A stretch of DNA of 64,000 nucleotides from Shimia aestuarii. Its GTDB lineage: Bacteria > Pseudomonadota > Alphaproteobacteria > Rhodobacterales > Rhodobacteraceae. Positions 1 to 64,000 of the stretch are shown here, one piece after another (positions within the stretch are counted from its first letter, which is position 1; each line of letters begins with the position of its first letter). The notes beneath the pieces were generated by a model that had not been told where the DNA came from, made no database searches, and was given only the letters and a program-made list of their open reading frames with translations. The DNA is taken from positions 1-64,000 of the forward strand of contig NZ_FOTQ01000002.1 of NCBI RefSeq assembly GCF_900114635.1, written 5' to 3'. The position numbers were made by a program, and so were the translations under genes.

Positions 1-1842
<1,842 letters not shown>

Positions 1843-1848
1843 GGGCGG

Positions 1849-2532
1849 ATGCTGGACACCAACAAAACCACCGCCCCCGTTCTGATCCTTCTCGGCCCTC
1901 CGGGCGCCGGGAAGGGCACACAAGCCCGCATGCTCGAAGAGAAATTCGGCCTCGTGCAGCTTTCGACCGGCGACCTTCTGCGCGCCGCCGTGGCCGCAGG
2001 AACCGAGGCAGGCAAGGCCGCCAAGGCCGTCATGGAAGCCGGTGATCTCGTCAGTGACGAGATCGTCATCGCCATCCTGCGTGACCGCCTTGGGGATGAA
2101 GACTGCGCGAAGGGCGTGATCCTCGACGGGTTCCCGCGCACCACGGTGCAGGCCGAGGCGTTGGACGCGCTGCTCGCGGAATCGGGTCAGAAAATCAACG
2201 CCGCCATCAGCCTTGATGTGGAAGACGCCGCCATGGTGACACGCATCTCGGGCCGCTACACCTGTGGCGCGTGTGGCGAAGGTTATCACGACGAATTCAA
2301 GCAGCCCGCCAAGGATGGCGTCTGCGACAAATGCGGCGGCACGGAAATGAAACGCCGTGCCGACGACAATGCCGAAACCGTGGCCAGCAGACTTGAGGCT
2401 TACCACGCGCAGACGGCACCGCTCATTGCCTTCTACGACGGCAAGGGCACCCTGCAACGGGTCGACGCCATGGGCGATATCGACGCGATCGCAGGAAATC
2501 TGAGCGCGATCGTCGCATCGGCGACCGCGTAA
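1849..2532 (+). CDS. adk: adenylate kinase with four-cysteine (zinc) lid
   Basis: Converts ATP + AMP to 2 ADP in the cytoplasm; this recycles the AMP made by the adjacent acetyl-CoA synthetase. The P-loop GPPGAGKGT is at residues 16-24, and DGFPRT at about 93-98. The lid is the long form with four cysteines (C139, C142, C159, C162), the arrangement that binds structural zinc. The length of 227 is normal for long-lid adenylate kinases. ATG at 1849 comes 6 bases after the acs stop and has a G-rich ribosome site overlapping that stop, so the two genes are probably co-transcribed. No oddities seen. Confidence 0.97.
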   Translation: MLDTNKTTAPVLILLGPPGAGKGTQARMLEEKFGLVQLSTGDLLRAAVAAGTEAGKAAKAVMEAGDLVSDEIVIAILRDRLGDEDCAKGVILDGFPRTTVQAEALDALLAESGQKINAAISLDVEDAAMVTRISGRYTCGACGEGYHDEFKQPAKDGVCDKCGGTEMKRRADDNAETVASRLEAYHAQTAPLIAFYDGKGTLQRVDAMGDIDAIAGNLSAIVASATA

Positions 2533-2605
2533 AGGGGAAGTGCAAGGGCGCGCGGGGGGACCCGCGCTAACTTGTGGAGGAAACGGAAACGAGGGAGGAG
2601 CCATA

Positions 2606-2866
2606 ATGGCCGACAACTCATCCAACACTGCATACTGGTCCGCGAACGTGCGGATCATTCTGATCAGCCTCGTCATCTGGGCGCTGGTCTCTTTCGGGTT
2701 CGGCATCCTGCTGCGTCCGATGCTGTCCGGCATCGCCGTTGGCGGCACTGACCTGGGCTTCTGGTTTGCCCAGCAAGGGTCGATCCTGGTCTTCTTGGCG
2801 CTGATTTTCTTCTACGCCTGGCGGATGAACAAACTCGACGCCGAGCATGGCGTTGAGGAAGAGTAA
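2606..2866 (+). CDS. DUF4212 small subunit of a solute:sodium symporter
   Basis: A small inner-membrane protein of 86 residues with two hydrophobic helices (about 15-35 and 48-72) and a short acidic tail, matching the DUF4212 family, which is the small partner of a large sodium/solute symporter encoded next to it. Start: the ATG at 2606 follows a strong GGGAGGAG ribosome site at 2593-2600; an open frame exists back to 2540 but has no membrane or family features. The gene for the large subunit begins 15 bases after its stop. Its exact role (assembly or gating) is not known for the family. Confidence 0.9.
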   Translation: MADNSSNTAYWSANVRIILISLVIWALVSFGFGILLRPMLSGIAVGGTDLGFWFAQQGSILVFLALIFFYAWRMNKLDAEHGVEEE

Positions 2867-2881
2867 AGGGACACACAAACA

Positions 2882-4666
2882 ATGAGTCAGTTTGCAATCA
2901 ACCTGCTGTTTGTTGGCGCGTCCTTTGCGCTCTACATCGGCATCGCGATCTGGGCCCGCGCGGGTTCCACATCTGAATTTTACGCTGCAGGCCGCGGCGT
3001 TCACCCTGTAACCAACGGTATGGCCACCGCCGCTGACTGGATGTCGGCTGCGTCGTTCATCTCGATGGCGGGCCTCATCGCCTTCACCGGCTATGACAAC
3101 TCGTCCTTCCTGATGGGCTGGACCGGTGGTTACGTGCTTCTGGCACTGCTGCTTGCGCCCTACCTGCGCAAGTTCGGCAAGTTCACCGTGTCGGAATTCA
3201 TCGGCGATCGTTTCTACAGCCAGACCGCACGTATCGTGGCGGTTGTCTGTCTGATCGTTGCCTCGACCACCTACGTGATCGGTCAGATGACCGGCGTGGG
3301 CGTGGCCTTTGGCCGCTTCCTCGAAGTCAGCAACACTGCTGGCCTGCTGATCGGCGCCTGTGTGGTGTTCGCCTATGCCGTTTTCGGCGGCATGAAAGGT
3401 GTGACCTACACCCAGGTAGCTCAGTACGTCGTACTGATCATGGCCTACACCATCCCGGCCATCTTCATCTCGCTGCAGCTGACCGGCAACCCGATCCCGG
3501 CACTGGGTCTGTTTGGCGACCACGTTGCCTCGGGCGAACCTCTGCTGGCCAAGCTGGACGCCATCGTTCAGGAACTGGGCTTCAACGAGTACACCGCACA
3601 CCACGCCGACACCTTCAACATGGTGCTCTTCACCCTGTCGCTGATGATCGGTACCGCGGGTCTGCCCCACGTGATCATGCGCTTCTTCACCGTGCCGCGC
3701 GTTGCTGACGCACGCTGGTCGGCTGGCTGGGCGCTGGTGTTCATTGCCCTGCTGTATCTGACTGCTCCGGCAGTGGGTGCCATGGCGCGTCTGAACATCA
3801 CGGACATGATGTGGCCCAACGGCACCAACGGCGAAGCGGTTTCGGTTGAACAGATCGAAAACGAGGCCCGTTACGACTGGATGGCCACCTGGCAGAAAAC
3901 CGGTCTGCTGGACTGGGAAGACAAGAACGGCGACGGCAAAATTCAGTATTACAACGATCAAAATGCTGAAATGCAGGCCAAAGCGGCTGAAAAAGGCTGG
4001 GAAGGCAACGAGCTGACCAAGTTCAACCGTGACATCCTGGTTCTGGCCAACCCTGAAATCGCCAACCTGCCCTCCTGGGTGATCGGTCTGGTGGCTGCGG
4101 GTGGTCTTGCTGCTGCTCTGTCGACGGCTGCCGGCCTTCTGCTGGCAATCTCCTCGGCCGTGTCGCACGACCTCATCAAGGGCGCCATCAACCCGAACAT
4201 CTCGGAAAAAGGCGAACTTCTGTCGGCACGTGTAGCCATGGCTGTGGCCATCGCGGTTGCAACCTATCTCGGTCTGAACCCTCCGGGCTTCGCCGCGCAA
4301 ACCGTGGCTCTGGCCTTCGGTCTGGCTGCTGCGTCGATCTTCCCGGCGCTGATGATGGGTATCTTCTCGACCAAGATCAACAACACCGGCGCCGTTGCTG
4401 GTATGCTGGCTGGTCTGAGCGTTACCCTCGTCTACATCTTCCTGCACAAAGGCTGGTTCTTTGTACCTGGCACCAACAGCTTCACGGATGCTGATCCGCT
4501 GCTGGGCACCGTCAAGTCGACCTCGTTCGGCGCCATCGGTGCAGCCGTCAACTTTGCTGTCGCCTACCTCGTTGCAGGCGCCACCAAAGAGACCCCGCAG
4601 GAAATCAAGGACCTGGTGGAAAGCGTTCGTATCCCCAAAGGGGCCGGCGCGGCTCAGGACCACTGA
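2882..4666 (+). CDS. sodium/solute (acetate-type) symporter large subunit
   Basis: A 594-residue SSS-family transporter with about 13 membrane segments, close to ActP and to the VC_2705-type symporters that pair with DUF4212 proteins. It probably brings acetate or another short monocarboxylate into the cell with Na+; the acs gene upstream supports acetate, but the substrate is inferred. The family core is visible: FYAAGRGV near residue 35, SAASFISMAG at 55-64 and GTAGLPHVIMRFFTV at 257-271. A hydrophilic loop at about 310-390 contains an EF-hand-like stretch (D347, N349, D351, G352, I354). It ends 103 bases before the next gene, with an intrinsic terminator between. Confidence 0.92.
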   Translation: MSQFAINLLFVGASFALYIGIAIWARAGSTSEFYAAGRGVHPVTNGMATAADWMSAASFISMAGLIAFTGYDNSSFLMGWTGGYVLLALLLAPYLRKFGKFTVSEFIGDRFYSQTARIVAVVCLIVASTTYVIGQMTGVGVAFGRFLEVSNTAGLLIGACVVFAYAVFGGMKGVTYTQVAQYVVLIMAYTIPAIFISLQLTGNPIPALGLFGDHVASGEPLLAKLDAIVQELGFNEYTAHHADTFNMVLFTLSLMIGTAGLPHVIMRFFTVPRVADARWSAGWALVFIALLYLTAPAVGAMARLNITDMMWPNGTNGEAVSVEQIENEARYDWMATWQKTGLLDWEDKNGDGKIQYYNDQNAEMQAKAAEKGWEGNELTKFNRDILVLANPEIANLPSWVIGLVAAGGLAAALSTAAGLLLAISSAVSHDLIKGAINPNISEKGELLSARVAMAVAIAVATYLGLNPPGFAAQTVALAFGLAAASIFPALMMGIFSTKINNTGAVAGMLAGLSVTLVYIFLHKGWFFVPGTNSFTDADPLLGTVKSTSFGAIGAAVNFAVAYLVAGATKETPQEIKDLVESVRIPKGAGAAQDH

Positions 4667-4718
4667 TAGCGGCTATGCGAGGGGTGCAACTGCGACCCCC
4701 CGCCCTCTTGCTAAACAC

Positions 4719-4755
4719 GTCCCGCCCGGTGCATTCCGGGCGGGACTTTTCTTTT
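4719..4755 (+). terminator. intrinsic terminator after symporter gene
   Basis: A perfect 11-bp stem (4719-4729 with 4736-4746, GTCCCGCCCGG and its complement) with a 6-base loop, followed at once by a T-rich run TTTTCTTTT. It lies just upstream of the start of the cNMP/CBS gene, so it may lower read-through rather than end the operon fully. Confidence 0.9.
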
Positions 4756-4769
4756 CAAAGGTGTGCGCC

Positions 4770-6599
4770 ATGCCGCTGACTCAGGACCAGATTTCCCGCT
4801 TTCTTCATTCGGTTCACCCTTATGACTCGCTGCCCCCCGAAGTGCTCCCCGAACTGGCCGCCAAGTTCGAGGCCTGGGAGGTCGAACAGGGATTTTCTGT
4901 CTATGAACTGGGCGAGAAACTGCGCGGCCTGTTTCTGATCTACGAGGGCGCCATCGAAGTGTCCGACGAAAACGGCGTTGTCGTGTCCCATCTGGGTCTG
5001 CGCAACTCGTTTGGCGAACGCGGGTTGATGCGTGACGGCGTCGCCGTCACCAGCGCCACGGCGGATGCCCATTCGATCCTGTTGATGCTGCCTGCGGACG
5101 AGTTCCACGCGTTGGTGGAAACCTACCCGTCTGCCAAGCGGTTCTTCGACCGCTCGCGCGGCTCGCGCAAAGAGGAACAGAACGACCTCGCCACAAGCCG
5201 GGTCGACACGCTTATGGCGCATGACCCGGTCACGATCGCGGCCGATGACACGGCCCAGCACGCGGCACAGATGATGCGCGAACACCGGATTTCGTCGCTC
5301 TGTATCGCACAGGACGGCGCGCTTCAGGGCATCGTGACCAACCGCGATCTGGTGTCCAAGGTCATGGCGCCCGCCCTGCCCTATGACACCGCCATTTCCG
5401 AGATCATGACCCGGTCTCCCCTGACGCTGCCGTCTTCGGCCATCGGGTCCGACGTGCTGCACGCGATGATGGAACACCGCATCGGCCACGTGCCGATCGT
5501 GGATGCCGGGCAGCTTGTCGGCATCGTCACCCAGACCGACCTGACCCGCTTTCAGGCCGTGTCCTCTGCCGAACTCGTGTCCGAAATCGCCCGTGCCGAC
5601 ACCGCCGAGGAGATGGCCGCCGTCACCGCTCGCATTCCCCAGCTTCTCGTGCAGCTTGTCGCGGGCGGCAACCGCCACGAGATCGTCACCCGCCTGATCA
5701 CCGACATCGCCGATACCGCGACGCGCCGGTTGCTAGCGCTGGCCGAAGCAAAACTCGGCCCCGCACCCGTGCCCTACCTCTGGCTGGCCTGCGGTTCGCA
5801 AGGGCGTCAGGAACAGACCGGCGTTTCGGACCAGGACAACTGCCTCATCCTTGATGACAGTGTCACCGACGAAATGCGCACCGGCTATTTCGCGGATCTG
5901 GCAAAATTCGTCTCGGATGGTCTGGATGTCTGTGGCTATTTCTACTGCCCCGGCGACATGATGGCGACCAACCCGCGCTGGTGTCAGCCGGTGCGCGTCT
6001 GGAAAGACTATTTCAACGGCTGGATCAACAAACCCGATCCCGAAGCCCAGATGCTCGCCTCGGTCATGTTCGATCTGCGCCCCATTGGCGGCCATGTCGA
6101 CCTGTTCGAAAACCTTCAGGAAAGCACGCTCGACGCGGCGGCCAAGAACTCGATCTTCGTGGCCCACATGGTCTCGAACTCGCTCAAGCACCAGCCCCCG
6201 CTGAGCTTGTTGCGCGGCTTTGCCACGATCCGTTCCGGCGAGCACAAGAACCAGCTCGACCTCAAGGCCAACGGTGTCGTGCCCATCGTCGACCTCGGCC
6301 GTGTCTATGCGCTTCAGGGCCGCCTGAGCGCCGTCAACACCCGCGCCCGCCTTGAAGCCGCCGAAAGCGCAGGTGTGCTGAGCAGCTCGGGCGCGGCCGA
6401 TCTGCTGGATGCCTATGACCTGATCGCCGAAACCCGGCTCGAACATCAGGTGGCCCTCGTCAAAAAGGGCCAGAAACCCGACAACTACCTTAGCCCCTCG
6501 GACCTTTCCGATTTCGAACGCAGCCATCTGCGCGACGCATTCGTGGTCGTGAAATCGCTGCAATCCGCCATCGGTCATGGCCGTGGCATGCTGAGCTGA
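4770..6599 (+). CDS. cyclic-nucleotide/CBS/DUF294 putative nucleotidyltransferase regulator
   Basis: A 609-residue cytoplasmic protein with a recognisable order of domains: cNMP-binding-like fold (about 15-130), a CBS pair (about 145-265) that usually binds adenine nucleotides, then a DUF294 nucleotidyltransferase-like domain with GSQGRQEQ at 342-349 and the acidic pair in SDQDN (D354, D356), and the DUF294 C-terminal region. Members are often encoded beside acetate symporters and an epsilon-type exonuclease, exactly as here, but the reaction is not established. Start: ATG at 4770; the open frame runs further upstream into the symporter gene but that part is not family-like. Stop at 6599 is followed by a 67-base gap. 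Confidence 0.9.
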   Translation: MPLTQDQISRFLHSVHPYDSLPPEVLPELAAKFEAWEVEQGFSVYELGEKLRGLFLIYEGAIEVSDENGVVVSHLGLRNSFGERGLMRDGVAVTSATADAHSILLMLPADEFHALVETYPSAKRFFDRSRGSRKEEQNDLATSRVDTLMAHDPVTIAADDTAQHAAQMMREHRISSLCIAQDGALQGIVTNRDLVSKVMAPALPYDTAISEIMTRSPLTLPSSAIGSDVLHAMMEHRIGHVPIVDAGQLVGIVTQTDLTRFQAVSSAELVSEIARADTAEEMAAVTARIPQLLVQLVAGGNRHEIVTRLITDIADTATRRLLALAEAKLGPAPVPYLWLACGSQGRQEQTGVSDQDNCLILDDSVTDEMRTGYFADLAKFVSDGLDVCGYFYCPGDMMATNPRWCQPVRVWKDYFNGWINKPDPEAQMLASVMFDLRPIGGHVDLFENLQESTLDAAAKNSIFVAHMVSNSLKHQPPLSLLRGFATIRSGEHKNQLDLKANGVVPIVDLGRVYALQGRLSAVNTRARLEAAESAGVLSSSGAADLLDAYDLIAETRLEHQVALVKKGQKPDNYLSPSDLSDFERSHLRDAFVVVKSLQSAIGHGRGMLS

Positions 6600-6666
6600 C
6601 ACTTTCCGCGCGGCCCCGGTACGAGGAGACAACCGCGGCCGCGCCAACCCAAAAGGGAGGACGACC

Positions 6667-7185
6667 ATGTTCCTGGAACTCGTCGCCACGTTCATCGCGG
6701 GTCTTGCCGGCGCTGGCCTGATGATGCTGATCAACCGCCTGACCGGGCGCCGCCTGCCCAAATGGCTGACCCCGGTCGCCGCCGGTGCCGCCATGATCGC
6801 CGCCACCATCTCGAGCGAATATGGATGGTACGACCGCACCCGGGACACACTACCCGAAGGGTTTTCCGTGGTGCAAACCGTGGAAAGCAAGGCGTTCTAT
6901 CGCCCCTGGACCTATGCCTGGCCCTATACCGAACGCTTCGTTGCGCTCGATACGGCTTCTGTGCGCACCAACCAGAACCTGCCTGACATGCGCATGGCCG
7001 ACCTGTTTTTTTATGGTCGCTGGTCGCCGCTCAACCGAATGACCGTCATGGTCGACTGTGTCGAGAACCGCCGCGCGCCGCTCGTCGATGCCATTGAATT
7101 CAATGACAACGGCGAAGTCATCGGTGCGGACTGGATACCGGTTGCCGAAACCGACCCGCTGCTGACATCCATCTGCGAGGCGTAA
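6667..7185 (+). CDS. conserved small membrane protein of unknown function
   Basis: I do not recognise a named family. The 172-residue product begins with a hydrophobic helix (about 3-24), a basic loop, and a second hydrophobic stretch (about 35-50), followed by a soluble domain of about 120 residues rich in aromatic residues (for example FYRPWTYAWPYTERFVALD). This fits an inner-membrane protein with a periplasmic domain. ATG at 6667 has the ribosome site GGGAGG nine bases upstream. It ends 3 bases before the membrane-bound exonuclease gene, so the two are very likely translated from one message, and a joint membrane role with the DUF294/exonuclease module is inferred. Confidence 0.8.
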   Translation: MFLELVATFIAGLAGAGLMMLINRLTGRRLPKWLTPVAAGAAMIAATISSEYGWYDRTRDTLPEGFSVVQTVESKAFYRPWTYAWPYTERFVALDTASVRTNQNLPDMRMADLFFYGRWSPLNRMTVMVDCVENRRAPLVDAIEFNDNGEVIGADWIPVAETDPLLTSICEA

Positions 7186-7188
7186 CCC

Positions 7189-8601
7189 ATGTTCCAGCAC
7201 CTTTCCCTGCGCATTCGCATCCTGCTCTTCTTTGCCCTGATCGGGATCGGCGGAACGATCATCGTGGGCCTGGCGCTCTATTTCGGCTATCGCAGCGCCC
7301 TGAACGACGGGGTGGCCTCGGGGTTCCTTTTGGCCGGTATCCTTGCCGGGTTCGGGCTTCTGGGTCTCTCGGTGGGCATCTGGCTCCTGTTTGACGAAAA
7401 CGTCGCCAAACCGATCGAACGACTCGCCGCCGCCATGCGCACCCGCGCCCATGCCGGGGTCAACGCTGATGTGGACAAGCATGCCGCCCGTTACCTCGGC
7501 GATCTCGCCCCGGCGGCCGAGGCGGTCTCGACCCAGCTCAACGAAACCGCGCTGAGCACGGCGCAGATGGTGGCGCTTGAAACGGAACGGCTGACGCTGG
7601 AAAAACAGCGCCTCACCGCCCTGCTGACCGAGGTGCCCGTGGCGATGATCCTGGTCAGCCCTTCCAACCAGATCGTGCTCTACGACGGACAGGCCGCCGA
7701 AGTGCTGCGCCAGATCGCGACACCGCGTCTCAACGCGTCGATCTATGACTATTTCAAACAGGAAACGCTGGAACGCGCCTACCAGAAACTGGTCAAGACC
7801 GGGATGGACGTGTCTTTCACCGCCGAAGGCGCCGCCAACAAGCTCACCTTCGATGCACGGCTCAAACCGATGGGTGCGGCCAAGGGCTACATGATCCTGA
7901 TCGACGACGAACACGCCAAGATCACGCCGGATGCCGAACGCCCGCTGGTGTATGATTTCGACCTGCTCGATCAGCAGCCCGCAGATGACATCATGGTGAC
8001 GCCGATCACCGACATGACCTATGTCGTGTTCGACAGCGAAACCACGGGGTTGCTACCGCATAAGGACGAGGTTGTGCAGCTGGGCGCGGTGCGCGTGGTC
8101 AAGGGCCGGATCGTGCCGGGTGAGAAAATCGACCAACTGGTCGATCCCGGCATCAAGATCCCGCCCGCCTCGACCAAGGTGCACCACATCACCGACGCCA
8201 TGGTGGCCGGGGCGCCCGACATCGAACAGGTCTCACGTGAATTCCACCACTTTTCGCGCGGTGCGGTGATCGTCGCCCACAATGCCCCTTTCGACATGGC
8301 CTTCCTGCGCCGTCAGGCCAAGAGCATGGATATCGAATGGGACCACCCGATCCTCGACACCGTGCTTCTGTCGGCGGTGCTGTTCGGCGCCTCTGAAACC
8401 CACACTTTGGATGCGCTCTGCGACCGGCTCGGAGTGACCATCCCCGACCACCTGCGCCACACTGCTCTGGGGGACGCGCAGGCCACCGCCGAAGTGCTCT
8501 GCCGGATGCTGCCCATGCTGGCCTCGCGCGGCTATGACACGTTCGGCAAGGTTCTCGAACAGACCCGCAAACATGGCCGCCTGCTCGAAGACCTGAACTG
8601 A
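7189..8601 (+). CDS. membrane-anchored sensor-like 3'-5' exonuclease (DnaQ/epsilon fold)
   Basis: The 470-residue product combines two membrane helices (about 10-33 and 43-68), a HAMP-like linker (70-125), a coiled/PAS-like region (125-245) and a C-terminal DEDDh exonuclease domain (about 275-440). All five catalytic residues are present: D282 and E284 in FDSETTG, D369 in HNAPFDMAF, H424 and D429 in HTALGDAQAT. So it should remove nucleotides from 3' ends of DNA or RNA while held at the membrane, possibly in response to a signal. Epsilon-like exonucleases are known neighbours of DUF294 and acetate symporter genes; the sensor-like N-terminus is the odd part. The start is 3 bases after the preceding gene's stop. 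Confidence 0.88.
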   Translation: MFQHLSLRIRILLFFALIGIGGTIIVGLALYFGYRSALNDGVASGFLLAGILAGFGLLGLSVGIWLLFDENVAKPIERLAAAMRTRAHAGVNADVDKHAARYLGDLAPAAEAVSTQLNETALSTAQMVALETERLTLEKQRLTALLTEVPVAMILVSPSNQIVLYDGQAAEVLRQIATPRLNASIYDYFKQETLERAYQKLVKTGMDVSFTAEGAANKLTFDARLKPMGAAKGYMILIDDEHAKITPDAERPLVYDFDLLDQQPADDIMVTPITDMTYVVFDSETTGLLPHKDEVVQLGAVRVVKGRIVPGEKIDQLVDPGIKIPPASTKVHHITDAMVAGAPDIEQVSREFHHFSRGAVIVAHNAPFDMAFLRRQAKSMDIEWDHPILDTVLLSAVLFGASETHTLDALCDRLGVTIPDHLRHTALGDAQATAEVLCRMLPMLASRGYDTFGKVLEQTRKHGRLLEDLN

Positions 8602-8615
8602 CGCGATACCCGCCG

Positions 8616-8700
8616 CTTCATTTTGCCAGAAATACTCCGGGGGAGTCGCCCCCGGGCGACTGGGGGCAGCGCCCCCGCCCGGTCCAAACCGCGCTCTTCG
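8616..8700 (-). repeat. dispersed GC-rich element, copy C (reverse orientation)
   Basis: Read on the - strand this stretch has GC-rich inverted repeats (8640-8690) followed by the core CGGAGTATTTCTGGCAAAAT and GAA at 8616-8640. The same core is found on the + strand at 30280-30303 and 43354-43376. It sits in the 189-base gap between the exonuclease and flavin reductase genes. Likely a REP-like or terminator-associated repeat. Confidence 0.7.
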
Positions 8701-8790
8701 CCCCACACCTGGCGACCGATTTTCCCCGCCCCCTTGCAACCCCAGCCAAATCGTCGCACATGAGGGTGAGAGGCGCGACGCAGGACAATC

Positions 8791-9294
8791 ATGAATATGG
8801 CTCCCGAATTCGATCCCACGGCGGAAAACCAGCGCATTTATCGCGACGCGCTGGGGTGCTTTGCCACCGGCGTGACCGTGATCACCGCGTCGACCGCCTC
8901 GGGGCCGATCGGCATGACGGCCAATTCCTTTTCCTCGATCTCTCTTGATCCGCCGCTGGTGCTCTGGTCGGCGGCCAAGAACTCACAGCGCTACCCGTTT
9001 TTTGCCGCCGCCACCCGCTTTGCCATCCACGTGATGCGCGACGACCAAAAGGCGCTGGCGCTGGAATTTGCCCGTCGCGGTGACGCGTTCGACCAGACCA
9101 AATGGCATTCCGGCGCCTATGACGTTCCGCTGATCGACATCTGCCTTGCGCGGTTCGAATGCCGCACGCAGGCGGTGCATGACGGAGGCGATCACGCCAT
9201 CGTGGTGGGCGAAGTCACCCATGTGACGTTGAATGACGGCGCACCTCTGGTTTTTGCCCAACGCGCCTTTGGCGGCTTCACCCCCGAAGCCTGA
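8791..9294 (+). CDS. flavin reductase family protein (FMN-binding split barrel)
   Basis: A 167-residue cytoplasmic protein of the flavin reductase/HpaC type, which reduces FMN or FAD with NAD(P)H, usually to feed a partner monooxygenase. Typical features: CFATGVTVITA near residue 24, GMTANSFSSISLDPPLVL at about 42-59, and a C-terminal HVTLNDGAPLVFAQRAFGGF. The ATG at 8791 (with an in-frame ATG two codons later) has a weak AGGA site. No partner monooxygenase is encoded next to it in this window, so the job of the reduced flavin is open. The preceding gap holds a dispersed repeat. Confidence 0.93.
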   Translation: MNMAPEFDPTAENQRIYRDALGCFATGVTVITASTASGPIGMTANSFSSISLDPPLVLWSAAKNSQRYPFFAAATRFAIHVMRDDQKALALEFARRGDAFDQTKWHSGAYDVPLIDICLARFECRTQAVHDGGDHAIVVGEVTHVTLNDGAPLVFAQRAFGGFTPEA

Positions 9295-9376
9295 GCCGAC
9301 CCAATGTCATAGCGATGACACGGACCACCGGCACCTTGCCAGCAGGCGAACCCACAAATACAGCAGGAGAGACGTT

Positions 9377-10318
9377 TTGGACGATCTGAAAGCACAGAAA
9401 GACAGCTTCGCAAAGATGCTCGAAGCCACCGCTCCGCTTGATCCCATTGCCACCGCCGTCGTGCATCCCTGTGACGTGGCCTCCCTGACCGGCGCGCTCG
9501 CCGCCCGTGACAACGGGCTGATCACACCGATTCTCGTAGGCCCCTCCGAACGTATCAAGGCTGCCGCCGCAGAGGGAGATCTCTCCCTCGACGGGCTCGA
9601 AATCGTCCCGTCCAAACATAGCCATGACAGCGCAGAAAAGGCCGTTTGCCTCGTGCGCGAGGGGCGCGCTCAGGCGCTGATGAAGGGCGCGCTGCACACG
9701 GACGAGGTCATGCAAGCCGCCATCGACAAGACCAAGGGGCTGCGCACCGAACGCCGCATGAGCCATGTCTTTGTGCTTGATGTGCCGAGCTATCCCAAGC
9801 CGCTGCTGATCTCGGACGCGGCGATCAACATTTTTCCCGACCTGCAGTGCAAGGCCGATATCGTGCAGAACGCCATCGAACTGGCCCATGCCATCGGCGT
9901 GGATCAGCCCAAGGTTGCGATCCTTTCGGCGCTGGAAACGGTCTATCCCAAGATCCCTTCCACGGTCGAAGCTGCCGCGCTCTGCAAGATGGCCGACCGG
10001 GGTCAGATCACTGGCGGTCTGCTCGACGGCCCGCTCGCCTTTGACAACGCCATTTCGAAACGCGCGGCCAAAGCCAAGGGCATCGTGTCCGACGTAGCTG
10101 GCGACGCCGACATCCTGATCGCCCCCGATCTCGAAGCCGGCAACATGATCGCCAAGCAGCTGATGTATCTGGCAGGGGCCGACAGTGCCGGACTGGTCCT
10201 AGGGGCGCGGGTGCCGATCATGCTAACCTCGCGCGCCGACGGCACGCTATCGCGGCTGGTTTCGGCGGCACTGGCACAGCTTCTTGTGCATGATCGGCTC
10301 GGAAAGGACCTGATGTGA
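9377..10318 (+). CDS. pta: phosphate acetyl/butyryltransferase
   Basis: Swaps the phosphoryl and CoA groups between acetyl-CoA (or another short acyl-CoA) and acyl phosphate. At 313 residues it is the short PTA/PTB form. It lacks the N-terminal MaoC-like hydratase domain found in many alphaproteobacterial relatives. Family motifs include LMKGALHTDEVM near 115, SDAAINIFPDL at about 155 and GGLLDGPLAFDNAIS near 225. Start: TTG at 9377 preceded by AGGAGA; no ATG in this frame gives a sensible N-terminus. The stop overlaps the ackA start, so the pair forms the acetyl-CoA/acetate branch. Whether acetyl-CoA or butyryl-CoA is preferred cannot be told. Confidence 0.9.
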   Translation: MDDLKAQKDSFAKMLEATAPLDPIATAVVHPCDVASLTGALAARDNGLITPILVGPSERIKAAAAEGDLSLDGLEIVPSKHSHDSAEKAVCLVREGRAQALMKGALHTDEVMQAAIDKTKGLRTERRMSHVFVLDVPSYPKPLLISDAAINIFPDLQCKADIVQNAIELAHAIGVDQPKVAILSALETVYPKIPSTVEAAALCKMADRGQITGGLLDGPLAFDNAISKRAAKAKGIVSDVAGDADILIAPDLEAGNMIAKQLMYLAGADSAGLVLGARVPIMLTSRADGTLSRLVSAALAQLLVHDRLGKDLM

Positions 10319-11472
10319 GCGACGCGATCCTCGTTCTCAACTCCGGAAGTTCATCCATCAAATACGCGCTTTACGGCGCTTCGCCCGACCTTCCCCGCCT
10401 GCTGCATGGCCAGATCGACCGCATCGGCCTTGGGCCGGAACATGCCTGCGACGGGGTGGACACGCCCCTGCCCCTGCCGGGCGACGCCACCCATGCAGAC
10501 ATTCTCGACTGGTTGCTGGCCCACCTTCAACAAGAACACGGCGCGCTCTCGATCATCGCGGCGGGCCATCGCGTGGTCCATGGCGGACGCGATTTCGCCG
10601 AACCGGCCCAGATCACCGAAGACGCGATCGCCCGGATGGAACGCTTGGCGCCCCTTGCCCCCGCCCATCAACCGCACAACCTTGCCGGCATCGCCGCCGT
10701 GGCCCGCCGCTGGCCACAGGTTCCACAGGTTGCCTGTTTTGACACCGCCTTTCACCGCACCCAGTCGCGGATTGCCCAACTCTTTGCGATTCCACGGCAA
10801 TTCAGCGACGATGGCGTTTTGCGCTATGGCTTTCACGGGCTCAGTTATCACTATATCTCGACCCGCCTGCCCGACGTTCTGGACAAGCCCGATGGCAAGG
10901 TGATCGTGGCGCATCTGGGCAATGGCGCCTCGATGTGCGCCATGGAAAACCGCCAGAGCGCTGCCACCACCATGGGTTTCACCGCGCTGGATGGGCTGGT
11001 GATGGGGCGGCGCTGTGGCGAGCTTGATCCCGGCGTGATCTTTCACATGCTGCGCGACCGCGGCATGACCGTTGCCGAGGTCGAAGACATGCTGGGCTCG
11101 GACTCGGGCCTCATGGGTGTCTCGGGGATCAGCTCGGACATGCGCGACCTTCTCGCCTCCGACGCCCCCGCCGCCAGCGAGGCGATCGACCTTTTTGTCT
11201 ACCAGGCCTGCAAGAAGATCGGCGCCCTTGCCGCCACGCTAGGCGGGCTGGACGCGCTCGTCTTTACCGGCGGCATCGGTGAAAACAGCGCCCAGATCCG
11301 GGCCCGTATCCTTGAGGGCTGCGCTTGGCTTGGTGCCACGATGGACGCAGGCGCCAACGCCGCAAATGCGTCCCGGATCACCACCCCCGACAGCCGCCTT
11401 GCCGCGCATGTGATCCCGACCGACGAAGAGGGTATCATCGCCGTTGAAACCCGAAAACTGCTCCGCAATTAG
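10315..11472 (+). CDS. ackA: acetate kinase
   Basis: Makes acetate and ATP from acetyl phosphate and ADP (reversible), in the cytoplasm, together with the phosphate acyltransferase just upstream. The 385 residues contain the family signatures: LNSGSSSIKYAL at the N-terminus, GHRVVHGG near 83, FDTAFH near 142, AHLGNGASMCA near 197, the GFTALDGLVMGRRCG loop and FTGGIGENS near 318. The GTG start at 10315 overlaps the preceding stop codon by four bases (GTGA), which points to translational coupling. Together with acs it gives the cell both a high- and a low-affinity acetate route. Confidence 0.96.
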   Translation: MSDAILVLNSGSSSIKYALYGASPDLPRLLHGQIDRIGLGPEHACDGVDTPLPLPGDATHADILDWLLAHLQQEHGALSIIAAGHRVVHGGRDFAEPAQITEDAIARMERLAPLAPAHQPHNLAGIAAVARRWPQVPQVACFDTAFHRTQSRIAQLFAIPRQFSDDGVLRYGFHGLSYHYISTRLPDVLDKPDGKVIVAHLGNGASMCAMENRQSAATTMGFTALDGLVMGRRCGELDPGVIFHMLRDRGMTVAEVEDMLGSDSGLMGVSGISSDMRDLLASDAPAASEAIDLFVYQACKKIGALAATLGGLDALVFTGGIGENSAQIRARILEGCAWLGATMDAGANAANASRITTPDSRLAAHVIPTDEEGIIAVETRKLLRN

Positions 11473-11523
11473 GTGCCCCGACGGCAAGTCCTTACTTGCA
11501 AGTTACATTTTCAGGTGCTTCCC

Positions 11524-11552
11524 TTTCCCGAACACCTACGCATTCGGGGAAA
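11524..11552 (+). promoter_or_regulatory. hairpin covering the ribosome site of the stress-protein gene
   Basis: TTTCCCGAA (11524-11532) can pair with TTCGGGGAAA (11543-11552), with one bulged G. The right arm is the purine-rich GGGGAAA that would act as ribosome site for the ATG at 11557. It could also act as a weak end signal for ackA. A perfect 10-bp palindrome ACTTGCAAGT lies upstream at 11494-11503. Confidence 0.4.
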
Positions 11553-11556
11553 ACTG

Positions 11557-12372
11557 ATGAGCATCAAGAACATATTGGTCGCCTATGGCGGCGAGTCCAC
11601 GCGCAGCGCCGCACTCAAATACGCCATCAACGTCACCAAGTATCACGACGGATTTTTGACGGGTGTCGTGCGCCACGGCACTCCCGCCATTCAGCGCCGC
11701 TTTGCCGGCCAGGTTCCGCCGGACGTCATGGAGATGTTCGCCAAGGCCGATGCCGACCGCATGGCCGAAATCAACGAAGTCTTCACCACAAAGGCAGCCC
11801 TGGCCGGGCTTGAGGCGCGGGTTGATTTCATCGGCCTGGAAGCCGCCGACGGACAGTCGCTCTCGGCCTTTGCCCGCCATTTCGACCTGATCGTGACGGC
11901 CATCGCCCCCGAAACCGGCGAAGAGCACCTCGCTGCGGACCCGGATTCGCTTACGCTTTATTCGGGGCGCCCGGTTCTCGCCGTGCCGGACGCATTCGAG
12001 GCCAAGAAACTCTCCGATCACGCGCTGATCGCCTGGGACGGCAAACGCTGCGCTGCACGCGCCCTTGGTGATGCGATGGACGTGCTCGAAGACAAGGCCC
12101 GCGTCAGCGTCCTTGAGGTGGGCAAGGAAGAGGTGCCGGGCACCGACATCCTGCTGCGCAACCTCAAGCGCCACGGCATCGACGCCGAACTCGTCCGCCG
12201 CCCCCGTCATCGCTCGATTGCGCAGACGGTTCTGGAAACCACAGAAGAGGTCGGCGCCCAGTTGATCGTCATGGGCGCATTTGAACATTCGCGTTTCCAG
12301 CACAACCTGATTGGTGGTGTGACCACAGACGTAATGGCACAATCCAAGGTGCCGGTGTTCTTGTCGCACTGA
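11557..12372 (+). CDS. tandem universal stress protein (UspA family)
   Basis: A 271-residue cytoplasmic protein made of two Usp folds: the first (about 1-145) begins MSIKNILVAYGG, the second (about 150-271) holds ALIAWDGKRCAARAL and ends with the Usp signature LIVMGAFEHSRFQ, then a Gly/Thr-rich segment and VPVFLSH. The second half has the better-kept nucleotide-binding signature. Usp proteins bind ATP or AMP and help survival under starvation or energy stress; the exact target is unknown. It follows ackA after 84 bases, fitting a link to acetate overflow. Start chosen at the ATG with the GGGGAAA site; the open frame upstream is not Usp-like. Confidence 0.9.
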   Translation: MSIKNILVAYGGESTRSAALKYAINVTKYHDGFLTGVVRHGTPAIQRRFAGQVPPDVMEMFAKADADRMAEINEVFTTKAALAGLEARVDFIGLEAADGQSLSAFARHFDLIVTAIAPETGEEHLAADPDSLTLYSGRPVLAVPDAFEAKKLSDHALIAWDGKRCAARALGDAMDVLEDKARVSVLEVGKEEVPGTDILLRNLKRHGIDAELVRRPRHRSIAQTVLETTEEVGAQLIVMGAFEHSRFQHNLIGGVTTDVMAQSKVPVFLSH

Positions 12373-12381
12373 CCGGAAAGC

Positions 12382-12433
12382 CGACACCGACACGATACCG
12401 ATAGAATACCGACGTCTTACCGACGTCGGTATT
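12382..12433 (+). repeat. four-copy 11-bp iterated repeat with terminal inverted copy (locus 1)
   Basis: The pentamer ACCGA occurs at 12386, 12397, 12408 and 12419, exactly 11 bases apart, in units close to AATACCGACGT. The last unit is followed by the inverted form ACGTCGGTATT (12423-12433), which pairs perfectly with 12405-12415 to give an 11-bp hairpin followed by TTTT. It lies between two converging genes. The same four-fold array is found at 43428-43480. Confidence 0.8.
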
Positions 12434-12435
12434 TT
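12405..12435 (+). terminator. hairpin terminator between stress-protein and dehalogenase genes
   Basis: An 11-bp perfect stem (12405-12415 with 12423-12433) and 7-base loop, followed by a short T run at 12432-12435. On the other strand the stem is not followed by a long T run, so it mainly serves the + strand gene. It is built from the last two units of the 11-bp repeat. Confidence 0.6.
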
Positions 12436-12440
12436 CGTGT

Positions 12441-15400
12441 TCAAAGGTCGATTTCGATCACCCCGCCCGGTTCCGCTGCACGGCTCTGGCAAAGGATAAT
12501 CGCGCTTTCCCGCTGTTTCTTTGACAACACGAAATCGCGGTGCTCAACCTCGCCTGACACCAGCCCGCACTTGCAGACACCACAAATCCCGTCCGCGCAT
12601 TTCACATCCACGTGGATGCCGTTCTCCGCCAAGATATCCGTTGCAATTTTATCTTCAGGAACAACAAGTTCCCGACCATCCTTCAGCCGAATCTTGAAAT
12701 CATGATTCTCATAGTCGGGCTGTTCCGGGACGCTGAAATACTCCAGATGCCGCGCCTCTTCGGGAAAGCCCTGCCGCTCGGCTGCCGCCATCACACCGTC
12801 CATGAAACGGTCCGGGCCACAGGTATAGACATGCCATCCCGCCCTGTACCCGCTCAGAACCTGATCAAGATCGGCGCGCGTGCCTTTGTCGGAGAAGTGC
12901 AGATACACTTTATCTTTCCACGACATCTCTTTGAGATCATTTAGATATCCGGCGCCATCTTCCCGGCTGGCCGAATAGTGTAACTCGAAATCCTTGCCCA
13001 GATCATGCAGTCGATGAGCAAAGGCGATCATCGGCGTGATCCCGATCCCACCCCCCATCAGAAAGGTCTTTGTCGCACTTTCCTCCAGCTCGAAATGGTT
13101 GATCGGTTTGCTTACGAAAACTTTACGACCTTCGTTGAAAATCCGGTGCATCAACAGCGACCCGCCGCGCCCCTCGTCCTCGCGCAGCACCCCGATCTGG
13201 TATGTGCTGCGGTCCTTGGGATCGCCCGACATCGAGTACTGACGCAGGAATTCCGGCGCCACCAGCACGTCCAGATGCGCCCCCGCCGTCCATTCCGGCA
13301 GCGGCGTCCCGTCCAGCGAAGAAAACTCGTACTTGGTCACATCCGCGGTCATCTTCTCGACCTTGGAAAGCGTCACCCGCACCACCGGCGCATCTCCGGC
13401 CACTGCATAACGATGCACAACAGTCATGTCGCCAGCGGCAATCCGGCGTTTGTATTCTTCGGCGGAAACCATTGATTCATAAGCTTGAATCCCGGCCTCG
13501 CGATCCATCGGGAACGGGTATGGCCACGGATGCGGCGCGATCGGCGCCGGGTAAGCGGCCAGCGTCTGATCCTCGTATTTCAAGTCCAGATCGGTCTGCA
13601 ACCCACGACGGTTCACCTCATGCTCGGTCGGGTGATACCCCCCGTCCGCCCCCAGTTCGAGGTCCCACCACCATTTCTTGACCTGGTTGAGCCCGCCATT
13701 GCCCACCATGTCATCCAGCTTGGCCAAGGGGCGCGCCAATGACGGCATATGCGAGGCCGCCCAGCGGAACGGCGCCTCGGCAAACAGCCCCTCTAGGTTC
13801 CACGGACAGGTTTTCATACACCGCCCACACATCGCCCCGCCTTGGGTCGTGATCCGATAGGTGGCGCATTTCTGGCTGTCGGATTTCCAGATTTCATAGC
13901 CGTTGAACATCAGCTTCGGCCCGGCAGTGATCGCCCCGCTCGGACATTCCCGCGCGCATTTGTTGCAGTTCTCACAGAAGTTTTGCAGCCCGAAATCAAT
14001 GGGTTGGTCATGGTCCATCGGCATATCCGTGGTCACAACCCCAGATTTCAGTCGTGGCCCCAGATAGGGGTTCAGGATTACTTCACCAATCCGGCTCACC
14101 TCGCCCAATCCACTCAAAAGCAACAAGGGCGGCTGCAACACCTCCCCGTCCATGACGGTATGCGCCTTGGCCTTGTAGCCAAGGTTGCGGATCTGCTGCG
14201 CGATCACCCCCCCAAGCAGCGAAAACCGCAGATAGGCCCGCATCGACTGCGCCACGGAGATCCAGTCATCCCCGCTGGCGCCTTCCATGGTCTCATAGCC
14301 CTGGTCCACGATCATGCTGATCGCCTGGTCATGGGGCGGCGTGATCTCTTCGCCAGTGGCGTCATGGCTGTACCAAGCCCAATCCGGGCACCGGCTGAGC
14401 CCGACGGCATCCACTCCCAGAAAATAGGTCGCCGCTTTGAGGTTCGCCGCGTTACGCACTGAATCCGTTGGTTTTTTGACGTTGGCGCTCTCACCGTCCT
14501 GCAACAGGACAAAGGCCCCAAGCGCCCGCCTCTGGGCGAAACTCGGCGCTGCCTTGCGGGCGTAATACCCGCCTTTGGCATTGTCCTGAAGGGTCTTGCC
14601 CATGTCGCCAAACTGCGCTCGGGCGAACATATCCGCCCGCTTCGGCACCCGCGCCACACGCGCCTCGTCAATATAGGTGGTCGGGTCCTCCACCCGCTTC
14701 AGCCGCTCAAAGGGATGCGCGCCCATGGCATAGTCGCGATTGCGGAACGGGTCATGGTTCAACGCCGATTTGGCAAAGCCCTTGCCGAGCCACCACGCCG
14801 GCCCTTGCGTGCGAAACCACGGTTGCTCTGCCATTGGCTTCAGAGGCGCATCATGCGCCAGTGCCATGTCCGTCGTCACCACAGCCAGCCCGTACCGCCG
14901 CCCCAGCCAGGGCGCCACCAGCGCGTCGCCTTCGACGCTGAGCAATCCTGCTGCTACGCCAAGCCGCCCCAGATCCACATCGCTCGACGTGGCGGTATGC
15001 GCCTTAGCATTGAACCCTAAGAGCCTGATATAATTGGCGATCACCACGGCCGTTTCCGTGGCCCGCAAACAGGCCCGATGATCCTGTGCATCCAGAATCC
15101 AGTCGCTGCCCGGCTCTCCACGCTCGGGGTCGCGCCAATGTTCGACGAGGAACACGATGCTGTTGTTCTGCCCCTCGATGCCCGAAGGCGGTGCCTCCAT
15201 ACTGTCCTTCAGATCGGCCATGATTACGTCGATTCCGCTGGCCAGCGTCTTGGTCTGGCGCGTCTTGAGCGCGTCGGCCAACCGATCAATATCTGGGTTG
15301 CGGCGGGGCGTTTCCAACAGCGCGACAGGCGGCACGGGCCCAACACCCACCATCGACGTGTCGTTAAAATAGCCAAATGCTTTCAGATGGTTGGCGCGTT

Positions 15401-15647
15401 CCACAGGATCGGACGGCACGCCGGATTTAACCGGATTAACCAGCCCGTCCCGGATGGCATCCATCATCGCCTGAAACTCGCCCATGGCGTTGACGATGCT
15501 TTCGGGATGTTCGGGACGATGAAAGCTCAACGGCGCATCAAAAGGGGACGCCGCGAGGTCTGGCAATGCCCCCCGCGCCAAGCGTTCAAGCGGATACGGC
15601 CCCATATGCACGGGCCGCGCCTTGTCCGAGAAAAACCTTAACCCCAT
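12441..15647 (-). CDS. self-sufficient catabolic reductive dehalogenase (RdhA-FAD/NAD(P)H-ferredoxin fusion)
   Basis: 1068 residues. Domains in order: a degenerate RdhA-like repeat (about 140-290), the active cobalamin-type RdhA half (about 400-550), two ferredoxin-like [4Fe-4S] sites (C558, C561, C564, C568 and C594, C607, C610, C614), an FAD domain (RQYSMSG at 802-808), an NAD(P)H domain (GGGIGITPM at 865-873, CGPDRFMDG from 943) and a plant-type [2Fe-2S] domain (C1017, C1022, C1025, C1053). This is the layout of BhbA and NpRdhA, which remove halogens from hydroxybenzoates using NADPH. S468, Y472, K534 and R598 match, by memory, NpRdhA S422, Y426, K488 and R552 with one constant offset of 46. 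No Tat signal and no rdhB anchor gene, so cytoplasmic. ATG has a GGGGAGGGG site. Last gene of the operon; substrate inferred only. Confidence 0.93.
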   Translation of the reverse strand: MGLRFFSDKARPVHMGPYPLERLARGALPDLAASPFDAPLSFHRPEHPESIVNAMGEFQAMMDAIRDGLVNPVKSGVPSDPVERANHLKAFGYFNDTSMVGVGPVPPVALLETPRRNPDIDRLADALKTRQTKTLASGIDVIMADLKDSMEAPPSGIEGQNNSIVFLVEHWRDPERGEPGSDWILDAQDHRACLRATETAVVIANYIRLLGFNAKAHTATSSDVDLGRLGVAAGLLSVEGDALVAPWLGRRYGLAVVTTDMALAHDAPLKPMAEQPWFRTQGPAWWLGKGFAKSALNHDPFRNRDYAMGAHPFERLKRVEDPTTYIDEARVARVPKRADMFARAQFGDMGKTLQDNAKGGYYARKAAPSFAQRRALGAFVLLQDGESANVKKPTDSVRNAANLKAATYFLGVDAVGLSRCPDWAWYSHDATGEEITPPHDQAISMIVDQGYETMEGASGDDWISVAQSMRAYLRFSLLGGVIAQQIRNLGYKAKAHTVMDGEVLQPPLLLLSGLGEVSRIGEVILNPYLGPRLKSGVVTTDMPMDHDQPIDFGLQNFCENCNKCARECPSGAITAGPKLMFNGYEIWKSDSQKCATYRITTQGGAMCGRCMKTCPWNLEGLFAEAPFRWAASHMPSLARPLAKLDDMVGNGGLNQVKKWWWDLELGADGGYHPTEHEVNRRGLQTDLDLKYEDQTLAAYPAPIAPHPWPYPFPMDREAGIQAYESMVSAEEYKRRIAAGDMTVVHRYAVAGDAPVVRVTLSKVEKMTADVTKYEFSSLDGTPLPEWTAGAHLDVLVAPEFLRQYSMSGDPKDRSTYQIGVLREDEGRGGSLLMHRIFNEGRKVFVSKPINHFELEESATKTFLMGGGIGITPMIAFAHRLHDLGKDFELHYSASREDGAGYLNDLKEMSWKDKVYLHFSDKGTRADLDQVLSGYRAGWHVYTCGPDRFMDGVMAAAERQGFPEEARHLEYFSVPEQPDYENHDFKIRLKDGRELVVPEDKIATDILAENGIHVDVKCADGICGVCKCGLVSGEVEHRDFVLSKKQRESAIILCQSRAAEPGGVIEIDL

Positions 15648-15680
15648 GTGCCCCTCCCCGTTTTGCCGCCATGATGCAGC

Positions 15681-15694
15681 CTTAACAGGTTAAG
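15681..15694. promoter_or_regulatory. perfect palindrome upstream of the dehalogenase gene
   Basis: CTTAAC-AG-GTTAAG, a perfect 6-2-6 dyad, is centred in the 59-base gap between the amidohydrolase stop and the dehalogenase start, 34 bases before the ATG at 15647. A candidate binding site for a regulator giving the dehalogenase its own control; no motif match is claimed. Confidence 0.45.
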
Positions 15695-15706
15695 CACAAG
15701 AGCCGC

Positions 15707-16576
15707 CTAGAACCCCAGAAGCCGGGCCGCGTTGCCCTTGATGATGTCGGGGCGGATCTCGTCCTTGATGTTGATCTTTTCGAAATCACTCAGCCAGCGT
15801 TCCGGCGTGATCATCGGCCAGTCCGAGCCAAAAAGCACCTTCTTGCGCAGGATCGAGTTGCAGTAACGTACAAGAATCTCAGGGAAATACTTGGGCGACC
15901 AGCCTGAGAGATCGATATAGACATTGGGCTTGTGCTGGGCCACGGCCAACGCCTCTTCCTGCCAGGGAAAGCTGGGATGGGCGAGAATGATCTTGAGGTC
16001 CGGGAAATCCACGGCCACGTCATCCATGTACATCGGGTTCGAGTATTTGAGCCGCATCCCGTTGCCCCCGGGCATGCCCGAACCGACACCCGTTTGCCCG
16101 GTATGGAACAGGGCAATGCCGCCCTCGTCCTGAATGGCTTCGTAAAGCGCATAAGCCATGCGATCGTTGGGATAAAACCCCTGCATCGTGGGATGGAACT
16201 TGAACCCCTTGATGCCGAATTCCCGCATCAGCCGCCGCGCCTCGCGCACACCCATTTTGCCTTTCCAAGGGTCGATCGACGCAAAGGGGATCAGCACGTC
16301 GTCATTTTCCGCGGCCAGTTCCGCCACCTCTTCATTGGCATAGCGGCGATAGCCGGTCTCGCGCTCGGCATCGACGGGAAAGATCACGGCAGCGATGTTC
16401 TGTTCGCGGTAATGCTGGGCGGTTTCCGGCACCGTGGGCGGATGTTTCCAGGGGGCCCCGAAATAGGACGCCATGGTGGACTGCAGATCGTCATAGCCGT
16501 CGTCAGGATGACAGCCACAGGGCTCTTCTGCATGGGTGTGAATGTCGATCGCGCGGACCTTGGTGATGTCGACCAT
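15707..16576 (-). CDS. amidohydrolase family 2 (ACMSD-like metal hydrolase/decarboxylase)
   Basis: 289 residues with a TIM-barrel amidohydrolase pattern: metal-binding HTH in AIDIHTHAEEPCG near the N-terminus, KFHPTMQGF in the middle, LAHPSFPWQEEA and FGSDWPM (metal-binding Asp) towards the end. Relatives hydrolyse or decarboxylate aromatic acids and lactones, for example ACMS decarboxylase and resorcylate decarboxylases. In this operon it lies between the aryl-CoA ligase and the reductive dehalogenase, so it probably acts on an intermediate of aromatic breakdown; the reaction is not known. Start: the ATG at 16576 has an AAGGAAA site; an in-frame extension to 16606 is possible but less likely. 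Confidence 0.88.
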   Translation of the reverse strand: MVDITKVRAIDIHTHAEEPCGCHPDDGYDDLQSTMASYFGAPWKHPPTVPETAQHYREQNIAAVIFPVDAERETGYRRYANEEVAELAAENDDVLIPFASIDPWKGKMGVREARRLMREFGIKGFKFHPTMQGFYPNDRMAYALYEAIQDEGGIALFHTGQTGVGSGMPGGNGMRLKYSNPMYMDDVAVDFPDLKIILAHPSFPWQEEALAVAQHKPNVYIDLSGWSPKYFPEILVRYCNSILRKKVLFGSDWPMITPERWLSDFEKINIKDEIRPDIIKGNAARLLGF

Positions 16577-16633
16577 GTTTTCTTTCCTTGTCACTTGCGT
16601 AGGCACCCGTCCGATCAGACAGGCAGCCTCGCC

Positions 16634-18451
16634 TCAAATGCGCACAACGGCCGCGTCCTCGGCGGCGTAAAGCCGGTCCAAGAGCGCCTTGCGACGCTCT
16701 AGAATGCGGCGGTAATTCAGATTGCCCTTGGCAGTCATTTCGCTCTCGGCCATCGAGGCCGGTTCGGCCAACACGATTGCACGGGCGACACGGCTCGAAC
16801 TGCCCGACACTTCGCGGTCCCGCGCCGCCAGACGCCGCCGGATTTCACCCAGCAGCAAAGCATCGGACAGCGCACCATCCGCCTCGGCCATGTCAAAGCC
16901 TTCGGCTTCCAGCTCGGCCAAATTGGGGAAAACCATCACGCCGATCTCGTCACGATCCGCCCCCGTGATCACCAGTTCGGCCGCCAACGGCGCAAGGCAG
17001 GTCAGCATGTCCAGCCGCAATTGTGCGGCGCGCACCCATGTGCCGGTCGACAGTTTGAAGTCTTCCGAAATACGTCCGTCAAACCGCATCCCCCGCGCAG
17101 GATCGTTCCGATCGACAAAGCGCATCGCGTCTCCGGTCAGGAAAAACCCCTCTTCATCAAAGGCTTCCTGCGTCTTCTCAATGTTGCGAAAGTAACCGGG
17201 CATCACGTTTGGCCCCCTAACCCGCACTTCACAGCGCATCTCGTCATCCGGTACCAGTTTGAGCGTGACCCCCGTCATCGGCACACCCACAACGCCCGAT
17301 CGTTCGGTCGGCTCATGCTGGATCATGGTCGCCGGGGCGGTCTCGGTCAGACCCCAGGACGAGGTCATCAACGGCACATCCCCCCGCACCTCACGCGCCA
17401 TGGCTTGCAACCCGTCCCAGATATCCTGCGGCAGCGACGCGCCGGCATAAAAGATCATGTCGAGGTCTTCGAAATAGCGCTGGCGCAGCCCCGCGTCGCC
17501 CTCCAGCGCCTTAAGCAAGAGGCCGAACCCAACCGGCACGTTGAAACTCAGCGTTCCGGTTTTCAGGCGCAGGTTCTCGACCGTGCGCTCAAACAAGCCC
17601 TTCACTGGCTTGCCTTCGTCGATATAAAGCGCGCCACCATTGGCCAGCATCATGTTGAAATTATGCGATCCGCCAAAGACATGGTTCCACGGCAGCCAGT
17701 CCACGATCACCGGCGGGCGCGCCTTGAGAAAGGGCAGCGCATCGGCGATCATCGCCTGATTGGCGCACATCATGCCATGTGTGGTCATCACCCCCTTGGG
17801 GGCCGAGGTTGACCCGCTGGTCATCAGGATCTTGACCACGCTCTCGGGCCTCAGCGCGTCAAACGCCCCGTCCACATCAACGCCGCGATCCCCCCGCAGC
17901 AAGTCATCAAAAGCCGTGACACCGGGCCGTCCATGGGTGCGGCTGGCAACGATGTCGATCCCCTCGAACGCGTCCAGCGCCAGCGCCTCGCCATATTGGT
18001 CCGCATCGACTATATAGGCCATCTTCGGGCGGATCAGCTCAATCGCATGACGCAACCGGCCATGCGCGCCGTGGATCAGCGAGTATTGTTCGGCCACGGG
18101 TACCGTCGGAATGCCTGCATACTGCCCAGCCAGCGACAGCAACCCGTGATCCACACCGTTGCCCGACAGGATCAGGATCGGTGTCTCGGCATTCAACCCC
18201 CGCGCCAACAGCGCCTCGGCAATCGCGCGCACCTTGTCGAGCACGGCGCCATAGCGCTCCTCGCGCCAGCCTGCGCCGCTGCGTTCGGCAAGAAAGACAC
18301 GCTCGGGCGCTTCCTTCGCCCAGAGATGCAGCCAGTCTCCCGTCCGGCGCACGCTGTCCCCCATGTCATATCCCGACCGGTAGAGCATCGTCCCGTCGTC
18401 CCGGGTCTCCAGCGTGACCCTGTGGGGCTGGTATTTCGACAGCTCAGCCAT
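16634..18451 (-). CDS. feruloyl-CoA-synthase-like acyl-CoA ligase
   Basis: 605 residues of the ANL adenylating family, closest by eye to feruloyl-CoA synthases, which activate hydroxycinnamic acids with ATP and CoA. The AMP motif MTSGSTSAPKGVMTTH is near 190-205, WLPWNHVFGGSHN follows at about 230, SSWGLTETAPAT near 350, and a C-terminal GNLNYRRILERR carries the catalytic lysine region (TAKGNLN). The start at 18451 has the strong site GGAGGAGA and overlaps the marR stop by 8 bases, so the genes are coupled. Neighbours (crotonase, MarR) match known ferulate/coumarate operons; the presence of a dehalogenase suggests a halogenated ring as substrate, which is inference. Confidence 0.9.
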   Translation of the reverse strand: MAELSKYQPHRVTLETRDDGTMLYRSGYDMGDSVRRTGDWLHLWAKEAPERVFLAERSGAGWREERYGAVLDKVRAIAEALLARGLNAETPILILSGNGVDHGLLSLAGQYAGIPTVPVAEQYSLIHGAHGRLRHAIELIRPKMAYIVDADQYGEALALDAFEGIDIVASRTHGRPGVTAFDDLLRGDRGVDVDGAFDALRPESVVKILMTSGSTSAPKGVMTTHGMMCANQAMIADALPFLKARPPVIVDWLPWNHVFGGSHNFNMMLANGGALYIDEGKPVKGLFERTVENLRLKTGTLSFNVPVGFGLLLKALEGDAGLRQRYFEDLDMIFYAGASLPQDIWDGLQAMAREVRGDVPLMTSSWGLTETAPATMIQHEPTERSGVVGVPMTGVTLKLVPDDEMRCEVRVRGPNVMPGYFRNIEKTQEAFDEEGFFLTGDAMRFVDRNDPARGMRFDGRISEDFKLSTGTWVRAAQLRLDMLTCLAPLAAELVITGADRDEIGVMVFPNLAELEAEGFDMAEADGALSDALLLGEIRRRLAARDREVSGSSSRVARAIVLAEPASMAESEMTAKGNLNYRRILERRKALLDRLYAAEDAAVVRI

Positions 18452-18929
18452 GTTCCTCTCCTCCCTTGCCATGCCGGATCGCACCAAGCACGCGCAGCAC
18501 GGCCGCGCGATCCTCTGCACTCACCCCGGCCAGCATCCGCGCTTCATGCGCCGCAACGGCCGCCGTGGCCTCCTCATAGAGTTTGCGCCCCGCCAATGTC
18601 GGCATCAGCGCATAGGCCCGCCGGTCGGTGGGCACCCGATCCCGCGAGATCAACCCGCGCTCCTCCAGATCGTCCAGGATCACCACCAGATTGGGCCGCT
18701 CGATGGACAGCGCGTCCGCCAGATGCGATTGGCGCAGACCGGGATTTTCCGCCACCATGGCCAGTGCCGAATAGGTGATCATGCGCAGGCCCAAAGGCGC
18801 AATCGCGGCGTTCATGTCCCCCATCAGAACGGTCTGCGCCCGTTTGAGATGATATCCAAGAAACCGTGTCAGCGCCGCATCTGACACTGCAACCGGTTCC
18901 GCCTCTTCCCTGACCTGTCGCTTTGCCAT
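18444..18929 (-). CDS. MarR-family regulator of the aromatic operon
   Basis: 161 residues with a winged helix typical of MarR proteins: SHLADALSIERPNLVVILDD is the recognition region (about 75-95), then RGLISRDRVPTDRRAYAL is the wing. Such proteins, for example CouR and FerC-type regulators beside hydroxycinnamate genes, repress until an aryl-CoA ester binds. The gene sits between the crotonase and the ligase. ATG at 18929 comes 4 bases after the crotonase stop; a TTG at 18941 is an alternative. A candidate operator lies upstream of the crotonase at 19731-19741. Confidence 0.9.
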   Translation of the reverse strand: MAKRQVREEAEPVAVSDAALTRFLGYHLKRAQTVLMGDMNAAIAPLGLRMITYSALAMVAENPGLRQSHLADALSIERPNLVVILDDLEERGLISRDRVPTDRRAYALMPTLAGRKLYEEATAAVAAHEARMLAGVSAEDRAAVLRVLGAIRHGKGGEEHG

Positions 18930-18933
18930 GGGT

Positions 18934-19704
18934 TTACCCAAATTTCGGCGCGCGTTTTTGCAGGAAGGCCTGCAGGCCCTCTACCGCATCGGGGCTCGTA
19001 TGGGTCAGCGCCGCACACAGGCTTTCGGTGAACAGCCCGCCCGCCTTGTCCATGTCCTCGATGCGGCTCAGCGCCTGGATCATGATATAATTCGACAGCG
19101 GCGCATTCCCGGCAATCTGGCGCGCCATCTCCTGCGCACGCGCCAGCGCTTCGCCTTCGCCCACAACATAATGGGTCAGCCCAAGCGCCTGCCCGTCCTC
19201 AGCGCCATATTTGCGCCCGGTCAACATCATCTCGATCATCCGGTCGGCGCCAAGAATACGCCCCACCCGCACCGACGCGCCACCGCCAACATAAATCCCG
19301 CGCCGCCCCTCGGGCAGTTGAAAGATCGTCGAAGGCTCGGCAAAGCGCACATGAGTCGCCGTGGCAATCTCAAGCCCGCCGCCGATCACCGCGCCCATCA
19401 TGGCCGACACAACCGGCAGCCCGCCATATTGCACCTTGTCCAGCACCTCGTGCCAGTTGCGGGAGTGGCGCATGGTCCCTTCGGCGTCCCGCGACACGTG
19501 TTCGCTCAGATCCAGCCCGGAACAATAATGCCCCCCGCTCCCGGTCAACACCACCGCCTTCACGCCCTCGGGCACATTGGAAAAGAACGCGTCGATCTCG
19601 CCAAACAGCGCGTCACACATGGCGTTGCGTTTCTCGGGCCGGTTCATAGTCAGCGTGGCGATGCCATCGTCACTGATCTCGACCTTCAGCATGTTCCCGG
19701 TCAT
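18934..19704 (-). CDS. crotonase-family enoyl-CoA hydratase/lyase
   Basis: 256 residues with the crotonase fold. The oxyanion-hole motifs are visible as GHYCSGLDLSEH (about 57-68) and GAVIGGGLEIATATH (about 103-117). Such enzymes next to feruloyl-CoA synthases hydrate the aryl-propenoyl-CoA and may split off acetyl-CoA to leave an aromatic aldehyde; other crotonases carry out beta-oxidation. No vanillin-type aldehyde dehydrogenase is encoded nearby. The ATG at 19704 has GGGGAG upstream. First gene of the five-gene operon that ends with the dehalogenase; the spacing to marR is 4 bases. Confidence 0.88.
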   Translation of the reverse strand: MTGNMLKVEISDDGIATLTMNRPEKRNAMCDALFGEIDAFFSNVPEGVKAVVLTGSGGHYCSGLDLSEHVSRDAEGTMRHSRNWHEVLDKVQYGGLPVVSAMMGAVIGGGLEIATATHVRFAEPSTIFQLPEGRRGIYVGGGASVRVGRILGADRMIEMMLTGRKYGAEDGQALGLTHYVVGEGEALARAQEMARQIAGNAPLSNYIMIQALSRIEDMDKAGGLFTESLCAALTHTSPDAVEGLQAFLQKRAPKFG

Positions 19705-19730
19705 ATGCGGCTCCCCACTCGTGGTTCACT

Positions 19731-19741
19731 ATAATGATTAT
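19731..19741. promoter_or_regulatory. candidate MarR operator before the crotonase gene
   Basis: ATAAT-G-ATTAT is a perfect odd palindrome in an AT-rich stretch (19727-19760) of an otherwise GC-rich region, 27 bases upstream of the first gene of the operon. AT-rich short dyads here are typical of MarR sites, and the operon encodes its own MarR. Inferred. Confidence 0.45.
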
Positions 19742-19760
19742 ACTTCATAACTAATATGTC

Positions 19761-19790
19761 AAAAAGAAAGAGAGGCAGCGCCTCTCTTTC
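19761..19790 (-). terminator. intrinsic terminator after dctM
   Basis: On the - strand a perfect 11-bp stem GAAAGAGAGGC / GCCTCTCTTTC (19766-19776 with 19780-19790, 3-base loop) is followed by TTTTT. It separates the TRAP permease pair from the crotonase-to-dehalogenase operon, which must therefore have its own promoter at about 19720-19760. Confidence 0.92.
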
Positions 19791-19805
19791 CATGTTTTCA
19801 GCCTG

Positions 19806-21119
19806 TTACGGGATCAGGAACAACGTGATTGCCGGGAACAGCACCAGAATCACCACCCGCAGCAGGTCGCTTGTCACGAACCACATCACCGCCTTGTAGG
19901 TCTCGGACATGGGGGTCGTGCGATCCATGGCGTTGATGATGAACAGGTTCATCCCCACCGGTGGCGTGATCAGCCCCACCTCGACCACGATGAGTACAAG
20001 GATACCGAACCAGATCGCGACGTGTTCCGGCGTCATGCCAAAGTCCAGCGCGCTGATGATCGGGAAGAAGATCGGGATCGTCAGCAGGATCATCGACAGG
20101 CTGTCCATCAGGCAGCCAAAGACAAGGTAGAAAGCCAGGATAATGACCAGCACCGTCCAGGGGGAAAGCCCCAGACCAACGATCCAGCCCGCCAACTCCT
20201 GTGGCACCTGCGAAAGCGCGAGGAACGAATTGTAGAACCCTGCCCCCAGCACGATGAAAAAGATCATCGCCGTGCTCATCGCCGTGGCGATGATGCTGTC
20301 GACAAAGACCTTCCAGCTCAGGTTGCCTGAGATCAGCGCGATCACACCGGTGCCCGCCGCGCCAACAGCCGCGCCTTCGGTCGGGGTGAACCAGCCAAGG
20401 TAGATACCGCCCACAACAAGCCCGAAAACGAGCAGAACCGGCCACACATCAATCAGCGCCTTGATCCGCTCGGCATAAGGGATCGGTGCGCGGGTGCCAG
20501 CCGCCTTGGGATTGACGCGCACATAGATCGAGATGGTGAGGATATAGCCAATCGCCGCCAGGATACCCGGCACAAAGGCCGCAAGGAACAGCTTGGCGAT
20601 GTTCTGTTCGGTCAGGATCGCATAGATCACAAGGATCACCGACGGCGGGATCAGGATGCCCAGCGTCCCCCCGGCGGCCAGCGTCGCGGTGGAAAAGCCC
20701 CCGGCATAGCCGTACTGGCGCAGTTCAGGCAGCGCCACGCGGCTCATCGTGGCCGCTGTTGCCAGCGACGAGCCACAGATCGCGCCGAAGCCGGCGCAGG
20801 CCCCGACCGACGCCATCGCCACGCCGCCCTTCTTGTGCCCAAGCCAGCTTTCAGCGGCCTTGAACAGCGACGACGACATGCCCGACAGGGTCGCGAACTG
20901 CCCCATCAGAAGGAACATCGGAATGATGGTCAGCGAATAGCTCGAAAAGGTCGAATAGGTTTCGCTTTTCAGCTTGGCCATGAACATGTTCGGCCCGCCC
21001 ATGGCAAAGTAAAGCCCGCCAAGGCCACACAGCATCATCGCAAGCCCGATGGGCGCGCGCAGAAAGATCATGACCAGCAGTACGGGGAAGGACATGTAGC
21101 CCAGTTCAAGCATGCTCAA
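19806..21119 (-). CDS. dctM: TRAP transporter large permease (DctM type)
   Basis: 437 residues, highly hydrophobic with about 12 membrane segments, the normal size for DctM. Typical stretches: RAPIGLAMMLCGLGGLYFAMGG at the start, CGSSLATAATMSRVALPE near 115, GGTLGILIPPSVILVIYA near 150 and IGLITPPVGMNLF-like GLITPPVGMNLFIINAM near 390. It drives Na+-linked uptake of an organic acid delivered by a periplasmic binding protein. The TTG at 21119 is well spaced from GAAGGAG and overlaps the dctQ stop; an ATG two codons on (21113) is the alternative. No dctP lies in this cluster. The position next to the aromatic genes suggests an aromatic acid as cargo. Confidence 0.93.
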   Translation of the reverse strand: MSMLELGYMSFPVLLVMIFLRAPIGLAMMLCGLGGLYFAMGGPNMFMAKLKSETYSTFSSYSLTIIPMFLLMGQFATLSGMSSSLFKAAESWLGHKKGGVAMASVGACAGFGAICGSSLATAATMSRVALPELRQYGYAGGFSTATLAAGGTLGILIPPSVILVIYAILTEQNIAKLFLAAFVPGILAAIGYILTISIYVRVNPKAAGTRAPIPYAERIKALIDVWPVLLVFGLVVGGIYLGWFTPTEGAAVGAAGTGVIALISGNLSWKVFVDSIIATAMSTAMIFFIVLGAGFYNSFLALSQVPQELAGWIVGLGLSPWTVLVIILAFYLVFGCLMDSLSMILLTIPIFFPIISALDFGMTPEHVAIWFGILVLIVVEVGLITPPVGMNLFIINAMDRTTPMSETYKAVMWFVTSDLLRVVILVLFPAITLFLIP

Positions 21120-21700
21120 TGGACCGCTCCTTCAGACATGGGCAGGAATTTGCGTCCGGTGACGAGTTCGAGAACCCGCGCAACCGCGCAATAGATAGCT
21201 GTGATCGAGGCCACGACAGCCGCCGAAAAGCTCAGCGCATAGGCCCACCAGACCGGAAACTGCAGCAGGAACGAGGTCTCGCCATAGCTCATCTTGTTCA
21301 TCATGCCTTCATAAAGGCGTGCCGTGATCAGAATGATCACCGCACTCAGGATCACGTCCCAGAAGGTGATCAGAATCTTGTTGACCCTGCGCGACATCAT
21401 AGATGTGAACACGTCCACCGTGGCGTGCCCGCAATAAAGCTGGCAGACCGGCAGGAAGGCAAAGATCGCAAATGCGACGCCCGCTTCGACCAGCTCGAAA
21501 TCGCCATTGATCGGGCCCACGCCGGTTGCCAACAACGCATCGGCAACCCCTTGTGACAGGCCGGTCAACCAGTCGGAATGACCAATCGTGTTCAGGCTGC
21601 GCCCCAGAATGCTCAGGCATGTCAGGATCACCAGTGCCGTCAGCACGATCCCCCCGAATATCGCCATGAGCCGGGCCAGCCGCTCCATGAGTTTCAACAT
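21116..21700 (-). CDS. dctQ: TRAP transporter small permease (DctQ type)
   Basis: 194 residues with four membrane helices (about 8-30, 62-80, 102-122, 140-165), the DctQ pattern. It is the small membrane partner of the large permease whose start overlaps its stop codon. The ATG at 21700 is preceded by GGAGGAGACGAT, a strong site; the open frame extends upstream to 21877 but without family features. The third TRAP component, a periplasmic binding protein, is not encoded between here and 24.4 kb, so it must be elsewhere or borrowed from another system. A palindromic operator lies about 100 bases upstream. Confidence 0.9.
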   Translation of the reverse strand: MLKLMERLARLMAIFGGIVLTALVILTCLSILGRSLNTIGHSDWLTGLSQGVADALLATGVGPINGDFELVEAGVAFAIFAFLPVCQLYCGHATVDVFTSMMSRRVNKILITFWDVILSAVIILITARLYEGMMNKMSYGETSFLLQFPVWWAYALSFSAAVVASITAIYCAVARVLELVTGRKFLPMSEGAVH

Positions 21701-21798
21701 ATCGTCTCCTCCACAACCGGGTCTCTGTCCCGGCGCCACTCCTGATTCCCAGGTCACCCACCCTTTTGGGGTCGGGGCGTCCGCACAATTCCTATTTA

Positions 21799-21816
21799 TG
21801 ACCGACCAGTCGGTCA
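21799..21816. promoter_or_regulatory. TetR-type palindromic operator upstream of dctQM
   Basis: TGACCGACCAGTCGGTCA: perfect 8-base arms around CA. The ACCGAC...GTCGGT form is typical of TetR-family operators. It lies 99-116 bases upstream of the dctQ start. No TetR gene is present in the window. Confidence 0.6.
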
Positions 21817-21944
21817 ATGACCTTTTTGTGCCGGAAGCATCCCTGCGTTCAAACGCCGCTCCCAAACCACGCTGCAATGGCGCCCGGTTTCATTCGCTCA
21901 GCGCCATGTCCCTTTCCGATAGGAAATGAACCGACACTTAACAA

Positions 21945-21958
21945 TGCAATCAATTGCA
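21945..21958. promoter_or_regulatory. palindrome TGCAAT-CA-ATTGCA
   Basis: A perfect 6-2-6 dyad in the AT-rich part of the same intergenic region, about 245 bases upstream of dctQ and about 150 bases beyond the end of the fumarylpyruvate hydrolase gene. Function unknown; could be a second regulator site. Confidence 0.35.
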
Positions 21959-22104
21959 CTGCGCCCGAATTATTAGTTGATTTTGTAACTATCAAGCGCG
22001 TTTGCACGCTTTTTTAGATCGGCGCCTGCCGTTGCGGCCCGCGCTTAAACCAAGGCGCGGGCAGCCACGGCATTACCCGCCACGCACGCCCCAATTGCCA
22101 CGTT

Positions 22105-22803
22105 TTATTCAGGTGAGCTGATCTCAAGCTTGATCGGGTCCAACCCGTCGATCCCGCCCGTAATGGTCTGCCCGGCCTCAACCGGGCCGACCCCGGCCGG
22201 TGTACCGGTCAGGATCACGTCACCGGGACGCAGATGGTAATAGTGCGACAGGTGCTTGACCACCTCGACACAGGACCAGACCATCTCGCTCAGACGCGCA
22301 TCCTGCCGGGGCTCGCCATCCACTTCGAGGTGTATCCGCTGATCCGCCACGGTGCCGAAGTCGGCTGCGCGGGTCATGGGGGCGAACACGGCAGACCCCT
22401 CGACATCCTTGCCAAGATCCCAGGGGCGGCGGTTGTCCTTGCCATCCTGCTGGCGATCACGCCGCGTCATGTCAAGCGCACACCCATAAGCATAGATCGC
22501 CCTTTCAGCTTCCTCCGCATTGGCCCGGAACACCGGCGCGCCAATGGCAAAGGCCAGCTCCATCTCATAATGGAAATTGGACGTTCCCGGCGGATAAGGC
22601 ACGCTGGCCCCGCTCAACACCCCATGTTGCGCCGCCTTTGTGAAATACCACGGCGCCTCGCGATCCACTTCACCGCCCATCTCGGCAGCATGGGCGGCAT
22701 AGTTGCGCCCCACGCAAAAGATGCGCCCAACCGGATAGGAGGCCGTTTCCCCCCGGACCGGAATCGAGAAAACCTTTGCCGTGTCGAACAGATAGTCACT
22801 CAT
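22105..22803 (-). CDS. fumarylpyruvate hydrolase (FAH family)
   Basis: 232 residues of the fumarylacetoacetate hydrolase family. Visible motifs: IFCVGRNYAAHAAEMG near 28, NFHYEMELAFAIG with the metal-binding Glu pair near 75, YGCALDMTRRDRQ near 105 and GDVILTGTPAGVGPV near 193. It should split fumarylpyruvate to fumarate and pyruvate, the last step of the gentisate pathway when maleylpyruvate has been isomerised, or act on maleylpyruvate directly. The ATG overlaps the dioxygenase stop by four bases (ATGA), so the pair is coupled. No maleylpyruvate isomerase gene is seen beside it. Confidence 0.9.
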   Translation of the reverse strand: MSDYLFDTAKVFSIPVRGETASYPVGRIFCVGRNYAAHAAEMGGEVDREAPWYFTKAAQHGVLSGASVPYPPGTSNFHYEMELAFAIGAPVFRANAEEAERAIYAYGCALDMTRRDRQQDGKDNRRPWDLGKDVEGSAVFAPMTRAADFGTVADQRIHLEVDGEPRQDARLSEMVWSCVEVVKHLSHYYHLRPGDVILTGTPAGVGPVEAGQTITGGIDGLDPIKLEISSPE

Positions 22804-23837
22804 TTCGCGCGCTCCTCGTAATATCCAAGCTTTTCCTGAAGCGGACGATCATGCACCCGCACCATGTAACACGTCTCGCTCGCCGCGATACGAATATCGG
22901 CAAACACCGGTGCCGTGACCGTCGCCTTCGGCCCAAATTCAAAACGTGTCCCGTTGATCTCGACCACGCCCTGCCCCGCGATCACATGATATGCCCCGGA
23001 AGACGACCGCAGGGGCGGGGTGCAAACCTGCCCGGCCTCGATCCGCATGGCCGTAAACCCCATCGTCGGCAAGACGTCCGCACCGGTTTCGGGGTTTACA
23101 TAGTCCAGTTCAGCGATGTCTCCGTCGCCATGTGCCGCCATCGCGTCCAGCGCCGCCCTGGCGCGCGCCCACGGGTAGCGCATCATCGGATAACGCCGCA
23201 CTGCGCCATCCGCCCTGCGGGTCGGTGCCAGCCCCGACGCAAGGTATTCCACCTGGCTGGCGTCCGGGCGATTCCGCTGCGCCTGCAAGGCCCCCTCGGT
23301 CGCATACGAGCCTTCCAGATAGTGAAACAGCGGCAGGTCCAGCGCATCAAGCCAGACCACGGGTCCGCTGCCTTCATGCCCGTGATCATGCCATTCGCCC
23401 CCCGGCGTCAGCACGAGATCGCCCTCCTCCATCGGCAGTTTTTCTCCGTCAACCACCGTATAGCCGCCCGTGCCCTCGATCACGATCCGCACCGCCGAAG
23501 GCGTGTGCACATGTGCAGGCGCCGTTTCGCCCGGCAAAAGCAGTTGCAGGCCAAGATAGATCGAAGCCGTCGCCTGCATCGCCCCCACCCCGCGCCCCGG
23601 ATCGGACAGAACCAGAACCCGGCGTTCGGCTTTTTCAACGGGGGTCAGTTCCCCGGCCTTCAACAGCAAGGGGCGGATCACGGAGTAATCCCAAAACCCC
23701 GGTTGCGTCACGGCGTTGGGACGCCCATGTGGAAGCACATTGCGCATCATCGGCCAAAGCGGCGCAACCCCGGCATCCGCCAAGTCGGCGCGATAATCCT
23801 CCGGCAGATCTTCGAGCGTTCCAAGCGACTGCGGCAT
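22800..23837 (-). CDS. gentisate 1,2-dioxygenase
   Basis: 345 residues with two cupin domains. The first (about 95-170) has the iron-binding HVHTPSAVRIVIEG and the second His in GEWHDHGHEGSGPVVWLDALD; the second cupin (about 250-320) is less conserved. The N-terminal PLWPMMRNVLPHGRP and the PMMRYPW motif match gentisate dioxygenases, which open the ring of gentisate to maleylpyruvate using Fe2+ and O2. ATG at 23837 has GGGGAGGAAG. It starts a two-gene operon with the hydrolase and diverges from a MarR gene, its likely regulator. It could be fed by products of the neighbouring aromatic operon. Confidence 0.92.
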   Translation of the reverse strand: MPQSLGTLEDLPEDYRADLADAGVAPLWPMMRNVLPHGRPNAVTQPGFWDYSVIRPLLLKAGELTPVEKAERRVLVLSDPGRGVGAMQATASIYLGLQLLLPGETAPAHVHTPSAVRIVIEGTGGYTVVDGEKLPMEEGDLVLTPGGEWHDHGHEGSGPVVWLDALDLPLFHYLEGSYATEGALQAQRNRPDASQVEYLASGLAPTRRADGAVRRYPMMRYPWARARAALDAMAAHGDGDIAELDYVNPETGADVLPTMGFTAMRIEAGQVCTPPLRSSSGAYHVIAGQGVVEINGTRFEFGPKATVTAPVFADIRIAASETCYMVRVHDRPLQEKLGYYEERAK

Positions 23838-23860
23838 GTCTTCCTCCCCGGCTCTTTAAT

Positions 23861-23884
23861 ATGCATGCTGATTATTGGCATGCT
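23861..23884. promoter_or_regulatory. paired GCATGC sites between dioxygenase and marR
   Basis: GCATGC at 23863-23868 and again at 23878-23883, 9 bases apart, within the 98-base divergent gap. Each unit is self-palindromic and the pair forms a larger dyad. Position fits an operator for the adjacent MarR protein controlling both directions. Confidence 0.4.
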
Positions 23885-23935
23885 TGTCAATCGCGTGGTT
23901 TTGGTGTCTCCTTTCGGAAAGAAGGAACCAACTCG

Positions 23936-24394
23936 ATGGCGGAACTCTACAATATGGCCGGTCATCTGATCCGGCGCCTCAACCAGATATCCGTGGCCGT
24001 CTTCACCGATCATATGGCAGCCGCCGGGATCGACCTGACTCAGGTGCAGTTCGCGGCCCTATCCGCAATAGCCAGCCGCCCCGGAATGACCCAGGCAGAA
24101 CTGGCCGGCGCCATCGCCTATGATGTCACGACACTGGGCGGCGTCGTGGACCGCCTTGCCTCCAAGGGAAACATCCGGCGTGATATCAGCCCCCGGGACC
24201 GCCGCGCGCGGGTGCTTTTTATCACGCCCGACGGAGACCATCTGCTCGCCCGCGCCCGCCCCGTGGTGCGCGCGTTGCAGGACGACATCCTCGGCGGCCT
24301 CGACGCCGAAGAACGCGCGCAATTGCTTGCCCTTCTGCGCAAGACCACGGATGCGGGAAACAGCAAAAGCCGTGCCCCGCTGCGCACGCCCTGA
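23936..24394 (+). CDS. MarR-family regulator, divergent from gentisate genes
   Basis: 152 residues with a MarR winged helix: MTQAELAGAIAYDVTTLGGV is the helix-turn-helix (about 51-70), KGNIRRDISPRDRRARVLFIT the wing (about 76-96). Such proteins usually repress a neighbouring aromatic pathway until its ligand binds. Start: ATG at 23936, preceded by GAAGGAA at about 11 bases; an open frame runs back to 23132 inside the dioxygenase gene but is only its shadow. The C-terminus is short and basic. It is a different MarR from the one inside the ligase operon. Confidence 0.9.
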   Translation: MAELYNMAGHLIRRLNQISVAVFTDHMAAAGIDLTQVQFAALSAIASRPGMTQAELAGAIAYDVTTLGGVVDRLASKGNIRRDISPRDRRARVLFITPDGDHLLARARPVVRALQDDILGGLDAEERAQLLALLRKTTDAGNSKSRAPLRTP

Positions 24395-24508
24395 AACGAC
24401 AGACAGGGGCAAGGGCATTTGAAACCCCCGAGAAGTTATTGAGAATGGACATTTCGACGGTCTCGAATACGCTGTCCCGGTATCCTGGCATTCGAGCGCG
24501 CCGCCGGA

Positions 24509-25054
24509 TCAGCGACTGACCGCCTTGGCCAGTCGCGGCAGGCGGGCCTTCTTGAGAAGCGAGCGCATCGGCCAATCTTCTCCGGAGAGCCGTTCGGCCT
24601 CCTGACGCACCGCTTCGCACACGGCCTCGACCGCACCGGGTGCTTCTTCCCAACAGGCGCGCAACAACGTGTCTGGGTCGATCCGCTCCACGCCTTCCTC
24701 GGCAAGGACATTGCGGGGAAAATCCTTGGCATTCATGGTCACGATCGCATCCGCGGACCCTGCAATCGCCGCGGCCAGAACATGGGCATCCGCCGCATCC
24801 GGCAACCACAAACGATCTTCCAGCGACGGTTTCCACGTCACCTCGGCGCCCGGCCAGGCGGCACGCAACAGGGCAATCTCGCCCCGCGCCTGTGCCTCTC
24901 CGGTCGGGCCCAGTTTGCGCGCCGCGCGTGCCCATTCTTCAAGGATGCGCGCCGACCACAGGGGGCGGAACGCACCTGTGCGTGCCACCCCAAGCAACAC
25001 TTCACGCATCACCGTCGGATAGAGCACGCATGTATCCAGAAGCAGCCGTTTCAA
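24509..25054 (-). CDS. PIN-domain protein, RSP_2648-like
   Basis: 181 residues with a PIN nuclease fold: first catalytic Asp in LLLDTCVLYPTV at the very N-terminus, LPDAADAHVLAAA with two acidic residues in the middle, and IVTMNAKDFPRN with the last acidic site. PIN proteins cut RNA, often as toxins, but no antitoxin gene sits next to it, and relatives in Rhodobacteraceae look like stand-alone conserved genes. Start: a TTG at 25054 overlapping the upstream methyltransferase stop by four bases is the only start that keeps the first catalytic Asp; no good ribosome site is seen, so translation may depend on coupling. Confidence 0.8.
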   Translation of the reverse strand: MKRLLLDTCVLYPTVMREVLLGVARTGAFRPLWSARILEEWARAARKLGPTGEAQARGEIALLRAAWPGAEVTWKPSLEDRLWLPDAADAHVLAAAIAGSADAIVTMNAKDFPRNVLAEEGVERIDPDTLLRACWEEAPGAVEAVCEAVRQEAERLSGEDWPMRSLLKKARLPRLAKAVSR

Positions 25055-26247
25055 AGGCGAAAGAACAGGGATTTGAGATACCCGCTTTCCGCCAGTTGCG
25101 GCATTAGCGGGTGATCCGGCCCCGCAAAGCCGGTATGGATCAGCTGCGCCTGTCGACCAGCCCGCCCGATCCCGCGTACCGAGGCGCCGCGAAACCGCGC
25201 AAGGTCTGCCGCGTGTGAGCAGGAGCACAGGCCAAGATAGCCGCCCCCGGCCACGAGCGACGCTGCAAGCCGCGCGACGCGTTCATAGGCGCGCAACCCC
25301 TTTTCAAGGGCAGATTTCGACGGCGCGAAGGCCGGCGGGTCACAGATCACGACATCGAATTCTGCGCCCTCCTCACCCAGGGCCGTCAGCACGTCAAAGG
25401 CATCCCCGCGCCGCGTCGCAAAGCGCTCTGCCACACCTGCCGCGGCGGCCCCCGCCTCGGCCAGCTCCAGCGCCGCTGCCGATCCATCCACCGCCAACGC
25501 CTGTTTGGCGCCACCCGCCAGCGCGGCCAGAGAAAATCCGCCGACATGGCTGAACACATCCAGGACACGCGCGCCGTTGCACAACTGTGCCGCAAATCCG
25601 TGATTGGGGCGCTGATCGAAGAATAGCCCGGTTTTCTGACCCCCGGTGAGGTCCGCCATATAGGTCGCCCCGTTCATCACCACCGGGACAGGCGCATCGG
25701 GGGCCTCGCCCACCAACACGGCGCTGTCCTCGTCCAGTCCCTCAAGCGCCCGTGCCCGGCCCGAACCGTTCTTGATCACGCAGGACACGCCCGTCACCGC
25801 GACCAGCGCCGCCACCAAGGGTTCCAAAAGGGTTTCGGCCCACGCTGCGTTGGGCTGTACCACAGCCACCTCGCCAAACCGGTCCACCACGACACCGGGC
25901 AACCCGTCCGCCTCGGCATGGATCAGGCGGTAATACGGCGTCTCGTAAAGACGTGCCCGCATCGCCAGCGCGCGCGCAAACTTGGTCTCGAACCATCCCT
26001 GGTCAATCACCGCCTCGGGATCACGGTCCAGCATCCGGCAGAAGATCCGCGAATTCGGGTTGGTTGCCACCACCCCCATCATTCGTCTTTCACCGTCTTC
26101 CAGCACCGCCAACGCTCCGGGGGTCAATCCCTTGGTGCGGCGGTCCGTGACCAGTTCATTATCATAGATCCAAGGGAACCCGTGCCGAATGGCGCGGGCA
26201 TTGGCTTTGGGTTTCAGGCGGACAACAGGCAAAGAGGACGGCATCAT
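25051..26247 (-). CDS. class I SAM-dependent 23S rRNA methyltransferase (RlmI/RlmK-like)
   Basis: 398 residues. An N-terminal PUA-like domain (about 5-85) begins VVRLKPKANARAIRHGFPWIYDNEL; a methyltransferase domain follows with GGQKTGLFFDQRPNH near 198, the SAM-binding FSHVGGFSLAALAGGA near 232 and the catalytic CDPPAFAPSK near 295. Close relatives methylate a cytosine in 23S rRNA, but the exact base is inferred. Two adjacent ATG codons (26247 and 26244) follow AGGAGG. It overlaps the PIN gene at its end and is separated by 37 bases from the lipoprotein gene upstream. Confidence 0.9.
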   Translation of the reverse strand: MMPSSLPVVRLKPKANARAIRHGFPWIYDNELVTDRRTKGLTPGALAVLEDGERRMMGVVATNPNSRIFCRMLDRDPEAVIDQGWFETKFARALAMRARLYETPYYRLIHAEADGLPGVVVDRFGEVAVVQPNAAWAETLLEPLVAALVAVTGVSCVIKNGSGRARALEGLDEDSAVLVGEAPDAPVPVVMNGATYMADLTGGQKTGLFFDQRPNHGFAAQLCNGARVLDVFSHVGGFSLAALAGGAKQALAVDGSAAALELAEAGAAAAGVAERFATRRGDAFDVLTALGEEGAEFDVVICDPPAFAPSKSALEKGLRAYERVARLAASLVAGGGYLGLCSCSHAADLARFRGASVRGIGRAGRQAQLIHTGFAGPDHPLMPQLAESGYLKSLFFRL

Positions 26248-26284
26248 GCCGTCCTCCTAAAGCTTTCCTTGGGCGGTGAAAAGA

Positions 26285-26941
26285 TCAGAGTGGTTTCACC
26301 GGTGTCAGCGGGGTGATCCGCGCGGTCACACCCTTGGGCGGCGCTAGGAACCCTTCAGCAAGGCTCATCTCGTCACGCACCACGCGGGCCAGATGCTGGG
26401 TAATCCGGTACTTCTGGGTCAGGCCACGGGCCTCAGCCTGAAGCGCCTTGGATCCACCATAACCAACAAGGTCGGCCTTGATGAACTTGGGACCACGCAG
26501 AACAGCGCCCGTTTGCGGGTCGCGGATCGTCATCACGAACTCAAGCGAATGGATGCCACCCACGCTGTAGCGGGTCTTCTCGGTCAGAGCATGGAAGCGC
26601 TTGACTTCGATCTCGACGACCACGGGCATTTCGCCTTGCAGAGGGCCCCCACCAATCTGGATGGCTTCTTCAAAGATGGCCTGCACCTGCTGGTAGCGAT
26701 TTCCATAGGCATCCCCGCGCCATACAATGTCACCTCCGGGGTAATACATGTTGGCTTCGGAAACCTTCAGCGTCGTCGGCACGTTCACATTCATGCCTGC
26801 CAATTGGAAAGACGGGGCCGGAGCTGCAATCTGGCTCGGCGTGGTTTCATAAGGCGCGTTCCGCGTTGCGGTATCCACCGTGCCACAAGCTGCCACACCC
26901 AGTCCAAGCGCCAAAGCTGCAATCAGTCGAACATGTTTCAC
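26285..26941 (-). CDS. conserved lipoprotein (DUF6778-like)
   Basis: About 218 residues. The N-terminus is a lipoprotein signal: a basic start, a hydrophobic stretch LIAALALGLGVAA and a lipobox Cys in GVAACGTV. The mature part is a single domain of unknown function with KVSEANMYYPGGDIVWRGD, a conserved pattern in Rhodobacteraceae lipoproteins. It probably sits in the inner leaflet of the outer membrane. Start: the GAGGAG ribosome site touches an ATG at 26947, which leaves no spacer, so the GTG at 26941, six bases further on, is a better start; both give the same signal peptide. No functional clue from neighbours. Confidence 0.8.
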   Translation of the reverse strand: MKHVRLIAALALGLGVAACGTVDTATRNAPYETTPSQIAAPAPSFQLAGMNVNVPTTLKVSEANMYYPGGDIVWRGDAYGNRYQQVQAIFEEAIQIGGGPLQGEMPVVVEIEVKRFHALTEKTRYSVGGIHSLEFVMTIRDPQTGAVLRGPKFIKADLVGYGGSKALQAEARGLTQKYRITQHLARVVRDEMSLAEGFLAPPKGVTARITPLTPVKPL

Positions 26942-27080
26942 GTTCATCTCCTCGGGCCGTTCTGACCTCTTCCGTTCAGGAAGGTTTTGATGGCCAAATG
27001 AGGCGAGATTGCGACATGAGCGGTTCCTTTTCGGGGAGTTTGCTGCCAATCGCCCCCCCCTCGAAACCTGTAGATACCCC

Positions 27081-27365
27081 TTAGTTTCTTGACCGGGAGC
27101 GCCAGCCTCCGCGACGGCGCGGGGCTTGCATTCTGACCTGCCCCTGCCGCATCACATCGGTCATGGGATGATCTTCATTGCCCGCCGCGTAGCGGTCCAG
27201 AAGGGCCGAAAGAACCTCCTGAACCTCCTGCCCGTCGGGCAAGGACAGGGCCCAGTCAAGGAAGATGGAGCGGCATTCACCCTCGGTGATGCCGTCGATC
27301 CGATAACTTTCCCGGATCAGCCCCTTGGGGTCATGTTTGTCCTTTTCCACCCTGATCTCCCGCAT
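27081..27365 (-). CDS. small conserved hypothetical protein overlapping glnE
   Basis: 94 residues, start ATG at 27365 inside the last part of glnE (35-base overlap). The first 60 residues look like a compact acidic domain (YRIDGITEGECRSIFLDWALSLPDGQE), the end is Arg-rich. No family recognised. The overlap with glnE and the balanced amino-acid make-up suggest a real, translationally coupled gene; the start is the first ATG, with no good alternative. A role in nitrogen control is only a guess by position. Confidence 0.65.
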   Translation of the reverse strand: MREIRVEKDKHDPKGLIRESYRIDGITEGECRSIFLDWALSLPDGQEVQEVLSALLDRYAAGNEDHPMTDVMRQGQVRMQAPRRRGGWRSRSRN

Positions 27366-30138
27366 GGGCAGGCCGCGCCAAGGCCGCCGAGATAATCTCC
27401 CCGGCGCGCGCCGCGCGATCCTGCATGTCCGCCTCCAGCACCTCAACGCTCTCATCTCCGGTTTCGCGCAGCAGAAAGGCCCGCCCCCCTGCCCCGATCT
27501 CCTCGGGCTTGATCGTCGCCCCCGAGAGCAGCTTGGACGCCAGCTGCACCTGCCAGAAAAGCCCATAAGTGGCCGCCAGTTCTGTCGCCTCGGCGGCGTC
27601 CAGCCAACCGATTGCGACACCGGCCTCCAACCCCTCGGCCACGCTGCGCCCCTTGGCACCCGCCAGAAGCGCCCCGGACTGGCTCAGCAGCTCGACATCC
27701 TGCAACCGTCCCGCACCGATCTTGGCATCCCAAGGCCCGTCCGGCGCCTTGGCCGCCGCGATGCGGGCGCGCATTTCGGCCACGTCAGCGCATAGCTTGG
27801 ACGCGTCGCGGGGCCGCGCCAGGATCTCCTGCCGGAAGGTCTCCACCTCGTCCATCAACGATGCTTCACCCGCCACCGGGCGGGCCCGGGTCAGGGCCAG
27901 GTGCTCCCAGGTCCAGGCTTCGTTTTCCTGGTAATTACGGAACGACGCCAGCGAGGTCGCCACCGGGCCTTGCGTCCCCGAGGGGCGCAACCGCATGTCC
28001 ACTTCGAACAACCGCCCCTGCGCCATCGGCGCGCTGAGCGCCGTGACCATGGCTTGCGTAAGGCGCGCATAATAGGCCCGCGCCGCAAGCGGACGCCGTC
28101 CTTCCGACGCCTCCACACCGGCGGCGTCATAGATCACGATCAGGTCAAGGTCCGAAGACGCGTTGAGCCGCTGCGCCCCAAGCGATCCCATGCCCAGCAT
28201 CATTGCGCCGCGTCCCGGCTGAGGGCCGTGCTTTTCGCTGAACTTCTCCACCACGACCGGCCAGAGCCCGGACACGCAGGCTGTGGCCAGATCGGCATAA
28301 TGCCGCCCCGCCTCATCCGCCGAAATGACGCCGCGCAAGTGGTGCACCCCGACCCGGAACCGCCATTCCTTGGCCCAGCGGCGCGCGCTGTCGAGCTTGC
28401 GCTCATAGTCATCGCCTTCCCGCGCCAGCACCGTGGCGAGGTCCTCGCGCAGCCCGTCTTCGCCCGGCCACGGAGTAAAGAACGTGCCGCCGATCACCGC
28501 GTCGAACACACCCGAGTTGCGTGACAGGTGGCGCGCCAGCTCGGGCGCCGTTCCCACGATATCGACCAGCAGGTCGATCAACTGGGGGTTGGCATCGAAC
28601 AGCGAAAACAGCTGCACCCCGGCGGGCAGCCCCTTGAGGAATCCGTCCAGCGCCAGCAAAGCCTCATCCGGGCGCGCTGTCTCGGACAGGCGACGCAGGA
28701 TTTCCGGGCGCAGGCGGTGGAAAATCTCGACCGCGCGCTGCGAGCGCAGCGCCGGGTAAGTCTGCCAGCGTTCCAGCACCTCGGGGTCAAAGGCGTGATC
28801 CTGAAGCGGCTTGCGGTCCTCGGGGGCAAAGAACCCCTCGGTCAGCTCATGCACCTCGGTCAGACGTTGGCGGAGCTCGTCCTCCAGTCCCGGCAGATCG
28901 CGCCCCATCAGGCAGGCGATCCGCTCGAGCCCCTCTTCGCTTTTGGGCAAAAGATGGGTCTGGGCATCGTTCACCATCTGAATGCGATGCTCGACCTCGC
29001 GGTGGAACCGGTAGTGATCGGCCAGCGTGTCGGCCACGTCCTCGGGCACCCAGCCCTTGCCAGCCAGTTTACGCAGCGCGGGTACCGTATGGCGGTCGCG
29101 CAGATAGGGATCGCGCCCACCGGCGATCAACTGCCGGGTCTGGGTAAAGAACTCGATCTCACGAATGCCCCCCCGCCCGAGCTTCATGTTGTGTCCCGGT
29201 AGGGTGATGTCGCCCCCCAGCCCTTTATGCTCGCGAATGCGCAGGCGCATGTCATGGGCGTCCTGAATGGCCGCGAAATCCAGATGCTTGCGCCACACAA
29301 AGGGGCGTAGAGTTTCAAGGAACCGCGCCCCGGCCTCCAAATCACCTGCCGAAGGGCGCGCCTTGATATAGGCGGCACGCTCCCATGTGCGCCCGACACT
29401 CTCGTAATAGCGTTCCGCGGCCTCCATCGCGAGGCAGACCGGCGTCACCGCCGGGTCTGGACGCAGACGCAGATCGGTGCGGAACACGTAGCCCTCGCCG
29501 GTGATGTCGTTCAGCATCGCCGCCATCTTGCGCGTGGCCCTGATAAAGCTGGCCCGCGCGTCGTGGTAATCGTCCGGGTCAAAGCGGGTTTCGTCAAACA
29601 GGCAGATCAAGTCGATATCCGAACTATAGTTCAACTCGTGTGCCCCCATCTTGCCCATGGCAAGGCTGACCATACCGCCGGCGGTCGGAATATCGTCCTC
29701 GGTGGCGCCGGGCAATTTTTTGCGGCGGATCTCTGCCCCGATCGTGGCCTCAAGTGCAAGCTGGCTGGCAAGATCGGCAAAATCCGTCAGGGTCCCGGTC
29801 ACCTTTTCCAGTTGCCAAGCGCCCGACAGGTCTGCCAGTGCAGTGATCAGCGCCACTTTTCGTTTGCCTCCGCGCAACGCGGAGGGCAGTCGATCCGGCG
29901 CGGTTTCGCGCAAGTCCTGAAACAGCGCGGCGAGTGCTGTCTCGGGATCGGACAGGGCCTCGGGGAGCCAGTCGCGCTCTTTCTCGATCAGGGACTTGAG
30001 GTAAGGGCTGGAGCCACCGGTGCCCGCGACAAGCCGGGCCAGGTCGCCGCTGAGACCCGGCACAACGGCCAGCGCTTCGGCGCCCCGTTCGGGATCAAAG
30101 GCACGGGGAAGTCGGGTGATACGCTGTTCAAATGTCAT
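27331..30138 (-). CDS. glnE: glutamine synthetase adenylyltransferase/deadenylase
   Basis: 935 residues, normal length for GlnE. Two nucleotidyltransferase domains are visible: one with GKMGAHELNYSSDIDL (about residues 163-178, the deadenylase half) and one with GMGSLGAQRLNASSDLDL (about 645, the adenylylating half), each with the paired Asp residues, separated and followed by helical GlnD-like regulatory regions. It adds AMP to glutamine synthetase in nitrogen excess and removes it in shortage, responding to PII protein and glutamine. Start ATG at 30138; the frame extends to 30216 without family features. A small conserved gene overlaps its 3' end. Confidence 0.96.
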   Translation of the reverse strand: MTFEQRITRLPRAFDPERGAEALAVVPGLSGDLARLVAGTGGSSPYLKSLIEKERDWLPEALSDPETALAALFQDLRETAPDRLPSALRGGKRKVALITALADLSGAWQLEKVTGTLTDFADLASQLALEATIGAEIRRKKLPGATEDDIPTAGGMVSLAMGKMGAHELNYSSDIDLICLFDETRFDPDDYHDARASFIRATRKMAAMLNDITGEGYVFRTDLRLRPDPAVTPVCLAMEAAERYYESVGRTWERAAYIKARPSAGDLEAGARFLETLRPFVWRKHLDFAAIQDAHDMRLRIREHKGLGGDITLPGHNMKLGRGGIREIEFFTQTRQLIAGGRDPYLRDRHTVPALRKLAGKGWVPEDVADTLADHYRFHREVEHRIQMVNDAQTHLLPKSEEGLERIACLMGRDLPGLEDELRQRLTEVHELTEGFFAPEDRKPLQDHAFDPEVLERWQTYPALRSQRAVEIFHRLRPEILRRLSETARPDEALLALDGFLKGLPAGVQLFSLFDANPQLIDLLVDIVGTAPELARHLSRNSGVFDAVIGGTFFTPWPGEDGLREDLATVLAREGDDYERKLDSARRWAKEWRFRVGVHHLRGVISADEAGRHYADLATACVSGLWPVVVEKFSEKHGPQPGRGAMMLGMGSLGAQRLNASSDLDLIVIYDAAGVEASEGRRPLAARAYYARLTQAMVTALSAPMAQGRLFEVDMRLRPSGTQGPVATSLASFRNYQENEAWTWEHLALTRARPVAGEASLMDEVETFRQEILARPRDASKLCADVAEMRARIAAAKAPDGPWDAKIGAGRLQDVELLSQSGALLAGAKGRSVAEGLEAGVAIGWLDAAEATELAATYGLFWQVQLASKLLSGATIKPEEIGAGGRAFLLRETGDESVEVLEADMQDRAARAGEIISAALARPAHAGDQGGKGQT

Positions 30139-30221
30139 GGCGCGACTTTGTGACCGGGCGCGGACAAGGTCAATGTTCGTTCCGGTCGCAGGGACGGTCG
30201 CGTACCAGTCCCGCACTCGCC

Positions 30222-30303
30222 CAAAGCGGGGGCCAGCCCCCGCACACAGGACAAAGCGGGGGCCAGCCCCCGCACCCCCGGGGTATTTCCGGAAAAAGAA
30301 AGA
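30222..30303 (+). repeat. dispersed GC-rich element, copy A, with tandem hairpin unit
   Basis: Two 24-base units 30 bases apart (30222-30245 and 30252-30275), each containing the hairpin GCGGGGG-CCAG-CCCCCGC, then the core GGGGTATTTCCGGAAAAAG at 30280-30298 and GAA. The core recurs at 43354-43376 and, reversed, at 8616-8640. It lies in the divergent gap between glnE and the YbaK gene. Confidence 0.75.
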
Positions 30304-30367
30304 TCAGAAGGTTTACAAACTGTCTGGCGCGGGGCTTTCTTGCCCTTCTTCAATGCCGGGAGGACAC

Positions 30368-30835
30368 ATGAGCAAAAGCCTGAAACGCGTGCGCGCAGCG
30401 CTTGAGAGGGCCGGGCTGGCCGATGACATCCGTGAAACCGGGGGCGCGCGCACCGCACAGATGGCGGCAGATGCGGTGGGATGCCAGTTGGATCAGATCG
30501 CCAAGTCGATCATCTTTCGCGGAGAGACCAGCGGCGCAGCGATACTGTTCCTGACGGCGGGCGGTAATCAGGTCGAGGAGACCAAAGCCAGCGCGGTTGC
30601 AGGCGAGCCGCTGGGCAAGGCCGATGCCGCGTTGGTACGGGCGCAGACGGGATTTGCCATCGGCGGGGTCAGCCCGGTGGGCCACCTCTCCCCGATTCGT
30701 GCCTTCATCGACGCGCGCCTGCTGGAGTTCGATCGGATCTGGGCCGCAGCGGGCACCCCCAATCACGTCTTTCCCATCGACGCACATCTTCTGCCCGATC
30801 TGACCGGGGCCATGGTGGCGGATTTTGTCGCCTGA
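30368..30835 (+). CDS. YbaK/EbsC-family aminoacyl-tRNA deacylase
   Basis: 155 residues of the YbaK/ProX domain, which hydrolyses wrongly charged aminoacyl-tRNA (trans-editing). Motifs: TAQMAADAVGCQLDQIAKSIIF with the conserved Lys near 46, then GGVSPVGH near 105 and the C-terminal VFPIDAHLLPDLTGA. Start: ATG at 30368, with GGGAGGA a few bases upstream; the open frame upstream runs through a repeat and is not coding. The stop codon is directly followed by the stop codon of the convergent DUF302 gene, with no base between. Which mischarged tRNA it clears cannot be told. Confidence 0.9.
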   Translation: MSKSLKRVRAALERAGLADDIRETGGARTAQMAADAVGCQLDQIAKSIIFRGETSGAAILFLTAGGNQVEETKASAVAGEPLGKADAALVRAQTGFAIGGVSPVGHLSPIRAFIDARLLEFDRIWAAAGTPNHVFPIDAHLLPDLTGAMVADFVA

Positions 30836-31222
30836 TCAGATATCGGCCACCACGCCAGCCAGCATGTCTCGCACCTGTCCAGCAACGGCGTGCAGATCGG
30901 GATTTTCGATGGCGCTCATCGAGGCCACGGGATCAATCGCGCTGACCTCGGTTCCCCCGTCCACCTCGCGCAGGATGACATTGCAGGGCAGCATGGCGCC
31001 CACGCGGGGCTCAAGCCCAATGGCTTCAAACGCCATGCCGGGATTGCAGGCCCCGAGAATGCGATAACCGGGCATATCCTTGCCCAGCTTGGCCTGCATC
31101 GTGGCCTGAACATCAATCTCGGTCAGCACACCAAATCCGGCCCGACCCAGCGCCGCGCGCGTGCGCGCATCCACGCTCTCCAAATCCGCGTCCGGAACGG
31201 TCCGATCAATCGTATACCCCAT
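30836..31222 (-). CDS. DUF302 domain protein
   Basis: 128 residues. The DUF302 fold is recognisable by ARTRAALGRAGFGVLTEIDVQATMQAKLG, YRILGACNPGMAFEAI and MLPCNVILRE, including the conserved Cys residues. The family is small, cytoplasmic or periplasmic, and of unknown function; some members are linked to metal or heme-related genes. No signal peptide is seen. ATG at 31222 has GGAGGAAAA just upstream; the longer frame to 31273 lacks a ribosome site. It diverges from the DUF2852 gene, and the shared 205-base gap has a doubled operator, so both are likely under one regulator. Confidence 0.9.
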   Translation of the reverse strand: MGYTIDRTVPDADLESVDARTRAALGRAGFGVLTEIDVQATMQAKLGKDMPGYRILGACNPGMAFEAIGLEPRVGAMLPCNVILREVDGGTEVSAIDPVASMSAIENPDLHAVAGQVRDMLAGVVADI

Positions 31223-31319
31223 GATTTTCCTCCTGAAATTGTATATTTTTTCAGTATCGAGAGTTTTTGCCACCGATCAATGCGAATTTTAACACACAAT
31301 TTCAGCCTCTTATCCGAAA

Positions 31320-31398
31320 AATGTAAAAAACGTTCACATTGACCCTTGCACCAAGCCCCCCAAATGCCAATCTTGGTAATGTAAACGAGTTTTACATT
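31320..31398. promoter_or_regulatory. two copies of a 21-bp operator AATGTAAA-N5-TTYACATT
   Basis: Copy 1 at 31320-31340 (AATGTAAA-aaacg-TTCACATT, one mismatch) and copy 2 at 31378-31398 (AATGTAAA-cgagt-TTTACATT, perfect), 58 bases start to start, between the divergent DUF302 and DUF2852 genes. Copy 2 ends 29 bases before the DUF2852 start. Same spacer length and half-sites argue for one dimeric regulator binding twice. The regulator is not identified. Confidence 0.7.
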
Positions 31399-31427
31399 GT
31401 CAGTAAACGCCAACAACGGAGCACCAC

Positions 31428-31850
31428 ATGACACCTGTAGCCGCCACCCCCACTGCCACCCCCATGGGATGGTTTTCGCGCGCAGAGGCCTGGCTCGACA
31501 GCAAGGGTAAAGGCGCCTGGATCGCTCTGATGGTCCTGAGCTTCGTCTTCTTCTGGCCCGTCGGACTCGCGCTTGTTTTCTACATCACCTACACCAACCG
31601 CTGGAGCAAAGACATGTTCAAGAAATCCTCCTGCAGCCGCCAGTCCCGCCGCATGCACATGATGGCCCCGACCGGCAACACGGCGTTTGACGCCTATCGC
31701 GAAGACACGCTGCGCCGTCTGGAAGAAGAGCAGAAGAGCTTTGAGGATTTCCTCGAACGTCTGCGCGCCGCCAAGGACAAGTCGGAATTCGACCAGTTCA
31801 TGGACGAACGTGCCCGCAAGGCCGGCGAAGAAACCACCGCGGACGCCTGA
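31428..31850 (+). CDS. DUF2852 membrane-associated protein
   Basis: 140 residues. One or two membrane segments (WIALMVLSFVFFWPVGLALVFYITY, about 30-55) are followed by a charged, helical C-terminal half with YREDTLRRLEEEQKSFEDFLERLR that should form a coiled coil. This is the DUF2852 pattern of alphaproteobacteria; function unknown. The protein may bind to the membrane and oligomerise. ATG at 31428 follows AACGGAG. An RDD-family membrane protein gene follows after 88 bases in the same direction. The promoter region has the doubled operator. Confidence 0.9.
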   Translation: MTPVAATPTATPMGWFSRAEAWLDSKGKGAWIALMVLSFVFFWPVGLALVFYITYTNRWSKDMFKKSSCSRQSRRMHMMAPTGNTAFDAYREDTLRRLEEEQKSFEDFLERLRAAKDKSEFDQFMDERARKAGEETTADA

Positions 31851-31938
31851 CCCCAAGTCTTTCCTAAACCAGGCGACCTTTCCCGGAGCGGCCCCTCCTC
31901 CCGTTGCTCCGGGTTCCCTTTTGTCAAAGAGTGAGACC

Positions 31939-32388
31939 ATGTCCTTTCGCAGCTTTGCCCTGCCCGACCCTGAAACCCAGTCCGAGTTCTATGCCGATGT
32001 CCCGACCAAGCGCCTGATTGCGTGGGTCGTGGATGTTGTGCTGATCGCGCTGGTCTGTGTGGTCATCCTGCCCTTCACCGCCTTTACCGGCATCTTCTTC
32101 TTTCCCGCCCTGATGGCGGTGGTCGGATTTGTCTACCGGGTGATCACGCTGGCCAGTGGGTCGGCGACCTGGGGGATGCGCCTCGTGTCGATCGAAATGC
32201 GTCGCCAGACCGGGGACAAGTTCGACTTTGCCAGTGCGCTTTTACATACGATCGGTTTTTATGTCTCGGTCGCCATGGCACCGCTTCAGCTCATTTCGAT
32301 CGTGCTGATGCTCACCTCGGCCCGCGCGCAGGGTCTGACCGATCATGTCATGGGCAGTGTCGCCATCAACCGCGCCGCCCGGTATTGA
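31939..32388 (+). CDS. RDD-family membrane protein
   Basis: 149 residues with three membrane helices (about 28-50, 53-73 and 103-125) and the family's Arg and Asp residues in KRLIAWVVDVVLIALVC, then GSATWGMRLVSIEM and a C-terminal GLTDHVMGSVAIN. RDD proteins are inner-membrane proteins of mostly unknown function, a few act as sodium/proton antiporters. Start ATG at 31939 with a weak GAG site. Followed by a GC-rich hairpin at 32400-32422. Confidence 0.88.
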   Translation: MSFRSFALPDPETQSEFYADVPTKRLIAWVVDVVLIALVCVVILPFTAFTGIFFFPALMAVVGFVYRVITLASGSATWGMRLVSIEMRRQTGDKFDFASALLHTIGFYVSVAMAPLQLISIVLMLTSARAQGLTDHVMGSVAINRAARY

Positions 32389-32399
32389 TCCGCCGACCG

Positions 32400-32422
32400 C
32401 CCCCGGACACCCAATCCGGGGG
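32400..32422 (+). terminator. GC-rich hairpin after RDD gene
   Basis: CCCCCGGA (32400-32407) pairs with TCCGGGGG (32415-32422), 7-base loop. There is no T run after it, so it is at best a weak or factor-assisted terminator. Confidence 0.4.
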
Positions 32423-32478
32423 CTTGGCCTATCCAATTCGTGTTGCTATCGTCGGGCTTGAATTACTGACGAAACGAC

Positions 32479-33300
32479 ATGCGCCACACCCTTCCCCTTG
32501 CGCCCCAGTTTTATGTGACGGCTCCCCAGCCCTGCCCCTATCTTGACGGGCGCATGGAGCGCAAACTGTTCACCGCCCTGCAGGGAGACAATGCCACTGC
32601 GCTCAACGACGCCCTGTCCCACCAAGGGTTCCGCCGTTCGCAGAACGTGCTTTACCGGCCTTCTTGCGCCGATTGCAGCGCCTGCCTGTCCGCGCGCATC
32701 GACGTGGCCCGGTTCCGTCCCTCCAAGAGCCAGAAACGCACGCTGCGTCGTAATGCGCATCTGCAACGGCGCGCCACCTCGCCATGGGCCACCGAAGACC
32801 AGTACGACCTGTTCCGCCGCTATCTCGACAGCCGTCACGCGGATGGCGGCATGGCCGATATGGATGTGTTCGAATTCGCCGCAATGATCGAGGAAACCCC
32901 GATCCGCAGCCGGGTGGTGGAATACAGCGATTCGCGCACGCAGGACCTGATCGGGGTCAGCCTGACCGACATGCTCGAAGATGGGTTGAGCATGGTCTAT
33001 TCCTTCTACGAACCCTGCCTGCCACGCAACAGCCTTGGCACCTACCTCATCCTCGACCATATCGAGATCGCACGCGAAGCGGGATTGCCTTATGTCTATC
33101 TCGGCTACTGGGTGCCCGGCAGTCCCAAGATGGGCTACAAGGCCGGTTTTTCCGGGCTTGAGGTCTACGCAGGTGGCCAATGGCAGCGCATGCACACCCC
33201 CGAGGACTTTGACGCCGAGCTGCACCCGCTTTCGACCGATCCGATCGCCGAACAGGTGGCCAACATCTCGTTGCCGGACATGCGCGCGCCGCGCCCCTGA
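32479..33300 (+). CDS. bpt: aspartate/glutamate leucyl(arginyl)-transferase
   Basis: 273 residues of the ATE/Bpt family, which moves an amino acid (Leu in bacterial Bpt) from tRNA to proteins with N-terminal Asp or Glu, marking them for the N-end rule protease ClpSAP. Motifs: [14 protein letters not shown] near 19, the Cys-rich [18 protein letters not shown] near 59-76, and the C-terminal [20 protein letters not shown] near 203-222. Length is normal. ATG at 32479. It stands alone; the downstream gene is convergent. Confidence 0.94.
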
Positions 33301-33343
33301 AATGTTCCCACCGCCGAAAGACGCCAGCTGGCATCCAGCAGCA

Positions 33344-34156
33344 TCAGGACTGCTTTGATGCCAGGTATCGGGTCGCAACAGCAAACAATTCAGCCTGCGA
33401 ACTGACCCCAAGCTTGCCATAGGCATTGTGCCTGTGCACCTTGACCGTCCCCTCGGTGATCCCGAGAAAGGCCGAAGCCGAACCCGCCGTATGCCCCTGA
33501 AGAATAAGCCGAATGACCTCGGCCTCGCGCGGGCTCAACCGATCGGCGCCAAAAGTCGCCAGCCGTTCTTCGACATCGCGGCCGTCGTCCTGAGACCTGA
33601 CGGCTTCGCCCAGTTTCCAATGCCGGATGACCGCTGCGGAAAGAGTCCTGTGGATGGCATTGATGCGTGCCACATCCTCGGGGCCGAACCGGGGCTGACG
33701 GGCACCCCGGGACAGGGAAATGACAACCCAATCGCCGGGTGCATTGCGGATCAGGATACCCAACTCGTCGCTGATGCGGACCTTGCGGTAAAAGGTTCGG
33801 TAATACTCCGACCGAAAAAACGACTCGTTGACCAGATCGCTCAGCCGATAGGCGCCCTGCACGGCATTTGACAGACAGGCCTGCGCGAAAGGATCAAGAA
33901 GATAAGGTCCGGTGGCATAGAACTGGATCGAGATCGCCGCCTGCACGTCGTCAAGGTCGTGATAGAGCGACACCGGAGGGGCCTGATTCTGATAGCGCGT
34001 CACCACCATGGATTCGATCCCGACATGCAGTTCTATCAGCTTCCGAAGCGCCAAGGGGAAAATATCCGTCCCCAACCGCTCCAACAAACGCGCAAATGCC
34101 TCATCCCACTGCGGCGACCAGCTTGGGTCCGTTCGGGGGGTGTTTTCCAAAGACAT
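33344..34156 (-). CDS. LuxR-type transcription regulator beside polyamine genes
   Basis: 270 residues: an N-terminal ligand-binding-like domain of about 190 residues and a C-terminal GerE/LuxR helix-turn-helix (LSPREAEVIRLILQGHTAG then GITEGTVKVHRHNAYGKLGV, about 200-255). The N-terminal part does not show the residues expected of acyl-homoserine-lactone sensors as far as I can see, so the ligand is open. Its start is 114 bases from the divergent gene for a polyamine-binding protein, so it probably controls that gene and agmatinase. A 10-bp palindrome GATATATATC lies in the gap at 34179-34188. Confidence 0.87.
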   Translation of the reverse strand: MSLENTPRTDPSWSPQWDEAFARLLERLGTDIFPLALRKLIELHVGIESMVVTRYQNQAPPVSLYHDLDDVQAAISIQFYATGPYLLDPFAQACLSNAVQGAYRLSDLVNESFFRSEYYRTFYRKVRISDELGILIRNAPGDWVVISLSRGARQPRFGPEDVARINAIHRTLSAAVIRHWKLGEAVRSQDDGRDVEERLATFGADRLSPREAEVIRLILQGHTAGSASAFLGITEGTVKVHRHNAYGKLGVSSQAELFAVATRYLASKQS

Positions 34157-34270
34157 CGCAACTTTGCCTATACTTTTGGATATATATCTTTACCTAAATT
34201 TACAGGCAAATCCGACTTGGTCCAAGGTCAAACGCACTTCTTGCATGTCCCGCGACCGAAAGGATGAACC

Positions 34271-35359
34271 ATGAAACTGCACCTTGGACGTGTCGCCACC
34301 GCCGTGGCTCTGATCAACGCCCCCTTGCCCGCCCTGGCTCAGGAGCTCTCGATCTATAACTGGGCCGATTATTTCGGCGAGACGACGATCGAAGATTACA
34401 CCCGTGAAACCGGCACCTCGGTTGTCCTGGACTATTTTGACTCGAACGAGGTGCTGGAAACCAAGCTTCTGACCGGCGCGACCGGCTATGACCTTGTTTT
34501 CCCCGCCGCTTCGAACGCGCAGCGGGCATTCCGGGCCGGGGCGTTGCACCCGATCGACCCTTCGCGGTTGGGCAATTTCGGCAATCTGAACCCCGACATT
34601 CTGGCAAGACTCGACGCCCTGCCTGGCGGTCGCGCCATGGGGGTGCCCTATACCTGGGGCACGATCGGCATCGCCTATAACCCGGCCAAGATCATGGAGC
34701 GGCTCGGCACCGATCAGATCACCTCGTGGGACGTGGTATTCGATCCGGCAATCGCCGCCAAGCTGGCGGATTGCGGTATCCCCATGCTGGATTCCCCGGT
34801 CGAGATGATATCGGTCGGCCTGAATTACATGGGCGCCGATCCCTATTCCGAAGATCCCGCCGATCTTGAAAAAGTGCGCGATCTGTTCACCGCCATGGCG
34901 CCCGCGGTCAAGTACTTCCACAATCAGAAACCCTCGACCGACCTGCCCGGCGGTCAGGTCTGCCTCGCGGTGATGTATTCGGGCGATGCCGGGATAGCAC
35001 AGGCGCGCGCCATGGAAGCCGATACCGGGCACGACATCCTTTATGCGATCCCCACCGAAGGCACGCTGATGTGGATCGACCTGATGTCGATCCCGACCGA
35101 CGCCAAGAATGTGGACGCGGCCTATCGCTTCATCGACTACATGCTGCGCCCCGAGGTCATCGCACAGGTCTCGAATTTCGTCTATTTTGCCAACGCCAAC
35201 GCGGCAGCGGACAATTTTGTCGACGAAGCGATCCTGACCGATCCCGGCATCTATCCCGACGCGGACACGCTGGGCCGCCTGTTTCCCGACCGCAGCATTG
35301 ACGCAAGAACCCTGCGCAACCGCAACCGCCTGTGGACCAGCGTAAAATCAGGCACCTGA
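34271..35359 (+). CDS. polyamine (spermidine/putrescine) ABC-type binding protein
   Basis: 362 residues with a Sec signal peptide (cleaved near ALAQE-LS, residue 24) and the PotD/PotF fold: LSIYNWADYFGETTIEDYTRETG at the mature start, YDLVFPAASNAQR, GVPYTWGTIGIAYNP and a C-terminal helical end. It should bind a polyamine in the periplasm. No ABC permease or ATPase genes are next to it, so the membrane part lies elsewhere, or it works as a sensor. Followed by agmatinase after 84 bases. ATG at 34271, weak AAGGA site. Confidence 0.9.
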   Translation: MKLHLGRVATAVALINAPLPALAQELSIYNWADYFGETTIEDYTRETGTSVVLDYFDSNEVLETKLLTGATGYDLVFPAASNAQRAFRAGALHPIDPSRLGNFGNLNPDILARLDALPGGRAMGVPYTWGTIGIAYNPAKIMERLGTDQITSWDVVFDPAIAAKLADCGIPMLDSPVEMISVGLNYMGADPYSEDPADLEKVRDLFTAMAPAVKYFHNQKPSTDLPGGQVCLAVMYSGDAGIAQARAMEADTGHDILYAIPTEGTLMWIDLMSIPTDAKNVDAAYRFIDYMLRPEVIAQVSNFVYFANANAAADNFVDEAILTDPGIYPDADTLGRLFPDRSIDARTLRNRNRLWTSVKSGT

Positions 35360-35443
35360 TCGGGCAACGCCACGCTCACGGATCAACCAAGCCCCCATGC
35401 CCGCACGGCATGGGGCACCCAATTCAAGATATGGAGCCAGACC

Positions 35444-36388
35444 ATGGACAACACGACCGACCGCGCCTTCATGACACGCGACGCGAGGGGCATGGGCAAC
35501 GAGGCCACTTATAGTGGCGCTTTGAGCCTGTTTCGCCGCAAGTATTCGCGTGACCTGCGAGGCGTCGATATGGTGACTTGGGGCGTTCCCTACGACCTGG
35601 CGGTCACGAACCGCCCCGGCTGCCGGTTTGGGCCGCGCGCCATCCGGGCGGTGTCGTCAAACCTCGCGTGGGATGGCGGCCCATGGCCATGGGGGTTCGA
35701 CCCGTTCGAGACCCTGAATATGGTCGATTATGGCGATTGCGACATCGATCCGGGCTATCCGCATCAGATCCCCGAGCAGATCTTTGAGCAGGCGCGCGCG
35801 ATTTTGGCATCCGGTGCGTTCCTGTTGACTATGGGCGGCGATCATTCCGTCACCTATCCCCTCCTGAAGGCGCAGGCCGAACGGCACGGGCCGATCTCGC
35901 TGATCCAGATCGACGCACATTCCGACACGTGGGAAGAACCCAACAAGCGGATCGACCACGGCACCATGTTCTTTCACGCCGCCGCCGAGGGCATTCTCGC
36001 ACCCGAAGCCTCGGTTCAGGTCGGAATGCGCACCATGAATGACGACACGCATGGCTTCACGGTGCTCGATGCGAACTGGGTGCACGAAAATGGCATCGAC
36101 GCCACCGTCGCCCGGATCAAGGAGGTGGTGGCCGACCGCCCGACCTATCTCAGCTTCGACATCGACGCGCTTGATCCTGCTTTTGCTCCGGGCACGGGCA
36201 CGCCGGTCTGCGGCGGCCTGTCGACTCATCAGGCGCAGTCGCTGATCCGCAAGCTTCAGGGCACGAACCTCGTGGGGGCCGATCTCGTCGAGGTCTCCCC
36301 CCCTTATGACCATGCCGAGATCACTGCGCTCGCAGGCGCCTCTCTTCTACTGGACATGATCTGCCTTGTCGCCAAGGCCCGGATGTAG
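35444..36388 (+). CDS. speB: agmatinase (ureohydrolase)
   Basis: 314 residues of the arginase/agmatinase family, which hydrolyses agmatine to putrescine and urea with two Mn2+. The metal-binding motifs are complete: GGDHSVTYP near 129, DAHSDTWEE near 152 and SFDIDALDPAFAPGTGTP near 238. Other ureohydrolases such as guanidinobutyrase share these, so the exact substrate is uncertain, but the polyamine-binding protein upstream supports agmatine or a related guanidine. ATG at 35444; in-frame ATGs follow at residues 10 and 16. It ends with a strong terminator. Confidence 0.9.
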   Translation: MDNTTDRAFMTRDARGMGNEATYSGALSLFRRKYSRDLRGVDMVTWGVPYDLAVTNRPGCRFGPRAIRAVSSNLAWDGGPWPWGFDPFETLNMVDYGDCDIDPGYPHQIPEQIFEQARAILASGAFLLTMGGDHSVTYPLLKAQAERHGPISLIQIDAHSDTWEEPNKRIDHGTMFFHAAAEGILAPEASVQVGMRTMNDDTHGFTVLDANWVHENGIDATVARIKEVVADRPTYLSFDIDALDPAFAPGTGTPVCGGLSTHQAQSLIRKLQGTNLVGADLVEVSPPYDHAEITALAGASLLLDMICLVAKARM

Positions 36389-36410
36389 GCACCAGCCGGG
36401 GCGCAAATGC

Positions 36411-36441
36411 AAACGGGGGCCCAGAGGCCCCCGTTTCTTTT
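36411..36441 (+). terminator. intrinsic terminator after agmatinase
   Basis: A perfect 11-bp stem AAACGGGGGCC / GGCCCCCGTTT (36411-36421 with 36426-36436), loop CAGA, followed by CTTTTT. It lies between the convergent agmatinase and TRAP permease genes. Confidence 0.93.
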
Positions 36442-36455
36442 TCATCGATCCATGA

Positions 36456-38810
36456 TCAGTGCCCGATCAGGGCCGGCAGGATCGTCACCACCGACGGGAA
36501 GGCCCAGAGCAGCCCCAGCCCGACAACCTGGATCAACACGAACGGAATGATCCCCTGGTAGATATGGCCCGTCGTGACCTCCTTGGGTGCCACGCCGCGC
36601 AGATAGAACAGCGCGAAGCCAAAGGGCGGTGTCAGGAACGAGGTCTGCAAGTTGACCGCGATCATGATTGTCACCCATTTCGGATCGAAGGTCCCACCAT
36701 AGATGACCGGCCCGACGATCGGGATCACGATGTAGATGATCTCGAGGAAGTCGAGCACGAAGCCCAGCACAAAGAGCACCAGCATCACGATCAGGAACAC
36801 CGTGAACTCGTTGTCGAACGACTTCAGGAAGCCCTGGATGTAATGCTCGCCACCAAAGCTGATCACCACGAGGTTCAAGAGCTGCGACCCGATCAGGATG
36901 GTGAACACCATCGACGTCACCTTGGCGGTTTCCCGCACGATCGGCGTCAGCACCTTGCCCCGCATCAGCACCCAGCAGCCATAGAGAATGCCGAAGATGG
37001 CAAACAGGTAGGCGGCTTTGGCGACGGCAAAGGCAATGATGTTCTCAACCGCAACATCCTGCTGGTTCATCCGCAGATCGAAGTTCACCCCGACAAGAAT
37101 CATGATGATGATCGCAAAGGTCGCCCAGATGATGATCGCCCCGGATTTCTCCTGATCCCTGAGCTTGCGATAGGCCGCCAGCATGATTGCACCACCGGCC
37201 CCAAGCGCCGCTGCCGGCGTCGGGTTGGTGATCCCACCAAGGATCGACCCCAGCACCGCCACGATGAGCACGAGCGGCGGGAAGACAACGCGCAGAAGCT
37301 CGTTCTTGCCCAGCAGCCCGGCCGCATAGCGACAGGCATAGAGTGTCATCGCCAACGGGATCGCAAGGTAGACAAGCGTCCAGCCCGGCGTCGTAGTCGG
37401 CGTGATCAGCAGGATATCGACCAAAAGACCCAGCACGATCCCTGCCCCACCAATCAACAGCGGCGTGGTGTTCGCGCTCGGCGACACGCCCCGTGCGGTG
37501 GTCAGGATCAGACCCAGCAGCAGGAAGCCGATGGCAATGCCCGACCCGATCGGCGCCGCGGCGGCAACCTTCTCGGCAAAGACCTCTGCCCGTTCCTCGT
37601 CGGTCAGCTTATGCGCCTGTTCGACACCACCGGCCTCGTCAATCGCCTTTTGTTCGGCCACGGCCTCATCCCAGGCACTCTGACCATGCAGCTCGATCAT
37701 CGACGCGGCGCATTCCTCGCTCACATTGGTGCGCAGGCTTGCGGTCTGTCCGGCATCCGAGAAGCTGTCCACGACGATGTTCTGGTTGCCGATCACGTTG
37801 ACCTGACCCAACAGGATCACAGCCGCGATCAGCGCCACCGGAACGCCAAGGAACCAGGTGAAGGCTTCGCCGCGGGTGACAGGTTCGTTGCTGGATGCGC
37901 CCAGTTCCACGGCGGGTGCCTTGGACGGGTTGAACAGCGCATACCCAAAGGCATAGAGCCCGTAGAGAATGGCCAGCATGATCCCCGGCAGCAGAGCCGC
38001 CTGGAACAGCGTGCCCACCGACACAACCGCCGGTTCCCCGAGATAGGTCAGCGCATCCGAACACCCTGCCACCTGCGCACGCGTTTCCTGCGCCGCCGAG
38101 TAGAGGTCGCCAGCGAGCGTACCCAGAAGAACGATCACGATCGACGGCGGAATGATCTGCCCCAGCGTGCCCGACGCGGCAATCACGCCGGTGGCCAGCT
38201 GCGGCGAATAGCCGGCGCGCAACATGGTGGGCAGCGACAGAAGACCCATGGTCACAACCGTCGCGCCAACGATCCCGGTCGAGGCTGCAAGGAAGGCCCC
38301 CACGACAACAACCGACACCGCCAGACCACCGGGCAGCGGGCCAAAGACGCGCGCCATCGTGGTCAGAAGATCGTTTGCGATCTTCGAGCGTTCCAGCGTG
38401 ATCCCCATCAGGACGAACATCACAACCGCGAGCAGCGTTTCGATCGACTGACCGGCCAATACGCGTTCGTTCATACGGTTCACGATGAACGACAGGTTGC
38501 GGTCCATGGCCTGTTCCCAGCCACCAACGAACACCGGCTCGGCGATCCGTGGCAATTCCGGGTATCGGAATATGGAAATCGTGTCCGCCTTGACCCCTTG
38601 CGAAATCAGCTCGGCATACATGGCCGATCCTGTATCAATCGCCTGGTGGATCAGGATACCGGCACTGTCCAGTGCCGCGATGATCGCGAATGAGATGACC
38701 CCGGCGCCACCGATGGCGAACGCCACCGGGAACCCCGACAAGATGCCTCCGAAAAGGCAGAGAAAGACGATAATCAGGCCGATCTCGACCCCATCAAGTC
38801 CAAATAGCAT
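36456..38810 (-). CDS. oversized TRAP transporter large permease (DctM type)
   Basis: 784 residues, about 350 longer than usual DctM proteins. It begins with typical DctM helices (LSGFPVAFAIGGAGVISFAI near 25), then a hydrophilic insert (about 55-120), more DctM helices (GGTLGQ-type stretch at ASGTLGQIIPPSIVIVLLG near 210), a long extra part (about 260-560) with additional helices and a soluble acidic loop (about 355-425), and the C-terminal DctM end FLTPPFGFALFYLRG near 730. It moves an organic acid with Na+ together with the DctQ and DctP partners encoded upstream. ATG at 38810 lies 17 bases after the dctQ stop. Confidence 0.92.
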   Translation of the reverse strand: MLFGLDGVEIGLIIVFLCLFGGILSGFPVAFAIGGAGVISFAIIAALDSAGILIHQAIDTGSAMYAELISQGVKADTISIFRYPELPRIAEPVFVGGWEQAMDRNLSFIVNRMNERVLAGQSIETLLAVVMFVLMGITLERSKIANDLLTTMARVFGPLPGGLAVSVVVVGAFLAASTGIVGATVVTMGLLSLPTMLRAGYSPQLATGVIAASGTLGQIIPPSIVIVLLGTLAGDLYSAAQETRAQVAGCSDALTYLGEPAVVSVGTLFQAALLPGIMLAILYGLYAFGYALFNPSKAPAVELGASSNEPVTRGEAFTWFLGVPVALIAAVILLGQVNVIGNQNIVVDSFSDAGQTASLRTNVSEECAASMIELHGQSAWDEAVAEQKAIDEAGGVEQAHKLTDEERAEVFAEKVAAAAPIGSGIAIGFLLLGLILTTARGVSPSANTTPLLIGGAGIVLGLLVDILLITPTTTPGWTLVYLAIPLAMTLYACRYAAGLLGKNELLRVVFPPLVLIVAVLGSILGGITNPTPAAALGAGGAIMLAAYRKLRDQEKSGAIIIWATFAIIIMILVGVNFDLRMNQQDVAVENIIAFAVAKAAYLFAIFGILYGCWVLMRGKVLTPIVRETAKVTSMVFTILIGSQLLNLVVISFGGEHYIQGFLKSFDNEFTVFLIVMLVLFVLGFVLDFLEIIYIVIPIVGPVIYGGTFDPKWVTIMIAVNLQTSFLTPPFGFALFYLRGVAPKEVTTGHIYQGIIPFVLIQVVGLGLLWAFPSVVTILPALIGH

Positions 38811-38827
38811 TGTTTCTGCCCCTTAGA

Positions 38828-39742
38828 TTAGTGCGTGCCTTCGTAGGCTTCTTCGCCCTCGCCCAGCGTATCGCGGTCGAGGTACTTGCCTGCGCTGGCT
38901 TCGCCTTCCTTGAATTCAAGGTACGAGCGATAGAAGAACGCAATGGCTTGCAGGAACACCATGCCCGCAAAGGCGACAAGCAGCACCTTGAACAGGAAAT
39001 AGGCGTTGAAGCCGTTGGGTGAGAAGCCGATGGTTTCCACGTTCCATTTCAGGATACGGGCCTTTTTCATCAGCAGTTCGACCTTGTCGCTGGCCGATAC
39101 TTTCGGCGTCACAAGGTGGCGCCACATGAAGAACCAGCCATACATCCAGGTCAGCACAGCCGCCGGCATCATGAAGATCAGCGAGCCGAACATATCGATC
39201 ACGCGCTTGGCGCGGTGGCTGATCGTCGAATAGACAAGGTCCACCCGCACATGGCCGCCCTGCACGAACGTGTAGGTGGCACACAGGCTCACGATCATGG
39301 CGTTGTAAAGCTTGAGCTCTTCGGCCCACCAGCTCACGTCAGCGGTGAGGAAATCTACGTTCCAGATCAGGCTGATCTCGGCGACGGTAAAGATCCGCTG
39401 CAGGAAAACGATCACGATCTGCTGGATCACCATCAGCAGGCCCGCCCAAGCAAAGAACCGTCCAACCGTGTTGGCAAACCCTTCCAGCACCCGCACACAG
39501 CCCCACATGAAGCTGTTGCGCCAAAGCCCGATGGCCGTGATGATCAAGAAAGTGGTGAACACCACAAAGAAAAACTCGGTCGAGCCACCATAATAGACAA
39601 AGCGCATCAGCGCCTGCTTGTCCTCCGTGGTTTCAAGACCGCCAATCCAGCTCAGCCACTGACCGGGATGCGTGATTGCATACCCCGTATTCACGAAGGC
39701 TTGGCCGATATTGGAAAAGAACCAGACCAGAGCGTCCAGCAT
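38828..39742 (-). CDS. TRAP transporter small permease, extended
   Basis: 304 residues, longer than the usual 160-200 for DctQ. Four or more membrane helices are visible (about 40-65, 78-108, 145-165, 178-205 and near the C-terminus), with a soluble insert at about 205-250 before the last helix. It pairs with the oversized large permease that follows. Start ATG at 39742 chosen because MLDALVWFFSNIG is a typical beginning; the frame runs 10 codons upstream but without a ribosome site. A strong hairpin terminator lies between it and the binding-protein gene. Confidence 0.88.
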   Translation of the reverse strand: MLDALVWFFSNIGQAFVNTGYAITHPGQWLSWIGGLETTEDKQALMRFVYYGGSTEFFFVVFTTFLIITAIGLWRNSFMWGCVRVLEGFANTVGRFFAWAGLLMVIQQIVIVFLQRIFTVAEISLIWNVDFLTADVSWWAEELKLYNAMIVSLCATYTFVQGGHVRVDLVYSTISHRAKRVIDMFGSLIFMMPAAVLTWMYGWFFMWRHLVTPKVSASDKVELLMKKARILKWNVETIGFSPNGFNAYFLFKVLLVAFAGMVFLQAIAFFYRSYLEFKEGEASAGKYLDRDTLGEGEEAYEGTH

Positions 39743-39805
39743 TGTCCCCCATCCCCTTTTTGTCGAAAACATGGGACGACACCGCCAATCCGTCCCGATT
39801 TTTGC

Positions 39806-39837
39806 AAAAGGCCCCCCGGGTTTCGGTCCGGGGGGCC
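39806..39837 (-). terminator. hairpin between TRAP binding-protein and small-permease genes
   Basis: A perfect 10-bp stem GGCCCCCCGG / CCGGGGGGCC (39810-39819 with 39828-39837) followed on the - strand by TTTT. It would allow more transcript for the binding protein than for the permeases, a common arrangement in TRAP operons. Confidence 0.85.
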
Positions 39838-39860
39838 AGTTTGCTTAGCGATACAAGGCC

Positions 39861-40946
39861 TTAGCCCATCACACGGTCACGCTGGGCGCGGTACACGCCC
39901 TCGGACTTGACCAGCCAGCCCGACGATGCGCGCATCGAGGTTTCCACCGAGTTGCGGATCTTGGCGAACAGTTCGTCATCCATGTAGCTGTCCATGGTCT
40001 CTTTCGAGGCGGCACCCATCGCATCCCAGACGCTGTCCGGGAATTCCAGGGTCTTCACGCCACCAGCCTGCAGACGCTGAAGCGCGGCACCGTTGTTGTT
40101 GAGGAACTGCGCAAGGTTCCACTGGTGCGCGGCTGCGGCTGCGATCTCGATGATCTTCTGATGTGCCGGCGACAGCGAGTCATAGACTTCGCGGTTGGTC
40201 GCAAGCGACAGACCGGCGCCCGGCTCGTGGAAGCCCGCGGTGTAGTAGAACTTGGTGATTTCCTGGAAACCGGCTTTTTCGTCGGCCCACGGACCAATCC
40301 ACTCGGTGCCGTCGATCGCACCCGAGGCCAGTGCCTGGTACACTTCCGAACCCGGAAGGTTCTGCACGGAAGCGCCCATTTTACCCAGCGCCTGGCCACC
40401 CAGACCCGGCATACGGAACTTCAGGCCCTGGAAGTCTTCGGGGCCGTTGATTTCCTTGGAGTACCAGCCACCCGCCTGGGCACCGGTGTTCCCGGCCAGG
40501 AAGGATTTCAGGCCAAAGATCTCGCCCAGCTCGTCATGCAGGCCCATGCCTTCGCCGTGGTAGTACCAGTTCACCAGTTCCTGCGCGGTCATGCCGAACG
40601 GCACGGCGGTGAAATAGGCGTAACCGGGGTGCTGGCTGACAAAGTAATAGTCGGCAGCGTGATACATGTCGGCCTGACCTGCGGTCACGGCGTCGAACAC
40701 TTCGAACGCGCCCACGAGTTCGCCAGCCGCCTTGATGTCCACGGTCAGGTCGCCGTCCGACATCGCGGTGATGGTGTCAGCCGCGTACTGCGCCGCGTCG
40801 AACACACCCGCAAGGCCACGGCCCCACGAGGTCACCATGGTCAGGGTGCGCTTGCCCTGCGCATACGCCGGTGCTGCCAGAGTGGTGCTGGCTGCGGCTG
40901 CGGCGCCGCCAAGAGCAGAAGTTTTCAGAAAAGAACGACGATCCAT
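39861..40946 (-). CDS. TRAP transporter substrate-binding protein (TakP-like, Tat signal)
   Basis: 361 residues with a twin-arginine signal (RRSFLKTSALGGAAAAA, cleaved near AYAQG at about 30), so it is exported folded to the periplasm. The DctP-type domain includes FEVFDAVTAGQADMYHAADYY near 82, FRMPGLGGQALGKMGA near 178 and GAIDGTEWIGPWADEKAGF near 212, resembling alpha-keto-acid-binding TakP of Rhodobacter. It hands an organic acid to the permeases downstream. ATG at 40946 with a GGGAGGAAG site. The divergent two-component system probably controls the operon. Confidence 0.92.
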   Translation of the reverse strand: MDRRSFLKTSALGGAAAAASTTLAAPAYAQGKRTLTMVTSWGRGLAGVFDAAQYAADTITAMSDGDLTVDIKAAGELVGAFEVFDAVTAGQADMYHAADYYFVSQHPGYAYFTAVPFGMTAQELVNWYYHGEGMGLHDELGEIFGLKSFLAGNTGAQAGGWYSKEINGPEDFQGLKFRMPGLGGQALGKMGASVQNLPGSEVYQALASGAIDGTEWIGPWADEKAGFQEITKFYYTAGFHEPGAGLSLATNREVYDSLSPAHQKIIEIAAAAAHQWNLAQFLNNNGAALQRLQAGGVKTLEFPDSVWDAMGAASKETMDSYMDDELFAKIRNSVETSMRASSGWLVKSEGVYRAQRDRVMG

Positions 40947-41044
40947 TAGGTTCTTCCTCCCAGAATTGGTTCAGTCCGGGCAGTCTTTCGCTCCCCGGAC
41001 GGATCGTTGAAGTAGGGCAAGCCTAGCGATGCGCCTTGAAACTT

Positions 41045-41071
41045 GGAATACCTAGTAATGCGTAGAATTCC
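41045..41071. promoter_or_regulatory. candidate response-regulator site in the divergent gap
   Basis: Arms GGAAT (41045-41049) and ATTCC (41067-41071) flank CTA-N8-TAG (41052-41065) in the 246-base gap between the TRAP operon and the histidine kinase. NarL/LuxR-type regulators often bind such imperfect dyads. The rest of the gap shows nothing else I can name. Confidence 0.35.
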
Positions 41072-41192
41072 GCCGACTGGGCAAAAAACTTCACCAATTT
41101 GATCCCCAAAACTGCGTAGCGCGGCATTGGCACAGCGACTTTTTTCGAATCGAGCCTATGATTCGAAGTCGAAGCAACGTAACGAATCAATC

Positions 41193-42623
41193 ATGCGCCG
41201 CCTTCTTTCGCAGATGCGCCTTTCTTATGGGCAAAAGCTCTTCCTGCTGGCCACCGTACCGCTGATTCTGGCGGTTGCGGCCATTTCCGTCTTGGTGGCG
41301 TCGCAGTCGCGCCAACTGGCCGAGCGCGAGATTCGCGCGCTTGAAAACCAGCTCATCGAAGCCAAGAAGGCCGAGCTCAAGAACTACCTGTCGATTGCCC
41401 GGACCGCCTTTGTCAACATCTACGGCCGCGCCGCACCCGATGATGACAAGGCCAAGCTCGCCGTGACCCAGATCCTGTCCTCGATGCTTTACGGGCAGGA
41501 CGGGTATTTCTTTGTGTTCGACTACGAAGGCAACAACCTGGTCAGCCCGCGCCAGACCTACCTCATTGGCAAGAACTGGCGTGGTATGACCGATCTGCAC
41601 GGCACGCCGATCACGGACGAGCTGATCAAGATCGCCCGCTCGGGCGGCGGGTATCACAGCTTTGACTGGACCAAACCCAGCAGCCGGGAAACCGCGCGCA
41701 TGGTGACATACACGATCGGGCTTCAGGACTGGCGCTGGGTGGTGGGCACGGGGATCTTCATCGACGACGTGCTCGACACCGTCGCCATGGCCCGCGCCGA
41801 GGTCGAGGCACGGGTGCAGCGCACCTCTTTCTACATTCTCGCCATCACGGTGGCCGCCCTGCTCCTCGTATTCCTGTCAGGCATGGTGATCACCGTGCGC
41901 GAACGCCGCCTGGCTGACGCCAAGCTCAAGGCGCTGACCCAGCGCGTGTTCGACGCCCAGGAAGAGGAACGCGGCCGCGTGGCGCGCGAATTGCATGACG
42001 GCATCAGCCAGCTTCTGGTGGGTGTACGCTATGCGCTCGACACGGCGCGTCGCCGGTTTGCCAGCGGTGACGATCGCGCGCCCGAGATGCTCGACAAGGG
42101 CATCGATCACCTGTCCGGCGCCATTCAGGAGGTACGCCGCATCTCGCGCGATCTGCGCCCCGGCGTGCTCGACGATCTGGGCTTGGGCCCCGCGCTCAAG
42201 GCCCTGACCGAGGATTTCAGCGCCCGCACCGGGATCGAAACCCGTTTCGAAACCGTCGTGTTCCGAAACCGGCTGGATCAGGAAGCCAAGATCGCTCTTT
42301 ATCGCATCGCCCAGGAGGCGCTCACCAATATCGAGCGCCACGCCAACGCCACCGAGGTCTCCGTGGATGTGCGCGGGCACAAACGGGGCGCCACGCTGCG
42401 CATTGCCGATAATGGACAGGGCCTGCCGCTTGATCGCAAGGGCAATGCCACCAAGGGAGGGTTGGGCCTGCGCAACATGCAGGAGCGCGTCGAACAGCTT
42501 GATGGCACGCTGCGCCTCTTCACCAGCCGCTCCGGAACCGTGATCGTGGCCGAGGTGCCCTTGACTCACATGCTCACGCCGCAGGAAGACGGCCCTGACA
42601 AACGCAGAAAGGCCAGTGCATGA
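41193..42623 (+). CDS. Cache-domain sensor histidine kinase (HisKA_3 type)
   Basis: 476 residues. A membrane helix (about 15-37), a periplasmic single Cache domain (about 45-205) with YGQDGYFFVFDYEGNNLVSP, a second helix (212-234), then the dimerisation box EERGRVARELHDGISQ with phospho-His H268 and a HATPase domain ending near 460 (ADNGQGLP and GGLGLRNMQERV). It senses a small periplasmic ligand, probably an organic acid, and phosphorylates the response regulator that overlaps its 3' end. Start ATG at 41193; the frame upstream to a TTG at 41127 is weaker. Divergent from a TRAP operon, whose cargo is the likely signal. Confidence 0.9.
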   Translation: MRRLLSQMRLSYGQKLFLLATVPLILAVAAISVLVASQSRQLAEREIRALENQLIEAKKAELKNYLSIARTAFVNIYGRAAPDDDKAKLAVTQILSSMLYGQDGYFFVFDYEGNNLVSPRQTYLIGKNWRGMTDLHGTPITDELIKIARSGGGYHSFDWTKPSSRETARMVTYTIGLQDWRWVVGTGIFIDDVLDTVAMARAEVEARVQRTSFYILAITVAALLLVFLSGMVITVRERRLADAKLKALTQRVFDAQEEERGRVARELHDGISQLLVGVRYALDTARRRFASGDDRAPEMLDKGIDHLSGAIQEVRRISRDLRPGVLDDLGLGPALKALTEDFSARTGIETRFETVVFRNRLDQEAKIALYRIAQEALTNIERHANATEVSVDVRGHKRGATLRIADNGQGLPLDRKGNATKGGLGLRNMQERVEQLDGTLRLFTSRSGTVIVAEVPLTHMLTPQEDGPDKRRKASA

Positions 42624-43264
42624 CCGATATCGTCCGCGTCGCCATTGTCGACGACCACCCGATGGTGGCCGAAGGCATCCAGTCGATCCTTGAAAGCTAT
42701 GACGACCTGACCGTGATCGCGACCCTCGCCAATGGACGCGAGGCGCTCGACACCCTGCCCGGTCTCAAACCCGACGTCATCCTTATGGACCTGAACATGC
42801 CCGAACTCGGCGGCCTGACAGCGACCGAGATGCTTCTAGAACGGGACCCCGACCTGCGCATTCTGGTACTGTCGATGCATGACAGCCCGGAATATATTTC
42901 AACGGCCCTCAGCCACGGCGCTATGGGTTACGTGCTCAAAGACGTACAGACCGACGAGATCAAAACCGCCATCGACGCCGTGATGCGCGGCGAACGCTAC
43001 CTGTGCACCGGTGCGCAAGGCTCGCTGGAACCGCCGGAGGGCGGTGCGCGCGAACAGCTCACCAGCCGCGAGCAGACGGTGCTTTTGCAACTGGCGCAGG
43101 GCAAGTCCAACAAGGAAGTCGCGCAGGTGCTCAATATCTCGGTGCGCACGGTGGAAACCCACCGCAAGAACATCAAGCGCAAGCTGGGGATCTCCTCGAC
43201 CGCGGGGCTGACCCGCTACGCGATGGAACATGGTGTTCTGCAGGGCACCGGCGCCGATCTTTGA
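42620..43264 (+). CDS. NarL/LuxR-family response regulator
   Basis: 214 residues: receiver domain (1-120) with the acidic pair D11-D12 and phospho-acceptor D57 in ILMDLNMPELGG, Ser/Thr near 85 and K107 in GYVLKDV, then a GerE helix-turn-helix (about 150-205, LTSREQTVLLQLAQGKSNKEVA). The ATG overlaps the kinase stop by four bases (ATGA). It should activate the divergent TRAP operon when the kinase senses substrate; that link is inferred from position. Relatives regulate acetate and other organic-acid use. Confidence 0.93.
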   Translation: MTDIVRVAIVDDHPMVAEGIQSILESYDDLTVIATLANGREALDTLPGLKPDVILMDLNMPELGGLTATEMLLERDPDLRILVLSMHDSPEYISTALSHGAMGYVLKDVQTDEIKTAIDAVMRGERYLCTGAQGSLEPPEGGAREQLTSREQTVLLQLAQGKSNKEVAQVLNISVRTVETHRKNIKRKLGISSTAGLTRYAMEHGVLQGTGADL

Positions 43265-43376
43265 AGCTCTGAGGGGCGCGCTCCCGCCCTCTTCGGGGCC
43301 TGGCGGCCCCTGCCAGAGGTTGGGCGTGGCTCAGCGGAGCTGAGCCTGTTTTGAGTATTTCCGGCAAAATGAAGAA
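43265..43376 (+). repeat. dispersed GC-rich element, copy B
   Basis: GC-rich inverted repeats directly after the response-regulator stop, including CTCAGC / GCTGAG around 43330-43345, then the core TGAGTATTTCCGGCAAAAT at 43352-43370 and GAAGAA. Shares the core with 30280-30303 and, reversed, with 8616-8640. Confidence 0.7.
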
Positions 43377-43427
43377 ATGGTTGCGCGCGCAGGCTTAACG
43401 AAGCGATTTCGCGTCCTGCCCCGTGCG

Positions 43428-43480
43428 GAATACCGACGCAATACCGACGTATTACCGACATGAAACCGATCGCAGGTATT
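43428..43480 (+). repeat. four-copy 11-bp iterated repeat (locus 2)
   Basis: ACCGA at 43432, 43443, 43454 and 43465, exactly 11 bases apart, in units AATACCGACGC, AATACCGACGT, ATTACCGACAT and GAAACCGATCG, closed by the inverted GGTATT at 43475-43480. It lies between the converging response-regulator and ispG genes, as at locus 1 (12382-12433). Confidence 0.8.
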
Positions 43481-43500
43481 CTGTCTTTTCAGGCATTTAC

Positions 43501-44622
43501 CTATGATTCGGTCGCATTTGCGGCTTCGATCTCTGCCGCCTTCTTTTCGACCTGCTCAACGATGTGATCGATCATCTCGTCATTGGACAGTTTGTGGCTC
43601 TGTTTTCCGGCGAGATAGACCATGCCCGACCCGGCCCCACCACCGGTAAACCCGACATCAGTCATCAGCGCCTCACCGGGGCCGTTCACCACGCAGCCGA
43701 TGATCGAAAGGCTCATCGGCGTGTGGATATGGGCCAGCCGGTTTTCCAGGGCTTCCACGGTCTTGATCACGTCGAACCCCTGCCGGGCGCAGCTTGGGCA
43801 GGAGATGATATTCACGCCGCGATGGCGCAGGCCAAGTGACTTGAGAATTTCGAAGCCGACCTTGACCTCTTCCACCGGGTCCGCGCTCAGGCTGACGCGC
43901 AGCGTGTCGCCGATGCCCATCCACAACAGCTGCCCCAGCCCGATGGCGGATTTGATCGTGCCACTTACAAAGCCGCCGGCCTCGGTCACACCGAGGTGAA
44001 TCGGCGCGTCTGTGGCCTCGGCCAGCATCTGGTAGGCGGCGGCCGTCATGAAGACGTCGCTGGCTTTCACGCTGATCTTGAACTCGTGAAAATCGTTGTC
44101 CTGCAAGATCTTGATGTGTTCCAGCCCGCTTTCGACCATGGCGTCGGGACAGGGTTCACCATACTTGTCCAGCAGGTGTTTTTCCAGAGAACCGGCATTC
44201 ACGCCGATACGGATCGAACAGCCGTGATCCTTGGCCGCCCTGATCACCTCGGCCACCCGTTTCTGATCGCCGATATTACCCGGATTGATCCGGAGGCACG
44301 CCGCGCCTGCCTCGGCGGCCTCGATCGCGCGCTTGTAGTGAAAATGGATGTCCGCCACGATCGGCACCGGGCTTTCACGGGTGATTTCCCTGAGCGCCGC
44401 CGTCGCCGCCGCATCCGGCGTCGAGACTCGCACGATATCCGCCCCAGCCTCGGCCGCCGCCATCACCTGTGCCAGCGTGGCCTTGACGTCGCTGCTGTCG
44501 GTGTTGGTCATGGTCTGAACGGCGATCGGGGCATCCCCGCCGACGGGCACGTTGCCCACCATGATCTGACGCGACTTGCGCCGCTCGATATTGCGCCACG
44601 GACGGATATGGTTCATGGACAT
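43501..44622 (-). CDS. ispG: 4-hydroxy-3-methylbut-2-enyl-diphosphate synthase
   Basis: 373 residues, the full IspG (GcpE) length. It makes HMBPP in the MEP isoprenoid pathway using a [4Fe-4S] cluster and reduced flavodoxin or ferredoxin. The cluster Cys residues are in [12 protein letters not shown] (two) and in [11 protein letters not shown]; the N-terminal TIM barrel holds [14 protein letters not shown] and [17 protein letters not shown] at 44622 (a second ATG two codons later). The rodZ gene lies 93 bases upstream in the same direction, a frequent pairing. Followed by the 11-bp repeat array. Confidence 0.97.
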
Positions 44623-44715
44623 GAAAAAGCCCCTCGCCGAATTGGTTCAGGGCCTTATCTAGTCGTCATCTTGGGCGGGGGCAATGCGCCAGAGCGCCCG
44701 AAAGCCCGATCCGGC

Positions 44716-45915
44716 TCAATCCTGCGAAACCACCACGTTCTGCGCCGCAGCAAGCGCCACGATCCGCGCCAATTCGGGATCATCGTCCAGATTGGCAACG
44801 GTGTAGGCTTCCTTGAGCGCCCCGGTATCCAGAGCCAGGTCACGCACCGTGTTGGTGCCGCTTCCGGCAGGGCCGAACAACTCGCCATTCAGCTTGAAAT
44901 AGACCGATCCCGACATGCCCGCACGCAAGGTCGGCGGTTCCTCGGTGGTGGGAAGAACATACTCCTCTCCCGCATCGAGAATTTTCTCGAAAATCACAGT
45001 GCCATCCGCGGCACGCACTCGCACCCAGGCCGGGCGCACGGCCATCAGAACGATTTCGGGGGCGTCATCCGCGACCACCTTGGGCGCGACAGGTGTTTGC
45101 GCAGGCGGCTGGATCGCCGCCAATGTCGGAGCCGTGGGCGTAAAGACGCCATTGGCGTTCGGGTCGAGCTGCGAGATCGGTGCATCGCGCGCCACCAGAA
45201 CGGGCACATCCAGCGCCTGTGGGCGATAGAGCCGGTCAAGGGCATCACTGGGCGGTGCAAACACGCCCGTCGAAGCCACGATATCCTCAGATGCCTCAGA
45301 TGCCGCACCTTCCTGTGCGGCCGTAACCGGATCAAGGTCCGAGAGCACGACCGGCTTCTGCTCCACCGGGGCGAGCGTGACCCGCTGAATTTCATTCAGC
45401 ACGCTCCAGCCGCCATAGCCGATCGCCGCAATCAGCGCGACCAGCACCAGCGACGACCCAATGGCACGTGGTTCGATCCTTGACAGGATCGATTCCTGAA
45501 CCGGTGTGAACGCCATGTTGGAAGACGAAAAGGGATCCTGCCCCGCCGGTTTGGCGATGGCCTCCGGCTTGCGAATGCTCGACGCTTCGGCAGACATGCC
45601 ATGCGCGGTCGAAAAGCCGCTTTCCTCGCAGAATGTGGCGAATGCCTCGTCCGGGTTCATGCCCAGATAACGCGCGTAAGAGCGGACGTAACCGGCAATG
45701 AAGCCGGGGGTTTCAAACGCGCTTGGATCGGAATTCTCAATCGCTGCGATATAGGAGGCCCGGATGCGCAACTCGCGCTGAACGTCCAGAAGGGACTTGC
45801 CCATCGTCGCCCTTTCGCCCCGCATCGTGTCACCAAGACGCAGGTCGAAATCGTCAAAGCCCTTGGGCCTTTCCTCTACTGCTTCGGTCTTACGCTGTCC
45901 CTTGCGCCCGATCAT
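44716..45915 (-). CDS. rodZ: RodZ-like cytoskeletal HTH membrane protein
   Basis: 399 residues. An N-terminal Xre-type helix-turn-helix domain (about 28-95, GKSLLDVQRELRIRASYIAAIE then GFIAGYVRSYARYLG), a Pro/Ser-rich linker, one membrane helix (about 150-172, GSSLVLVALIAAIGYGGW), a long periplasmic linker and a DUF4115 domain (about 290-370, VRPAWVRVRAADGTVIFEK). This is the RodZ arrangement: it links MreB filaments to the wall-making complex and sets cell shape. The periplasmic linker is longer than in E. coli. Start ATG at 45915. Confidence 0.9.
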   Translation of the reverse strand: MIGRKGQRKTEAVEERPKGFDDFDLRLGDTMRGERATMGKSLLDVQRELRIRASYIAAIENSDPSAFETPGFIAGYVRSYARYLGMNPDEAFATFCEESGFSTAHGMSAEASSIRKPEAIAKPAGQDPFSSSNMAFTPVQESILSRIEPRAIGSSLVLVALIAAIGYGGWSVLNEIQRVTLAPVEQKPVVLSDLDPVTAAQEGAASEASEDIVASTGVFAPPSDALDRLYRPQALDVPVLVARDAPISQLDPNANGVFTPTAPTLAAIQPPAQTPVAPKVVADDAPEIVLMAVRPAWVRVRAADGTVIFEKILDAGEEYVLPTTEEPPTLRAGMSGSVYFKLNGELFGPAGSGTNTVRDLALDTGALKEAYTVANLDDDPELARIVALAAAQNVVVSQD

Positions 45916-46025
45916 GCCATACGCCCCATGTTCACGCCGACCCGCTACCGTCCCACGATTCGGATCGGTCCCTTTGTTAGTGGCATCCTAGCACAAGGCA
46001 ACGCTTTTTGCACCCGGGGCGCGGT

Positions 46026-47249
46026 TCACCCCGCCAGTTCGGCACGATTCAGCGCACAGTGGCTCCAAAGCTGATCCATGGCCGCGACCAGACGGTCCAT
46101 CTCCTCGGGCCCGTGCACCGGCGACGGCGTAAAGCGCAGACGCTCGGTGCCGCGCGGCACCGTCGGAAAGTTGATCGGCTGTACGTAAATACCGAATTGT
46201 TCCAGCAACATATCGCTCAGCGCCTTGGTGTGCACCGGGTCGCCAACGATCACCGGAACGATGTGGCTGCCATGATCAATGATCGGCAGGCCCAGCCCCT
46301 TGAGCCGCAGTTTGAGCACCTTGGCCTGTTCCTGGTGACGGTCCCGGCGCGCCTGATCTGTCTTGAGATGTGCCACCGATGCGGCCGCCCCTGCGGCCAC
46401 AGCGGGCGGCAGCGAGGTGGTGAAGATAAAGCCCGGTGCATAGGATCGCACGGCATCGCACATCTTGGCCGACGCAGCGATATAGCCTCCCATCACGCCA
46501 TAGGCCTTGGCCAGCGTGCCGTTGATGATGTCGATCCGGTGCGCAAGGCGATCCCGTTCGGTCACACCACCGCCGCGCGGGCCATACATGCCAACCGCAT
46601 GCACTTCGTCGATATATGTCAACGCGCCAAATTCGTCGGCAACGTCGCAAATTTCTTCGATGGGGCCGAAATCGCCGTCCATTGAATAGACCGACTCAAA
46701 GGCGATCAGCTTGGGGGCTTTCGGATCGTCCGCCGCGATCAGCTCCCGAAGATGGGCCACGTCATTGTGGCGGAAGATGCGCTTGGCACCACCGTTGCGG
46801 CGCACGCCTTCGATCATCGACGCATGGTTCAGTTCGTCAGAATAGATGATCAGGCCGGGGAACAGCTTGGGCAGCGTCGACAATGTCGCATCATTGGCAA
46901 TGTAGGCGCTTGTGAACAACAGCGCAGCTTCCTTGCCGTGCAGATCCGCCAGTTCGGCCTCAAGACGCTTGTGATAGGCCGTGGTGCCCGAGATATTGCG
47001 CGTACCGCCCGATCCGGCGCCGGTGGCGTCAATGGCTTCGTGCATGGCATTCATCACAACCGGATGCTGGCCCATGCCCAGATAATCATTGCCACACCAC
47101 ACCGTCACAGGTGCAGTCGTGCCGTCGGGCTTGTTCCAGACCGCGTGCGGGAAATTGCCCCGTTCCCGTTCGATGTCGATGAAGGTCCGGTAACGTCCTT
47201 CGTCATGCAGTCGCTGGATGGCAACATCTAGCTGAGCAGTATAGTCCAC
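46026..47249 (-). CDS. hemA: 5-aminolevulinate synthase (C4 pathway)
   Basis: 407 residues. Condenses glycine and succinyl-CoA to 5-aminolevulinate, the first step of heme and other tetrapyrroles, in the cytoplasm. The PLP lysine is K248 in [13 protein letters not shown], the same number as in the Rhodobacter enzyme; [14 protein letters not shown] (78-91) and [12 protein letters not shown] (212-223) are the other signature stretches. The start is GTG at 47249 with a GGAGGAAA site. An FnrL-type box 132 bases upstream suggests oxygen control. Tetrapyrrole supply is also needed for the cobalamin cofactor of the dehalogenase. Confidence 0.97.
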
Positions 47250-47380
47250 GCGGTTTCCTCCACTTCGAATAACAGGCCCGGAGGATGCGCGTTTCCGGCC
47301 TGCACCTATTCACGTTCGTGAATACATATATCGTACGCACCTTTGAGACAACAGGTAACAAATTGTCCCTGCGCCTCACA

Positions 47381-47394
47381 TTGACTCATGTCAA
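47381..47394. promoter_or_regulatory. FnrL/FNR-type box upstream of hemA
   Basis: TTGACTCATGTCAA is a perfect TTGAC-N4-GTCAA dyad, one base per half away from the consensus TTGAT-N4-ATCAA. It is 132 bases upstream of hemA and 83 bases upstream of the divergent peptidase gene. FnrL controls hemA in Rhodobacter species, so hemA is the likelier target. Confidence 0.75.
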
Positions 47395-47476
47395 GGGATT
47401 CAGGCCCAGTTTTGCCCCTCTGGACACCAACCAAGCCAATGCTAGGGTCTGACCAAACGTCAAAGCAGGAGACCCC

Positions 47477-48853
47477 ATGTCGCTTGATTCCGTACTCGCC
47501 CGCATCGACCAGGAAATGCCTCAGGCGCTTGACCGCCTGATGGAACTCCTGCGCATTCCCTCAATCTCCACCGATCCCGCCTTCAAGGACGATTGCCAGA
47601 CCGCTGCCGACTGGCTTGTCGCCGATCTGCAAAGCCTCGGGGTGGACGCGTCCAAACGTGAAACACCTGGCCATCCGATGGTCGTGGGCCATGTCGACGG
47701 AGACGGCCCGCACCTTTTGTTTTATGGGCATTATGACGTACAGCCGGTGGATCCGCTGGAGCTTTGGGACCGTGATCCGTTTGATCCCGTACTTGAAGAC
47801 ACCCCCACCGGCAAAGTGATCCGGGGCCGCGGATCTTCAGATGACAAGGGGCAGTTGATGACCTTTGTCGAAGCCTGCCGCGCATGGAAAGCCGTACATG
47901 GCACCCTACCCTGCAAGATCACCTTCTTCTTCGAAGGCGAAGAGGAATCCGGGTCGCCTTCGCTGATTCCCTTCCTCGAAGAGCACAAGGATGAGCTTTC
48001 CGCCGATATCGCACTCGTCTGTGACACGTCCATGGTTTCACGCGGCGTGCCCTCCATCGCCTCGCAACTGCGCGGAATGCTCAAGGATGAATTCACCCTG
48101 ACCGGCCCCCGAATCGACCTGCATTCTGGCCATTACGGCGGTCCCGGCCTCAACCCGCTCCGCGAACTGGCCCGTATCGTGGACAGCTTTTATGACGCCG
48201 AAACCGGCCGCGTCGCAGTCGAGGGTTTCTACGAAGGCGTACACGAAGTGCCCGACGAACAACTGCGCCAATGGCAAAATTGCGGCTTTGACGAAGGCGA
48301 CTACCTCGGCACCGTGGGTTACAGCCAACCCCACGGCGAAAAGGCCTATTCCACCCTCGAGCAGCAATGGGCCCGACCCACACTCGAAATCAACGGCCTT
48401 TGGGGCGGCTATAACGGTGTTGGCTCCAAAACCGTGATTCCCTCCAAGGCCCATTGCAAGATCACCTGCCGCCTCGTGGGCGACATGGACCCCGATGCGC
48501 TTCGCGACAAGATCCGGAAACACGTACAAGACCGGCTGTCACCTGATCTCAGCGTCGAGTGGGACAATGATCTCGAAGGTTCCCGTGCCTCGGTCATGAA
48601 CATCGCGCGCCCCGAATTCGAATCCGCGCGCCAGGCCTTGTCGGATGAATGGAACCGCGAGGCAGTCTTTACCGGCATGGGCGGCTCGATCCCGGTTGTC
48701 GGCTTTTTCAAGTCGATCCTCGAACTGGATGCGATGCTGGTCGGCTATGCCAACGAAGACGATCAGATCCACTCACCCAACGAAAAATACGACCTTGAAA
48801 GCTTCCACAAGGGGATTCGCAGCTGGGCGCGCATCCTTGACGCCCTGACCTGA
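47477..48853 (+). CDS. M20-family zinc dipeptidase
   Basis: 458 residues of the M20/M25/M40 metallopeptidase family, probably cytoplasmic and acting on dipeptides. The metal-site motifs are present: YGHYDVQPVDP (first His and Asp), GRGSSDDKGQ (bridging Asp), FFEGEEESGSPS (catalytic Glu pair), CDTSMV and the late SPNEKYDLESFHKGI with the last His region. A lid domain (about 205-360) lies in the middle. ATG at 47477 after CAGGAGA. Followed after 28 bases by a hydrolase gene. Substrate preference cannot be told. Confidence 0.92.
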   Translation: MSLDSVLARIDQEMPQALDRLMELLRIPSISTDPAFKDDCQTAADWLVADLQSLGVDASKRETPGHPMVVGHVDGDGPHLLFYGHYDVQPVDPLELWDRDPFDPVLEDTPTGKVIRGRGSSDDKGQLMTFVEACRAWKAVHGTLPCKITFFFEGEEESGSPSLIPFLEEHKDELSADIALVCDTSMVSRGVPSIASQLRGMLKDEFTLTGPRIDLHSGHYGGPGLNPLRELARIVDSFYDAETGRVAVEGFYEGVHEVPDEQLRQWQNCGFDEGDYLGTVGYSQPHGEKAYSTLEQQWARPTLEINGLWGGYNGVGSKTVIPSKAHCKITCRLVGDMDPDALRDKIRKHVQDRLSPDLSVEWDNDLEGSRASVMNIARPEFESARQALSDEWNREAVFTGMGGSIPVVGFFKSILELDAMLVGYANEDDQIHSPNEKYDLESFHKGIRSWARILDALT

Positions 48854-48881
48854 AGACCTTTCCCAAGGAGGGACACTGTAC

Positions 48882-49763
48882 ATGTTTGAAGACGTTTCCC
48901 TCCAATTCGCCCAGGTCAACGAACAGACCATCGCCTATCGCAGGATGGGCGATGGCCCGCCCGTGCTCTTGCTGCACGGCTATCCGCAAACTCACGCGCT
49001 CTGGGCCCAGATCGCACCGCTTCTGGCGAACCGCTTCACAATCGTGATGGCGGACCTACGCGGCTATGGAGACAGTTCCAAACCCGAGGGCCTCAACACC
49101 TACACGTTTCGTCACATCGGCACCGACCAACTGGCCCTGATGGCCCATCTTGGATTTGAGCGTTTCCACCTCGTTGGTCACGACCGGGGCGCGCGCACGG
49201 CGCATCGTATGGCGCTGGATGCGCCGGACTGCATCACCTCTCTGACCCTGATGGACATTGTGCCCACCCATCATCTGCTTGCGGATCTGCGCAAGGATGT
49301 GGCACGCGCCTATTACCACTGGTTTTTCCTGGCCCAACCCGCGCCGTTTCCCGAAAACCTGATCCTGTCGAACCCGGATCGCTACTACGAAACCTGCCTG
49401 ACCGGATGGGGCCACGCAACGCTGTCTGACTTTGATGCGGATCAGCTTGCCGCCTACCGCTCCGCGTGGCGCGATCCGGAGACAACCCGGGCCATGTGCG
49501 ATGACTACCGCGCAACACTGGATCTGGATTTCGAACTGGATGCAGCGGATCTCGACCGGCAGGTGGCCTGCCCGACCCTTGTTCTCTGGGGCGCCGATGG
49601 CGCAATGGGAAAGATGTACGACGTGGCCGCCACATGGTCCCCGCGCCTTGCCAACATGACAGCACGGTCTCTTCCCGGCGGGCATTTCTTCCTGGATCAA
49701 TACCCCCAAGAAACCGCCGACGCGCTGCTCAGCTTCCTGCCCGGACCTGCCGCAGGCCCTTGA
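48882..49763 (+). CDS. fluoroacetate-dehalogenase-like alpha/beta hydrolase
   Basis: 293 residues of the alpha/beta-hydrolase fold. The nucleophile is an aspartate: D101 in GHDRGARTAHRMALD, with R102 and R105; further residues match the fluoroacetate dehalogenase RPA1163 as I recall it: D125 (charge relay), H146 and W147 in YYHWFFL, W176, Y209 and catalytic H268 in GGHFFLDQYP. Most keep one constant offset (-9) and the last two shift slightly. Such enzymes remove halide from fluoro- or chloroacetate; related epoxide hydrolases share the fold but lack this R-R and H-W-Y set. ATG at 48882 with AAGGAGGG. Its end overlaps a small gene on the other strand. Confidence 0.85.
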   Translation: MFEDVSLQFAQVNEQTIAYRRMGDGPPVLLLHGYPQTHALWAQIAPLLANRFTIVMADLRGYGDSSKPEGLNTYTFRHIGTDQLALMAHLGFERFHLVGHDRGARTAHRMALDAPDCITSLTLMDIVPTHHLLADLRKDVARAYYHWFFLAQPAPFPENLILSNPDRYYETCLTGWGHATLSDFDADQLAAYRSAWRDPETTRAMCDDYRATLDLDFELDAADLDRQVACPTLVLWGADGAMGKMYDVAATWSPRLANMTARSLPGGHFFLDQYPQETADALLSFLPGPAAGP

Positions 49764-49950
49764 GCGCCAACAGCACAACCGGGGCGCCGTGCATCAACAG
49801 ATCAAACCAGTCGATTGGCTTCACCAGCGTCCCTGAAACAAGCATTTTGAGTTTTTCCCAAAGATGCGGCTCTGGCGAAAACGGCGCCAGTCCGAGAATC
49901 ACCGCCACCAGCAGCAACGTTGTCCACGAAATCCTGTCGAGAAACGCCAT
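49729..49950 (-). CDS. small conserved membrane protein
   Basis: 73 residues with two hydrophobic helices (about 9-22 and 48-63) around an amphipathic FSPEPHLWEKLKMLVSGTL segment, a pattern conserved in many proteobacteria and sometimes labelled as an RND-transporter-related protein, though it is far too short to be one. Inner membrane; function unknown. It converges on the hydrolase gene and overlaps its last 35 bases. Two tRNA-Asp genes lie just upstream. Confidence 0.75.
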   Translation of the reverse strand: MAFLDRISWTTLLLVAVILGLAPFSPEPHLWEKLKMLVSGTLVKPIDWFDLLMHGAPVVLLALKGLRQVRAGS

Positions 49951-49985
49951 TTCCTTACCTTGTCTATTGAACTGAGGGAGAAAAG

Positions 49986-50062
49986 TGGCGCGGTTGACGG
50001 GGCTCGAACCCGCGACCCCCGGCGTGACAGGCCGGTACTCTAACCAACTGAGCTACAACCGC
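49986..50062 (-). tRNA. tRNA-Asp (GTC), copy 1
   Basis: Read on the - strand a full cloverleaf: acceptor GCGGTTG / CAACCGC, D-arm AGCTCAGTTGGTTAGAG, anticodon arm CCGGC-CTGTCAC-GCCGG with GTC, T-arm GGGTTCGAGCCC, and an encoded CCA end (49986-49988). 77 bases. Confidence 0.95.
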
Positions 50063-50139
50063 GCATTTTTCGTCTTTCGACATGATCCGTTTCCGGGAGG
50101 TTTCTCCCATCTGGAACCCCGGATCGGGGCTGGCAGCGG

Positions 50140-50216
50140 TGGCGCGGTTGACGGGGCTCGAACCCGCGACCCCCGGCGTGACAGGCCGGTACTCTAACCA
50201 ACTGAGCTACAACCGC
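50140..50216 (-). tRNA. tRNA-Asp (GTC), copy 2
   Basis: Identical in all 77 bases to the copy at 49986-50062, including the encoded CCA, 154 bases away start to start. The spacer between the two is unrelated to a tRNA and they are transcribed in the same direction. Confidence 0.95.
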
Positions 50217-50430
50217 TCACTGCCCGCTTCCGGACGGTGCCCGTCAGCGTGAGCCGTGGTTTATGCCGCCCATCCGGGTACGTCAAGCGGATATGCCGCC
50301 CCAAAAGCAAGAAAATTTGCAGCGGAGACACACCGACCCGCGGACCATTTCGAACGGGCTTTGTTTCCTCCCGAATTTGTGTTCATATACCCTCATCAAC
50401 TTTTTGATACCTGGAAAGGACAATGCCGAT

Positions 50431-50616
50431 ATGAAACCTCTTTACGCCGCCCTTTGCATCGCTGGCATCACTCTCGCAGCTTGTGGTCAGCAGGAAGAAC
50501 CGACCCCGGTTTACATGCAGCCCAACTTTGACAAGCGCGGCAACGCAAGCTGTGACATGGGTTACACTCTGATCACCACCGAATCCGGCTCGGTTGCCTG
50601 TGCACCGGCCAGCTGA
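50431..50616 (+). CDS. small predicted lipoprotein
   Basis: 61 residues. A lipoprotein signal is clear: MKPLYAALCIAGITLAACG, with the lipobox Cys at 18, followed by a short polar mature part with two further cysteines (in ASCDMGYTL and SVACAPAS) that could form a disulfide. No family recognised. Start chosen at the ATG that gives the signal peptide; AAAGGA lies about 12 bases before it. It has its own intrinsic terminator. Probably anchored to the inner face of the outer membrane. Confidence 0.8.
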   Translation: MKPLYAALCIAGITLAACGQQEEPTPVYMQPNFDKRGNASCDMGYTLITTESGSVACAPAS

Positions 50617-50648
50617 TCTCCAGACAACCTGAAGATCGCGAATTTGAG

Positions 50649-50680
50649 ACGGGCGGGATCACCCCCGCCCGTTTTCTTTT
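50649..50680 (+). terminator. intrinsic terminator after the small lipoprotein gene
   Basis: Perfect 9-bp stem ACGGGCGGG / CCCGCCCGT (50649-50657 with 50664-50672), 6-base loop, followed by TTTTCTTTT. Confidence 0.92.
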
Positions 50681-50778
50681 GGATGATCTGAAAACGGATG
50701 CAGGTCTGACAGCCCCTTACTGCAAGACGCGCCAAGCGCAGACCGGCGCGGGTTCCAATTACGAAAGCGGGAGAAGAA

Positions 50779-50854
<76 letters not shown>

Positions 50855-50975
50855 GGTGACGGTGGATTTAGCGATTGTTCCGCGGGCTTGCAACCGCTTT
50901 TTTTCCGTATTGCACACCCTTTTTCTACGCTACTATGTCAGCGATCCGAAAAGCCTTTTCTGTACAGGTGCCGAC

Positions 50976-51977
50976 TTGCCAGATGCCATTGTCCCAAAGG
51001 GAGTCGCCCACGTCCCGCTTCCCCCCGTTGCCGCTGCGGAACCGATCGTTTTTGCCCTGTTGCCAAACCTGTCGATGCTCGCCTTTACCTCGGCGGTGGA
51101 AACCCTGCGCATTGCCAATCAGCTGACCGGACAAAGCCTCTACAGCTGGACGACGGTGTCCGAAACCGGTGAAAACGTGCGCTGTTCGAACGGGATCGAA
51201 ATCGGCATTGACGCTCCCATCGGCGACACCCCGTCAAACGCCCGCATCTTCGTGTGTTCCGGCGTACAACCCGAGCGCTCGATAAGCCCGCGCACCTCAG
51301 ATTGGATTCGCCGCCAATGGCGTATGGGGCGCACTGTTGGCGGTCTGTGCACCGGGGCCTATACGCTTGCGCGCGCCGGGATTCTCGCTGGGCGCACCTT
51401 TACCCTTCACTGGGAAAACATCGCACCGTTTCGCGAGCATTTTCCCGGTCTGGACCCGGTCGAACAGCTCTACGCCATCGATGATCGCATTCTCACCTGT
51501 GGGGGCGGCGCTGCGGCGACGGACCTTTTCATCAAGCTGATCTATGAACGTCATGGCACCGATCTGGCCCGCGCGGTGCTCAACATGTGCCTGCACTCTG
51601 TGCAGCGTCTGGAAACCGACCGGCAGCAGGCGTCCACCTCGGCAAGCCTTGGCACCCGCAACGAGAAACTCCTCGCGATCATCGCCCATTTCGAAGAGAA
51701 CCTTGATGGCGAGATCGACCTTGGCGCCCTCACCCGCGACCTTGGTGTCTCGCGCCGCCAGATCGAACGGCTTTTCCGCACCCATCTCAATACGACCCCG
51801 AAACGTTATCTTCAGGATCTGCGCCTGCACCGCGCCCGAATCCTTCTTGCAGAAACCGATATGCCCGTGGTCGAAGTGGCCATTGCCTGTGGCTACGAAA
51901 CCGCTGGAAACTTCTCCAAACGCTTCCGCGAAGCCTTTGGCATGTCGCCCTACAAGTTTTCGACCGGAAAAGGGTAA
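50976..51977 (+). CDS. GlxA-type AraC-family regulator (DJ-1/PfpI + HTH)
   Basis: About 333 residues. The N-terminal DJ-1/PfpI-like domain (about 25-190) contains FALLPNLSMLAFTSAVETL and the nucleophile-elbow stretch GGLCTGAYTLARAG; the C-terminal AraC helix-turn-helix pair (about 225-325) has LGALTRDLGVSRRQIERLF and VEVAIACGYETAGNFSKRF. GlxA proteins often control amino-acid, betaine or arginine use. Start uncertain: a TTG at 50976 gives family length, while a GTG at 50856 would run from the tRNA-Val promoter area. Nothing next to it hints at the target. Confidence 0.82.
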   Translation: MPDAIVPKGVAHVPLPPVAAAEPIVFALLPNLSMLAFTSAVETLRIANQLTGQSLYSWTTVSETGENVRCSNGIEIGIDAPIGDTPSNARIFVCSGVQPERSISPRTSDWIRRQWRMGRTVGGLCTGAYTLARAGILAGRTFTLHWENIAPFREHFPGLDPVEQLYAIDDRILTCGGGAAATDLFIKLIYERHGTDLARAVLNMCLHSVQRLETDRQQASTSASLGTRNEKLLAIIAHFEENLDGEIDLGALTRDLGVSRRQIERLFRTHLNTTPKRYLQDLRLHRARILLAETDMPVVEVAIACGYETAGNFSKRFREAFGMSPYKFSTGKG

Positions 51978-52106
51978 TCCGATCCTGCCCGACAGGGTCT
52001 TCTCCGGCACCTGAACGACGCGCCTGTTATCGAAGGAAAAGGGCGCCACCCATGTGCCGCCCTTCCCGAACTTGTTCTTCCCGGCGCAATGGCGCCGGAA
52101 CACGCC

Positions 52107-54893
52107 TTAGAAGTGCACCGAACGCGCGCCTGCGGGTTTTTCCATCGGCGGCGCGAACTTGGTCAGGTCAATGCCTTCAACGGCCTGCTTGTATTCGTCC
52201 AGCGTCGGTGTACGGCCAAGAATGGCCGACAGCACCACAACCGGGGTCGAGGCCAGAAGCGATTCACCTTTCTTGTCCGGCAGGTCCGCAACAACACGGC
52301 CCTGGAACAGGCGGGTCGAGGTGGCCAGAACGGTGTCGCCCTTTTCGGCCTTTTCCTGGTTGCCCATGCAGAGGCTACAGCCGGGCCGCTCGAGATAGAG
52401 AATGTTCTCATACTCGGTGCGGGCTTTGCTCTTGGGCATCAGGTCGTCGAACTCGAAGCCCGAGTACTTCTGCAGGATGTCCCAGTCGCCCTCTTCCTTG
52501 AGCTCGTCGATGATGTTGTAGGTCGGAGCGGCCACAACCAGCGGTGCCTTGAACTCGACACTGCCCTGGGCTTTCTCGATGTTCTTCAGCATCTGGGCAA
52601 CGATCTTGATGTCCCCCTTGTGCACCATGCACGAGCCGACGAAGCCGAGATCGACCTGCTTGTCGCCTCCATAGAAGGATACCGGGCGAATGGTGTCGTG
52701 GGTATAACGCTTGGACACGTCGGCGTTGTTCACGTCGGGGTCGGCGATCATCGGCTCGTCAATGACGTCCAGATCAACCACAACTTCGGCGAAGTACTTG
52801 GCGTTGTCATCCGGAGTCAGCGCAGGCTTTTCACCCGACTTGATTTCCGCAATGCGCTTGTCCGCCTTTTCGATCAGACCTTTCAGGGTCTGGGCTTCGT
52901 TGTCCATGCCCTTGTCGATCATGATCTGGATGCGCGACTTGGCCAGTTCGAGCGAACCGATCAGCGTGTCATCATTCGAGATACAGATCGAGGCTTTCGC
53001 CTTCATCTCTGCGGTCCAGTCAGTGAAGGTAAAGGCCTGGTCCGCCAGCAGTGTGCCGATATGAACTTCGATCACGCGGCCCTGGAACACGTTGTCGCCA
53101 TGCTGCTTGAGCATCTGCGCCTGCGTGGCATGCACAACATCACGGAAATCCATGTGGTCCTTCATGGTGCCCTTGAAAGTCACCTTGACCGATTCCGGGA
53201 TCGGCATGGTGGCTTCGCCGGTGGCCAGCGCCAGAGCAACGGTGCCCGAGTCGGCTCCAAAGGCAACGCCCTTGGACATACGGGTGTGGCTGTCGCCGCC
53301 GATGATGATGTCCCAATCCGACACGGTCAGGTCGTTCAGAACCTTGTGGATCACGTCGGTCATCGAGTGATATTGGTCCTTGGGGTCACGTGCGGTGATC
53401 AGGCCGAACTTGTTCATGAACGCCATCAGCTTGGGCGTGTTGGCCTGTGCCTTGAGATCCCAGACCGACGCGGTGTGACAGCCAGACTGATACGCGCCAT
53501 CAACCGACGGCGAGATCACGGTGGCCGCCATCGCTTCGAGTTCCTGCGACGTCATCAGGCCGGTGGTGTCCTGCGAGCCCACGATGTTGACCTTCACGCG
53601 AACATCCGAACCGGCGTGCAGGGTCTTGCCCGGGGTCACGCCACGTGCGTTCTTGTTGAAGATCTTTTCAACAGCGGTCAGGCCCTGCCCTTCATGGCTG
53701 ATCTCTTTGGACGGCGCGAAAGCCGACTTGAGCTCCTGACCAAGGGTTTCGGCGGCAAATGTCTGCAGCTTCTTACCAAAGACCACGGCATAAGAGCCGC
53801 CAGCCTTCATGAATTCGACCTTCTGCGGCGTGAAGGCCGCCGACACGTCAACCAGCTCGGTGTCGCCTTCGTAAAGCTTCTTGGTCTTGGTGTTGATGGT
53901 CAGAACCTTGCCGGTTTCCACCGAATAGGCCTGTTCCAGAACCGGATCGCCGTTCTCGTCCATCACCACATTGCCGTCTGCGTCGGTTTTCTTGACCCAG
54001 TTCTTGAGGTCGATACCGATACCACCGGTCACGCCAACCGTGGTCAGGAAGATCGGCGAGATGCCGTTGGTGCCAGCCACGATCGGGGCATAGTTCACGA
54101 AAGGCACATAGGGGCTGGCCTGCTTGCCGGTCCACAGTGCGACGTTGTTGATGCCCGACATGCGCGACGAGCCAACGCCCATCGTGCCTTTTTCAGCGAT
54201 CAGCATCACGTGCTTGTCCGGATGCTGCGTTTTCAGCGCTTCGATCTCGGCCTGCGCGGTCTCGGAGATAAAGCACTTGCCGTGCAGCTCGCGGTCCGAA
54301 CGCGAATGCGCCTCGGCACCCGGCGACAGCAGGTCGGTCGAGATATCACCTTCGGCTGCGATATAGGTCACAACCTTGATCTCTTCATCAATCTCTGGAA
54401 GCTCGGTGAAGAACTCTGCCTTGGCATAGCTTTCCAGAATGTCGGTGGCGACGGCATTGCCCGCCTTATGCGCGTCCGACAGACGGTCCATATCGGCTTC
54501 GTAGAGGAACACCTGTGTCTTCAGAACATCGGCGGCCTGCGCAGCAATCGCCGCGTCGTCACCAAGGGCCAGATCAAGCAGAACTTCGATCGACGGGCCA
54601 CCTTTCATGTGCGACAGCAGCTCGAACGCGAATTCCGGGGTGATCTCCGCAACCACGGCGTCGCCCAGAATGATTTCTTTCAGAAAGGCCGCCTTTTCGC
54701 CTGCAGCACTCGTGGTGCCGGGCAGCGTGTTGTAGATGAAGAAGTTGAGCGACGCTGCGCGGTGCTCATTGGCTTCATCCTTGATCTGGGCCACGAGCTC
54801 TTTGACAAGCGCGCCGTCATCAATCGGCTTCGGGTGCAGTCCCTGCTCTTTGCGGGCATCAATTTCTTTAAGGTAGTCAGTATACAAGCTCAT
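52107..54893 (-). CDS. acnB: aconitate hydratase B
   Basis: 928 residues, normal for AcnB. TCA-cycle enzyme turning citrate to isocitrate with a [4Fe-4S] cluster; AcnB can also bind mRNA when the cluster is lost. The N-terminal HEAT-like domain (about 1-155) with EHRAASLNFFIYNTLPGTT and the later GGDSHTRMSKGVAFGADSG and CSLCMGNQ (two cluster Cys) are visible. It can also act on 2-methylcitrate intermediates. Start ATG at 54893; the frame extends to 54965 without family residues. A palindromic site lies in its promoter region. Confidence 0.96.
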   Translation of the reverse strand: MSLYTDYLKEIDARKEQGLHPKPIDDGALVKELVAQIKDEANEHRAASLNFFIYNTLPGTTSAAGEKAAFLKEIILGDAVVAEITPEFAFELLSHMKGGPSIEVLLDLALGDDAAIAAQAADVLKTQVFLYEADMDRLSDAHKAGNAVATDILESYAKAEFFTELPEIDEEIKVVTYIAAEGDISTDLLSPGAEAHSRSDRELHGKCFISETAQAEIEALKTQHPDKHVMLIAEKGTMGVGSSRMSGINNVALWTGKQASPYVPFVNYAPIVAGTNGISPIFLTTVGVTGGIGIDLKNWVKKTDADGNVVMDENGDPVLEQAYSVETGKVLTINTKTKKLYEGDTELVDVSAAFTPQKVEFMKAGGSYAVVFGKKLQTFAAETLGQELKSAFAPSKEISHEGQGLTAVEKIFNKNARGVTPGKTLHAGSDVRVKVNIVGSQDTTGLMTSQELEAMAATVISPSVDGAYQSGCHTASVWDLKAQANTPKLMAFMNKFGLITARDPKDQYHSMTDVIHKVLNDLTVSDWDIIIGGDSHTRMSKGVAFGADSGTVALALATGEATMPIPESVKVTFKGTMKDHMDFRDVVHATQAQMLKQHGDNVFQGRVIEVHIGTLLADQAFTFTDWTAEMKAKASICISNDDTLIGSLELAKSRIQIMIDKGMDNEAQTLKGLIEKADKRIAEIKSGEKPALTPDDNAKYFAEVVVDLDVIDEPMIADPDVNNADVSKRYTHDTIRPVSFYGGDKQVDLGFVGSCMVHKGDIKIVAQMLKNIEKAQGSVEFKAPLVVAAPTYNIIDELKEEGDWDILQKYSGFEFDDLMPKSKARTEYENILYLERPGCSLCMGNQEKAEKGDTVLATSTRLFQGRVVADLPDKKGESLLASTPVVVLSAILGRTPTLDEYKQAVEGIDLTKFAPPMEKPAGARSVHF

Positions 54894-54976
54894 GGCGTTC
54901 CCAGCGATTTTGAGTTGGCTTTTGCGAGAGCGCCGGGGCAGAGATTCCCCCCCAAATCCCGGCACTCACTGTATTT

Positions 54977-54992
54977 GTATGCCGCGGTATAC
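54977..54992. promoter_or_regulatory. near-palindrome upstream of acnB
   Basis: GTATGCCGCGGTATAC: a 16-base dyad with a single mismatched pair, 84-99 bases upstream of the acnB start. It ends in GTATAC, which resembles half of a GntR/FadR-type site. Regulator unknown. Confidence 0.4.
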
Positions 54993-55160
54993 TAAAAGGG
55001 GGCGCGTTGCAAGTCCGATGACCCCGGCCTTGATGTCCCACCTGATGTCCGGACACTCTCGATCAATGTGCTTAGTAAGCTATTAAGCGGCATTTGGCAT
55101 GCCCATTAAACGCCAAAAAGGTGTGAGAAAACGTCCCATCTTCCAGTATGGCCATTTGCA

Positions 55161-55200
55161 AAAAAGAAAACGGGCGCTCAACCTTTTCAGGGAGCGCCCG
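55161..55200 (-). terminator. intrinsic terminator after tRNA-Val (CAC)
   Basis: - strand stem CGGGCGCT / AGCGCCCG (55193-55200 with 55171-55178) followed by TTTTCTTTTTT (complement of 55160-55170). Confidence 0.9.
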
Positions 55201-55210
55201 CTTCAAAGAA

Positions 55211-55285
55211 TGGTGGGTGATAAGAGATTTGAACTCCTGACATCTTCGATGTGAACGAAGCGCTCTACCACTGAGCTAATCACCC
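55211..55285 (-). tRNA. tRNA-Val (CAC)
   Basis: - strand cloverleaf: acceptor GGGTGAT / ATCACCC, discriminator A and encoded CCA (55211-55213), D-arm AGCTCAGTGGTAGAGC, anticodon arm CTTCG-TTCACAT-CGAAG giving CAC, T-arm AGGAGTTCAAATCTC. 75 bases. It shares the anticodon stem with the TAC isoacceptor at 50779. Confidence 0.93.
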
Positions 55286-55304
55286 GATGACGGGCTGTTT
55301 AGCG

Positions 55305-55748
55305 TTACTCCGCTGCGTCCGCAAGAGGGTCGGACGCACTTTCTTGGACGGCATCTAGGGATGCATTGTCCTTGCGCCGCACCCGCGTGATCAGAACTTT
55401 TCCACCGGAAATTTCCTTTTGTTTGTGCACTTTGACCTTGCCCAACGGCTGCAGGTTCAACGGGCGTCCATCAGCAAGCGCCTCGCCCAGAACCGCAAGC
55501 ATCGCTTCGATCGTCGGTTTCGCAAAGCGTTTCTTGATTCCGGAACGATCCACCACGGCCTCGATAAGCTCTTTCTTCTTGAGCTCTGCCCCGGCAACAA
55601 CGACCGTCGGCTCAGAAGCGACCACGGTTGCGTCTGGCGCGGCCTTGGGGGCCGTCGTCGCCTTCTTCGCACGGCTCGTGGTGCTGCGGGTTGTTTTCTT
55701 GGCGGTTGCCGGTTTGCGAGTCGTGCTCGACTTGCGAGTGGTGGCCAT
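55305..55748 (-). CDS. HU-family DNA-binding protein with basic N-terminal tail
   Basis: 147 residues, against about 90 for a normal HU. Residues 1-50 are a Lys/Thr/Ala/Arg-rich tail (RKPATAKKTTRSTTSRAKKA), like that of histone H1-type proteins. Residues 52-130 form the HU/IHF domain: LKKKELIEAVVDRSGI, then LGEALADGRPLNLQPLGKVKV and a shortened arm RRKDNA. It should bind and bend DNA and compact the nucleoid; the tail may add non-specific DNA binding or be a target for acetylation. ATG at 55748 with an AGAGG site. Stands alone between a tRNA gene and lon. Confidence 0.88.
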   Translation of the reverse strand: MATTRKSSTTRKPATAKKTTRSTTSRAKKATTAPKAAPDATVVASEPTVVVAGAELKKKELIEAVVDRSGIKKRFAKPTIEAMLAVLGEALADGRPLNLQPLGKVKVHKQKEISGGKVLITRVRRKDNASLDAVQESASDPLADAAE

Positions 55749-55871
55749 GGGTGCCTCTGATCTATTGCTTCGTTTGTTGCTCGATTGGAAACAGCCTATC
55801 AGTGTGCCGCTGACAAAGCCACCCTAGCCCGCAAAATCTTGCCAAGATGGTAACAAGAGCCACAATATGTG

Positions 55872-55911
55872 CGCAAAGAAAAGGCGTGCACCAATCCCTT
55901 GATGCACGCCT
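55872..55911 (-). terminator. intrinsic terminator after lon
   Basis: - strand stem AGGCGTGCA / TGCACGCCT (55903-55911 with 55882-55890), 12-base loop, followed by TTTCTTT. Confidence 0.88.
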
Positions 55912-55932
55912 CTCCATGATTTCATATTCGGA

Positions 55933-58335
55933 TCAATGCGCCGTCGCGCCAGCCCCCTTGTCCGATGCCATTGCGGCGGCGGCGGCTTCCTCGGCGGCTT
56001 CGTCCCATTCCACCGGCTCCGGCGCTTCGACCAATGCCAGCTTCAGAACTTCGGAGACATGCGTGACGGGAATGATCTTGAGACCGTCCTTCACGTTGTC
56101 CGGGATATCGGCCAGATCCTTTTCGTTTTCTTCCGGGATCAGCACCGTCTTGATACCCCCACGTAGCGCCGCCAGCAGTTTCTCTTTCAGGCCGCCAATT
56201 GGCATCGCGTTGCCGCGCAGGGACACCTCGCCCGTCATCGCAATATCCTTGCGTACCGGAATGCCGGTCAGCACCGATACAATCGACGTCACCATGGCAA
56301 GTCCTGCCGAGGGGCCATCCTTGGGCGTCGCGCCATCGGGCACGTGCACGTGGATATCGATCTTGTCGAACATCGGCGGCTTCACCCCGATCTGCGGGCT
56401 GATCGAACGCACATAGGAAGACGCCGCATCAATCGACTCTTTCATGACGTCTCCCAGCTTACCGGTGGTCTTCATCCGCCCCTTTCCGGGCAGTTTCAGC
56501 GCCTCGATATGAAGCAGATCGCCGCCGACGCTGGTCCAGGCCAGCCCGGTGACAACGCCCACCTGATCGGACTGTTCAGCCAGACCATAGCGGAACTTCT
56601 TCACGCCCAGGAAGTCGTCGAGGTTCTCCTCGGTCACGACCACCTTGTCGACATCGCCTCGCACGATCTGTGTCACCGCCTTGCGGGTCAGTTTCGCAAT
56701 CTCGCGCTCAAGGTTCCGCACCCCGGCTTCGCGGGTATAGCGGCGGATCATTTCCGTCAGCGCGCCGTCGGTCAGCTCGAACTCACCTTTCTTGAGGCCA
56801 TGGTTCTTGACCTGCTTGTCCAGCAGATGCTGCTTGGCGATCTCGAGTTTTTCATCCTCGGTGTAACCGGCCAGCGAAATGATCTCCATCCGGTCCAAAA
56901 GCGGGCCCGGCATGTTGTAGCTGTTCGCCGTGGTCAGGAACATCACGTTCGACAGGTCGTATTCCACCTCAAGGTAGTGGTCCACGAACGTGCCGTTCTG
57001 TTCCGGGTCCAGCACCTCAAGCATGGCCGAGGCCGGATCGCCACGGAAGTCCTGCCCCATCTTGTCGATCTCGTCGAGCAGGATGAGAGGGTTTGTGGTC
57101 TTGGCCTTTTTCAGCGCCTGAATGATCTTGCCGGGCATCGAGCCGATATAGGTCCGGCGGTGGCCGCGAATTTCGCTTTCGTCCCGCACACCACCAAGGC
57201 TGATGCGGATGAACTCGCGCCCCGTCGCCTTGGCCACGGATTTGCCCAGCGAGGTCTTACCCACGCCCGGAGGGCCGACAAGGCAAAGGATCGGGCCCTT
57301 GAGCTTGGCCGAGCGCTGCTGCACCGCGAGGTATTCGACGATGCGTTCCTTGACCTTCTCCAGACCATAATGATCCGCATCCAGCACGCCCTGCGCCTTG
57401 TTCAGGTCCTTCTTGACCCGGCCTTTCTTGCCCCACGGAATGCTCAGCATCCAGTCGAGGTAGTTGCGCACAACCGTGGCCTCGGCGCTCATCGGCGACA
57501 TGTTCTTGAGCTTTTTCAGCTCGGCATCGGCCTTTTCCCTGGCTTCCTTGGAAAGCTTGGTCTTGGCGATCTTTTCTTCAAGCTCGGCAATTTCGCCTTC
57601 GCCCTCTTCGCCGTCGCCAAGCTCCTTCTGAATGGCCTTCATCTGCTCATTCAGATAATACTCGCGCTGGGTCTTCTCCATCTGGGACTTGACCCGCGTC
57701 TTGATCTTTTTCTCGACCTGCAGAACGCTCATTTCGCCCTGCATCAGGCCATAGACCTTCTCCAGACGCTCGCTCACCGAAAGCGTTTCCAGAAGCTCCT
57801 GCTTCTGCGCCACTTCGATGCCGAGATGCCCGGCCACAAGGTCGGCCAGCCGTGCAGGCTCGGTGGTCTCGGCCACGGCACTCAGCGCCTCTTCCGGGAT
57901 ATTCTTCTTGACCTTCGCGTAACGCTCAAACTCGTCTGCCACCGTGCGCAGCAGTGCTTCGATCGTGGCCGCATCCCCCGGAAGTTCCGACAGGTATTCA
58001 GCCCGCGCCTCAAAATAGGACTCGTTTTCGATGAATTCGGTGATCTGCACGCGGCTCTGCCCCTCGACGAGAACCTTCACCGTGCCGTCGGGCAACTTCA
58101 AAAGCTGCAGCACATTGGCCAGAACGCCCGAGGTATAGATGCTTTCGGCGTCCGGATCGTCTTCGCTGGGGTCAATCTGGCTCGACAGCAGGATCTGCTT
58201 GTCGTCACCCATGACCTCTTCCAACGCCCGCACCGATTTTTCGCGCCCTACGAAAAGCGGCACGATCATGTGCGGAAATACCACGATATCCCGCAAAGGC
58301 AGGACCGGGTAGGAAGTGTTGAGAGGCTCTTGCAT
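55933..58335 (-). CDS. lon: ATP-dependent Lon protease
   Basis: 800 residues, full length. N-terminal substrate-binding domain (about 10-200, YPVLPLRDIVVFPHM), coiled coil (about 205-280), AAA+ module with Walker A GPPGVGKTS at about 354-362 and Walker B LILLDEIDKMG, and the C-terminal protease domain with the catalytic Ser in DGPSAGLAM and Lys in GGLKEKLLAA. It degrades misfolded and short-lived regulatory proteins. Start ATG at 58335 chosen by family alignment. A heat-shock (sigma-32) type promoter is visible 84 bases upstream. Confidence 0.97.
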   Translation of the reverse strand: MQEPLNTSYPVLPLRDIVVFPHMIVPLFVGREKSVRALEEVMGDDKQILLSSQIDPSEDDPDAESIYTSGVLANVLQLLKLPDGTVKVLVEGQSRVQITEFIENESYFEARAEYLSELPGDAATIEALLRTVADEFERYAKVKKNIPEEALSAVAETTEPARLADLVAGHLGIEVAQKQELLETLSVSERLEKVYGLMQGEMSVLQVEKKIKTRVKSQMEKTQREYYLNEQMKAIQKELGDGEEGEGEIAELEEKIAKTKLSKEAREKADAELKKLKNMSPMSAEATVVRNYLDWMLSIPWGKKGRVKKDLNKAQGVLDADHYGLEKVKERIVEYLAVQQRSAKLKGPILCLVGPPGVGKTSLGKSVAKATGREFIRISLGGVRDESEIRGHRRTYIGSMPGKIIQALKKAKTTNPLILLDEIDKMGQDFRGDPASAMLEVLDPEQNGTFVDHYLEVEYDLSNVMFLTTANSYNMPGPLLDRMEIISLAGYTEDEKLEIAKQHLLDKQVKNHGLKKGEFELTDGALTEMIRRYTREAGVRNLEREIAKLTRKAVTQIVRGDVDKVVVTEENLDDFLGVKKFRYGLAEQSDQVGVVTGLAWTSVGGDLLHIEALKLPGKGRMKTTGKLGDVMKESIDAASSYVRSISPQIGVKPPMFDKIDIHVHVPDGATPKDGPSAGLAMVTSIVSVLTGIPVRKDIAMTGEVSLRGNAMPIGGLKEKLLAALRGGIKTVLIPEENEKDLADIPDNVKDGLKIIPVTHVSEVLKLALVEAPEPVEWDEAAEEAAAAAMASDKGAGATAH

Positions 58336-58878
58336 GCTCTGTCCTTGTTCTTGGCAAAACGGCACTGGTCCCGCTTGGCGGCAACCCATGGGCCGTTTCC
58401 GTTTCCTGGTAATCAAAGCTGGGGTGGCGAAGCCTGTTTTTCAACCGCACCACTGCTCTGACAAACCGTGCCAACAAACATACTGGCCCCGTCAGGCGCT
58501 GCAAGGCACGATTGCGCCGAATTGCACATGTCGCGCCCGCCGTGCTTGTCAAACATGACTGTCTCCAATTGATGACACGCGCTCTCCCCAAGGGGATGTC
58601 AAAACGCTCACCGTCGTCATTCCTGCGCTTTCACAATTGGTTGAAAACTCCGCTGTTCGCAGAATTGGGCACCGTCCTGCCACGTGTGCGTTCGATCCGG
58701 CGAACCATGCCACCGAGACCTGGTGATGTCTGGAACAGCGCAGAGGATCTCAAGGCACGGCGCCACACCATTCACGTTACAGCGCGGCAGACTGACCTGA
58801 CCATCACGATTCGCGCAGCGAGTCGCCAAAGCGCCGGCCATGAATGCCTCTCGCCACCTACTCCGAACGCATCGCAAT
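58336..58878. other. 543-base intergenic region upstream of lon
   Basis: Contains the lon promoter near 58419-58444. The rest shows no gene that I can support: the only open frame (58512-58997, +) has a Ser/Arg/Pro-rich shadow composition and runs into a gene on the other strand. Confidence 0.6.
58419..58444 (-). promoter_or_regulatory. sigma-32-like promoter of lon
   Basis: On the - strand TTGAAA (58439-58444) and CCCCAG (58419-58424) are 14 bases apart, close to the heat-shock consensus CTTGAAA-N13-15-CCCCAT. It sits 84 bases before the lon ATG, as expected for a heat-induced protease. Confidence 0.65.
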
Positions 58879-59082
58879 CTAATCTGCGTTCCGCTCCCGG
58901 GCTTCACGTCTGGCCCAATAGACTGCCAATGCCACGGCCAGCACGCCAAAGACGAAGAAGATCATACTGGTGCCCTGAACACCCATCCAGGAAGTGATCG
59001 CCATCACGACAAAGAAGAAAGCCGAACAGATGATCATGCGGAACTTCATTTCCCGCGCCGAAGTCTTTCGGAATATCGCCAT
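58879..59082 (-). CDS. small membrane protein of unknown function
   Basis: 67 residues with two membrane helices (about 17-33 and 38-55), a basic N-terminus (FRKTSAREMKFRM) and a charged C-terminal end (WARREARERNAD). ATG at 59082 has a perfect AGGAGG site 6 bases upstream, which strongly supports translation. No family recognised. Between tgt and lon, same strand, but gaps on both sides suggest its own promoter. Confidence 0.75.
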   Translation of the reverse strand: MAIFRKTSAREMKFRMIICSAFFFVVMAITSWMGVQGTSMIFFVFGVLAVALAVYWARREARERNAD

Positions 59083-59265
59083 TGTGGCCTCCTGCTATCC
59101 TGATCGCCGGGACAGGTTATTCCCTTGATTTGGTCCTGTCATGCTCCGTTCAGACTCTCTTTGGGGTTTATGCCGAAGTCTCCAACGCTCAGGCAGGCCA
59201 TCGGCCCTGAAACACGTTGGTCCGATCAATCAGTCCAAGTGGGGATTGCGCTCCTGCGGCCAGAG

Positions 59266-60396
59266 TTACAGTGGCTCAATATCGCCTTGCGCCCGCTGCG
59301 CATGGAAGTCCGCTTCCCAACTGTCAAAAGTACCAGCAGCGATCGCAGCCCGCATCCCAGCCATGATTTCCTGAAAATAATGCAGGTTATGCCAAGTCAG
59401 CAGCATCCCCGAGATCATCTCGTTGGCCCGAAACACATGATGCAGGTAGGCGCGCGAATAATTGGCACAGGCCGGACAGGTGCAGGCCGCATCCAAGGGG
59501 CGCGGATCATCGGCATGGCGCGCATTCTTGATGTTGACCACTCCGTGCCGCGTGAACACCTGTCCCGTGCGCCCGGAACGGGACGGCAGTACGCAATCCA
59601 TCATGTCGATTCCGCGTTTGACTGCGCCGACAATGTCGTCGGGCTTGCCCACCCCCATCAGGTAGCGCGGCTTGTCTTCGGGCAAAAAACCGGGCGCATA
59701 ATCGAGACAGTCGAACATGGCCGCCTGCCCTTCCCCAACGGCCAGACCACCCACTGCATAGCCCTCGAAGCCGATCGCCTTGAGCGCCTCCGCACTTTCT
59801 TCGCGCAGGTCTTTTTCAAGACCACCCTGCATGATCCCGAAGAGTGCGTGCCCCGGTCGATCCCCAAAGGCCTCCCGCGAGCGTTCCGCCCAGCGCATTG
59901 ACAGGCGCATCGAGTCCGCGATGCGATCCCGGTCGGCAGGCAATGCAGGACATTCGTCAAAGCACATGACGATGTCGCTACCCAAAAGCCGCTGGATCTC
60001 CATCGAACGTTCCGGAGTCAGTTCGTGCTTGGACCCGTCGATATGCGATTTGAAGGTCACGCCCTTCTCCGTGAGCTTGCGCAACCCCGCCAGCGACATC
60101 ACCTGAAAGCCCCCGGAATCGGTGAGGATCGGACGCTCCCAGTTCATGAACTTGTGCAGCCCCCCAAGCCGGTCGATCCGTTCGGCCGTAGGGCGCAGCA
60201 TCAGGTGATAGGTGTTTCCCAACAAGATATCCGCCCCGGTTGCCCGCACACTTTCAGGCATCATCGCCTTGACCGTCGCCGCTGTGCCCACAGGCATGAA
60301 AGCCGGGGTGCGCACTTCGCCACGGGGCGTGGAGATCACACCGGTTCGGGCCTTGCCATCGGTGGCCTTGAGTTCAAAGGAGATCTTGACCGACAT
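59266..60396 (-). CDS. tgt: tRNA-guanine transglycosylase
   Basis: 376 residues. Exchanges the wobble guanine of tRNAs for Asp, Asn, His and Tyr with preQ1, a step to queuosine. The catalytic Asp of [12 protein letters not shown] (about 92), the nucleophile Asp in [17 protein letters not shown] near 265, and the Zn site CTCPAC (about 302-307) with a later His (THNLHYF-like [10 protein letters not shown]) are all present. Start ATG at 60396; the frame extends upstream without family residues. It diverges from an MFS gene, 153 bases away. The duplicated tRNA-Asp genes in this window encode one of its substrates. Confidence 0.96.
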
Positions 60397-60549
60397 CGCG
60401 TTCCCGCCCTGCATCTTTCGTTGATCGCAGCCTTTTGCGCCAATTGCCGTCTTTTGCCAAGCCCGACTGCCGCCAAATTCATGCTGCCTTCGGGCGCGAA
60501 CCTCCCTGCCCCATGGCATTCGCTGGACATCTTGGATAATGATTTCGCC

Positions 60550-61740
60550 ATGATTTCCTCGCTCCGTTTCTCAGTGTTTGCCATCTTCCTGCTGTGGACG
60601 TCAGGGCTGGCGGCCGCGGCGCAGTTTGCAAAGATCGCAGTCCCTTTCGACATCCTTCAGGCAACGACCTATCCGCAGGCGGGCAACGCCGCTGGGTGGC
60701 TCTTGACCCTGATCAGCGCGCTTGGGGCCGTCTTGGGTATGGTCGCGGGAACTCTGGTCGGACAAATTGGCAGCATGCGCATACTCGTTGCATCCTTGGC
60801 TCTGGGAGCGGCCTGTTCGGTCTGGCAGGCGACCTTGCCTTCCCTTCCGGTCATGATGTTGTCGCGTCTGATCGAAGGTCTTTCCCATCTGGGCATCGTC
60901 GTAGCAGCACCAACCCTCATCGCCGAGCTCAGCCCCGACCGAATACGTGGGGCGGCACTGTCGCTCTGGAGCACGTTCTTTGGTGTCAGTTTTGCCCTAA
61001 CAGCATGGTTTGGCTTGCCACTAGTTCAGTCAGCCGGAATCGAGGCGCTGTTTTTGGTGCACTCTGCGATCATGGCAATGCTCGCCATTGGCCTGTTCCT
61101 GATCCTGAGGCGCGTCGTTCCCCAGGCGGGGATCCGTCCATCGCTGTCTCTGCGCCGCATCGTGCGGGAGCACGCACAATCCTATGGCTCCCCCTATATC
61201 TCCGCCGCCTCGCTTGGATGGATCTTCTATACGCTCACCTTTGTCTCGCTCCTGACCTTGTTGCCGCCACTCCTGCCTTACGAGACGCGTGCGACAATCA
61301 CGGGCGCAATGCCGCTGGCAAGCATCACCGTGTCGCTTCTGTGTGTCCCCTTGCTGCTCACGCGGATCGCAGCCGCCCATCTGGTTTCACTCGGCTTCTT
61401 GCTTGCCGTGCTGGTGTTGGCCCTTTTGCCACTTGGCGTACCGGTCGGGGCGGTGGCCATTGCCCTCTTTGCCATGCTTGGTCTGGTACAGGGGGCAACG
61501 TTTGCCTCTGTTCCCCAGTTGAACGCCTCTTTGGAAACCCGTGCTCTTGCCAATGGAACGCTCGCCCAAATGGGCAATATCGGAAATCTTTTCGGAACAC
61601 CGATCCTGCTGGCCGTCTTGATCCAAGGCGGCGCCCCCCTCGCCTTCACCTGCATCGCCATCATTTATGCTTTGGGTGCAGCGGTTCACGCATATCTTGG
61701 CCTGATCCGTCGCAGGCAGGGCAGAACTCAAGGCCCCTGA
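60550..61740 (+). CDS. MFS transporter
   Basis: 396 residues with 12 membrane helices and the MFS loop motifs: a first-half signature [17 protein letters not shown] (about 66-82, motif A variant) and [30 protein letters not shown] (helix 4-5 region). Possibly an exporter of a small molecule, in the line of CynX/NimT-type or drug carriers; the substrate is not known. ATG at 60550; the open frame upstream overlaps tgt in the antisense direction. No neighbour gives a clue. Confidence 0.88.
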
Positions 61741-61871
61741 ACCTGCCATGGGTCATGCTGGCCTTTTCAGAAAACACGAGACAGTCAGACCATTTCGCGC
61801 CATACCGGCTTGAAGATGATGGCCTCATCCCTCATTTGCCTAGTGGCGTGTACGACAGTGGAGAGCAACTT

Positions 61872-62765
61872 ATGTCCGAAGACCTTTTCCTTGACCTTCT
61901 GTCCGGCAATCTCGTTCTGATCCTCGGGGCTGTTTTCCTCATCCTGATCGTTCTCAAGGGCGTGAAGATCGTGCCGCAATCCGAAAAATTCGTGATCGAA
62001 CGCTTTGGACGCCTTCACGCGGTGCTTGGGCCGGGCATCAACTTTATCGTTCCATTTCTGGATGTTGCACGTCACAAAATTTCGATTCTCGAACGCCAGC
62101 TGCCCACGATGAGCCAGGACGCGATCACCTCGGACAACGTGCTCCTGCAGGTGGACACTTCGGTCTTCTACCGCATCATCCAACCGGAAAAGACGGTTTA
62201 CCGTATCCGCGACGTGGACGCGGCAATTGCTACCACCGTTGCCGGGATCGTGCGGGCCGAGATTGGCAAGATGGAACTGGACGAGGTACAATCGAACCGC
62301 GCGCAGCTGACCTCTGCCATCAAAGCCTCTGTCGAAGACGCCGTGGATGACTGGGGGATCGAGGTGACGCGCTCGGAAATCCTTGATGTCAATCTCGACG
62401 CCGCCACCCGCGAAGCGATGCTGCAACAGCTGAACGCCGAACGCGCCCGGCGCGCACAAGTCACCGAGGCCGAAGGCTCCAAGCGCGCAGTGGAACTCAA
62501 TGCCGATGCCCAACTTTATGCCGCCGAACAGATTGCCAAGGCCCGTCGCATTCAGGCCGACGCAGAAGCCTATGCAACCGAGGTTGTGGCCAAGGCGATC
62601 CGTGAAAACGGCATCGAGGCCGCGCAATACCAGGTTGCCCTGAAACAGGTCGAGGCACTGAACAGCCTTGGTGCCGGACAGGGGCAGCAAACCATCATTG
62701 TTCCCGCACAGGCGCTTGAAGCGTTTGGCGACGCGTTCAAAATGCTGAAGGGAACCGGCAAATGA
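61872..62765 (+). CDS. SPFH/band-7 (stomatin-like, QmcA-type) membrane protein
   Basis: 297 residues: one N-terminal membrane helix (about 9-30), a band-7 domain (about 32-200, VPQSEKFVIERFGRLHAVLGPG and LDEVQSNRAQLTSAIK) and a long coiled coil (about 205-260) rich in Ala, Glu and Arg. Such proteins form membrane-bound cages that organise microdomains and control proteases such as FtsH. The stop overlaps the start of the NfeD-type gene by four bases (ATGA), the classic stomatin/NfeD pair. ATG at 61872; the long frame upstream is antisense-like shadow over the MFS gene. Confidence 0.93.
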   Translation: MSEDLFLDLLSGNLVLILGAVFLILIVLKGVKIVPQSEKFVIERFGRLHAVLGPGINFIVPFLDVARHKISILERQLPTMSQDAITSDNVLLQVDTSVFYRIIQPEKTVYRIRDVDAAIATTVAGIVRAEIGKMELDEVQSNRAQLTSAIKASVEDAVDDWGIEVTRSEILDVNLDAATREAMLQQLNAERARRAQVTEAEGSKRAVELNADAQLYAAEQIAKARRIQADAEAYATEVVAKAIRENGIEAAQYQVALKQVEALNSLGAGQGQQTIIVPAQALEAFGDAFKMLKGTGK

Positions 62766-63037
62766 GTGAACTCCTGTCAACATGGTGGGTGTGGCTGGCC
62801 TTTGCGCTGGTACTCGCGATTCTCGAAGTCCTCGTGCCGGGCTTTGTATTCCTGGGTTTTGCCATCGCAGCGGCGATTGTCGGCCTCATGGTGTTGGGGC
62901 CTGCGTCCCTGTTGTCCCTTCCCACGCTGATCCTGATTTTTGCCGCGCTTTCGCTTGCCTCATGGCTGCTGCTACGCCGCTTTTTTGCGCTACCAAAAGG
63001 GCAGGTCAAAACCTTCGATCACGATATCAACGATTGA
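62762..63037 (+). CDS. NfeD-family membrane protein (short form)
   Basis: 91 residues: three membrane helices (about 7-30, 32-50 and 55-72) and a very short soluble end. Full NfeD proteins have a C-terminal OB-fold domain of 60-70 residues; here only about 18 residues follow the last helix, so it is a truncated-form NfeD as found in many alphaproteobacteria. It probably stays bound to the stomatin-like partner whose gene overlaps its start. Followed after 85 bases by the protease-RimK fusion gene. Confidence 0.9.
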   Translation: MSELLSTWWVWLAFALVLAILEVLVPGFVFLGFAIAAAIVGLMVLGPASLLSLPTLILIFAALSLASWLLLRRFFALPKGQVKTFDHDIND

Positions 63038-63122
63038 ACCGGACATTCCCGCACGACAAAGCCTATAAAGGGAACTCGCCCCGCATGGGGTGATTCTGCC
63101 TGTCAGCCAAGGAAACCGTTTG

Positions 63123-64000
63123 ATGAGCGATACCGATCAAAGCCAGTACGACCCGGAAGCCCCCACTGCCGACGGCGGCAGCCAGATATTGCGCTTTGGC
63201 TGGGAGGAATGGGTCGGCCTGCCGGATCTCGGCTTGCCCGCGCTCAAGTGCAAGGTCGATACCGGCGCACGCACCTCTTCCCTGCACGCCTTTGACATTG
63301 AGACATTTGGTCCCAAGAACGCGCCGAAAGTCCGTTTTGCCGTGCACCCCATTCCGGGGCGCGACGATCTCGTGATCCCCTGTTCAGCCGATATCATTGA
63401 CCGGCGCACCGTCACATCCTCCAATGGCGAAAGCGAAGAGCGCTACGTGATCAGCTCGACCCTCGTCGTCGGCCACGAAGCCTGGCCGATCGAACTGACC
63501 TTGACGAACCGCCTGGGCATGGCCAGCCACATGCTTTTGGGCCGCGAGGCGCTGCGCGATCACATCTCGATTGTTGCCACGGACCGGTTCTGTCAGCCGG
63601 AACTGAGCTACGACGTCTACCATTCCACCTCCATGCGCAAAGACGCCCCCAAACGCGCCTTGCGCATCGCGGTACTTTCGCGTGAAGACAACTACTCTAC
63701 CCGCCGCCTCGTGGAAGAAGGGGAAAAGCGGGGCCATTCCGTCGAGGTGATCGACACCACCCGATGTTACATGGCGATCAACTCCAAGAACCCCGAAGTG
63801 CATTACGACGGCAAACGTCTGCCCCGCTATGACGCCGTGATCCCGCGTATCGGTGCGTCGATCACGCCCTATGGCACAGCGGTGATCCGTCAGTTCGAGA
63901 CCATCGGAACCTATTGCGTGAACGGCTCTGCAGGCATCACGGCCAGTCGGGACAAGCTGCACGCCCATCAGGTACTGTCACGCCACCGCATCGACATGCC
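63123..64000 (+). CDS. retropepsin-like zinc-protease domain fused to RimK-type ATP-grasp, 3' end cut by the window
   Basis: 292 residues are visible before the window ends. Residues about 22-165 form an RimK/LysX-regulatory, retropepsin-like domain with the active-site type Asp46 in [13 protein letters not shown] and [12 protein letters not shown]. From about 175 a RimK-type pre-ATP-grasp domain starts ([24 protein letters not shown]), running to [16 protein letters not shown] and [20 protein letters not shown], the entry of the ATP-grasp fold. RimK ligases add glutamate to ribosomal protein S6 or make glutamate chains; the protease-like part may remove them. ATG at 63123 with AAGGAAA upstream. 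The catalytic ATP-grasp part lies outside the window. Confidence 0.88.

Follow-up and report, generated by a model that had tools for sequence, protein, structure and literature searches.

The window analysed here, a 64,000-nucleotide stretch of Shimia aestuarii DNA, carries a fused reductive dehalogenase gene, rdhA, whose ATG start codon is directly preceded by a Shine-Dalgarno-like GGGGAGGGG. The gene and the elements of its product are:

12441..15647, minus strand: rdhA, predicted catabolic reductive dehalogenase, fused and self-sufficient (1068 aa; stop codon at 12441-12443)
13668..14537, minus strand: catalytic cobalamin-binding and [4Fe-4S] core, residues 371-660 (51.1% identity to NpRdhA, 62.8% to BhbA)
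14232..14246, minus strand: S468-Y472, the columns of NpRdhA S422, M423 and Y426 (S468, M469 and Y472 invariant in 143/143 fused rows)
14046..14048, minus strand: K534, aligned with NpRdhA K488
13854..13856, minus strand: R598, aligned with NpRdhA R552
13941..13976, minus strand: first Cys set, C558-x2-C561-x2-C564-x3-C568-P
13806..13868, minus strand: second Cys set, C594, C607-x2-C610-x3-C614-P
12468..13385, minus strand: phthalate-dioxygenase-reductase-like flavin, NAD(P)H and [2Fe-2S] module, residues 755-1060 (2pia match; NCBIfam and Pfam)
12489..12599, minus strand: [2Fe-2S] ferredoxin Cys set, C1017-x4-C1022-x2-C1025 ... C1053

An earlier note on this DNA had read the locus as a single gene joining RdhA, reductase and ferredoxin, and our profile searches agree with that reading: the product scores 195.9 bits against TIGR02486 (reductive dehalogenase, cut-off 160.35), its C-terminal module contains a Fer2 domain, and phthalate dioxygenase reductase (2pia, E 6.6e-51) is among the matches to residues 756-1060. 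The best PDB matches are the NpRdhA entries 4ras and 6zxu (E ~1e-154), aligned in two stretches (query 2/3-107 and 161-728/729), and with NpRdhA aligned from its residue 1 the N-terminal vestigial duplication of that enzyme appears, by sequence, to be present here too. An AlphaFold2 model built from the window protein and 23 related rows (72-86% identical to it) reached a mean pLDDT of 60.1, with values <50 across most of 411-635, and was rejected as pocket evidence as it contained no usable catalytic core. A viral origin of the gene was likewise rejected: 20 pattern matches in viral contigs included 0 relatives, and the 10 phage records matched by tblastn all fell short of 80% query coverage, the best five of these ten covering the reductase-like part only, from residue 758 onward.

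The alignment with NpRdhA is ungapped across NpRdhA 418-621, so the constant offset of 46 between the active-site residues, which the earlier note had given, is real. In the alignment check which that note had proposed, S422, Y426, K488 and R552 of NpRdhA fall exactly on S468, Y472, K534 and R598; the roles of these residues are defined by NpRdhA substrate complexes (PMC7565698), and the letters at 12 NpRdhA positions given in the text available from that paper match the numbering used here. Across an alignment of 147 rows, which leaves out Yoonia L040 (gene split into two parts), we compared a fused-row set of 143 rows (135 different sequences). All four residues are identical in 143/143 fused rows, as are the 12 Cys of the two [4Fe-4S] sets and the ferredoxin set, which are complete as claimed. 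The second-shell pocket letters of the window protein differ from both BhbA and NpRdhA at five of six positions, where 128-140 of the 143 fused rows carry the window's letters, and the substrate range may therefore differ. At one pocket column, that of V465 in the window protein, the NpRdhA variant A419M moved the preference towards mono-halogenated substrates (PMC7565698).

The class-III cobalamin family also includes QueG, which lends something to the idea that the protein is inactive or reduces a substrate other than an aryl halide. The QueG model, however, scores just 25.8 bits on the product (cut-off 200), the catalytic and cofactor residues are all kept across the 143 rows, and the characterised relatives BhbA, NpRdhA and JtRdhA are all dehalogenases (PMC10463259); we regard such a function as highly improbable.

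The first 50 residues contain no twin Arg, a hydropathy scan found no hydrophobic stretch near the N-terminus (top 19-residue value in the first 80 residues, 0.46), and no RdhB-like gene adjoins rdhA, the flanking gaps being 59 and 68 bases. The predicted absence of a Tat signal and anchor gene thus holds, and by these features the protein would lie outside the respiratory RdhA class. In the host genome an open cobN frame (1095 aa) scores over the family cut-off, which makes an aerobic route to cobalamin likely; besides the fused rdhA the genome carries two further RDase-like genes, of 407 and 328 aa. With cofactor and active-site residues complete, the sequence supports the proposal of a self-sufficient, cytoplasmic, cobalamin-type catabolic enzyme. 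The FAD named in that proposal is the exception: the flavin should be FMN, by analogy with JtRdhA, for which 0.53 FMN, 0.4 cobalamin and 9.4 Fe per protein are reported (PMC10463259).

We therefore predict, with a probability of about 0.87, that the product of rdhA belongs with BhbA and JtRdhA as a self-sufficient catabolic reductive dehalogenase that works in the cytoplasm and tolerates oxygen. Its cofactors and electron path, its mechanism, the preferred halogens and the tolerance of oxygen are all modelled on the characterised relatives. On that model NAD(P)H would reduce the flavin (FMN by analogy) of the C-terminal module, from which electrons would reach base-off cobalamin by way of the ferredoxin [2Fe-2S] cluster and then both [4Fe-4S] clusters. 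The substrate would be a phenol with bromine (or iodine) ortho to the hydroxyl, the hydroxyl being gripped by S468, K534 and R598 with the halogen sitting on cobalt, and Y472, helped by K534, would protonate the ring carbon while halide departs. The phenol product may enter ordinary aerobic aromatic degradation, or may merely be less toxic.

On one side of rdhA lies a universal-stress protein gene on the opposite strand, and on the other a run of genes in its own orientation:

15707..16606, minus strand: amidohydrolase (Amidohydro_2), 59 bases upstream of rdhA, no terminator-like site listed in the gap
16634..18520, minus strand: aryl/acyl-CoA ligase (best model PRK12582, 635.6 bits, under its cut-off of 777)
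18444..18941, minus strand: MarR-family regulator (profile matches)
18934..19704, minus strand: enoyl-CoA hydratase family protein (PRK08150, 346.2 bits, over its cut-off of 232)
19734..19790, minus strand: hairpin (11-bp stem), T run, then promoter-like TTGACA-17-AATCAT (consensus matches only)
19806..21119, minus strand: TRAP transporter large permease DctM (profile matches)
21116..21877, minus strand: TRAP transporter small permease DctQ (the real start codon is probably internal to the ORF)
22105..22803, minus strand: FAH-family hydrolase, fumarylpyruvate-hydrolase-like (domain matches)
22800..23837, minus strand: gentisate 1,2-dioxygenase-like cupin (TIGR02272, 277 bits, under its cut-off of 442)

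By their profile matches, the genes upstream of rdhA are a gentisate/aryl-CoA operon, an aromatic-degradation unit. This raises the question of whether RdhA serves the operon as a dedicated step, with a brominated hydroxycinnamate or 3-hydroxybenzoate as its substrate: once the ortho-bromine was gone, the ring could be degraded by the CoA ligase, the hydratase and the gentisate branch. The short same-strand gap to the amidohydrolase and its lack of a listed terminator-like site are in keeping with this, and the promoter-like site at 19762-19734 is a possible start of a transcription unit in which rdhA would be transcribed last, after the hydratase, MarR, ligase and amidohydrolase genes; the region, however, holds four promoter-like matches, against 4.1 in shuffles. 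The closest relative, G002, has an identical gene order, and in G029, whose RdhA is the same as that of Seohaeicola, 5.8 kb separate rdhA and the gentisate dioxygenase. More distantly, Oricola nitratireducens, of another order, has homologues of the amidohydrolase, MarR, hydratase and ligase upstream of its rdhA (60, 30, 49 and 42% identity), followed by what we take to be ring-cleavage genes. A second Oricola shares the ligase only, the compared stretch beginning inside that gene, an unfused rdhA (G161) has a 48% identical ligase ~9 kb away, and bhbA and the Nitratireductor OM-1 rdhA accompany protocatechuate-cleavage genes.

Against a dedicated step stands the distribution of the genes, which, like gene order, domains and residues, was observed directly. 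We scored dioxygenase and ligase presence and their distance to rdhA across 194 genomes, comparing neighbours beyond the window by clustering or by reading translations. Nine family genomes have dioxygenase and ligase <=10 kb apart, and in six of these the operon lacks a linked fused rdhA, which lies elsewhere in G033, G055, G065 and G068 and is absent from G094 and G116; only G000 and G002 have rdhA as the operon's final gene, G029, where it is near, being the third case, and rdhA is not a regular part of the Roseobacteraceae gentisate operon. Conversely, 49/57 genomes with a fused rdhA lack a gentisate dioxygenase of this type, and among 80 named loci the stretch compared held the dioxygenase in only one and the ligase in two. 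The window copy of the operon also lacks a 3-hydroxybenzoate 6-monooxygenase, and a DctP query from a relative's operon found no match in the window. A dedicated operon step is thus unlikely. Since the operon occurs elsewhere without linked rdhA, and rdhA usually without the dioxygenase, context says little about the substrate, and the suggestion in the earlier note that an unfamiliar setting might mean a new substrate is a weak one; as a rule the neighbourhood was rejected as a substrate clue.

An FAH gene lies directly upstream of rdhA in 14/21 congeneric loci, and a designed pairing of the two was considered and rejected. In a phylogeny of 24 FAH proteins, where L085 forms a very long branch and from which L058 (which duplicates L189) and the partial L091 (31%) were excluded, these 14 fall within the gentisate-operon FAHs (93/85), and a single clade of operon FAHs was not rejected when constrained (p-AU 0.154). 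The FAH tree fits instead a remnant of an operon lost by other genomes.

The same distribution favours an enzyme with which marine roseobacters scavenge or detoxify bromophenols and iodophenols in general, kept independently of any ring-cleavage pathway and with incidental neighbours, and we hold this to be the probable role. Full-length fused rdhA occurs in 22/25 congeneric genomes and 35/94 other family genomes, while the gentisate dioxygenase is found at high identity in 2/25 congeners, and at the 41 fused loci examined beyond the genus, any one neighbour cluster lies <=6 kb from rdhA in five cases at most. The broad substrate range of JtRdhA points the same way: many bromo- and iodophenols were accepted and, in the text available, none of the tested chloro compounds (PMC10463259). 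On the other hand, rdhA stands repeatedly beside aromatic-degradation genes in unrelated lineages, and the locus is shared within the genus, with acetate kinase downstream in 17/21. A narrower proposal, that rdhA was recruited in this Shimia-like lineage to the end of a hydroxyaryl-CoA/gentisate operon for aerobic use of brominated hydroxycinnamates or 3-hydroxybenzoates (e.g. bromotyrosine- or algal-derived), with the marine-clade pocket [ML]FGY[VA]V and V498 fitting ortho-bromophenols without the para-carboxylate preference of BhbA/NpRdhA, we regard as doubtful.

Fused rdhA is common in marine roseobacters rather than unusual, and a closely similar enzyme has been purified and assayed before. 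With the present gene a further well-preserved sequence and its genomic surroundings join a marine clade whose members are probably oxygen-tolerant debrominases and may contribute to bromine and iodine cycling. The wider value lies in the group as a whole, in which rdhA mostly occurs without the aromatic operon and the common pocket is unlike that of BhbA/NpRdhA; given this distribution and shared pocket, a small set of constructs would be enough to test what the natural substrate is. RdhA sequences from the environment whose nearest match is Ruegeria have been reported (PMC3832961), and our literature search, in sources available in part, found no paper linking a cobalamin-type reductive dehalogenase with gentisate in such a setting.

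Among known dehalogenases, BhbA (Comamonas sp. 7D-2, plasmid pBHB) shares 50.2% identity with the window protein over 1063 aligned positions, together with its domain order, length (1071 aa), catalytic residues and Cys sets. The layout ascribed to both BhbA and NpRdhA in the earlier note therefore stands for BhbA but not for NpRdhA (Nitratireductor pacificus), whose chain in 4ras has 704 aa without a fused reductase and is not self-sufficient; NpRdhA shares the cobalamin and [4Fe-4S] part, the S, M, Y, K and R residues and F291, yet has 11 residues where the window protein has 53 (108-160). The pocket columns read FFDSVSSMYAKR in BhbA and FFKFPASMYNKR in NpRdhA, compared with MFGYAVSMYVKR in the window protein. 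In a quick tree with long-branch warnings the window protein falls in a 133-row clade (support 99), with BhbA and OM-1 outside as a two-row clade (support 100); tree position and pocket alike would place it outside the BhbA/OM-1 hydroxybenzoate branch. bhbA, moreover, sits with a protocatechuate 4,5-dioxygenase on a conjugative plasmid, a setting that the window rdhA does not share. Ros_A3X954 (Roseobacter sp. MED193) is, similarly, a non-Tat roseobacter debrominase, but short, unfused and of a different subfamily (PMC13101508); its reported motifs resemble the separate 407-aa RDase of the host genome rather than the window rdhA, and MED193 also carries a fused copy 73% identical to the window protein. 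Activity of Ros_A3X954 is lost in oxygen (PMC13101508), so the oxygen tolerance of the window protein should not be taken for granted. A close parallel is JtRdhA of the marine Jhaorihella thermophila, like the window protein a full-length RdhA-PDOR fusion from a marine host with no Tat signal and, by the paper's own statement, the same key residues; unlike the window protein it has been produced in an E. coli strain with btuCEDFB and is biochemically characterised, as an NADPH-driven, O2-tolerant bromo/iodophenol dehalogenase with an NADPH:product ratio of 1:1 in air (PMC10463259).

The rdhA gene is genuine and well preserved, ordinary for its clade, and very probably encodes an active debrominase:

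12441-15647, minus strand: rdhA open reading frame, 1068 aa

The product exceeded the cut-off of the NCBIfam reductive-dehalogenase model (195.9 bits vs 160.35). NpRdhA (4ras/6zxu) was matched by residues 2-107 and 161-729 (E ~1e-154), and the phthalate dioxygenase reductase 2pia by residues 756-1060 (E 6.6e-51). Identity to NpRdhA was 43.1% across 557 aligned positions, with 51.1% in the core (371-660), and identity to BhbA was 50.2% over 1063 positions. The earlier note had ascribed the fused layout to NpRdhA also, which was not borne out; the 4ras chain is 704 aa without a reductase, and a passage of PMC10463259 terms it a naturally truncated catabolic RdhA.

Pocket residues, taken from part of the NpRdhA substrate-complex paper (PMC7565698), were mapped through a 147-row alignment in which 143 rows (135 different sequences) are RdhA-reductase fusions. 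NpRdhA F291, S422, M423, Y426, K488 and R552 corresponded to F341, S468, M469, Y472, K534 and R598, all identical in 143/143 fused rows, as were all 12 cluster cysteines. The earlier placement of S468, Y472, K534 and R598 on the active-site columns therefore agrees with the alignment, as does the claim of complete cysteine sets, and the constant offset of 46 is correct because the alignment is gap-free across NpRdhA 418-621. The remaining six pocket positions differ, reading M340, G359, Y362, A363, V465 and V498 against F, D, S, V, S, A in BhbA and F, K, F, P, A, N in NpRdhA, the columns of 359-363 being less certain as they adjoin gaps. Among the fused rows, position 340 is M in 128, L in 10 and F in 5, whilst G359 occurs in 132, Y362 in 139, V465 in 138 and V498 in 140; position 363 is mixed (V 88, A 53) and fails to split groups, so five of the six were counted as different.

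Upstream of rdhA, on the same strand, lie genes for a cupin resembling gentisate dioxygenase, a hydrolase of the FAH family, TRAP permeases, an enoyl-CoA hydratase, a MarR-family regulator, a CoA ligase (nearest model PRK12582) and an amidohydrolase, tightly packed from the hydratase to rdhA. A hairpin with a T-run and a promoter-like site lie between DctM and the hydratase; this separation is suggestive only, since the region's four promoter-like sites do not exceed the shuffled mean of 4.1. G002, the closest relative, shares this gene order and additionally encodes a 403-aa protein that exceeds the cut-off of the 3-hydroxybenzoate 6-monooxygenase model (572 bits, cut-off 459), a gene missing from the window and matched elsewhere in the host genome at 34% identity at best. 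The TRAP permeases have no adjoining binding protein, DctP being missing at 21116-22105 though present there in some relatives. Also missing at 21116-22105 are two more genes that some relatives have there, the 3-hydroxybenzoate 6-monooxygenase and one which, by eye, we take to be maleylpyruvate-isomerase-like. Far from rdhA, at 36456-40946 (minus strand), is what we take, by eye from translations, to be another TRAP system with all three parts, the binding protein and both the small and the large permease.

Among 194 genomes searched, the gentisate dioxygenase (≥69% identity) was present in 11 genomes of the family, nine with the CoA ligase within 10 kb. In these nine, the fused rdhA ends the operon in two (G002 and the window's own genome), lies ~6 kb off in one (G029), is elsewhere in four and absent in two; 49 of the 57 genomes with a fused rdhA are without that dioxygenase. 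Within the genus it occurs at high identity in 2/25 genomes, with one further 34% match, interrupted by a stop, in G010. The retention of rdhA without the operon argues that RdhA function is independent of gentisate cleavage. In the other congeneric loci, FAH is directly upstream of rdhA in 14/21 and acetate kinase downstream in 17/21, and the FAH tree fits, without strong statistical force, loss of a former operon around a retained rdhA. Outside the genus, 41 fused loci were compared, and none of the neighbour clusters within 6 kb was shared by more than five of them, the commonest being a TRAP large permease. A ~820-1280 aa protein is encoded upstream of rdhA in 13 congeneric loci (among L043-L057); the sole sequence inspected (L043, 1282 aa) has, by eye, RTX-like Gly/Asp-rich repeats. 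Separately, loci L189-L195 hold a recurrent Roseobacteraceae operon of gentisate dioxygenase, FAH, hydratase, MarR, CoA ligase and amidohydrolase, with optional hydroxylase or isomerase and optional TRAP genes, some members missing in some genomes.

Contact with aromatic genes occurs more than once. On plasmid pBHB and in Nitratireductor OM-1, rdhA is annotated with protocatechuate-cleavage genes, in Oricola nitratireducens four homologues of the hydratase-to-amidohydrolase genes are nearby (a second Oricola shows the ligase only), and in G161 an unfused rdhA has a CoA ligase ~9 kb away. We therefore read rdhA as a portable dehalogenating step, which may be coupled to whatever ring pathway is present. 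Unfused NpRdhA-like RdhAs (730-740 aa, pocket FFRFAGSMYNKR) were found at L098-L100, in G161 and G119 (other families) and in G057 (the window's own family).

Full-length fused rdhA was present in 22/25 genomes of the genus, 35/94 other family genomes and 0/75 genomes from the remaining families of the class (194 searched in all); G018 carried two copies. The named collection held at least 524 stretches encoding relatives, the best 80 including many Ruegeria and Shimia, with Thalassovita, Phaeobacter, Lentibacter and Oricola represented too. A quick 139-row tree, with long-branch warnings at NpRdhA, unfused rows and others, paired the window RdhA with that of G002 (support 99) within an 18-row Shimia-like group (support 100), with BhbA and OM-1 outside the 133 rows holding it. 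Going by the kinship of this gene, the host would probably be a Shimia or close to that genus. On a Yoonia sp. SS1-5 plasmid (L040, 14001-17208), an rdhA match in two pieces, with no listed gene, is either a disrupted copy or an artefact of sequencing.

The host's CobN is open over 1095 aa, the flagged stop being the end of its ORF, and the host is therefore probably able to make cobalamin aerobically. Its genome encodes a second, unfused reductive dehalogenase (L002, G000:C13, 1360-2583, minus strand; 407 aa, TIGR02486 169.2 bits > 160.35) with motifs CDICTACADACP and CAICMRVCP, nearly equal to the motifs that a portion of PMC13101508 gives for Ros_A3X954, a marine debrominase (CDICTKCADACP and CAICMRVCP). 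A third, RDase-like protein (L003, G000:C16, 1444-2430, minus strand; 328 aa) has two Fe-S cysteine sets and falls under both cut-offs (RDH 103.9 bits, QueG 49.9 bits).

In the parts of the literature consulted, homologues of bhbA are described as widespread across the Roseobacter clade (PMC13101508) and as coming almost all from marine aerobic proteobacteria (PMC5316534, citing Chen et al. 2013), and the Figure 1 legend of PMC10463259 names RdhAs of Ruegeria pomeroyi and Tropicibacter. The earlier assignment of FAD is not borne out by the relative JtRdhA, whose measured flavin is FMN; excerpts of the same paper (PMC10463259) describe this fused enzyme as NADPH-driven, tightly coupled and air-stable, with bromo- and iodophenols as substrates and chloro compounds merely as inhibitors.
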